Below, one piece after another: positions 1 through 32,448 of a stretch of 32,448 nucleotides of DNA. The notes beneath the pieces are model-generated. The model made no database searches and was not told the DNA's origin. It was given only the letters and a program-made list of their open reading frames with translations. Numbering within the stretch: the stretch's first letter is position 1; every line of letters begins with the position of its first letter. The stretch comes from a virus, in IMG/VR virus record IMGVR_UViG_3300013093_000155, positions 1-32,448 of that record; one strand, given 5' to 3'. A program made the position numbers and the translations under genes.

Positions 1-393
1 CATTGGCCATAGTTGTGCTAGTTGTCTAGCAAATCCTGAACGTCCTGCACTATCATCAGAACCAGTACCCATAACAAACTTCATCACATCTTCTGGACTG
101 TTAGGTAATGTAGGTGCACCACTCTTAGTTTGCATTTGACCACGCTTGATATATGCCCAAGCATTTTTAGGTATCATTCTAAAGACACCTTTATCATCAC
201 GACCCCAATATACAACAGGCATGCCGTCCCATTTCAATTCAATGTGACCACCTTCTTGTCCCATGTGATGCATACGTTCAATTGCGTGAAAACCACCTTT
301 GCTGCCGTGACTTAGTACTAGGTCTTCAATGTGTTGATATTTACGACCAATACTAGGTGCTGCTGCTTCGGTTAATATTTCATTGATTTTCAT
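1..393 (-). CDS. Ligase-like (DUF6267-type) phage protein, N-terminal 131 residues
   Basis: The gene runs off the left edge, so only the first 131 residues are visible. It has KWDG at residues 54-57, followed by VVYWGRDDKG. This matches motif I (KxDG) of the ATP-dependent ligase and capping-enzyme nucleotidyltransferase fold. A HIEDLVLSHGSKGG segment (about 21-34) before it resembles the 'HPED...GxxG' N-terminus of a family found in many T4-like phages (DUF6267, from memory). The first ten residues, MKINEILTEA, look like a T4 capsid-targeting peptide with an LxE/A cleavage site. Its ATG overlaps the stop of the nucleotidyltransferase gene (ATGA), so the two are probably translated together. 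Ligase or adenylyltransferase activity is inferred from one motif; the remaining motifs lie outside the window. Confidence 0.7.
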   Translation of the reverse strand, partial: MKINEILTEAAAPSIGRKYQHIEDLVLSHGSKGGFHAIERMHHMGQEGGHIELKWDGMPVVYWGRDDKGVFRMIPKNAWAYIKRGQMQTKSGAPTLPNSPEDVMKFVMGTGSDDSAGRSGFARQLAQLWPM

Positions 394-1109
394 TTTAACA
401 TGTCCAATGTATTACGGAACCATTCTTGTACAGTTGGAGTACCAAAATATTTCTCTTTGATTGCGTTGTACTTGTCAGGATACTGTTGCAATGCTTTCAT
501 CATCTTTGTTGGGTTACCCATATCATCTGCGCTTGCTGTGGGTCCAATGATGATTTTAGCAATTTGATCCTTATTGTTAGTTACTAGTTCTTTAGTTGCT
601 CTATCAACTAGTCCCTTATAAGGACTCATCATTAAACTAGGATGACCTTCAACATGACTCATGTTGGCTAAATCTGCCCACATCGCATGTAATGTTCCAC
701 CTTTCATAGTTGGATCAGTGTAATCGTGAGTATGTAATGGCTGTGCCGCGTTAGCGTTTTCAACTGCCATCAAGTCAACTTGAACAATCTCGTTACCTAC
801 TCCAGTTGGTACACCAACGTGAACGCTTACACCAGTACGTGCGGCAAATAAGCCTTTGTCTTTTAGATAATCTTCTAATGCTTTACGACTTAGTTTTAAT
901 TCTTTTGCAGGGAAAACTGTCATTAGTTCACCGGCATCAATCAACGCATCAATGTCAGAACTAACTTCCTTGTGTCCTGCACTACCAATTGGATATAGAT
1001 GTATTCCTTTAGGTAAAATACTCTGTAGGTTTGCAACAGCCCTAGGAAAGTTTTCTTTCTTAATTGCTACTGCATTTGGTACAACGTTTCCGCCTTCAAA
1101 CAGTTTCAT
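390..1109 (-). CDS. Pol-beta-superfamily nucleotidyltransferase
   Basis: This 239-residue protein carries the full metal-binding signature of the DNA polymerase beta nucleotidyltransferase superfamily. G42-S43 is followed by D52-I-D54 (in SSDIDALID), and a third acidic strand VQVDLM holds D112. Members transfer a nucleotide to RNA, DNA, protein or a small molecule; the substrate cannot be told from sequence. Residues 1-6 read MKLFEG, a short candidate capsid-targeting peptide (LFE/G). The gene overlaps the following ligase-like gene by four bases and starts one base after the stop of the small protein at 1111-1461. The pairing with a ligase-like protein suggests joint action on a nucleic acid end, or joint packaging in the head. 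The fold call is strong, the role is inference. Confidence 0.75.
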   Translation of the reverse strand: MKLFEGGNVVPNAVAIKKENFPRAVANLQSILPKGIHLYPIGSAGHKEVSSDIDALIDAGELMTVFPAKELKLSRKALEDYLKDKGLFAARTGVSVHVGVPTGVGNEIVQVDLMAVENANAAQPLHTHDYTDPTMKGGTLHAMWADLANMSHVEGHPSLMMSPYKGLVDRATKELVTNNKDQIAKIIIGPTASADDMGNPTKMMKALQQYPDKYNAIKEKYFGTPTVQEWFRNTLDMLK

Positions 1110-1110
1110 A

Positions 1111-1461
1111 TTAATAACTCACTTTAATATGTTGAATAATACCTACATTGAAACCCGATACTATTGCTCTCATGTAAACAAAATTACCTTGAATGTTAGT
1201 ATAGCTTAGTTGAGTAAGTGTATTGCAGCTTATATTATAAACAGTAAACCAATCGTTTTCTGTTGGATTTTCAGCCAATGTTGCTTGAATTGATATGAGT
1301 GCAGTTACCCCTATTAAATTCCAAGTTACTGTTTGCCAATCTTTATTACCCATGTAATAAGATGCAGCTTGTTGTTGATCTCCGGTGACAGCTCCAGAAA
1401 CAACAGAATTGCTATTGTATGCTACTTCGGGAAGTAACAATAGTGTAGTCGCTTGTGCCAT
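1111..1461 (-). CDS. Small beta-rich putative virion protein
   Basis: A 116-residue protein with no catalytic motif that I recognise. It is rich in beta-prone and hydroxyl residues. The C-terminal half (GNFVYMRAIVSGFNVGIIQ, about 91-109) resembles small structural proteins of marine T4-like phages, from memory only. No signal peptide or membrane segment stands out. The start overlaps the stop of the upstream 53-residue gene by one base (TAATG), so translation is probably coupled. It sits between a tiny helical protein and the nucleotidyltransferase in one minus-strand unit that begins at the late promoter at 1648-1655. A virion role is inferred from composition and neighbours. Confidence 0.6.
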   Translation of the reverse strand: MAQATTLLLLPEVAYNSNSVVSGAVTGDQQQAASYYMGNKDWQTVTWNLIGVTALISIQATLAENPTENDWFTVYNISCNTLTQLSYTNIQGNFVYMRAIVSGFNVGIIQHIKVSY

Positions 1462-1622
1462 TATGCTCGTTCCACTTCTACAATCACAGATTCACCCAAT
1501 AATTCTTGAGCTACTTGTTCTAACGCTTGCTGGGTTTCTTGGGGAATCAGATTCTCATCCATTCCGTCCTTGACTAGTTTACTGACTTTAACGACTAGTA
1601 CATTCTCTATAATCTTTGCCAT
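1461..1622 (-). CDS. Small conserved-looking protein, 53 residues
   Basis: It begins MAKIIENVLVVKVSKLVKDG and ends in a charged helix. I do not recognise it. The ATG at 1622 is preferred over a longer in-frame start at 1715. The longer form would run into the upstream gene and across the late-promoter motif at 1648-1655, and the ATG at 1622 has AGGG about ten bases upstream. It is the first gene after that promoter and is coupled to the next gene by a TAATG overlap. Confidence 0.6.
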   Translation of the reverse strand: MAKIIENVLVVKVSKLVKDGMDENLIPQETQQALEQVAQELLGESVIVEVERA

Positions 1623-1647
1623 GGTAAATACCCTATATGTAATAGAG

Positions 1648-1655
1648 TATTTATC
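1648..1655 (-). promoter_or_regulatory. Late promoter motif GATAAATA
   Basis: Minus-strand GATAAATACTC lies 26 bases before the ATG at 1622, in the short gap after the 239-residue gene. It fits the T4-type late consensus TATAAATA with G in the first position, and would drive the small structural genes and the nucleotidyltransferase/ligase-like pair. Confidence 0.6.
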
Positions 1656-1659
1656 AAGG

Positions 1660-2379
1660 TTAGACGATATCGGCTCGCTTTTGTAATTTATACTTTCTAC
1701 CCAGCATACCGTCATACATTAGTGCCAAATAGCTGAGATAACTCTCGTCATTATAGTCAATAAAGTAACTGCTAGAAAGGTATCGTAAGTTCCAATACCA
1801 TTGACTATCTTCTTTCTGATACAACCACATTTTAAGAGCAGGGCTTGGTCTCAATTGTGTGTTAGTAGTTAAGATTTTCTTCAATCCATCTTTGAAGTCT
1901 TCTGGGATTCGTTTGCTTTTGAAATAAATTCTATAATTGTGTTTAGGTTCATTCGCAAAAGTTTTGACCCCTGAATACCCGGTAGTAACGGCCTCAGTGA
2001 AGTCAACACACACATCTGTTAGTTTATCAAAATTATCATGTAGTGATTGTAGGTCATTACTGAATACAGAGATAGTATCATATTCACCGCGAACTTTGCT
2101 AGACTTGTTCTTTTTACTATCAATTCTATACTGCAATACTGTTTTGATGCTAGGTAAGTGGTGAATAAGAATATCTCTTTCATCCTGTTCTATTCTAATG
2201 ATTTTTTTACTCTTACCTAATACCATTTGTTCAAATTCATCTGGTGCATAGTATTGTGCTCTACGAAAGTGAGGTATTGTGATCCTGCAACGGTACTGAT
2301 ATTGACTATAGTACAACTCGTCACGATACTCTTGCAGGTCAACACCCGGTGAATTAGTTGCTGACTTTAATAATGCCAT
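1660..2379 (-). CDS. Conserved phage protein of unknown function, 239 residues
   Basis: I do not recognise this family. The protein is rich in Tyr, Arg and Lys, has many aromatic-basic patches (for example YYSQYQYRCRITIPHFRRAQ at about 28-47), and ends in a basic tail. There is no membrane segment or known catalytic motif. The start overlaps the end of the ClpA-like gene by 26 bases. The next internal Met is much further in, so the long start is the only sensible one. Coupling to clpA suggests shared expression, and a ClpA adaptor or substrate role is possible but is only a guess from position. Confidence 0.6.
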   Translation of the reverse strand: MALLKSATNSPGVDLQEYRDELYYSQYQYRCRITIPHFRRAQYYAPDEFEQMVLGKSKKIIRIEQDERDILIHHLPSIKTVLQYRIDSKKNKSSKVRGEYDTISVFSNDLQSLHDNFDKLTDVCVDFTEAVTTGYSGVKTFANEPKHNYRIYFKSKRIPEDFKDGLKKILTTNTQLRPSPALKMWLYQKEDSQWYWNLRYLSSSYFIDYNDESYLSYLALMYDGMLGRKYKLQKRADIV

Positions 2380-4627
2380 CTTCGCCTACTTCTACAATCA
2401 TTTTTTGATGTACTTCAAAATCAACTTTACCGTCATTCATCACTACAGTAATATTTGCACTTCTAATACGTTCAAAAAGAATCTTCTTACTCAATGGAAC
2501 ACGAATTAGTTCATCAATTTTACGTGCAAGAGGACGTGCGCCCATCTTACTATCGTAGCCCTGTTCTGCTAAGTAATCAATGACTGGTTCACTTAATGCC
2601 ATTGAAATGTCGTGCGTATCTTTCAGTGACTTTTTCAAATCATCAGTGAACTTAACCACAATCTTCTTGATAGCGAGGCTGTCAAGTTTTTTGAACTTAC
2701 AAATCAAGTCAATCCGATTTCTAAATTCTGGTTTGAAAAATTCTTTCAATGCTTTATCGTCTTCACCTGTACGCTCTGTGCTACCGAACCCAATAACTGA
2801 TTTCTCACTATCAGCACTACCCAAGTTACTTGTCATAATTACAATACAGTTTTTAGCATTGACTTCTTTGCCATTACTACCAGTAATTTTACCTTCATCA
2901 AGCAATTGCAAGAAGATGTTGAAGATATCTGGATGTGCTTTTTCAACTTCATCAAATAACAAGATACTATGTGGGTTCTTGCTCAAATCATTGAGTAGTC
3001 GTCCGCCACCTAAGTTACCTTCACCGAAGCCAACATAGCCAGGGGGTGCGCCGATCAAACTACTGACACTAAACTTTTCACCGTATTCACTCATATCATA
3101 CTTGAGTAATGGCATATCTAAGTTTTTGCTCAATAACCGTGCTAGTTCAGTTTTACCCGTACCAGTTGGACCCAAGAACAGGAAACTTGCCATTGGTTTA
3201 GTCGTATTACCAATACCCGCAAAACTAACATAGACACGATCTAGTACTTGGTCAACTGTTTCTGATTGTCCATACAACTTATCTTTGATGTTTGTATCTA
3301 AGTTTTGGATACGTTCATAGTTATTATCTTTGAGTTTATCTGCCGGAACACCTGCAATACGTTCAACTTGGTCAAAAATCAAGTCTTTAGTAATGACTGC
3401 ACCCTCGTTACCTGCAACACGTTGTTTGGCACATGCAGCGTCTAACAAATCAATACTCTTATCTGGGTTTTTACGGTCATGAATATATCTAGTGGAACAA
3501 TCAACTGCTGCTGTAATCGCTTCATCAGTAATTTTAACATTATGGAAGTCATCTAGTCGTTCACTCAATCCACTCAAAATGCGAATAGTTGAATCATAAC
3601 TTGGCTCATCAACTGAAACTTTATAAAAACGGCGCATTAACGCACGATCCTTTTCAAAACTTTCGTAGAATTCTTCCCATGTTGTACTAGCAATAACTTT
3701 CAAGTTACCTTTAGTAATTGCTGGTTTAATCATGTTGGCAAAGTCTGGACCACTTTGACTGCTCGATCCTGCGCCGCGCATTGTATGTGCTTCGTCAATG
3801 AAAAGAATTGCTTTCTTTTTAGTAGTTAGTGCGTCAATAATTGCTTTGACCTTTTCTTCAAAATCACCGCGATATTTACTTCCTGCAACCAATGAACCAA
3901 TTTCTAAACTGTATACATCATGTCCGACTAAGAATTCAGGAACGTCACCTAATGCAATTTGCTGTGTAATACCCTCAACAATAGCAGTCTTACCTACACC
4001 AGGATCTCCAACCATCAATACGTTACTTTTGAATCGCTTTGCTAATACGTTAACAATATCATCAACTTCTTTGCTACGACCAATCATGGGTTCTAGTTTA
4101 CCATTTCTAGCAAGATTAGTTAGATTGGTTGTATATTCTTCTAGGATTTCGTCTGCTTGCTCGTCACTGAGCTTAACAATTGCATTCTCACCCTTATAAG
4201 TTTTTTGCCAGAATGGCAAGAATTCTTGTTTGTTAATACCATATTTCAACAAGAAATAATGTGCATGACTATTTCCTTCTGCTGCGATACTTAGATACAA
4301 GTCAATAGTTGTAACTTGTTTACGACCAGTAAACAAAACTTGCGTGACTGAACGATTCATAACTCGTTCTAAAACATTTGTTTTACGAGGTTGAACAGTT
4401 TCTCCTGGTTCAACATTCATTCTGATAGCATGTAGACTATCAACATACTGTGTCACTTCCTTAATCATTAAGTTAGTATCAATACCATAGTTCTCTAAAC
4501 ATTTTTTGAATGGAGAATGTGTGATTAATGACAACAATAAATGTTCTACAGTGCAATATTCGTGATTGCGATCTTTTGCAAAGCCAATGGCATGTTCAAT
4601 AATTGACTCAATTTCTGGTGAATGCAC
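2354..4627 (-). CDS. clpA: ClpA-like AAA+ unfoldase (Hsp100)
   Basis: The 757-residue protein matches the layout and length of bacterial ClpA. A Clp N-domain (about 1-145) is followed by D1 with Walker A GDPGVGKT (207-214), Walker B LFIDEAH (275-281) and a KYRG pore loop (251-254). D2 has Walker A GPTGTGKT (486-493), Walker B LLFDEVEK (556-563), pore loop GYVG (530-533), FRNRID (635-640) and the GARPLAR sensor (696-702). There is no ClpB middle domain. IGF at 612-614 sits where ClpA carries its ClpP-docking IGL loop. No ClpP is encoded here, so the protein would either capture host ClpP or unfold proteins alone. Translation begins at a GTG, seven bases after AAGGA. It lies in a unit with dnaJ and follows a late promoter. 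Confidence 0.92.
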   Translation of the reverse strand: MHSPEIESIIEHAIGFAKDRNHEYCTVEHLLLSLITHSPFKKCLENYGIDTNLMIKEVTQYVDSLHAIRMNVEPGETVQPRKTNVLERVMNRSVTQVLFTGRKQVTTIDLYLSIAAEGNSHAHYFLLKYGINKQEFLPFWQKTYKGENAIVKLSDEQADEILEEYTTNLTNLARNGKLEPMIGRSKEVDDIVNVLAKRFKSNVLMVGDPGVGKTAIVEGITQQIALGDVPEFLVGHDVYSLEIGSLVAGSKYRGDFEEKVKAIIDALTTKKKAILFIDEAHTMRGAGSSSQSGPDFANMIKPAITKGNLKVIASTTWEEFYESFEKDRALMRRFYKVSVDEPSYDSTIRILSGLSERLDDFHNVKITDEAITAAVDCSTRYIHDRKNPDKSIDLLDAACAKQRVAGNEGAVITKDLIFDQVERIAGVPADKLKDNNYERIQNLDTNIKDKLYGQSETVDQVLDRVYVSFAGIGNTTKPMASFLFLGPTGTGKTELARLLSKNLDMPLLKYDMSEYGEKFSVSSLIGAPPGYVGFGEGNLGGGRLLNDLSKNPHSILLFDEVEKAHPDIFNIFLQLLDEGKITGSNGKEVNAKNCIVIMTSNLGSADSEKSVIGFGSTERTGEDDKALKEFFKPEFRNRIDLICKFKKLDSLAIKKIVVKFTDDLKKSLKDTHDISMALSEPVIDYLAEQGYDSKMGARPLARKIDELIRVPLSKKILFERIRSANITVVMNDGKVDFEVHQKMIVEVGEDGIIKVSN

Positions 4628-4638
4628 GGTTGTTTTCC

Positions 4639-5445
4639 TTAGTTACGATATTGCGTGATTGCATCTTTGATGCGTGAATCTATTGTAGCAGGGATAAATG
4701 GTTTCATCAATATCATTTGGTCACCAAATCCGTTATTAATCGGTAAGCCCTTTCCTACTAAACGTAAATTTGATCCAGGTTGTGTATTGGGAGGGATAGT
4801 TACTTCAACTTTATCACCAGAAACAGTAGTAAACTCAAACTTACCACCAACGATCAAATCCAAAACACTTACATCCTGCACCGAATGCAGGTGCGGACCA
4901 TTACGTTGATACTTAGCATTTGGATACACTCTGAATTCTACGATTAGTATACCATCTTTGATGAGGTTATCATATCGCATAGTTTGTCCATCATCAACAC
5001 CACGCGGAATATCAATCTTAATTGGATTAGATTGTCCCTGCATCTGTAATAGTTGTTCGCCACCATTGTATACCTGTTCTATGCTTACCCAAACAACTGT
5101 GCGATAACTAGGTTGTTGTGGACGACCACGTTGTCCCGGATGACCAAACATTTGGCTAAAGATATCATCCATACCAAATCCACCCATTTGGAAACTAAAT
5201 CCACCGGGGAATCCTTGTTGGAATCCACCGGGCATTTGCCCGTTACCGAATGGATTTGGATTATCGTATTGTTGTCGTTTTTGTGGATCAGAGAGGGTTT
5301 CGTATGCCTCTTGAACTTTTTGAAACTGGGCAGTATCACCGCCCTTGTCTGGATGGTGAATGCCAGCCATTTTACGATATGCTTTTTTAATGTCTTCAGG
5401 GGTAGCATTGTTAGCTACCCCAAGAGTTTGATAATAGTCAGTCAT
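4639..5445 (-). CDS. dnaJ: DnaJ/CbpA-type J-domain cochaperone
   Basis: This 268-residue Hsp40 protein has an N-terminal J domain with the HPD motif (in HHPDKGGD). A Gly/Phe/Met/Gln-rich linker follows, then a C-terminal substrate-binding region with PRGVDDGQ and LRLVGKGLP. The cysteine zinc-finger domain of DnaJ is missing, so it is class II, like CbpA. J proteins stimulate the ATPase of Hsp70 (DnaK), which here must come from the host. The ATG at 5445 is chosen because it begins the conserved MTDYYQTLGV; a seven-residue longer start at 5466 is possible. It is followed within eleven bases by clpA, making a two-gene chaperone unit behind the late promoter at 5484-5491. Confidence 0.9.
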   Translation of the reverse strand: MTDYYQTLGVANNATPEDIKKAYRKMAGIHHPDKGGDTAQFQKVQEAYETLSDPQKRQQYDNPNPFGNGQMPGGFQQGFPGGFSFQMGGFGMDDIFSQMFGHPGQRGRPQQPSYRTVVWVSIEQVYNGGEQLLQMQGQSNPIKIDIPRGVDDGQTMRYDNLIKDGILIVEFRVYPNAKYQRNGPHLHSVQDVSVLDLIVGGKFEFTTVSGDKVEVTIPPNTQPGSNLRLVGKGLPINNGFGDQMILMKPFIPATIDSRIKDAITQYRN

Positions 5446-5483
5446 AATATTGATAGTATAGCACATTAGGTGCTAGTCGTCAA

Positions 5484-5491
5484 TATTTATG
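5484..5491 (-). promoter_or_regulatory. Late promoter motif CATAAATA
   Basis: It overlaps the stop codon of the holin-like gene and lies 38 bases before the dnaJ ATG. It would start a dnaJ-clpA transcript. Confidence 0.55.
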
Positions 5492-6227
5492 AAGCTACGC
5501 CGGCAACCTTTTCTTTTGTTCTACCGTATGCTGCGATACCTAGAACTGCACCCATTGCAATGTGATACAATCCGGCACCCTGTAATGTCAATGGTTGCCA
5601 TTGACTAGTTACGTTACCATGTGTCATTGCTTGTAACACTGACCATAAGATCGGGAACAATACAAAGTCGCAAGTACATGTCAACATGTAGATCCAACCC
5701 ATCATCGGGCGCATCTTTTTGTTAATCCAGTCAGTAGCATCTTTGTCTAATTTAACAGTAGATTCGCCGCCTTCACTCATTGCGCCGCCACCTGACTTTA
5801 ATGATTCACCTTGATTTTGAACTGATTGGAAAGAACTTTGTTGCATTCCACCACTCATCCCACCTGACGCGCCGAAACCTGTTGATCCAGTTGAAGCTGC
5901 TCCAAATCCAGGTGAAGCTCCGAAACCGCCTGCTGTTGCTGACGTTGATGCTCCGAAAGAGTTGGACGTTGCTGAACCGAAACCTGAGGAGCTGCCAAAG
6001 CCTCCTGCTGAACTTGTACTTGTTGTTGATCCGAATCCACTTGAAGACCCTCCGAATGTACTTGTGCTTGCTGCTGTAGTAGATGTAGCTGGCGTTGTTG
6101 AACCAAATGCACTTCCTGATGGAAATGCACTAACTGTGGGATCACTTGCTAATACATCATGGTGATCGTCACTCTTTGCTATCGCATTGTCAGTTGTACC
6201 TGACTTCTGTGCTAGTAATGTTGCCAT
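5487..6227 (-). CDS. Holin-like membrane protein with FG-repeat domain
   Basis: The 246-residue protein has two distinct halves. Residues about 38-150 are a Ser/Gly/Thr/Ala-rich low-complexity region with nine Phe-Gly dipeptides (at 41, 58, 65, 77, 83, 91, 102, 108, 118), mostly in GFGS or GFGA context. Residues about 165-240 are a compact membrane module: KKMRPMMGWIYML, a hydrophobic helix (about 175-197), a short polar loop, and a second helix with LQGAGLYHIAMGAVLGIAAY (215-234), then KEK. This module resembles a small holin-like family in marine T4-like phages (3TM holin type), recalled from memory. A holin would permeabilise the inner membrane for the endolysin, but none of the lysis genes adjoin it. 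It precedes dnaJ and follows the 192-residue gene by one base. Confidence 0.65.
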   Translation of the reverse strand: MATLLAQKSGTTDNAIAKSDDHHDVLASDPTVSAFPSGSAFGSTTPATSTTAASTSTFGGSSSGFGSTTSTSSAGGFGSSSGFGSATSNSFGASTSATAGGFGASPGFGAASTGSTGFGASGGMSGGMQQSSFQSVQNQGESLKSGGGAMSEGGESTVKLDKDATDWINKKMRPMMGWIYMLTCTCDFVLFPILWSVLQAMTHGNVTSQWQPLTLQGAGLYHIAMGAVLGIAAYGRTKEKVAGVAS

Positions 6228-6228
6228 T

Positions 6229-6807
6229 TTATAATCCTGCCTTTGCTAAGTAACCCTGTAATATGCTATCTTTTTTACCAGTGTATTTCTTTGGTAATTC
6301 TAAACCTGCTTGAATACGCATTTCACTTAATTTATTATCTTTTTCTGTTTCAGAATCTTCTGCATCTTCTTCAGGAAACTGTTCACGATATAAATGTGGG
6401 CTTTGAATGATGTGAGGTCCTATTTCTTCTTCAACTGCTGCATATTCTTTATCATCAATTTCAATAGTCCATTCTTCACTATCTAAATCAGTTAGTGTTT
6501 CTAAATCTTCAATCAGTTCAATAATTCTTTTGGGTGCGCTTGTTCTACGATTAATTTCAACAAACACTAGATATTTGCCAGGACTAACTTCACCTTCGCT
6601 AATTTGTGCATCTACAATCCAATCATAGCCATGATAGAACCAATCTACTAAATCTTCTGCTGCTTGTTTACTTTTTAGAGTAAATGCTAATGTAATTAAG
6701 TTAGCATCACTCCCTGATTTAGCAGAATATTCATCTATTGTTAACATTGGTTGAATTTGATTTACCATGTCTTTGTGGTCAAGACCTTCGTTCAATATTT
6801 TTTTCAT
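6229..6807 (-). CDS. Acidic phage protein with capsid-targeting-like N-terminus
   Basis: The family is not recognised. The 192-residue protein begins MKKILNEG, which fits a T4 prohead-protease cleavage site (LxE/G) at the end of a short targeting peptide. The body alternates beta-prone stretches (KYLVFVEINRR, about 98-108) with a very acidic middle (about 112-156) and a basic C-terminus ending GYLAKAGL. No catalytic motif or membrane segment is visible. Its start overlaps the stop of the preceding gene by one base (TAATG). A role as a minor head or internal protein is an inference from the N-terminus only. Confidence 0.6.
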   Translation of the reverse strand: MKKILNEGLDHKDMVNQIQPMLTIDEYSAKSGSDANLITLAFTLKSKQAAEDLVDWFYHGYDWIVDAQISEGEVSPGKYLVFVEINRRTSAPKRIIELIEDLETLTDLDSEEWTIEIDDKEYAAVEEEIGPHIIQSPHLYREQFPEEDAEDSETEKDNKLSEMRIQAGLELPKKYTGKKDSILQGYLAKAGL

Positions 6808-7460
6808 TAAAAACCTCCTTGACCCACTGGATTGCCCATAACGTTAGCTCCGGCTCCCTGAGGTGTTGCCCCCATTCCTAAATCAGGCATTTGATTTTGC
6901 GCCTGATTATTATCATCTTCTTGATTACCCTCTTGATCCAAATCATCTTCATACGCTGAATCTAAATCTTCTAAATCAATGTTTTGTCCTGCTAAGTCAA
7001 TTGATCCTTCACGGATATCGTTCATTAATTGCTTAGGCATTTCAATATAAACTAACCAAACTTCACGCTCAATCATTTTAGGGAAGTGAGTTCCGGGCTT
7101 ATAATCTCCTGAGTTTTTGATCTTTACAGGAACTTTGATTGAAGTCTTTTTAAACTTGATGTTGCATCCCACTTTAAGTAAGCGTTTTGCTCCTCTAGGG
7201 TTAGGCATAAGTTTATGTGGATACATGAATACACAACTTATAGCGTATCTTTTGATACTAGGACCTGACACTAATTCACCAATATCCCAGTTACGGAATG
7301 CATATAAGTCACAGTCATCTAAGACACGCTCAAAATCTAATAGTGTGCTCATGGAACCGTCACTGGTATAGATACCCTTGATGTTATCAATGATATTCTT
7401 GTAATCAATGTTTTTGAAAAATTCGTCTGATGGATTGCTCATATTATTATTTATCATCAT
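6807..7460 (-). CDS. Conserved phage protein of unknown function, 217 residues
   Basis: I do not recognise a fold. The first 150 residues look globular, with MPNPRGAKRLLKVGCNIKFK (about 85-104) and a beta-rich stretch to EVWLVYIEMP. The last 60 residues are disordered: an acidic segment (EDLDSAYEDDLDQEGNQEDD) and a Gly/Pro/Asn/Met-rich tail ending VGQGGF. Two starts are possible, 7460 (MMINNNMSNP) and 7442 (MSNPSDEFF). Neither has a good ribosome binding site, so the exact N-terminus is uncertain. It is the first gene of the minus-strand unit facing away from phoH, behind the late motif at 7505-7512. Co-expression with the holin-like and chaperone genes suggests late timing. Confidence 0.6.
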   Translation of the reverse strand: MMINNNMSNPSDEFFKNIDYKNIIDNIKGIYTSDGSMSTLLDFERVLDDCDLYAFRNWDIGELVSGPSIKRYAISCVFMYPHKLMPNPRGAKRLLKVGCNIKFKKTSIKVPVKIKNSGDYKPGTHFPKMIEREVWLVYIEMPKQLMNDIREGSIDLAGQNIDLEDLDSAYEDDLDQEGNQEDDNNQAQNQMPDLGMGATPQGAGANVMGNPVGQGGF

Positions 7461-7504
7461 TGCAACGATAATGAGCCTAAAAGAAAAAATAGAGCTGAGC
7501 CTAA

Positions 7505-7512
7505 TATTTATC
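7505..7512 (-). promoter_or_regulatory. Late promoter motif GATAAATA
   Basis: It lies in the 153-base divergent gap between phoH and the minus-strand unit, 44 bases before the ATG at 7460. It would open the unit running to clpA. Confidence 0.6.
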
Positions 7513-7559
7513 TAAAAAATCTCTTTTTAAAGTACGCTACTATCACGCAATCAAATGCC

Positions 7560-7567
7560 TTTAAATA
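7560..7567 (+). promoter_or_regulatory. Possible phoH promoter element TTTAAATA
   Basis: This plus-strand octamer differs from the T4 late consensus at one position, and the overlapping TAAATAT could instead act as a -10 element. No clear -35 box precedes it. It is 46 bases upstream of the phoH start and is the best candidate in the gap. Confidence 0.3.
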
Positions 7568-7600
7568 TATCTGAGTTTTATGAGAACTCACTACCTCAAC

Positions 7601-7605
7601 AGGAG
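7601..7605 (+). promoter_or_regulatory. Ribosome binding site deciding a TTG start for phoH
   Basis: AGGAG ends eight bases before TTG at 7614-7616. No in-frame ATG lies near this spacing, so the site supports TTG as the start codon. Confidence 0.7.
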
Positions 7606-7613
7606 AAAGCATT

Positions 7614-8399
7614 TTGAGCAAAAGAAAAACTGGCGCACTGCGTCAACAAGAGCAAGATACTAGATACTCACACAGTAAAAAACAGGACATACAAACATTT
7701 TATACAAAGGAAACAAAAACAATCAATTTCGACCAAGCACGTATTAAGTTAGACAGACGTCCTATTACACTCGTGCCCAAGTCCGTCAATCAAGAAAAAT
7801 ACATCCTAGCACTACTTGATGAGGATACAGATATTGTAGTCGTCGGTGGACCAGCAGGAACAGGTAAAACTTACTTAGCGATGTTAGCTGCTATCAAAGC
7901 ACTCAAAGCAGGTGAAACTGACCGTATTATTCTAACTAGACCAGCAGTTACAGTGGATGATGAACAGCATGGATTTTTACCAGGTGATATCAATCAGAAA
8001 ATGGAACCATGGACTAGACCATTACTTGATGTTTTACGTGAGTATTACACAGCTACAGAAATCGCCCACATGTTAGAAGAACAGATAGTCGAGATAGCGC
8101 CCCTAGCATTTTGTCGAGGTCGAAACTTTAAGAATAGCTGGATAATATTAGATGAAGCGCAAAACGCAACTCCAGGTCAACTCAAAATGATTATGACCAG
8201 AATCGGCGTCAACAGTAAGATTGTAATTACAGGTGACATTGAACAAGCCGATCGCAGAACAGCCGACAACGGGCTATTAGACTTACAAAATAAGTTGAGG
8301 AAGGGGGTGATTCCGGGTCTCAAACAGTGCCACTTTGATTTAAAAGATGTGCAGAGACACAGAATCATTGAACACGTACTGAGGTTGTACGCTAACTAA
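7614..8399 (+). CDS. phoH: PhoH-family P-loop ATPase
   Basis: The 261-residue protein has a charged N-terminal extension (about 1-50), then a single RecA/SF1-like NTPase domain. Walker A is GPAGTGKT (79-86), Walker B is ILDEAQ (178-183), and GDIEQADR (207-214) is the conserved third motif of the family. PhoH proteins are ATPases, some with RNA helicase or ribonuclease activity; in phages they are common auxiliary genes whose role is unsettled. The start is TTG, supported by AGGAG eight bases upstream. It is the only long plus-strand gene in the left half, divergent from the unit at 7460 and ending at a bidirectional terminator shared with the gp44 operon. Isolation on the other strand suggests expression at a different time from the late genes. 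Confidence 0.93.
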   Translation: MSKRKTGALRQQEQDTRYSHSKKQDIQTFYTKETKTINFDQARIKLDRRPITLVPKSVNQEKYILALLDEDTDIVVVGGPAGTGKTYLAMLAAIKALKAGETDRIILTRPAVTVDDEQHGFLPGDINQKMEPWTRPLLDVLREYYTATEIAHMLEEQIVEIAPLAFCRGRNFKNSWIILDEAQNATPGQLKMIMTRIGVNSKIVITGDIEQADRRTADNGLLDLQNKLRKGVIPGLKQCHFDLKDVQRHRIIEHVLRLYAN

Positions 8400-8424
8400 A
8401 AAAGGGGCATTAAGCCCCTTTTTT
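8398..8424. terminator. Bidirectional rho-independent terminator
   Basis: An A-run, GGGGC, loop ATTAA, GCCCC and a T-run form a symmetric hairpin between the convergent phoH and the minus-strand 84-residue gene. The U-tract is present for either direction. Confidence 0.88.
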
Positions 8425-8677
8425 ATTCCTGTGAAGCCTCTGCTTCTAATCGTTCAATGATTGAAGTATAAATAGGTTGGTAGTATCCATATAATCTATC
8501 CCAATCTTTATTCAGAATCAACCCGTCAACAACACACTTGTTAACTACTTTATCTTTAAAGTCCATAATGACATTGCAAGTGGTAATGTCTCGTTCACGA
8601 ATCTTTTTACTAACTTCTACTTGTTCGTCAATTTGACCATTTGGTTTTCTAATATATGTTATAAGTAAATATCTCAT
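8423..8677 (-). CDS. Small conserved phage protein downstream of gp44
   Basis: This 84-residue protein begins MRYLLITYIRKPNGQIDEQV and contains NVIMDFKDKVVNKCVVDG. I recall similar short proteins of unknown function in T4-like cyanophages, but no named domain. It is too short for, and unlike, the clamp-loader small subunit gp62, which T4 places after gp44. It overlaps gp44 by four bases (ATGA) and ends at the bidirectional terminator, so it is the last gene of the operon. A replication-related role is only suggested by position. Confidence 0.65.
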   Translation of the reverse strand: MRYLLITYIRKPNGQIDEQVEVSKKIRERDITTCNVIMDFKDKVVNKCVVDGLILNKDWDRLYGYYQPIYTSIIERLEAEASQE

Positions 8678-9600
8678 GTTGTTAACTCTATAAGTGTTGC
8701 TGCTAGTGATATCTCTGGGATACCAACTAGGCTTAAGTTTGCCAATCCATTACGAATAGTAATGATACTAGCGTCTTTCTGTTCTTGTGTGCTACCCCAC
8801 AATGCTAAATTATTATACATCCACTTGTACACATCTTCAATGCGACTTGGATACAAACTCAAATATTGTAACAGTTGTTGACGACCGTCAAGTACTTTAC
8901 CATTCTTGAATAGTTGTGTTGCTTCAATTAACAAATCGTGCTCACTACTTGTTTGATTTGCGGGTGCTATTAATGTACCTGTACTACTATTTACTTGAAG
9001 TTGATTCAAACACTTACGTAAGTCTGGATAACTACCACCAACATATGTGTCAAGTACATCTAACTCAAAGTCAATGTTTTCACTTACTAATACAGTTGCT
9101 GCCCGTGCAGTAAACTCAGTTTTATCTGGTTTGGCAATATGTAGTTTGTGACAGCGACTTTCACGCAATGCAGGAATTACACGATGTTCATAGTTACAAG
9201 TAAGAATGAATCGTGCGGTCATACTATATGCTTCCATATCATTACGCAATGCTGCTTGACCTGCTGGACTTAGATAATCAGCCTCGTCTAACAATACGAT
9301 TTTGAATCTACCAAAAGGCATTGTTTGAACAAACCCATTGATTTTATCTCTAACAGTATCAACACTATTCTCACGACTTGCGTTGATTTCCATTACGTCA
9401 TATTCATCAATACCCAATTCTTTAATAAGAACTTTAGCAAGTGTTGTTTTACCAGTACCCGGTTCACCGCTCAATAACAAGTGAGGGATCTCACCTTGCT
9501 TGATCCAACTTTCTACTTGTTCTTTTTGACGTTGGTCAACAAATACGTAACCATCAATACTGTTCGGGCGATGTTTCTCGACCCACATGTTGTTTTTCAT
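8674..9600 (-). CDS. gp44: Sliding-clamp loader ATPase subunit (gp44-like)
   Basis: The 308-residue AAA+ protein matches the clamp-loader large subunit of T4 (gp44) and RFC. It starts MWVEKHRP, as in RFC small subunits. Walker A is GEPGTGKT (45-52), Walker B is LLDEAD (103-108), and SRC (148-150) carries the arginine finger that acts on the neighbouring subunit. The C-terminal helical collar follows. It would load the phage sliding clamp (gp45) onto primer-template DNA using ATP, normally with gp62. Neither gp45 nor gp62 is in this window. It overlaps genes on both sides by four bases. The call is firm. Confidence 0.93.
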   Translation of the reverse strand: MKNNMWVEKHRPNSIDGYVFVDQRQKEQVESWIKQGEIPHLLLSGEPGTGKTTLAKVLIKELGIDEYDVMEINASRENSVDTVRDKINGFVQTMPFGRFKIVLLDEADYLSPAGQAALRNDMEAYSMTARFILTCNYEHRVIPALRESRCHKLHIAKPDKTEFTARAATVLVSENIDFELDVLDTYVGGSYPDLRKCLNQLQVNSSTGTLIAPANQTSSEHDLLIEATQLFKNGKVLDGRQQLLQYLSLYPSRIEDVYKWMYNNLALWGSTQEQKDASIITIRNGLANLSLVGIPEISLAATLIELTT

Positions 9601-9971
9601 CGTTTCAATGCTTCCAAAGTCATAATTTTAGCAAGTTCTGTGCCTAAGTCAAGATCACTTGGGATAAGATGTAATGCTTGATCGTGTGTGTCTTTCTTTT
9701 CATTGTAGTACATATATTCCACAATGTGTCCACCTGTTGCTGGGTAGATTTTGAAATGCATTGGATTTGCATTTAAATTTACACTAGTGTCATCGGGGTT
9801 AACCTTTTGACCTGCAGTAGTAAAACGTCTTGAGGGTTTTGGACTTACTAGTCCAATATGTATACCACTTGCTGCTTTACGTTGTTCCCTGTCAACAGTA
9901 TCTTCTTCTTCCCGTTTTTGTTGTTGAGCTTGGTGTAAGCCATTAAAAATCCAATTAAAAAACCATTTCAT
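9597..9971 (-). CDS. Conserved phage protein, 124 residues
   Basis: It begins MKWFFNWIFNGLHQAQQQKR, an amphipathic aromatic N-terminus followed by a charged helix. The C-terminal half has HFKIYPATGGHIVEYMYYNE, likely beta strands. The function is unknown. A longer in-frame start at 10106 would lie wholly within the GroES-like gene. The ATG at 9971 sits one base after that gene's stop and is preferred. Overlap with gp44 by four bases places it in the replication and chaperone operon. The N-terminal aromatic segment could attach to a membrane or to a partner protein. Confidence 0.6.
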   Translation of the reverse strand: MKWFFNWIFNGLHQAQQQKREEEDTVDREQRKAASGIHIGLVSPKPSRRFTTAGQKVNPDDTSVNLNANPMHFKIYPATGGHIVEYMYYNEKKDTHDQALHLIPSDLDLGTELAKIMTLEALKR

Positions 9972-9972
9972 G

Positions 9973-10341
9973 TTATGCCTTATCTGATATTGTTTCATCA
10001 TCCATCGGTTCATCCGATACAATGAGTATATCATTAGGATCCACTCTACGCAATGTCTTTTTACCCTCTTCGTCTTCAATATCAATACCACGAGTCCAAC
10101 GACCATGACTTACCAAAATGTATTGACCTTCTTGCAAATCACCCGTATACTCAGGACCAAACTTGTAGATTTTACACCAACGCGGTCTGATACCTGCACT
10201 CTTGGCATCATCTTTAAGCAAAATTAATCCTGAACGAGTTCTACGTTCATCAAATTTCATTTCGGTAACTACAATCCAATCTTTGATTGGTTTAAGTTCG
10301 TCTTTATTGACCTTATGAGGTTCAAATGCTAATTTTGTCAT
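9973..10341 (-). CDS. GroES-like cochaperonin (Cpn10, gp31-type)
   Basis: The 122-residue protein follows the Cpn10 pattern along its length. PIKDWIVV (18-25) matches the PLxDRVLV strand. A basic loop about 31-51 with SGLILL corresponds to the mobile loop with its GIVL-like GroEL-binding tripeptide. YKFGPEY (59-65) matches the VGPG strand, EGQYILVSHG (71-80) the 'GD.VLY' strand, and DPNDILIV (101-108) the final strand. T4 gp31 and related phage proteins replace GroES on host GroEL so that the large major capsid protein can fold. The C-terminal tail of about 14 acidic residues is extra. It overlaps the upstream gene by four bases. Similarity is by pattern, not alignment, but the motif order is convincing. 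Confidence 0.78.
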   Translation of the reverse strand: MTKLAFEPHKVNKDELKPIKDWIVVTEMKFDERRTRSGLILLKDDAKSAGIRPRWCKIYKFGPEYTGDLQEGQYILVSHGRWTRGIDIEDEEGKKTLRRVDPNDILIVSDEPMDDETISDKA

Positions 10342-10658
10342 TTCTTTTTAGTTTCCTTAACTACTGGTTTGACTGGTTCTTCCTGATCCAAATCTTCAAA
10401 CATTTGTTGTTCTTCTTTGGATAAATCTGCTTCCAACGGTGGTTGTGTTTGTTGCATGTGAGAAGGAGTATATTGCTTAACCGTTCTATTATATGCTCCA
10501 GCAACACTAGCATTTCTGTTCTGAATAACTTTGTTATTGCTATCTACCACGTCGCCACGAGCATTAACACCCATGTTACCTACTGCTCTAACCTGTTCAT
10601 TCTTTTTGACAAGAACGGACATGTCCACCATTTTACCCTGTGCTGATCTGTATGCCAT
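10338..10658 (-). CDS. Conserved phage protein, 106 residues
   Basis: It begins MAYRSAQGKMVDMSVLVKKN and has VGNMGVNARGDVVDSNN in the middle. The C-terminal 40 residues are acidic and then lysine-rich (ETKKK), probably disordered. I recall similar proteins in T4-like marine phages, all of unknown function. It overlaps the GroES-like gene by four bases, and 8 bases separate it from the DnaE-like fragment. AGGAG stands just before its ATG. Confidence 0.6.
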   Translation of the reverse strand: MAYRSAQGKMVDMSVLVKKNEQVRAVGNMGVNARGDVVDSNNKVIQNRNASVAGAYNRTVKQYTPSHMQQTQPPLEADLSKEEQQMFEDLDQEEPVKPVVKETKKK

Positions 10659-10666
10659 ACTAACTC

Positions 10667-11173
10667 CTATTTTAAAAATTCATCTATGCTTAAGTCATAG
10701 AATATACTATTTACTCGGTGTATGCCTATCAGATACAATACATAACTGGCTACACTAGACCCTCTACCTACACCCCAAACAATGTTATTTTTACGCATTG
10801 TATCAACGAGGTATTTACAGTAACAAAGTAATGAGAATAAGTCACGATCCTGATACAATAGTAATTCTTCTCCCACACGCTGAAGTTCATAATCTTCTTT
10901 ACATTGAGCAAGAACCCATGCAGCAATATCCATGTTCTTATATTCAGTGGGCATGTACCAATTGTCTTGGTTTATCTTGTCAAATTCTTCAACAGTGATG
11001 TCCAAACTATGGTATTTATTTAGTATAGGTATGTTCTCAAGTTCAAGTATTGGGTCAAACTTGATTTCTTTTTCAATCAATGCGTTATTGATTTTGAAGT
11101 CTGGATCACGAAGGAATGCTAAGAAAATGTCTTCTTCGCTTAAAATTTGTCTACCATAGATATCATTCTTCAT
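10667..11173 (-). CDS. DnaE-like (Pol III alpha) fragment protein
   Basis: The 168-residue protein ends with IVWGVGRGSSVASYVLYLIG (131-150) and then FYDLSIDEFLK. This closely parallels the 'GPGRGSxxGSLVxYxLGIxxxDPLxYxLxFERFL' segment of bacterial replicative polymerase DnaE. In DnaE the catalytic aspartates follow shortly after in a PDxDxD motif; this protein stops before them. The N-terminal 130 residues are helical and acidic, without a clear PHP-domain signature. It therefore cannot be a polymerase by itself. I recall homologues of this size in other T4-like aquatic phages, so it is probably a domesticated protein and not a recent deletion. It sits upstream of gp44 in the same unit. A possible role is binding nucleotide, DNA or a host replisome partner. 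Confidence 0.65.
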   Translation of the reverse strand: MKNDIYGRQILSEEDIFLAFLRDPDFKINNALIEKEIKFDPILELENIPILNKYHSLDITVEEFDKINQDNWYMPTEYKNMDIAAWVLAQCKEDYELQRVGEELLLYQDRDLFSLLCYCKYLVDTMRKNNIVWGVGRGSSVASYVLYLIGIHRVNSIFYDLSIDEFLK

Positions 11174-11211
11174 TCAGTTATTATACATGAATGCAAGCAA
11201 GAAAGCAATAG

Positions 11212-11811
11212 TTATTTGTCCAGTTTGTCAAAGTTTACAAACACAACTTCACTTTTATTTTTTGTTTTGGGTTTGTCATTCCATTCCAAATCAAACTCTG
11301 TCCATTCAAAGTTCTTTTTAGTTATCTTGATGACTTTTTTGTTTTTCAATTTAACGTCAGTTAGTATAGGACTGTTGTCGTCCCACCATCCACCCACGTT
11401 GAATGGGCCTATATTATCTTCTAATGTATGGAAACAAGTTACACCATCACTTAATCTACTAGTGATAGATATGTCAGTGATGACCAATCTACCCTCTGCA
11501 ATTGCATTGAGTTTCTGCATCAACATGATACCAATAATTTGGTCATACGGATCTTCCGGCAATGTACAAACACGCAAGTCTGCATCAGTCAATTTATCAA
11601 TTGTTTTGGTATCTGTTTCACATACAAAAATACAATGCTGGAGGCAATAATCTAAAAAGTATTTGATGCGTTCTAGTGCTATGTTTTGTTCTTCAATAGA
11701 TTCTGTTTCTACATTTAAGTAGGCATCAAATTCATATAGATTTGAATAGAACTCTGAACCAAAGTGTACTCCGGCTAAAAAGTCAAAACTTCGTTGAATC
11801 TTAGCTGTCAT
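11212..11811 (-). CDS. Phage protein of unknown function, 199 residues
   Basis: No firm family assignment. The layout of a beta segment (FYSNLYEFDAYLNVE), a helix (IALERIKYFLDYCLQH), and a later helix-strand (IIGIMLMQKLNAI, then LVITDISITSRL) is reminiscent of tunnelling-fold enzymes such as QueD or PTPS. However, the zinc-binding histidines expected there are not evident. A GGWWDDNSP segment and a Lys-rich C-terminus follow. It overlaps the upstream 79-residue gene by four bases. A 38-base gap separates it from the DnaE-like gene. Confidence 0.55.
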   Translation of the reverse strand: MTAKIQRSFDFLAGVHFGSEFYSNLYEFDAYLNVETESIEEQNIALERIKYFLDYCLQHCIFVCETDTKTIDKLTDADLRVCTLPEDPYDQIIGIMLMQKLNAIAEGRLVITDISITSRLSDGVTCFHTLEDNIGPFNVGGWWDDNSPILTDVKLKNKKVIKITKKNFEWTEFDLEWNDKPKTKNKSEVVFVNFDKLDK

Positions 11812-12047
11812 ATTTCATCACTCTTTTCAATTTTAATACGGTCTTTGATGTTTTGTTTTTTATACATTGCATCAAGGCGTTTGGTTGCTTCTGCTTTATA
11901 TGATTCTATAGCCATTTGCATTTGACCAGCAAGATGGCTATTACCAGTTCTATATATGTAAGATAAGTTTTTGGTAAGCTGGGAAATTTTCTCTTGAACC
12001 TCGTCAAGAGAAAGTTCGGATAAATCGCCAATGAAAGGATGTTGCAT
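11808..12047 (-). CDS. Small conserved coiled-coil protein, 79 residues
   Basis: It begins MQHPFIGDLSELSLDEVQEK and is almost entirely helical, with a heptad-like pattern through QEKISQLTKNLSYIY and QMQMAIESYKAEATKRLDAM. I recall homologues of similar length in T4-like cyanophages, of unknown function. It is the first gene of the run of overlapping genes that leads to gp44. A weak hairpin separates it from the fibre-like gene upstream. Confidence 0.65.
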   Translation of the reverse strand: MQHPFIGDLSELSLDEVQEKISQLTKNLSYIYRTGNSHLAGQMQMAIESYKAEATKRLDAMYKKQNIKDRIKIEKSDEI

Positions 12048-12059
12048 TGAGATATTTAA

Positions 12060-12079
12060 TTGAGTTTTTAGATACTCAA
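12060..12079 (-). terminator. Weak hairpin after the fibre-like gene
   Basis: TTGAGT and ACTCAA form a six-base stem with an eight-base loop in the 36-base gap. No good U-tract follows, so termination would be weak or read-through. Confidence 0.3.
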
Positions 12080-12083
12080 ATTT

Positions 12084-13043
12084 TTATGAGAGCGGTGTTA
12101 ATACTACACCTTTCCAAACGTAGTAGTAACCCAATGAGTTATAATTAGTAGTGCCGTCGCCCAATTTAAAATGTCCAGTATCGGTTTCTTTAGCAAAGTA
12201 GCCCAAATTAATAACAGAGTTAGCCGATATTAAATTAGCCTGTGTGTTTGAATATTGAATCAATGATGAATTAGTTGGGTATGTGTTGCTGCAAATATAA
12301 AAATTAATACCATCAGTTAGCATTGCACCCTTAACATCACCAGGTTGACCAACTGCTAACGGAGTACCAACTTCAACTTGATTTACACTTATCGTAGAAG
12401 TAATAGCACGTGCATCTAATGTGGTTCCACAATCATCACTGAATACTGCAAAGTTTAATTCACGAGTACCGTTTGCTATACGTAGATAGTTATTCATGGT
12501 AGTAGCAGTGATAGGGATTTGTACAACTTTCTCAATTGAATTGACTGTGTTCTTAAAACCAGAAACTACATTACCGGTACTAGAGTTAAATGTAGTATAA
12601 GGTAATGTGATAACGGTATTTGCATAGTCGAAGGACCCAGTATCAAATTGAAGTTTAAGTTGAACTTCTCCGCGGGTACCTGAAGGCATCCAGCTACCAA
12701 AATTAATAGTAGTGTTACCTGAAATAATACCGTATTGAACATCGCCCTTTGTTACATCAATCAAAACATTACCAGATAAGTTACTACCCAAATCGTACAT
12801 GCTTGCTCTGAAACTGCGAGTTACAGCGTTACTAATAGTGGTATTAGCCATGTCATTGTTTAATGTGACTCCATTCAATGCTGATTTGACAATGACCTTA
12901 TTCTGTAGGTCTGTAATTTCATTACTTGCAGTGTCTAGGTTATTTTTAATAGCAGTAAAGTTATCTCTGAAACCCTGAGTATTGTTATTAGTCCCTGGTA
13001 CAGGATAAGTTGTGTTGATTCCGTTAGTGTTAATGTTGCTCAT
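12084..13043 (-). CDS. Fibre-like virion protein
   Basis: The 319-residue protein has a fibre-type C-terminal repeat, DTGHFKLGDGTTNYNSLGYY, the 'TGxFKxGDGxTxxxxL' motif common in trimeric phage fibres and hyaluronidase-type tail spikes. The N-terminus (NNTQGFRDNFTAIKNNLDTA, about 20-39) is a helical segment also seen in outline at the start of the 1363-residue fibre (SAFQKVQNNFTELY). This suggests a shared attachment module. The middle is beta-rich. It has its own late promoter 18 bases before the ATG and a GGAAAA ribosome binding site. It probably forms part of a short fibre or baseplate appendage contacting the host. Confidence 0.7.
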   Translation of the reverse strand: MSNINTNGINTTYPVPGTNNNTQGFRDNFTAIKNNLDTASNEITDLQNKVIVKSALNGVTLNNDMANTTISNAVTRSFRASMYDLGSNLSGNVLIDVTKGDVQYGIISGNTTINFGSWMPSGTRGEVQLKLQFDTGSFDYANTVITLPYTTFNSSTGNVVSGFKNTVNSIEKVVQIPITATTMNNYLRIANGTRELNFAVFSDDCGTTLDARAITSTISVNQVEVGTPLAVGQPGDVKGAMLTDGINFYICSNTYPTNSSLIQYSNTQANLISANSVINLGYFAKETDTGHFKLGDGTTNYNSLGYYYVWKGVVLTPLS

Positions 13044-13060
13044 ATTTGTTTTCCGTTAAC

Positions 13061-13068
13061 TATTTATG
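13061..13068 (-). promoter_or_regulatory. Late promoter motif CATAAATA
   Basis: It overlaps the stop region of the Ig-repeat gene and lies 18 bases before the ATG of the fibre-like gene at 13043. The spacing leaves a very short leader containing only the ribosome binding site. Confidence 0.55.
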
Positions 13069-15217
13069 TGTTAAGAGTTGATATAATTGTTTCTTGTGGG
13101 AACAACACAACTATATCATGTGCTCCTAAAACTGATGGCTGTGGATAGGCACTGGGTAGTGAAATCCAAGATGGTCTTTTTAGGTTAGTATTCCAATTAT
13201 ATGTTCCTGATTTATCAATGTAATATCTGTCAATTTGAAAATCAATTTCATTAAATGTATATTTCCAGTTGTTAACAATGTTGACAGCGATGGGAAATGA
13301 GTACCCCGGTAACGTATAACATAAAACCCAAACCGGTATGTACCCCAATGTATCGCCATTTGGTTGTTGACTTGTCATCCATGTTGGTAACAATGATTGA
13401 TCCGTGTAGTTTGGCATAGCACTTCTAATTTGGTTACGCATATTAACTAAACTATTAGGATATACATTATCAATCTGATTTGGTGAATAACTGGTATAAC
13501 CTATCGTTTCACTGATGTTATCATCACTATTTGTTGTTATCCAATTGTTATCATATAACTTGATAGGCTCTTTCCAATTAATTGATTGTGGTACTGAGGT
13601 TCCAGATTGTGTTGATAAATCGTCAATCACCGGACAATACACTACCTCATAGATAACATTGTTATTATTATCTTTAGCTACTGCTGTGTGAAGAGGTCCC
13701 AAAACAACTCGTTTAGTATAATGATTTGTTACCATTGCACTCACATATTGGTCGTTTGTAGCAGCATACATTCCAAACAAGTGTGCAATACGAATATCAG
13801 TTGCTTTTCCAAAATTAGAATCTTCTGGTCTATACAGATATTCGTTTGGCATTAACGTTGGATCTGTCAACAGTAAATTAAGAATCTTTTTACTTGAAAT
13901 ATCAGGGTATGCTTTCAGATAAACAGTATCATATGGGTATTCATATTTTTGATATACGTTCAAAGTAAATGTACGATTTACTAAATCTAACGGAGCCAAT
14001 GGGTTAAACGCACTGATAGTAAAAGTAAAAGTAGTTGTAGTTCCTACAGGCAATGATGTAGTAGTTGGTTGAAATGGGATTCTTCCTATAAGTTTACCAC
14101 TTGAAGAAAGTATAATGTTAGGTGGTAATTTACCGTCTACTACATTATATTGTAATGTGTTTACTGACGTAGCCAAAACAAACATTTCAGAAATATCACC
14201 ATTGTTGACTGTGCCCAAATTACTAGGGGTAGTCCAAACTATATCTCTCACGACACCGTTGTTAATTAGTAATGAATATAATTGTGGTACACTTTTAATA
14301 ATAGGATTATCTTTTTTATAAACACTCACAGTAAAAGTAAAGATACTTAATGTCCCGAAGGATACTACCGGTGTACCTGCGATCCATCCTGTATTACCGT
14401 TACCACTGAGTCCAGGAGGCATTGCTGAGAACTCATAACCTATATCGTTGTTATCAAAGTCATATCCAATAATCTTAAATGTGTAATTTTCCCCTGATAC
14501 AGCATCAGGTAAACGATTGTCAGTTAAGTAATAAAGAGAGAAAACATCAATGTGTGGGTCAATGACTTCTAATGGTTTATTATTAAGTATTGCAGGTACT
14601 CGTGAATTATGTGGATTAGTTAATGAGAAATTTCTAACAGTAATTGAATATACTACTGAATCTCTTCCTAAATCACTAGTCAAAGCAACTGCAAAAGAAT
14701 AAGAGGTCGTTGAGGGTATTGAAGAATTAAAAGATGTAGGAGGTTGTGACCATCCTGAAATAATACCATCACTTGATAATGCTAAACCTGCTGGCAATGA
14801 ACCAGATGAGATTGAGAGAATAACATTGTTTGATGTTACTGGATTATTATACTGTATTTGATAGTTAATATAAATGCTATCATATGTATCTATAATAGTA
14901 CCGGCAGGAGTAGTAATCTTAACTCCAAGTCTATCAAATATATCAATACCAAATGTCCTATCTCTAATATTGCCTAAACCGTCAGATAGTCTAATAGTAA
15001 ATGTATATGTAGTTTGTGTCACTACTGATACTGGGTATCCGCTTATTATGCCTGTACTAGGATCTAACGTAATTCCAGGTGGCAGTGTACCATTCAAAAA
15101 ATTATATGTTATAATGGGAGAGGCAGATGACCCACCATTCAATTGAATGTATAATAAATCTTGTGCTGGGTAGACACCCAACGAACCTGCGTTAGTATTC
15201 CAGTATGGTAATGCCAT
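13064..15217 (-). CDS. Ig/cadherin-like repeat virion protein
   Basis: The 717-residue protein contains at least four putative-Ig (He_PIG) repeats marked by LPPGITLDPSTGIISG (45-60), LPAGLALSSDGIISG, PPGLSGNGNTGWIAG and LPPNIILSSSGKLIG. Such repeats decorate surfaces or bind carbohydrate in phage and bacterial proteins. The C-terminal ~270 residues are a separate domain (from YPYDTVYLKAYPD onward) that I do not recognise. The ATG at 15217 is chosen because AAGGAT lies just upstream and the conserved MALPYWNTNAG begins there. A longer start at 15289 would run into the endolysin gene. It follows the endolysin by one base. Probably a baseplate or fibre-associated structural protein. Confidence 0.75.
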   Translation of the reverse strand: MALPYWNTNAGSLGVYPAQDLLYIQLNGGSSASPIITYNFLNGTLPPGITLDPSTGIISGYPVSVVTQTTYTFTIRLSDGLGNIRDRTFGIDIFDRLGVKITTPAGTIIDTYDSIYINYQIQYNNPVTSNNVILSISSGSLPAGLALSSDGIISGWSQPPTSFNSSIPSTTSYSFAVALTSDLGRDSVVYSITVRNFSLTNPHNSRVPAILNNKPLEVIDPHIDVFSLYYLTDNRLPDAVSGENYTFKIIGYDFDNNDIGYEFSAMPPGLSGNGNTGWIAGTPVVSFGTLSIFTFTVSVYKKDNPIIKSVPQLYSLLINNGVVRDIVWTTPSNLGTVNNGDISEMFVLATSVNTLQYNVVDGKLPPNIILSSSGKLIGRIPFQPTTTSLPVGTTTTFTFTISAFNPLAPLDLVNRTFTLNVYQKYEYPYDTVYLKAYPDISSKKILNLLLTDPTLMPNEYLYRPEDSNFGKATDIRIAHLFGMYAATNDQYVSAMVTNHYTKRVVLGPLHTAVAKDNNNNVIYEVVYCPVIDDLSTQSGTSVPQSINWKEPIKLYDNNWITTNSDDNISETIGYTSYSPNQIDNVYPNSLVNMRNQIRSAMPNYTDQSLLPTWMTSQQPNGDTLGYIPVWVLCYTLPGYSFPIAVNIVNNWKYTFNEIDFQIDRYYIDKSGTYNWNTNLKRPSWISLPSAYPQPSVLGAHDIVVLFPQETIISTLNT

Positions 15218-15218
15218 A

Positions 15219-15839
15219 TTATCCTTGTAACAACTGTATTGCTTGCTCCGAAAGTCTTTGTCTATCTTCAATACCAATAGTTCCACCATTAATACGTTTT
15301 GTTAATGTAACAAAGTCATCACTATCGCAGTATTGGTTTAAGTTGTTATTGTCCCAAAACCAACCAGCACTACTTACAGCACCTTCAGGTGTTTCCATGT
15401 ATGTTACACAGTCGTCAACACTGATACCTAAATCTTGTGCAAACTTAGTATAGTTAGTACGACCTGTTAATTGAATAAGCCCACGACCACAGAAACGATA
15501 TCCATCACCTGACTCTTCAGGGCCATTACCCATACGATTAGCATAAACACGATTAGCAATCTTTTCAGGTTTTTTTGCATATTCTTGTGCAATACTTGCA
15601 TCCAAAAAATATTTGTGAAATATTTTTTGCAGACCATCTGCTGAGTAGTTTAAGTTCTCTTTCACAAAATTAAAACCACCTGATTCGTGTGCTGTTTGTG
15701 CTACAAACGCTGCTGCACGTTTCATGTTGTCATACATGTTGTAGTATTGAGCTACTTCATGCATAGGTGTTGCATATAGTTGCAACGTCTGTACTTTTGT
15801 TTTTGGACAAAGTTTTTGTAATATCTCTAAAGTAATCAT
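15219..15839 (-). CDS. GH19 (chitinase-type) endolysin
   Basis: The 206-residue protein is a single glycoside hydrolase family 19 domain. AQTAHESGGF (47-56) holds the likely catalytic Glu52, ENLNYSADGL (61-70) a second conserved Glu, and FCGRGLIQLTGRTNY (116-130) the substrate-cleft signature. ETPEGAVSSAGWFW follows. Phage GH19 enzymes cut the glycan backbone of peptidoglycan. There is no signal peptide or membrane anchor, so it needs a holin for release or acts from the virion. It overlaps the preceding large fibre gene by four bases and is followed by a structural gene. Its placement inside the tail-fibre block leaves open a virion-associated lysin. Confidence 0.9.
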   Translation of the reverse strand: MITLEILQKLCPKTKVQTLQLYATPMHEVAQYYNMYDNMKRAAAFVAQTAHESGGFNFVKENLNYSADGLQKIFHKYFLDASIAQEYAKKPEKIANRVYANRMGNGPEESGDGYRFCGRGLIQLTGRTNYTKFAQDLGISVDDCVTYMETPEGAVSSAGWFWDNNNLNQYCDSDDFVTLTKRINGGTIGIEDRQRLSEQAIQLLQG

Positions 15840-18800
15840 TCTTCACCTCTGATTTGTTGTTTAAGTTGTTTAACTTCTTCTCTTAACTCAGCGATAGCCG
15901 CAAAAGCTACTGCACTTAGTTTTTCATAATCAACTGCAAGTGATCCATCTTCACGTTGACGCACAGCAATTGGGAATACTTTTAGTAAGTCTTGGGCGAC
16001 AACACCAAAATCTTGTTTACGTACAAAGTATCCATCTTCACCACCGTGACTAGTAATATAATCATCTGTCCAATCAAATGTTTTACCACCGACGGATGAC
16101 GCAATATCTAATGCATTGTTAATAGGTTTAATATTTTCTTTAAACTTACTATCTGAGCTATAAAATGCAGTTACGTTATTTGCAGCACGAATTTCACCAG
16201 AAACACCTGAAGCACCGGTTCCTACACCCAATGAGTAAAACTGAACGTTGTTACTAGTACCAACTGCTTGTCCAATACTAAAGGTTACTGCCCCAGTAGA
16301 ACTTGACACACTGACACCAGTTCCAGCTACTGCTGATGTAACTGCACTTGACAAATAGTTATACCCAGCAAGAGTAGTTTGTGTTACATAAGTACTTGAT
16401 GCTGCTGATGTAGTCAGATAACCAAGACCAGTAACATATGTAGTCATGTTGTTATAAGTTTGATAGTTAGCATCGTTGGTAAATTTACTTACGTTTGGTA
16501 CAGTACCTGTAATATTACCCCATGCAACAGCATTTGCGGTATCAGCAACAGTTGCATGACTTGCATTAGTTGCATTAGTTGCATTAGTTGCACTAGAAAC
16601 AGTACCGGTAACGTTAGATGCGTTAATATTAGTAATAGTGTAACCATTACCATAGAAATTACCACTTAGATTAGCAGCGGCTAGATTACCAGCAGTAGTG
16701 TTGATTGTAATAGTAGTACCAAAAGAAGCAATATTTGGTAGGCTTGTGATGTTAGCTTGCGTAGAACTAACAACTGAGCTTGCTGTACCAACTGTTCCTA
16801 CAATACTTGTATTAGGAATATTAGTCAATAACGCACCGTTACCACTAAACAAATTAGCAATGATACTTCCTGTTGGAACATTGATTGCATTAGCAGAAAC
16901 ACTATTAGCAGAAACACTATTAGCAAGTAGTCCGCCTGAGTTTGCATATAAGTTACCAGTAACATTAACGTGGATTGAGTTCACGTTGCCTGAATTAGCA
17001 TATAAACTACCAGAAGTAGCATATAAATTACCCGACAAGTTAACGTGAATTGAGTTGACATTACCTGATGTAGCGTTGATGTTACCTGATGTAGCGTTAA
17101 CATTACCATTTGTTGCAGTAATGTTATTATTACTTGAGATATTTGACAAACTATTTAAATAGTTAGCATAAACATATCCTGAGTTAGCATACACATTACC
17201 AGATGCTGTGATTAAGTGGCCTGAATTCGCGGAGATGTTTCCTACACCTGTTGCAGATATATTAGAAGCTGCAATAATATTACCCAAACTATTCAATACG
17301 TTACCAAATACAGTACCTGTATTAGCATACACATTACCTGAAAGTTTAGCAGTATTAGCATTTACCGCCCCTGCATTAGCGTTAATATTTCCTGCTACTG
17401 AGTTAATACTACCGGCATTGGCTTGAATATTACCTGTATTTGAATAGATATGTGTTGCAACATATGCCATGTTACTTAGCATGTTACCTGAATTGGCATA
17501 CAAGTTACCTGTAAGTGTGGTATCGACACTAAACATTGATCCAGTGTTGGCATAAAGATTACCCGTTGCATAAACGTGCAGGGTGCCTAAGTTAGCAACG
17601 TTTGCATTACCTTGAATACTTGCAGTGCCTGTTGTAGTGATATTACCGTTTTGTATAATTGTATTGCTGCTACTTGATCCAAATACAGAGAAGACACCGG
17701 TAGAGTTAACATTCGCTGTGTTAGCGTCAGCTAAACGCAAGAATCCAGTAACACTTACATTTGAACCAGTAAACGAAACATTTCCATTAGCATTAATATT
17801 AGCAGTAGTGATACCTGAATTAGCAGTAATGTTTGGAGCTAATAAACCATATGTAATCCCCAAATTTGCAGCAGACAATAACCCAGTGACATTTGCATTA
17901 CCCGAAGTAATATTTGCACTAACCACCAAAGTATTAGATGAGATTGATGTGTTAACTGTTAATCCGTTAGCAGTAATACCTGCACTAGTAGTCAATGATT
18001 TAGTAGAAATTGCATTGTTTACTGTTAATCCGTTTGCAGTAATACCTGCACTAGTAGTCAATGAGTTTGCACTAACAGATGCATTGACTGTTAGATTATT
18101 TGCAGTAATACCGGCACTAGTTACTAATGAGTTTGCTGAGATACCCGCACTAGTAGTCAATGAGTTTGCTGAGATTGCATTGTTTACTGTTAAGCCACTT
18201 GCAGTGATACCCGCACTAGTAGTCAATGAGTTTGCTGAGATACCGGCACTAGTAGTCAATGAGTTTGCTGAGATTGCATTGTTTACTGTTAAGCCACTTG
18301 CAGTGATACCGGCACTAGTTACTAATGAGTTTGCTGAGATACCCGCACTAGTAGTCAATGAGTTTGCTGAGATTGCAGTATTTACGGTCAACCCGTTAGT
18401 AGTAATTGTACCACTTGCTGTTAATCCGTTTGCGCTTAGTATGTTTGCATTTAGTGTATTTGCATTTAGTGTTGTGTTAACTGTTAATACGTTGGAAGTC
18501 AATGAGTTACTAGTAATTGCATTATTTACAATTAACCCGTTAGCAGTAATACCAGCAGTAGTAGTCAATGAATTTGCACTAACAGATGTATTAACTGTTA
18601 AAATATTTGCAGTGATACCGGCGCTAGTTGTTACTGAACTTGCAGACAATGTGCTGGTTGATATAGAGGTATTAATAGTCAAAATATTAGCAGTAATGGT
18701 AGCATTTGTAATCAATCCACCGTTAATATTAGCTAATCCTGATACAGTTAATGTACCATTTGCAATCATTGATTTACCAGAAACATTTCCACCAATAGTT

Positions 18801-19927
18801 GCATCAGTTGATACTGACAGAATACCCGAAGAAATTATCCCATTACCGGTAATAGTTTGTGTAGCAGAAATAATACCTAAAGAAATAAGGTTGTTACTTT
18901 GTACATTGCCTGAATTTGCATATATTGAACTATTAGAGGTCAATGAACCATTGATATTTGCATTAGCATTCACAGACAATCCATTTGATGCAACTAGATT
19001 AGAACCAGAAACATCACCTACGATAGACAATAATCCACTTGTAGTGTTATATGTTATCCCAGATGCCGCCGCAGTATTGCCGCCGCTGTTAAATAACAAC
19101 TGAGAATCAGAACCGGGAGCTTGTGTATTGCCACCAGGTGGCACAACAACGTTACCAGTAATAGTTCCTGCTGAGATAGTTGCAACACTTAATGCAGAAG
19201 CACTTAAATTTGCTGCTGATAGATTACCAGTAACTTGCATATCACCTGTTGCTAAATTTCCTGCAACAGTAAGATTACCCAATACACCCACACTCGTAAT
19301 GCTTGGTTGACTGCTTGATGTTAATGTACCACCAACATAAGTTGCAGAAACAGAACCAACATCTAAATTACCATTAACAGTAATATTACCTGATGTTACG
19401 ATACCGTTTGCGTCAGTTGAAATTGTTTGAGAACCAACAGTAAGAGTATTACCACTTAAATACAAGTCGCGCCATCTGTGTGCAGGTGTGCCCAAATCAT
19501 AAGTAACGTTAGCATATGGAACCAATGAACCACCTACAAAATTACCAACAACTAGATTTGATACACTAACGTTTCCTGAGAAGTTAGCATTGATTGTTGT
19601 TATTGTATTTGCTAGTCCTATCGTAAAGGGGGTAGCATATGAATAGATTGTTGCAGTATTACTATTTGCGACTCCTAATCCTACTTGTAGACTACTAGTT
19701 GTTTGTATTGTAATGTTTGAGATGTTTGCTGAAATAGTAACATTACCGGTAATCAAGTTACCCTTTGAAGTTAAACCAGATCCTGCAGTGATTGAAGCTA
19801 CGCCGGTGACTAGGTTAGCTGAGTATAATTCAGTAAAGTTGTTTTGTACTTTTTGAAAGGCTGATCTAATGGGATCTGCATTTGGATCGTTTGGAAATGA
19901 GCCTAAATCTATATTTTGCTGACTCAT
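15836..19927 (-). CDS. Giant repeat-rich tail fibre with S74 chaperone domain
   Basis: The 1363-residue protein begins with a short helical attachment-like segment. Some 1100 residues of Asn/Ser/Thr/Ala/Gly-rich beta repeats follow (GNVYANSG, SANSLTTSAGITANGLTVNN and relatives). The C-terminus is a Peptidase S74 intramolecular chaperone (about 1255-1363): SSDSKFKENI, then FGVVAQDL and LAVDYEKL, then a final coiled coil. S74 domains trimerise long fibres and then cut themselves off, probably near S1257-S1258-D1259. The repeats suggest a long thin fibre used in host recognition. The 99-base DNA repeats at 18082-18378 could change its length by recombination. It has a late promoter 71 bases upstream and a small leader ORF at its start. 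Confidence 0.88.
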   Translation of the reverse strand: MSQQNIDLGSFPNDPNADPIRSAFQKVQNNFTELYSANLVTGVASITAGSGLTSKGNLITGNVTISANISNITIQTTSSLQVGLGVANSNTATIYSYATPFTIGLANTITTINANFSGNVSVSNLVVGNFVGGSLVPYANVTYDLGTPAHRWRDLYLSGNTLTVGSQTISTDANGIVTSGNITVNGNLDVGSVSATYVGGTLTSSSQPSITSVGVLGNLTVAGNLATGDMQVTGNLSAANLSASALSVATISAGTITGNVVVPPGGNTQAPGSDSQLLFNSGGNTAAASGITYNTTSGLLSIVGDVSGSNLVASNGLSVNANANINGSLTSNSSIYANSGNVQSNNLISLGIISATQTITGNGIISSGILSVSTDATIGGNVSGKSMIANGTLTVSGLANINGGLITNATITANILTINTSISTSTLSASSVTTSAGITANILTVNTSVSANSLTTTAGITANGLIVNNAITSNSLTSNVLTVNTTLNANTLNANILSANGLTASGTITTNGLTVNTAISANSLTTSAGISANSLVTSAGITASGLTVNNAISANSLTTSAGISANSLTTSAGITASGLTVNNAISANSLTTSAGISANSLVTSAGITANNLTVNASVSANSLTTSAGITANGLTVNNAISTKSLTTSAGITANGLTVNTSISSNTLVVSANITSGNANVTGLLSAANLGITYGLLAPNITANSGITTANINANGNVSFTGSNVSVTGFLRLADANTANVNSTGVFSVFGSSSSNTIIQNGNITTTGTASIQGNANVANLGTLHVYATGNLYANTGSMFSVDTTLTGNLYANSGNMLSNMAYVATHIYSNTGNIQANAGSINSVAGNINANAGAVNANTAKLSGNVYANTGTVFGNVLNSLGNIIAASNISATGVGNISANSGHLITASGNVYANSGYVYANYLNSLSNISSNNNITATNGNVNATSGNINATSGNVNSIHVNLSGNLYATSGSLYANSGNVNSIHVNVTGNLYANSGGLLANSVSANSVSANAINVPTGSIIANLFSGNGALLTNIPNTSIVGTVGTASSVVSSTQANITSLPNIASFGTTITINTTAGNLAAANLSGNFYGNGYTITNINASNVTGTVSSATNATNATNASHATVADTANAVAWGNITGTVPNVSKFTNDANYQTYNNMTTYVTGLGYLTTSAASSTYVTQTTLAGYNYLSSAVTSAVAGTGVSVSSSTGAVTFSIGQAVGTSNNVQFYSLGVGTGASGVSGEIRAANNVTAFYSSDSKFKENIKPINNALDIASSVGGKTFDWTDDYITSHGGEDGYFVRKQDFGVVAQDLLKVFPIAVRQREDGSLAVDYEKLSAVAFAAIAELREEVKQLKQQIRGEE
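18082..18378 (-). repeat. Three 99-base tandem repeats in the fibre gene
   Basis: Copies at about 18082-18180, 18181-18279 and 18280-18378. The last two differ at only a few positions, the first more. Each encodes 33 residues of the type LTVNN-AISANSLTTSAGISAN. Shorter 30-base subrepeats (GCACTAGTAGTCAATGAG on the plus strand) occur within and around them. Confidence 0.85.
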
Positions 19928-19965
19928 CCTATTACCCCGTGTTTTAATAATTTACAATTATTCAT
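19924..19965 (-). CDS. Possible 13-codon leader ORF before the fibre gene
   Basis: It reads MNNCKLLKHGVIG and its TGA overlaps the fibre ATG (ATGA). AAAGG lies a few bases before its ATG. A perfect AT-only inverted repeat, AATAATT and AATTATT with a three-base loop (19946-19962), lies inside it. It could couple or damp translation of the fibre, but so short an ORF may be chance. Confidence 0.3.
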   Translation of the reverse strand: MNNCKLLKHGVIG

Positions 19966-19997
19966 ATGATACCTTTTCATATTTGTTATTCATTGAG

Positions 19998-20005
19998 TAT
20001 TTATC
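19998..20005 (-). promoter_or_regulatory. Late promoter motif GATAAATA
   Basis: Minus-strand GATAAATACTC, identical over these 11 bases to the site at 1648. It is 70 bases before the fibre ATG and downstream of the terminator at 20028-20057, so it restarts transcription. Confidence 0.62.
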
Positions 20006-20027
20006 GTACTTATTAAGTTGACTGTCC

Positions 20028-20057
20028 AAAAAAATAGCCCACCTAAGTGAGCTATTT
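20028..20057 (-). terminator. Rho-independent terminator after the 854-residue gene
   Basis: On the minus strand AAATAGCTCAC pairs with GTGGGCTATTT (11 pairs, one G-U) around a TTAG loop and runs into a T-tract. It begins about 20 bases after the stop codon. Confidence 0.88.
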
Positions 20058-20077
20058 AAAATGCGGAGTTTTTATTA

Positions 20078-22642
20078 TTAGATTCCGCTTAACTTTTTCC
20101 ATTCGTTAATCATTTGCTTAGCCTCTACTACACGAACTGGGTTACCCATGGCCTGAGAACTTTTCATTTTATGTAAGTCATTTCCAATTGACAACAGGGC
20201 TTTTAACTTCATTAGTTCAGTATCAGCAGAAGCATCACCACCGGCATCATTTGCCCATTCAGTAACTTGTTCTTCTTCACCAGGTTCACATTCACACTCC
20301 ATCATACCGCACTCATTGCATGTTTCACCTTCTTCATGGTCATGGTCATGTTCTTCTTCAATGGAGCTAGTGTCTTTGTACTCTTTGTTACCCAACTTAA
20401 ATTCTCCACCTTTTGGAGTGTCTTTCAATTTACCAGTGAAAGCGTTACCTTCATCAGTTTGTTCTTCTTCCTCGTCATCAGATTCTTCACTTGATTCTTG
20501 TTCTTCGTCACCTGATTCTTCGTCATCTGCACTAGCTGGTTCTAATGTACCTGCTTCTGAACTTTCTTCATCTTGGTAATCTTCACCGTCTTCACTATCT
20601 TGAGCTTGTGGGTGTTCTCCACCGATGCCAGACATTTTCTTAATCAAGGCTAACATATCATCACCGTCACCAACGACTTCTGGACTCATTTCTGGTTCTG
20701 TACCTGTACCGTCAGCTTCTTCTTCGCCGCCTTGTGCTACACCATAACCAACTTCTGGTTTTTCGTTACCGCCAAAAACACCCATTCCTGAACTACGCAA
20801 TACTGACAATAGTTGTTCTGCATCTGCGTCTGTTGCATTAATGCTCACACTATCAGGAGCACCTTGTTGACCAGTGCTAGTTGATACCGTGATACCTTCT
20901 TTTAACAAGCTGTTAAGTTGTGACTCCCAGCTTTCCATTTGAATATCTTTCATATCTGTACCTTCTTTAAATAAACTTGGCTTTTTCAAGCTAGAAATAA
21001 AATTGTATGCTCTATCTGTTGCAGCATTAATTGGATCTACACTCCATGGTGTAGATTCTTGTTTATCAGGAACTTGAACCATTTTGCTTGGCTTAATGCC
21101 AAGAGCTTTTTGTGCAAAATCTTCAGTTGCTGCTTCATCTAAACTTGGGTTTGTTTGATAATGCTCATATGAACTAGCAACATCACTCAAAAAATCTTCA
21201 TTGTAGCTTAACATATTGTGTGCTGATTTTGGAGTCATACCAATAGCAACTAGTTCATGGTACACAGCACTTGCAAAGTCATCAGAACTAGTGTTCAAGC
21301 CTGGCTTCTCACGTGCCAATACCTTAGCTACTGTTTCATATGTATACTCTGAATCTTCATAGATGCGGCTTTCAGCTACTTTCTTTTTAGACTTTTTATC
21401 ATTTACGGCTTTCTTGAAACTTTCTTTCTTGTTACCGTCTTTGTCCATGTCTAAGAAGTCTGGTTTAGCTGCTTCATCTACTGCAACTTTTGTTGTGTTT
21501 AAGTGTGCATCAATTCCAGACGTGCTTTTGAGTTTCCATTTAGCTGCTGCCTTTTTAGCCGCATCATAGCTAGTGGGAGCAGTTACTTCACATTTACCTT
21601 TTTTAGCATGTACACATGTGTATGATTTTTCTTCAGCAGATTCTTTCAGTTTACCTTGGACTTTACCTTCTGATACTTCTTCTTTGTTACTAAATTTAGC
21701 ACGAATATTTTGCATTTTCTTTTCACTAGCGTGGTCTTGACCAGCTTTACGTAACGCATCCATACCATCTTTACCGTACTTCTTGTTACCTAAGTATGCT
21801 TGTAATCCTGATTCTTCAACCGCGCCTTCTTCATTGCCAGGACGATTATTCATTTTGATACGATTAGATAAATGTGTCATTATGTCTTTGCGTTGTGTAG
21901 CCTGTGACATTTGATTTGGTGATTGTGCGTCACGCTTTGCGGCTGCTGATTGAATAGTAGCTGGACTTAGTTCTTCTAACTTACCGGCCTTAGCTAACTT
22001 AGCACGAACAGCACCTGCTACACGTGCACCGGCTTCTTTTGAACCATAGCGTTGAGCGGCTGACTTAGCAATCTTAGCAAAGTTTTTGCCTGGTTTGCCT
22101 TCATCTTCACCCTCAGCCATTTGTTCATCCGGATTCAATGTCATTTGACCTTGACCAATAGCACTCTTAATTTGAGTTGCTAGTTGTGGATTTGTAACTG
22201 TACCTAATGTTTTATTACCTTGTGTAATAACTTGTGTATTTTGTTGGGCTGGTTTGATTTGCACTTGGTCAGCTTCGTTGATAGCTTGTTCAACCGCTTC
22301 CATGTATTCTTTTAATGAATGCTTTTTAGAAACTGTTCCAACTGATTTGCTTGGTTTAGCACCCCCGCCAAATATCCCACCTAAAGACTTAGTATCATAT
22401 GATTTTACTTCACCTGAATCGTCAGCGCCCTTCTTAGGACGACCGCGACCTTTTTTAGGTGCATCTTTTTTAGCTTCAGACTCTTTGTCTACTTTACCAA
22501 TTCTAGAGCCGTATTGGTCACGAACATCTTCTTTACCGTGCTTGTTACCATAGTCACCTTTATGGACTTTACCAGTCTTTGTATCTTTTGTTTCAGCTTC
22601 ACTCAATGTGTTGAATGACTGCAATAGGCTTTTGAAATCCAT
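20078..22642 (-). CDS. Large acidic, mostly disordered putative head protein
   Basis: The 854-residue protein is low-complexity and very polar. It begins MDFKSLLQSFNTLSEAETKD, whose LSE/A at 13-16 fits a prohead-protease site. At least a dozen similar [LIV]xE/[ASG] sites follow (for example INEAD, VEESG, VSEGK, LKESA, VDEAA, LDEAA, LKEGI). KKGRGRPKKG (63-72) is an AT-hook-like DNA-binding motif. KPDFLDMDKDGNKKESFKKA recalls a segment common in marine-phage virion proteins. Residues about 640-760 are an Asp/Glu/Ser-rich tract. A HDHDH run and CNECGMMECEC (765-785) form a possible metal site. No enzyme fold is visible. It ends at a strong terminator. A scaffold or internal head protein cut during maturation is the best guess. 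Confidence 0.65.
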   Translation of the reverse strand: MDFKSLLQSFNTLSEAETKDTKTGKVHKGDYGNKHGKEDVRDQYGSRIGKVDKESEAKKDAPKKGRGRPKKGADDSGEVKSYDTKSLGGIFGGGAKPSKSVGTVSKKHSLKEYMEAVEQAINEADQVQIKPAQQNTQVITQGNKTLGTVTNPQLATQIKSAIGQGQMTLNPDEQMAEGEDEGKPGKNFAKIAKSAAQRYGSKEAGARVAGAVRAKLAKAGKLEELSPATIQSAAAKRDAQSPNQMSQATQRKDIMTHLSNRIKMNNRPGNEEGAVEESGLQAYLGNKKYGKDGMDALRKAGQDHASEKKMQNIRAKFSNKEEVSEGKVQGKLKESAEEKSYTCVHAKKGKCEVTAPTSYDAAKKAAAKWKLKSTSGIDAHLNTTKVAVDEAAKPDFLDMDKDGNKKESFKKAVNDKKSKKKVAESRIYEDSEYTYETVAKVLAREKPGLNTSSDDFASAVYHELVAIGMTPKSAHNMLSYNEDFLSDVASSYEHYQTNPSLDEAATEDFAQKALGIKPSKMVQVPDKQESTPWSVDPINAATDRAYNFISSLKKPSLFKEGTDMKDIQMESWESQLNSLLKEGITVSTSTGQQGAPDSVSINATDADAEQLLSVLRSSGMGVFGGNEKPEVGYGVAQGGEEEADGTGTEPEMSPEVVGDGDDMLALIKKMSGIGGEHPQAQDSEDGEDYQDEESSEAGTLEPASADDEESGDEEQESSEESDDEEEEQTDEGNAFTGKLKDTPKGGEFKLGNKEYKDTSSIEEEHDHDHEEGETCNECGMMECECEPGEEEQVTEWANDAGGDASADTELMKLKALLSIGNDLHKMKSSQAMGNPVRVVEAKQMINEWKKLSGI

Positions 22643-22881
22643 TATTTTGATCCTTTTCTATTTTGCGTTTGTTGCAATACTACTAACGCTTGTTCAATTC
22701 TGTCTAATTGTTTACCCATGTCATTCATCTTTGTTTCTGCATTTTCTGCTTTAACTTGAATAACTGTTGTCTTTGTATTTAAGTCATTGATATTAGTATT
22801 CATTGACAGGTAACCTGTACCACCGATGCCACATGCACCGACTACTATCCATGATAATTGACTAGTAGTAAAGTCCACCAC
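22642..22881 (-). CDS. Small membrane-anchored coiled-coil protein
   Basis: The 79-residue protein has one N-terminal hydrophobic segment (LSWIVVGACGIGGTGYLSM, 9-27) followed by a charged coiled coil (about 30-70) and a basic tail. This layout fits an inner-membrane spanin or small holin, but also minor structural proteins of marine phages. No lipobox partner gene overlaps it, so a spanin call is weak. It overlaps both neighbours by one base (TAATG-type junctions), in the head-protein unit. Confidence 0.6.
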   Translation of the reverse strand: MVDFTTSQLSWIVVGACGIGGTGYLSMNTNINDLNTKTTVIQVKAENAETKMNDMGKQLDRIEQALVVLQQTQNRKGSK

Positions 22882-23492
22882 TATCCTGCCTTTTTAGAAC
22901 CAGTAGCTGGTCGTTGAGGGCGAGTAATTTTACTCATTGGGCTAGAAGTATTGATACCTTCTTTACTCTTGTTTGGTTGAGTTGGTGTTTCTTTAGCTGC
23001 ATATGGGATAAAAACACTTGGCTTTTTTGGTACCACACGGTCAAGATACTGATTAGCATATTCTTTACTTGCTTCTTTACCATTGTCTTCTAATGTTTCA
23101 GTATTCAATAGTGCTTTTTTATCTTCTGCATCCATTTGGTTTGCATATTTGTCAGCTTCACTGTTGATGCTATCTTCATAATCAGTAGTTAATACACGAA
23201 CTTTGTTGATGTTGTATCCTAGTTGTTGAGCAACTTGTTGAATCATTGGTTCAGTAGCTGGATACTTAAATTCTGCTTTGATGATTGTGATTGACTCATT
23301 CTCTAAGTCAGGAAAACCGTACGGGCTTTTCTGTATTGGAGTGGTCTTTGGTTCTTCAATTTTGACTGGGTCAAATTTGGTTAGATTGTATTTGAACAAT
23401 TCTATAAAATTCTTATCAACATCTCCGGCGATTTTGATAGTATAGCGATATGTTCTCGCACTTTCCATTAGATAATGACGTAGGCTTTTCAT
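22881..23492 (-). CDS. Putative head protein with capsid-targeting N-terminus
   Basis: The 203-residue protein begins MKSLRHYLMESARTY. The first ten residues resemble the capsid-targeting peptide of T4 internal proteins, with LME/S as the cleavage site. The next ~110 residues look like an alpha-beta domain (YRYTIKIAGDVDKNFIELFK, IIKAEFKYPATEPMIQQVAQ). I recall a related family in T4-like phages annotated only as structural. The C-terminal 80 residues are polar and disordered. AGGAA precedes the ATG, and a late promoter lies 20 bases upstream. It probably enters the prohead with the scaffold. Confidence 0.68.
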   Translation of the reverse strand: MKSLRHYLMESARTYRYTIKIAGDVDKNFIELFKYNLTKFDPVKIEEPKTTPIQKSPYGFPDLENESITIIKAEFKYPATEPMIQQVAQQLGYNINKVRVLTTDYEDSINSEADKYANQMDAEDKKALLNTETLEDNGKEASKEYANQYLDRVVPKKPSVFIPYAAKETPTQPNKSKEGINTSSPMSKITRPQRPATGSKKAG

Positions 23493-23512
23493 TTTTAAAT
23501 TCCTGTATTAAT

Positions 23513-23520
23513 TATTTATC
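23513..23520 (-). promoter_or_regulatory. Late promoter motif GATAAATA
   Basis: It abuts the gp16 stop codon and lies 20 bases before the ATG at 23492. It heads the unit 23492-20078 that ends at the terminator at 20028-20057. Confidence 0.62.
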
Positions 23521-24007
23521 ACTGTTCCGTTTTTTTGTTTGCCAAGATACTTCGTAGTAGTTCGTTGCGGTCTACTAAGCTACCTTCGCCTAACGGAATG
23601 TTTTGTATTTCTTCTGATTTTGAAGCAACTTTTTGATCTAATACTGCTTTCTTCATCTGTAAGTCTAGCATCTTAAGTTTTTTGTTTATTTTTGCAGTTT
23701 TGGCTGTAATAGCATGACCTAACATACTACTTGCACTATTAAATATTTCACTTGCAAAACGACTGTCAACTTGCATCCCCAAATCCATTAAATCTTTGTA
23801 ACTATCTGTCGCTAATTGAGCAAGTGTGTCCATTTCAGTATCACTAGCTTCCAATCCACGAACTTGCGGCAATGCGTTTTCAATCTTTTCTAATGTTGAA
23901 AGTGCTTCTTGTGAGATATCTTGAAGTTGAGCCTGCTCGATAATATCTTCATTAAGGTTATCGTTTGGTGCTGGTAGTTCAAAAAGTTCACTTAGTTTTT
24001 TGTTCAT
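23519..24007 (-). CDS. gp16: Small terminase subunit (gp16-like)
   Basis: At 162 residues it is almost exactly the length of T4 gp16 (164). It has the same plan: a short N-terminal motif (KLSELFELPAPND, compare the LLDISDLPG of gp16), an acidic linker, and a central helical hairpin (about 64-125, including SRFASEIFNSASSMLGHAIT and a KINKKLKMLDLQMKKA helix). A polar C-terminus follows. Small terminases form rings that recognise phage DNA and regulate the large terminase. The position close to gp18, gp19 and gp4 fits. The match is by plan and pattern, with little identity. AGGAT precedes the ATG and a late motif stands 22 bases upstream. Confidence 0.65.
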   Translation of the reverse strand: MNKKLSELFELPAPNDNLNEDIIEQAQLQDISQEALSTLEKIENALPQVRGLEASDTEMDTLAQLATDSYKDLMDLGMQVDSRFASEIFNSASSMLGHAITAKTAKINKKLKMLDLQMKKAVLDQKVASKSEEIQNIPLGEGSLVDRNELLRSILANKKTEQ

Positions 24008-24011
24008 TCTA

Positions 24012-24719
24012 CTATCCTATAATAGTAGTATTTATTCGGTTTCTATTTTCCAAAATGTAATTTACTCTGTCCCAAGAGATACTTAGTTTTAGTGATATCT
24101 GTCTAACATTCAACCCTAAGTCATGCAATGAAAATACTTTAGGGAATAAGTCTTTGTTCTTTTCTATGTATGTACTAAACATTTGTTGTCTTTTTTCATC
24201 TGACCACTTAGAACCTTTTCTTGCCTTTGCTGATTTTAAACAATTGTTAAGTCTATTTTGTAATGCTTTTTCTGTCCAAACTTTGTTTCTAAGTTTTTCT
24301 TTTGAAGATTCTTTAAGTTTACGACCGATTACAGTTGGTCGTATTTTGTCGGCATGCTCTTGTCTTTTGGTGTTTGTCCAATAATTATCCAATGCCTCTT
24401 TATATAATTTTCTAGATAATGCATACATTCTGCTACTAGGTATATATCTTCCCTCGCCTATATTTTTTGCATTAGAAAGCATATGAAATGCAAAACACAT
24501 TTTATGTTTGTCGTTTCCTATCGTCATTTTAGTAAGAAGCAAATGACAAATAAAGTGTTCTCTAGCAGTTAATCTCACTAGATTATCTTTATCATTTGTT
24601 CCACTCAATGAACTAGGAATTATATGGTGGTTTTCAGTATAGCCTGTAATATTTCTATTCTTGGCTTTATTGATTAGAGAATTATACCAATTGGTATACT
24701 TGTTGTTGATAAATATCAT
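24012..24719 (-). CDS. HNH homing endonuclease inserted between gp4 and gp16
   Basis: The 235-residue protein has an HNH nuclease core. ENHHIIPSSLSG (about 29-40) is followed by NLVRLTAREHFICHLLL, the 'HHIxP...N...LTxxEHxxxHxxL' type of phage free-standing homing endonucleases. The C-terminal half is basic, with NUMOD-like helices (KARKGSKWSDEKRQQM) and a final helix-turn-helix (LGLNVRQISLKLSISWDRVN). Such enzymes cut intron-less or variant alleles and spread by repair. The start at 24719 is preferred because AAGGAG lies ten bases before it, within the six codons that a longer start at 24737 would add. It splits a junction that otherwise joins gp4 and gp16 directly. Confidence 0.85.
   Translation of the reverse strand: MIFINNKYTNWYNSLINKAKNRNITGYTENHHIIPSSLSGTNDKDNLVRLTAREHFICHLLLTKMTIGNDKHKMCFAFHMLSNAKNIGEGRYIPSSRMYALSRKLYKEALDNYWTNTKRQEHADKIRPTVIGRKLKESSKEKLRNKVWTEKALQNRLNNCLKSAKARKGSKWSDEKRQQMFSTYIEKNKDLFPKVFSLHDLGLNVRQISLKLSISWDRVNYILENRNRINTTIIG
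24029..24036 (-). promoter_or_regulatory. Late promoter motif AATAAATA
   Basis: Minus-strand AATAAATACTAC lies within the last codons of the HNH gene, 21 bases before the gp16 ATG. It would allow gp16 expression independent of the inserted gene. Confidence 0.5.
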
Positions 24720-24728
24720 TGCTGATTG

Positions 24729-24734
24729 CTCCTT
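24729..24734 (-). promoter_or_regulatory. Ribosome binding site fixing the HNH start
   Basis: AAGGAG ends nine bases before the ATG at 24719. It would be coding if translation began at the upstream ATG at 24737, so the shorter protein is favoured. Confidence 0.7.
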
Positions 24735-24778
24735 CATAGCATTAGAGTAGTTGGGATTGTCCAGATCCGCGAACTACA

Positions 24779-25237
24779 CTAATATTTATCTTTTTTCTTA
24801 TAATCCGCTTTGCCGCTGTAAAATAAATCGGATTCCGTAATTACACGAAAGGTAAGTCCTGCTTGTTTACACCATGCCATAGCTGCTTGCCATTTAGCAT
24901 GATTTACCGCTACAACTGCACGGTCTCTGGCACTAACAACTTTACTTTCAATAAGACTTTGTTTCTTTGGTTTGATTTCTACCATTTCAGCAATTTGCTT
25001 GCCAAACTTGTTTTGATAGATTACGATAAAGTCAGGTATATAATTGTGCATCTTACCGTCTAATGGACTGCGGTATGGCACCGAAACTGATTCGCTTGCC
25101 CATTGCAATACACTGTCATTTCGGTCACAAAATTGCATAAAGGTAAACTCCCAACCACTACGATATTTAGGCTTATTTTTGCCTATATATTTTTGTGGAT
25201 TAGTAGGCGTAAATTGACCTTGTGCATACTTAGCCAT
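24779..25237 (-). CDS. gp4: Head-completion nuclease-like protein (gp4)
   Basis: The 152-residue protein matches T4 gp4 (gp50/4) in length and motif. It begins MAKYAQGQFTPTNPQKYIGK, then RSGWEFTFMQFCDRN, VPYRSPLDGKMHNYIPDFIV and VEIKPKKQ. The E, PDF and E-x-K residues form a PD-(D/E)xK nuclease pattern like TnsA. In T4 this protein closes the filled head before tail joining. It starts by a TAATG overlap with the preceding small structural gene. The last codons contain the late motif at 24783-24790. The call is strong from the motif set. Confidence 0.87.
   Translation of the reverse strand: MAKYAQGQFTPTNPQKYIGKNKPKYRSGWEFTFMQFCDRNDSVLQWASESVSVPYRSPLDGKMHNYIPDFIVIYQNKFGKQIAEMVEIKPKKQSLIESKVVSARDRAVVAVNHAKWQAAMAWCKQAGLTFRVITESDLFYSGKADYKKKDKY
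24783..24790 (-). promoter_or_regulatory. Late promoter motif GATAAATA
   Basis: It lies inside the last codons of gp4 and 63 bases before the preferred HNH start. It resembles the site in front of gp16 (24029-24036), as if one junction promoter sits on each side of the inserted gene. Confidence 0.5.
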
Positions 25238-25599
25238 TATAAAACTATATTTCGTTGAACGTTTTGATTAGGTTGCGGTGTTGAACTTACACCATACAAA
25301 CTTGTTTTGCTTTTTGCACTATTTAAGTAATAGGCTAGTATTGAGTTAATTTCTAAATTTGTCTTACCGTTTAAGTAGTTAATTAAATTCAATGGATTTT
25401 CACCTGACAATGTAGCAATTCTAAAAATTAATAATGTAAAGTTATCAGTAGAATTTTTGTTCTTTGTCATTTCATAAAAAAATGAATGAACGATTTCATA
25501 TTGATTGGCATCAACTACCAAATCAAAATTATAAAAATTATCAAACAACCTCACTGTGTTGTCAAGTTGTGTTCTTGGAGAATCAATAATTGTTGCCAT
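25237..25599 (-). CDS. Small structural protein between tail and gp4
   Basis: The 120-residue protein has VRLFDNFYNFDLVVDANQYE (17-36) and ends NSAKSKTSLYGVSSTPQPNQ NVQRNIVL. I recall this C-terminal pattern in a structural-protein family of T4-like marine phages, placed close to tail genes, but no named T4 protein. It is mostly helical. It follows the tube-like protein by two bases and overlaps gp4 by one base, so it is made with them. A neck or head-to-tail connector role is possible from position. Confidence 0.65.
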   Translation of the reverse strand: MATIIDSPRTQLDNTVRLFDNFYNFDLVVDANQYEIVHSFFYEMTKNKNSTDNFTLLIFRIATLSGENPLNLINYLNGKTNLEINSILAYYLNSAKSKTSLYGVSSTPQPNQNVQRNIVL

Positions 25600-25601
25600 A
25601 A

Positions 25602-26762
25602 TTATACCGCAGGTGGAACGTTAATTGTATTTACTCTTGCAGGTGAAGATAGAGGAACACCTCCAAATCCAGGAACATTGTTCTTAATAACAGTTGAATC
25701 TGCTGTTGGGAATTGAAATATGTTGTTTCTGTTTGGTGTATTTTGTAATGCTCCTGCCGCAGCATTTAGCACTTCACCTTTAGCAATGTTTAGAATATTT
25801 TGAGGATTCTTAAATGTTTGTAATGCAGCACCAGATTTTTGAATTGCACCAAAAATATTACCGTCAGATAAATCTTGCATAACTCCACCAACCGCTGATA
25901 CTAAACCACCTTGACCCAAGATAGTAGCATTTGATCCAGGTCTTGCGATTGGACTCAACGTAGTGTCATAGTGTGCGTCTTCACCAAATCCAGGCACACG
26001 TAGATTAGGCGTTTTACCATCAATAGCTCCTTCATAATACTTGACAGTTTCGTAGTTCAATGTCATAGTATTTTCCATAGTTCCATTACCTTCAGCATAG
26101 TTATACGTGTCATGTGAAAAACTTTCAATCATAGGATTGATAATTTGATACATCGCAAAGTTATGTTGGTTGAAACCGTAAATTTTAATAGAGTTAAAGA
26201 ATGGAATTTTACTTCCAGCATTTGATTGAGATTCACCTATATAGCCCCAATCAGCATCACCGGTAATATCTCCGTTATAAAGATTACGTGCATTTAAGTC
26301 AAACTGTTGTTGAGTAGTACTACCATATGATGCAGTAGTAGGTACATTACCTATCTGTGTTGGATCTTTATAGTAATATGAATAGTATGCAAACCATAAC
26401 TTACGAATGTAGTTCGCAGTATCATCATGGAATGAAATACTAATCGGGTCGTACCTAATTTTTGTTTGTACAACTCTTTTACGATTATATTGATTTAGTG
26501 TTGTTAGATCAAATGTATATTTAGGTAGCTGTACAGTTTTTACAGCCAATCCAAAATTACCATCATCTGGCCAATTAAGTAATGAGTTTTTAATAGACTG
26601 ATTTACATCAAAGTAAACATGAAATAAAAACTTGAACTTAGGAGAATAGGCATAGTTATTAGTTCTGAATACTTTACTTGCGTGTTGAAAATCACGCAAG
26701 TATTCATTACCAAAAAATGCCTTACCCGTGTCAGTTAATAAATTTTCAATAAAACCAGACAT
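25602..26762 (-). CDS. Tail-tube-fold baseplate or tail protein (gp54-like)
   Basis: The 386-residue protein follows gp19 and has a tube-like core. FKFLFHVYFDVNQ is followed by LAVKTVQLPKYTFDLTTLNQ, RVVQTKIRYDPISISFHDD and NYIRKLWFAYYSYYYKD, the strands and helix expected for the gp19/gp54 family. A second set follows in the middle (FFNSIKIYGFNQHNF, MENTMTLNYETVKYYEGA). The C-terminal 120 residues are Gly/Ala/Asn-rich and probably flexible. T4 gp54 starts tube polymerisation on the baseplate, and gp48 caps it. Which of these it matches cannot be settled by eye. It begins 15 bases after the gp19 stop. Confidence 0.68.
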   Translation of the reverse strand: MSGFIENLLTDTGKAFFGNEYLRDFQHASKVFRTNNYAYSPKFKFLFHVYFDVNQSIKNSLLNWPDDGNFGLAVKTVQLPKYTFDLTTLNQYNRKRVVQTKIRYDPISISFHDDTANYIRKLWFAYYSYYYKDPTQIGNVPTTASYGSTTQQQFDLNARNLYNGDITGDADWGYIGESQSNAGSKIPFFNSIKIYGFNQHNFAMYQIINPMIESFSHDTYNYAEGNGTMENTMTLNYETVKYYEGAIDGKTPNLRVPGFGEDAHYDTTLSPIARPGSNATILGQGGLVSAVGGVMQDLSDGNIFGAIQKSGAALQTFKNPQNILNIAKGEVLNAAAGALQNTPNRNNIFQFPTADSTVIKNNVPGFGGVPLSSPARVNTINVPPAV

Positions 26763-26777
26763 TAATAACTCGCTTTA

Positions 26778-27407
26778 TTAAGCACCGATACCAGTAACTG
26801 ATGAGCCACCAAAAGCACGACCAACTTGAGTACCAAGACCAGAACCAAGTGGAGATTGAATTGCATTATCAAAACGAATTGACAACTGAATAGTTGCTGC
26901 ATCGCTTGCTTTGTAGTCCATATTGTTATAGTTAGCTGTCTTAATGAAGCAACCATACAATTCCCATGTTTCTAATACGTTTGGTGTCAATGTACCGTTA
27001 CCACCGTCAAGTATTTCATAGTTGATTTGGAACTTGTAGTCTTGACCTGTAGCAGCACTAGCTTGCTCAACAAAGTCCATTTGCTTCTGTAGTTGTTGAC
27101 CAATTAGTTTACTTACATTACCTTGTGCATCGTCACGCAAGTTAATTTGAGTTTCTTGCCAAGCATGTTTACCAGCTAGATATACTTTGCTGTTGTATAC
27201 ATCTAATGTAACTTCGTCAAACTGAACTTGAGGACGTTGTATGTCCATAACTTGCTTAGTCAATTCTGTTGTAGCACCACCGGTACCAAAGTTTAAGAAC
27301 AATGCTCTGAAACGAAATTGCAACTTAGGCATCAATAGACCCTGGTTGTTGCTAGACGCATCTGATGCAACGGTCATATTGAACAGTGATTGTGAGGCTG
27401 TTGCCAT
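26778..27407 (-). CDS. gp19: Tail tube protein (gp19)
   Basis: The 209-residue protein directly follows the sheath, as in T4, and has the tube pattern. KLQFRFRALFLNFGTGG and VMDIQRPQVQFDEVTLDVYN are followed by the helix-forming NVSKLIGQQLQKQMDFVEQA and the strand TWELYGCFIKTANYNNMDY. It is somewhat longer than T4 gp19 (163), with a Gly/Ala-rich C-terminus. Hexameric rings of it form the tube through which DNA passes. AGGAG precedes its ATG, and a late promoter lies 20 bases upstream, so it can be made separately and in excess over the sheath gene. Confidence 0.88.
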   Translation of the reverse strand: MATASQSLFNMTVASDASSNNQGLLMPKLQFRFRALFLNFGTGGATTELTKQVMDIQRPQVQFDEVTLDVYNSKVYLAGKHAWQETQINLRDDAQGNVSKLIGQQLQKQMDFVEQASAATGQDYKFQINYEILDGGNGTLTPNVLETWELYGCFIKTANYNNMDYKASDAATIQLSIRFDNAIQSPLGSGLGTQVGRAFGGSSVTGIGA

Positions 27408-27426
27408 ATTTTATTCTCCTATAATA

Positions 27427-27434
27427 TATTTATC
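27427..27434 (-). promoter_or_regulatory. Late promoter motif GATAAATA
   Basis: It lies 19 bases before the tube ATG, directly after the hairpin at 27443-27460. Together they form a stop-and-restart junction between sheath and tube genes. Confidence 0.65.
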
Positions 27435-27442
27435 TTAAGTAA

Positions 27443-27460
27443 TCCCCCGTTTCCGAGGGA
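27443..27460 (-). terminator. GNRA-loop hairpin between sheath and tube genes
   Basis: On the minus strand TCCCTCG pairs with CGGGGGA (one G-U) around a GAAA tetraloop, then TTACTT. The U-tract is poor, so it may pause, partially terminate, or protect the 3' end of sheath mRNA. A smaller stem (TTGCT/AGCAA, 27475-27489) precedes it. Confidence 0.6.
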
Positions 27461-27490
27461 CTGTTATTATGCAGTTGCTAATGCAGCAAT

Positions 27491-30400
27491 TCAACCTGTA
27501 TTCACAATTCTCACTGGAATATAGATGAACTCAGCAGCTTTTACCGGCTCAATCGCAACATCAATCCAAAGTTCATTTGCATCAATTCTTGCTGGTGTAT
27601 TGTTTGTTTCATCACAAACAACGATATAGTCATATAGACCACGCTTGCCAACTAAGTCAACAAACAATGATTGAACAACACCTGCTACTTGACTACGAGT
27701 TAATGCATCGTTTGGTTCAAATACGAACGGACGAGTTGCAGTTTGTAGTTTGTAGCGAATATATGCCACTAAACGACCTACGTTTGTACGATCTAGTGAT
27801 GTGTTTGATTCATAACTAGACTTGTTACCATAATTCAACAAACCAACACCGCTAAAGTATGCTAATGGGTTGATTTGGTTAGTGTACAACGCATCACGAA
27901 CTGTTTGACGGTTCTTGATAGAGATGAACTCCCCTGTTGCAGCATCAATATATCCAATTGCTGTTGCATTAGTGATTGTACCACGGCGTGTACCAGCAGC
28001 AGCCAACCAAGGGTAAGATACAGCATCATTCTGTAAGAATGTACGCAACATCATATGACTTGCTGGAACTACAACACTTGCACCGGTCAAGTCTGTTGTT
28101 AAACCACTTGGATAGAAGATACCCATATATTCGTCACGTGTAACTAAACCATCTTCTCCTGTACCAGCAACTGTCATTGCATTGGTTGCCCAATTTGTGA
28201 TTGCAGTTTCATCGTCAGGTAAACGCATAGGTGTGTCGCCCAAGACGTAAGCTGTGTTGTTACGGTCATTGTTCAATGTAACCATATCTGGTTGTAATTC
28301 AGGATATCCCGGGCAAGCAATCAAGTTGAAGAATGTATCTTCTTCACGAATGCTCATGTTAGTGTTAATAGCAGTTTTCAATGCTTTAACAATCATAACA
28401 CGCTGTGCCTTGCGACCCATATATGCTGATCCGTCATCTTTCAATCCACTTGCTGATACCCAAGTATATGAGTATTGTGGTAGATTTCCGATAGTTGCAG
28501 GAGATCCTGCATCAAATGAACCAGCGCCAGAGAAGTTGCTATTTGTGAAATAGTTAGTAACAAATTTCTTGACATTGTACCCTGAACGGCGTGTGTTAAA
28601 CAACAACATACCCTGTGGATACAATGTAGCATCAGGAGCATCTAGGTCTAGATAATCACTTGTCCATAGACTTGCAATAGATGCATATGGATCACTGATA
28701 GGATTAACACTACCATCTATTCCCCAACGTGCGTCTGCAAACAAAATACCACTATGACTTGTTTGGTCAGTATTATCAATTGATACCCATTGATTTGTTC
28801 CATTGACAGCTTGCCAACGACTAATCATTGGATAATTTTCTAAATCACTAGAATCTAACCATAGATCACCCCAAACTAAACTGTTACCATTTAGTTGTGT
28901 TACGGGAGCTACTGTTGATACGATAATACCTGATGGGTTTGTTTGTCCAGTTGAGCCTGAAACTGCTGGATGTCCGTTGCTGTCAAATGCTACGTTACCA
29001 TAACCCTTCCATACACCGTTCTTATTGACCATGATATCAACTTGACTTGCAGTTGAATAGAACCATGTTGTTCCATCTGCTGGTGCAGTTGCTGGAGCAC
29101 CTAGGCTAGCTGTAAAATACAACTCAGACCAGTTACTCAATCTTGTAGCGTAGTTAGGTTTTGGTGTACCTGAATAGTAAGCAACAGATGTGATGTTATC
29201 ACCGCTAACTGTTTGAACGCTCAATACTAAATCATTTACAGTGTTTACCCCACCTAATTCAGAACCGTTAAATGTCAATAAATCACCAACTTGATAACTA
29301 TGACCACCTGACGCTGTACCTGAAACTAGTGTATATGAATAGTAGCTACCGTTATTTGTAATTACGAATGTTGCAGAAGTTGCACCACCGCTAGTTGAGT
29401 TAGTATGTGTAGGAGCATTGTTTGTATATGATTGTACTTGAGGTACAGAATTTGTTCCAAAAGTATAACCCAATTCATTAATAAAACCATTAGAAATACC
29501 AGTAGAACCAATGTCACTTAAGATGATATCGCCACCCAATGTGTGAGTTAGAATAACTTCACCAGCAGCACCTAATGATGCCGCTGTATTAGGAATATTT
29601 GCAGCTTGCCAAGCAATTACAAAATCTTCAGCACTATAGCTACCTGAACTCTTACCTGTTAATGCAACAGTATAATACTGAGCAAATGTGTTTACACCAG
29701 GTGTTGTTACTACAACATTCAATGATTTGCCTGGAGCTGAGACACTAAAAGCTGTTTGTGTACCAATAGAAACTGTAGGCCCAGTTGCATTTCTTACATA
29801 GTAAAGTAATCCTGCAGGTCCAATTGTAGTATCACCGGTAATTTGAACTACAGTTCCTGCTGGAATTGATTGTCCACCGGTCAAATCTAATCCTGGCAAA
29901 GCAGTGTTCAATGTATCAAATGTATTTACAGCAATGCTAGTAAATGATTCAGATGATGAACTATATTGACTCAATACAGTATCCAATCCTGAACCACTAG
30001 CACTTGTTTTGATCCAAACAGAACCAGTTGGGTGAGGAGTTGCTTGACTAGTTGTCCATAATGGCATACCTGAACTTGGAGCAAATACAGTATCTGCACC
30101 ATAATAGTATTGACCAGAAACAAAACCTAATTGACTTGAAGGTGTATTTGATACATCAGTTAGAGTTATGTGTGCATTAGAACGACCACTTGATAGACTA
30201 ATTACTAATCTGCCTGAACCATCAACACGTGCAGACAAATCACCAATGCTTAAACCATTGATATATCCTGCAACACTAGTAACACTATCACTACCCGAAA
30301 TAGTAATAGTACGAGTTACTTGACCATTTACGTTAATTGTAAATGACCCTGAAGTTAAAGCTGGATTGCTTGCTGAACATGTAAGTGTTGGAATACCTGC

Positions 30401-31075
30401 TTTCCATCCTTGTGACCCTAAAAGTTCCCATGTATTTGTATAAGTCTTATAGAAATAAGTACCTGCATTATATGCCTTACCAGATGTAATTTGATCAGGC
30501 AACACAGCATATGATCCAATAGATCCAACACTTTGCATAGGATAACCTGTATTTGTATCAATATATGCAGTATCAGTGATGACGATAGGAGTTACTGCAT
30601 TAAATGATCCAGTAGTTGCATTGAATTCAAAAATTCCCCATGCGCTAGATGTAGTATTCAACCAGTATGAACCTGCTGCTGGTTGACCAACAGGACGATT
30701 CAATGTACCTACTAATGTTCCTAAATCAACGTCTGCACGTAGAATATAACAACCATTTGTAACACCCATCAATGAGTATGCGGCCAGTAAACCGTATTCA
30801 TTTAACTCATACCCTTGAATAGGAGTACCGTTAGAAGTTTTATAGAAGAATGGGCTACCAAATAATGTAAGAATATCTTTTTGACTTGATACTTGATATA
30901 GTTTGTTAGCGTTAGCTTGTAATGTTCCTGCGGCTACAGCACCAGTAGTGCTTGTCGCATTTGCTTTATTCTGTGCAGTTGCTACAATTAATAGCGGAAC
31001 TGAACTTGAGGCTGCCGGTAAATATTGACTTTGGTCAATAATATTTACTTCTACGCCTGGTGATGATAATGCCAT
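27491..31075 (-). CDS. gp18: Contractile tail sheath protein (gp18), enlarged
   Basis: The 1194-residue protein starts MALSSPGVEVNIIDQSQYLP, the classic T4-like sheath N-terminus. Its last ~415 residues are the sheath core: GILFADARWGIDG, ACPGYPELQ, VYLGDTP-like AYVLGDTPMRLP, YPSGLTTDLTGASVVVPAS, AAAGTRRGTI, and a C-terminus ending IEPVKAAEFIYIPVRIV. Between about residues 120 and 770 lies a long insertion. It has five copies of a fibre-like GxxW-type motif (GSYWLNTT, GTYFYKTY, GSVWIKTS, GTTWFYST, GDLWLDSS, each followed by a Trp or aromatic). T4 gp18 has 659 residues. The insertion probably forms domains on the outer sheath surface. AAAGGAAA precedes the ATG. Confidence 0.92.
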   Translation of the reverse strand: MALSSPGVEVNIIDQSQYLPAASSSVPLLIVATAQNKANATSTTGAVAAGTLQANANKLYQVSSQKDILTLFGSPFFYKTSNGTPIQGYELNEYGLLAAYSLMGVTNGCYILRADVDLGTLVGTLNRPVGQPAAGSYWLNTTSSAWGIFEFNATTGSFNAVTPIVITDTAYIDTNTGYPMQSVGSIGSYAVLPDQITSGKAYNAGTYFYKTYTNTWELLGSQGWKAGIPTLTCSASNPALTSGSFTINVNGQVTRTITISGSDSVTSVAGYINGLSIGDLSARVDGSGRLVISLSSGRSNAHITLTDVSNTPSSQLGFVSGQYYYGADTVFAPSSGMPLWTTSQATPHPTGSVWIKTSASGSGLDTVLSQYSSSSESFTSIAVNTFDTLNTALPGLDLTGGQSIPAGTVVQITGDTTIGPAGLLYYVRNATGPTVSIGTQTAFSVSAPGKSLNVVVTTPGVNTFAQYYTVALTGKSSGSYSAEDFVIAWQAANIPNTAASLGAAGEVILTHTLGGDIILSDIGSTGISNGFINELGYTFGTNSVPQVQSYTNNAPTHTNSTSGGATSATFVITNNGSYYSYTLVSGTASGGHSYQVGDLLTFNGSELGGVNTVNDLVLSVQTVSGDNITSVAYYSGTPKPNYATRLSNWSELYFTASLGAPATAPADGTTWFYSTASQVDIMVNKNGVWKGYGNVAFDSNGHPAVSGSTGQTNPSGIIVSTVAPVTQLNGNSLVWGDLWLDSSDLENYPMISRWQAVNGTNQWVSIDNTDQTSHSGILFADARWGIDGSVNPISDPYASIASLWTSDYLDLDAPDATLYPQGMLLFNTRRSGYNVKKFVTNYFTNSNFSGAGSFDAGSPATIGNLPQYSYTWVSASGLKDDGSAYMGRKAQRVMIVKALKTAINTNMSIREEDTFFNLIACPGYPELQPDMVTLNNDRNNTAYVLGDTPMRLPDDETAITNWATNAMTVAGTGEDGLVTRDEYMGIFYPSGLTTDLTGASVVVPASHMMLRTFLQNDAVSYPWLAAAGTRRGTITNATAIGYIDAATGEFISIKNRQTVRDALYTNQINPLAYFSGVGLLNYGNKSSYESNTSLDRTNVGRLVAYIRYKLQTATRPFVFEPNDALTRSQVAGVVQSLFVDLVGKRGLYDYIVVCDETNNTPARIDANELWIDVAIEPVKAAEFIYIPVRIVNTG

Positions 31076-31128
31076 GTTAATTTCCTTTATGTTATGATTA
31101 TGAGGGTTAACGCCCTAGTACGTATAGA

Positions 31129-31136
31129 TATTTAGC
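31129..31136 (-). promoter_or_regulatory. Degenerate late motif GCTAAATA before the sheath gene
   Basis: It differs from GATAAATA at one base and lies 53 bases before the sheath ATG, in the divergent gap. It is the best candidate promoter for this highly expressed gene. Confidence 0.35.
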
Positions 31137-31181
31137 GAAATTTTTTAAAAAGACTCAATTAGCGTGCCTTTAAAGGTCTTT

Positions 31182-31189
31182 ACTAAATA
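31182..31189 (+). promoter_or_regulatory. Possible plus-strand late-like motif ACTAAATA
   Basis: It is only five bases before the ATG of the zinc-finger gene, so a transcript from it would have almost no leader. No ribosome binding site is seen at normal spacing. Confidence 0.25.
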
Positions 31190-31194
31190 TATGT

Positions 31195-31536
31195 ATGAGA
31201 CCTATCTGCAAGACTTGTAACAAGAACCTATGTGCGATTAATTATATCCGTAAGGAAAAAACATACTATCGCAGTACATGTGATGAATGTGGTCGTAAAA
31301 AGAATAAACTTAAACCAAGAAAACCATCTTGGCAAAATGGCGGATACAAGAAAAAAACCACATGTGATTTATGTGGCTTTAAAGGACTGTTCACTAGTCA
31401 ACTAACTGTGTTTCATATTGACGGGGACTTAGAAAATATTAATATGACTAATCTAAGAACTATATGTCTAAACTGCATAGAAGTAGTGAAACGTAAGGAA
31501 ATTACGTGGCGTCGTGGTGATCTAACAGTTGACTAA
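31195..31536 (+). CDS. Zinc-finger, HNH-like small protein
   Basis: This 113-residue protein is rich in paired cysteines: C5-x2-C8, C13, C29-x2-C32, C57-x2-C60 and C91-x2-C94. The segment VFHIDGDLENINMTNLRTIC (72-91) resembles the HNH core 'HHIDGDxxNNxxxNLRxxCxxCH' but lacks the final histidine, so nuclease activity is doubtful. I recall similar small zinc-ribbon proteins in T4-like cyanophages. It is on the plus strand, divergent from the sheath gene, and its last 35 bases overlap the end of gp1 on the other strand. A DNA- or RNA-binding regulator is as likely as an endonuclease relic. Confidence 0.7.
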   Translation: MRPICKTCNKNLCAINYIRKEKTYYRSTCDECGRKKNKLKPRKPSWQNGGYKKKTTCDLCGFKGLFTSQLTVFHIDGDLENINMTNLRTICLNCIEVVKRKEITWRRGDLTVD

Positions 31537-32146
31537 TATGATTGTGTAGTTCATCAATTGTTCCGTTGTTGTCCAAATAATAATCATACTTCAATCCAAC
31601 ACTAGAATACTCACTGGCATGTACTTTTAGTTTGTCTAGTTTAGCTTTGCTCAACGCCCACATGGGGTTACCGTTAGGTCCCTTGTTATATTCCACCGCT
31701 GAACTGTACCATTCAGGGTCGTCTCCCCTAGATACTCGTACTGTAATGCCACCTGCATCTTTGATGGCTTTAATCTCGTTAGCAAAACGACAGTCGGTGA
31801 TGACAATATCGTCCTTTGCTTGGCGTAGTTTATTCTCCACGCTTGCTACCCAGATATCATCGTGAAAGCCCTGACGACAGACTTCTGTGCCCCAATATTG
31901 TAGTATCCAACGGGGCGTGATATCTTTACCTAATCGTTCACTCCACCAAGGATCTACTTGTTCACGCCATTGACGACTGCTTTTTGTCGTTCCCTCTAGT
32001 AATTCTCTGTCCCAACCAAAGATTGCTGCTACTGCATCTTTAAGACTGGCTGCAAAACTAATTCGCTTAAACTTATGATGTGTGCAAAGATAGTCTGCAA
32101 TCGTATCTTTACCACTACCGATGAAACCACACACACCGACAATCAT
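31502..32146 (-). CDS. gp1: Deoxynucleoside monophosphate kinase (gp1-like)
   Basis: The 214-residue P-loop kinase starts MIVGVCGFIGSGKDTIADYL, with the P-loop at 7-15. It continues with FKRISFAASLKDAVAAIFGW, the 'F...LK......G' nucleotide-binding segment of T4 dNMP kinases. DPWWSERLG and ITPRWILQYWGTEVCRQGF follow, and VITDCRFANE (114-123) is a conserved acidic/arginine site. It phosphorylates dNMPs to dNDPs to feed phage DNA synthesis. It overlaps the upstream endonuclease remnant by four bases and the plus-strand zinc-finger gene at its 3' end. Confidence 0.88.
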   Translation of the reverse strand: MIVGVCGFIGSGKDTIADYLCTHHKFKRISFAASLKDAVAAIFGWDRELLEGTTKSSRQWREQVDPWWSERLGKDITPRWILQYWGTEVCRQGFHDDIWVASVENKLRQAKDDIVITDCRFANEIKAIKDAGGITVRVSRGDDPEWYSSAVEYNKGPNGNPMWALSKAKLDKLKVHASEYSSVGLKYDYYLDNNGTIDELHNHISQLLDHHDAT

Positions 32147-32337
32147 ATATTTTCCTTTTTATTTTTACATTTATCCCCATGCCATCTAGCATAGTTCATG
32201 CTGTCAATTTCTTTGCTACAATGATAACATTTTATTTTAGGGGATAAAAGTTTTTCGGTTCTTTTTCTTTGTCGTTGTTCATCTGTGTGTTTCTTACCAA
32301 AGAAACCATTTTTCTCACCAATATTAGCAACCTTCAT
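32143..32337 (-). CDS. Homing-endonuclease remnant with NUMOD3 and zinc finger
   Basis: The 64-residue protein begins near NGFFGKKHTDEQRQRKR, which fits the NUMOD3 DNA-binding motif ('NPMFGKKHSEETKKK'). A zinc-finger tail, CYHCSKEIDSMNYARWHGDKC, follows in type. Both are C-terminal DNA-binding parts of HNH or GIY-YIG homing endonucleases; the nuclease part is missing. Its ATG lies 14 bases inside the end of the upstream gene and its stop overlaps gp1 (ATGA). It is either a degraded mobile element or a retained DNA-binding protein. The end of the upstream gene may be the junction where the nuclease part was lost. Confidence 0.65.
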   Translation of the reverse strand: MKVANIGEKNGFFGKKHTDEQRQRKRTEKLLSPKIKCYHCSKEIDSMNYARWHGDKCKNKKENI

Positions 32338-32448
32338 ACGGTTCAGGTTCTAGTTTTAGATTATTTTCCTCAAACTCTTTCAGAGGTTCAAATTGCTTTG
32401 GCGCTTTTGAACCGAAGACATCTTCCCAAACATTACCTTCTTCACCGC
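32324..32448 (-). CDS. C-terminal 40 residues of a gene cut by the window edge
   Basis: An open frame enters from the right edge and ends GEEGNVWEDVFGSKAPKQ...LEPEPYEGC before TAA at 32324-32326. It is acidic and proline-rich. I do not recognise the protein. It overlaps the start of the endonuclease remnant by 14 bases, which suggests that its C-terminus may have been changed by that insertion. Confidence 0.55.
   Translation of the reverse strand, partial: GEEGNVWEDVFGSKAPKQFEPLKEFEENNLKLEPEPYEGC

Follow-up and report, generated by a model that had tools for sequence, protein, structure and literature searches.

Prohead proteases trim the head proteins of phages and destroy their scaffolds. 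According to the consulted part of a published account of T4 (PMC9026906), the gp21 protease cleaves after L/I-X-E, the core proteins gp22 and gp67 yield several fragments, and the internal proteins IPI–III and Alt shed an N-terminal propeptide, Alt losing a C-terminal one as well. In the AF158101 annotation gp67 is named a "prohead core protein, precursor to internal peptides". For phages SPN3US and phiKZ, the sections consulted of PMC10052503 describe several cuts made after Glu by a gp21-like protease in head and inner-body proteins, as exemplified by the gp53 propeptide.

The 854-residue protein analyzed in this work, a candidate polyprotein, resembles each of these systems in part. It has an enrichment of [LIVM]xE[ASG] sites comparable to that of gp22, the prohead core scaffold of T4, a C-terminal tail resembling that of the gp22-like scaffolds of related phages, a very acidic tract and a presumed role as a precursor to internal peptides, as gp67 has, a short N-terminal peptide with a predicted gp21 site at its end, as in IPI–III and Alt, and several predicted cuts after Glu, as in SPN3US and phiKZ. 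However, the related phages keep a separate gp22-like gene beside the protease gene, and the polyprotein differs from gp22 in its recurrent cassettes, in being two to three times as long and in adjoining tail and neck genes. The gp67 protein, in turn, has only 80 aa, two [LIVM]xE[ASG] sites and no cassettes, and in IPI–III and Alt only the termini are described as removed, whereas the polyprotein has many internal sites. In SPN3US and phiKZ the motif is A-X-E or S/A-X-E and the pieces cut off are propeptides, with no recurrent cassettes in the consulted parts of PMC10052503 and PMC9026906. In a search of the literature on phage polyproteins and processed internal peptides, whose coverage left subscription journals and preprints mostly aside, such cassettes were not found described in the text accessible. 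Judging from its sequence, we consider, with a probability of roughly 0.8, that the protein would be a head-core polyprotein of the phage, cut by a gp21-type protease into pieces, some of which are exchangeable cassettes kept by selection.

The candidate polyprotein gene and its genomic surroundings

The analyzed window is an entire virus record of 32,448 bases. The ORF at 20078–22642, which starts with ATG, is genuine and lies on the minus strand, a point on which the first-pass annotation was silent. That annotation had described the product as a disordered chain with a GRGRPKK motif and a HDHDH...CxxCGMMxCxC cluster, and these descriptions held: GRGRPKK occupies residues 65–71 (22430–22450, minus strand), the Cys/His cluster (HDHDH...CNECGMMECEC) was found exactly where it had been placed, at residues 765–785 (20288–20350, minus strand), and AlphaFold predicted a pLDDT below 50 for 632 of the 854 residues (mean 42.9, from a thin alignment, n = 5).

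AT-hooks consist of a GRP core with basic flanks and bind AT-rich DNA. As a sequence motif GRGRPKK is AT-hook-like, and the Pfam search found no AT-hook match for the polyprotein. Among the four aligned relatives, GRGRPKK is retained in L003 and L013, takes the form GKGRP in L008 and is missing from L007. A cluster like the Cys/His one is aligned in L003, and L007, L008, and L013 have similar ones at other places.

Searches of Pfam, NCBIfam, and PDB with the polyprotein gave no match, nor did tblastn with the whole polyprotein against 50,697 phage records. Its only PHROGs match was the unnamed family phrog_24078 (E 5e-4), via a cassette. The possibility that the polyprotein is the scaffold itself was rejected, since the relatives have a separate gp22-like gene; this gene is matched by phrog_10922, a family outside of which the polyprotein falls, and the polyprotein gene also lies away from the protease and major capsid genes.

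Upstream on the same strand there are genes for head closure (24779–25237; phrog_218, E 9e-46), which provides a head/neck context, tail tube (26778–27407; phrog_4542) and tail sheath (27491–31075; phrog_10581 and PF17482). Together with a tube-like gene, they follow an identical order in the 364-kb record G003 (84802–98604). The tube-like gene (25602–26762; phrog_13438) forms with the adjoining tail tube gene a minus-strand pair, and like pairs were recognized by eye in G003 and G013. Inspection by eye also indicated an HNH-type homing endonuclease-like ORF (24012–24737, minus strand) between the head-closure gene and the ORF at 23519–24007. On the other side of the polyprotein gene, a highly repetitive, fibre-like protein of 1363 aa is encoded at 15836–19927 (minus strand), and the repeats probably also account for the 492-aa ORF opposite to it (17625–19103, plus strand). 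Two further minus-strand loci were noted by eye: a protein, unusual for a phage, that is rich in GFG/FG-like repeats (GFGSSSGFGSATSNSFGA...) and continues with hydrophobic segments that probably span a membrane (5487–6227), and a ClpA/ClpB-like AAA+ ATPase (2354–4627) adjoining a DnaJ-like protein (4639–5466).

Predicted protease sites and their enrichment

The polyprotein contains 10 strict [LIV]xE[ASG] sites, where shuffled sequences have 3.4 on average (p = 0.0012 with whole-protein shuffles and p = 0.0006 with shuffles within 50-residue blocks). This corrects the "dozen or more" sites announced earlier; admitting Met at P3 raises the count to 11, and admitting Met, Phe or Tyr raises it to 13. 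Among control motifs in the same protein, the reversed motif (1), [LIV]E[ASG] (1), [LIV]xxE[ASG] (4), and [LIV]xD[ASG] (1) were not enriched, and [LIV]xQ[ASG] was mildly so (5 vs. 1.5, p = 0.015). Among the Glu residues of the window protein, an aliphatic P3 goes with A/S/G at P1' (odds ratio 4.6, p = 0.005). The same association was found in eight non-redundant full-length relatives, window included (odds ratio 3.7, p = 3e-12), and in 35 other non-redundant proteins (odds ratio 3.85, p = 3e-23). These 43 proteins were drawn from 81 sequences, i.e., the window and one sequence per locus for 80 loci (the best 80 of 252 relatives), after removal of 38 redundant ones; as patterns containing a site served to find some of the loci, the counts are slightly inflated. 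In group B, [LIVM]xK[ASG] was likewise enriched (144 vs. 85).

These figures bear on a different explanation, in which the product is a disordered virion or tail-associated protein whose sites arose by chance from its richness in Glu, Ala, and Lys and spread via module duplication. The composition is indeed biased (96 K, 93 E, and 82 A of 854 residues), the gene adjoins tail and neck genes, and the site counts are non-independent because related proteins have modules in common. However, shuffles that preserve this composition give 3.4 sites, not 10; the association with A/S/G at P1' is confined to the P3 offset, being absent at offsets −1, −3, −4, and −5 and for Asp; and the same measure ranks known T4 substrates first. 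We regard a chance origin of the sites as improbable.

In the T4 control (bases 1–158000 of 168,903, 241 ORFs) gp22 ranked first (10 vs. 2.55 sites), gp21 second and gp23 fifth. In five of five related phage records (181–364 kb) the most site-rich ORF was the gp22-like scaffold, and the cassette polyprotein ranked second in G003 (of 511 ORFs), G004 (445), G013 (202), and G021 (249), and seventh of 412 in G020; in these scans ORFs spanning 20-kb borders were split, and coverage stopped a few kb short of the end in G013, G020, and G021. The G013 cassette protein is no full-length relative of the window protein; it is another polyprotein in which this cassette also occurs. Three further site-rich proteins, each possibly a second head polyprotein, were noticed: one at 3358–5154 of locus L088 (23358–25154 of G003; 11 vs. 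2.9 sites), one at 188672–190183 of G004 (in L248; 7 vs. 1.9), which starts with MKISQIIQE, and one at 196360–197745 of G021 (in L219; 7 vs. 1.4), which starts with MKIKDIYES.

The Peptidase_S77 domain (PF03420) was found in six of 28 other records (three in a set of 18 and three in a set of 11, the latter including the window), namely in all five records longer than 180 kb and in one of 117 kb. It was not found in the 32-kb window record or in the remaining 22 of the 28, all 23 of which are at most 142 kb long and perhaps fragments. In G003 it is grouped with the portal (phrog_213), scaffold (phrog_10922), and major head protein (phrog_138) genes.

Conservation of individual sites was moderate. 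When the Glu residues of the 13 sites were compared with the 80 other Glu residues in four relatives, their retention gave p = 0.18, 0.06, 0.31, and 0.009; the first-pass annotation had proposed site conservation as a check, and the outcome was individual sites turning over and no strong site-by-site conservation. The N-terminal site LSE|A at residue 15 is conserved in four of four aligned relatives. It ends the peptide MDFKSLLQSFNTLSE|A (22598–22642, minus strand), which is capsid-targeting-like, with a helix predicted with low confidence at residues 3–15, and is reminiscent of the capsid targeting sequence of T4 as described in the part of PMC9026906 consulted. Cutting could be limited to this site, and perhaps a C-terminal one, as in the T4 internal proteins, leaving the remainder as one internal or ejected protein. 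The conservation of LSE|A and, in the same part of PMC9026906, the way in which the T4 capsid targeting sequence works are in line with this option; yet the internal sites are enriched and the ends of cassettes coincide with them, and we find it unlikely.

If all of the sites were used, the window protein would give about a dozen products of 8–258 residues. GRGRPKK would be carried by a basic fragment of 100 residues (16–115, net charge +9), and the Cys/His cluster by an acidic one of 258 residues (583–840, net charge −56), because the glutamates nearest to the cluster, TDE|G and VTE|W, misfit the motif; in L003 and L008, motif-fitting sites lie on either side of a like cluster. The earlier proposal of a prohead-protease substrate yielding many small peptides is partly supported, by the site enrichment, the association test and the rankings, but not for the Cys/His cluster, which would remain in a large fragment. 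Overall, we consider it very probable that the protein is a substrate of a prohead protease of the T4 gp21 type, with multiple cleavage sites. The first-pass annotation lacked what we find most informative, namely the sharp-ended recurrent cassettes, the C-terminal tail in common with the scaffold, the capsid-targeting-like start of a neighboring gene product and the detection of a cassette protein in virions of a cultured phage, all of which are described below.

Recurrent cassettes

When viral sequences were scanned with the complete protein, 252 relatives were found, the best 80 of which were kept; these mostly have one short stretch in common, KPDFLDMDKDGNKKE-P/S/T-M/F-KKA..DK. In the window, cassette 1 (VDE|AAKPDFLDMDKDGNKKESFKKAVNDKK) covers residues 391–417 (21392–21472, minus strand). 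It contains a DxDxDGxxxE loop, which by its sequence is a candidate for the EF-hand-like calcium-binding type; Pfam gave no match for the loop. Within the best 80 of the 252 relatives, 86 occurrences represent 58 distinct contexts, over which the cassette 1 core is near-invariant, the eight residues DMDKDGNK being so by construction, because they were a search pattern, and the flanking residues being free of this effect. Glu is present at −8 in 45 of these 58 contexts, a full site with its P1' exactly seven residues before the D of DMDKDGNK is present in 37, and 17 are without an upstream site within 20 residues.

Cassette 2 (GEDEGKPGKNFAKIAKSA...GKLEE; residues 178–224, 21971–22111, minus strand) was scanned with a 55-residue query, which matched 388 stretches, 160 of which were relatives. 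The best 80 of these 160 gave 75 occurrences in 54 distinct contexts, with a conserved block extending from approximately E|G (34/54) to LEE (Glu in 54/54), past which, across the predicted bond, the commonest residue falls to 16/54. Of the 54 contexts, 32 have a full site exactly at the downstream end, and 20 have one at the upstream end. In the window itself the downstream bond, LEE|L, misfits the motif, and the sole fitting site is the upstream MAE|G. The 38 non-redundant proteins with cassette 2 (from the same best 80) hold 324 sites vs. 106 expected, and 248 remain when two cassette sites per protein (76) are subtracted. In the phage records cassette 2 is nearly absent, with two weak matches, both to uncultured phages.

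In silico cutting of the 43 proteins produced 292 fragments of at least 12 residues (median 52). The fragment with cassette 1 of the window was matched by fragments of 41 other proteins, and smaller sets of fragments recur as well, e.g., a Cys/His fragment in five proteins. Across distinct DNA contexts, the pairwise amino acid difference for cassette 2 was 0.125 inside, 0.88 downstream, and 0.85 upstream, with different codons at 0.415 of identical residues. The corresponding values for cassette 1 were 0.077 (lowered by the search pattern), 0.83, and 0.75, with different codons at 0.444 of identical residues. As the peptides are nearly invariant while their codons vary, the cassettes are held by selection, beyond what recent DNA exchange alone would give. 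Conserved cassette cores end at, or a few residues from, predicted scissile bonds, and the cassettes turn up again in polyproteins that are dissimilar in other respects. The modular organization of the gene, with near-invariant peptides that can be reshuffled because each brings its own cut site, appears to have been shaped by the protease.

Probable head localization and possible fate of the peptides

The polyprotein ends with the tail ...INEWKKLSGI (20081–20122, minus strand), and in related phages the gp22-like scaffold has a similar tail. In each of G003, G004, and G021, exactly two ORFs have [KR]xL[AST]G[ILMV] near the stop codon, the scaffold and the polyprotein; in G013 the tail is found on the scaffold and on a neighbor of the cassette protein, and in G020 one ORF besides the scaffold has it. 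Polyprotein and scaffold thus often have a C-terminal tail in common. In the reading that we prefer, the N-terminal helix and this tail would bring the polyprotein into the prohead core with the gp22-like scaffold. During maturation a gp21-type protease would cut between [LIVM]xE and a following A, S or G and so free individual peptides (the dozen or so pieces predicted above), some of which would be the exchangeable cassettes, near-invariant under selection across a wide set of related phages.

The same events could serve an accessory scaffold only, which fills the core as T4 gp22, gp67, and gp68 do and is chopped to make room for DNA, the fragments leaving without further function. The C-terminal tail common to polyprotein and scaffold in the scanned relatives, the predicted disorder of most of the chain and the fate of T4 core proteins, which are cut into several fragments, most of them lost from the head (PMC9026906, in the part consulted), all agree with it. 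Nevertheless, near-invariance of cassettes in dissimilar proteins, while codons vary, is unlikely for mere debris. A protein with a cassette is also present in mature virions: ORF111 of cyanophage S-CREM2 (67610–68431) contains the cassette sequence KE|AAKPDFLDMDGDGNKEEPMKKALKEK and is one of 52 proteins that mass spectrometry detected in virions after purification (eight unique peptides, 19.1% coverage; PMC10665884, Table 3, in the part consulted). Since seven peptides of the S-CREM2 scaffold were detected in purified virions too (PMC10665884, same part), this detection alone is no proof of peptide retention. We see a purely scaffolding role as possible, though doubtful. By site content, ORF111 ranks 12th of the 230 S-CREM2 ORFs (4 vs. 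1.66, p = 0.09). SSCSM1_92, the cassette protein of phage S-SCSM1, bears the annotation "virion protein", and the consulted part of PMC9602691 reports 45 virion proteins identified by mass spectrometry. Predicted peptide starts after [LIVM]xE in ORF111 or SSCSM1_92 include, e.g., AAKPDFLDMDGDG....

The near-invariance of the cassettes suggests that the freed pieces would have their own function, either within the capsid or in the infected cell, beyond that of expelled scaffold debris. A bolder and rather speculative extension is that T4-like giant phages draw on a common library of protease-bounded cassettes, the peptides of which would stay with the DNA and enter the host along with it, as a mixture of small effectors or DNA-condensing agents; some of them may be basic, and others may hold metal through acidic DxDxDG loops or Cys/His clusters. 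The role of internal head peptides becomes testable in this way, as the peptides can be listed from sequence in any phage with cassettes, and a role would be suggested for proteins without a named family in the libraries searched.

Capsid-targeting-like N-termini were found on other proteins as well. The neighboring gene at 22881–23492 (minus strand) encodes, by sequence, such an N-terminus (MKSLRHYLME|S), and its equivalents in G003 and G013 start with MRSLKQYIME|S and MKNFKEYITE|S, respectively. In S-CREM2, for which ORFs could be assigned to 50 of the 52 virion proteins, N-termini of this kind were not significantly commoner among virion proteins (6/16, p = 0.11). The cytidylyltransferase of the S-CREM2 virion starts with MKNFSSFLTE|A, and an NMNAT annotated as a virion protein of S-SCSM1 (6717–7946 of locus L082) starts with MKSFLQFLKE|A, resembling the T4 capsid targeting sequence.
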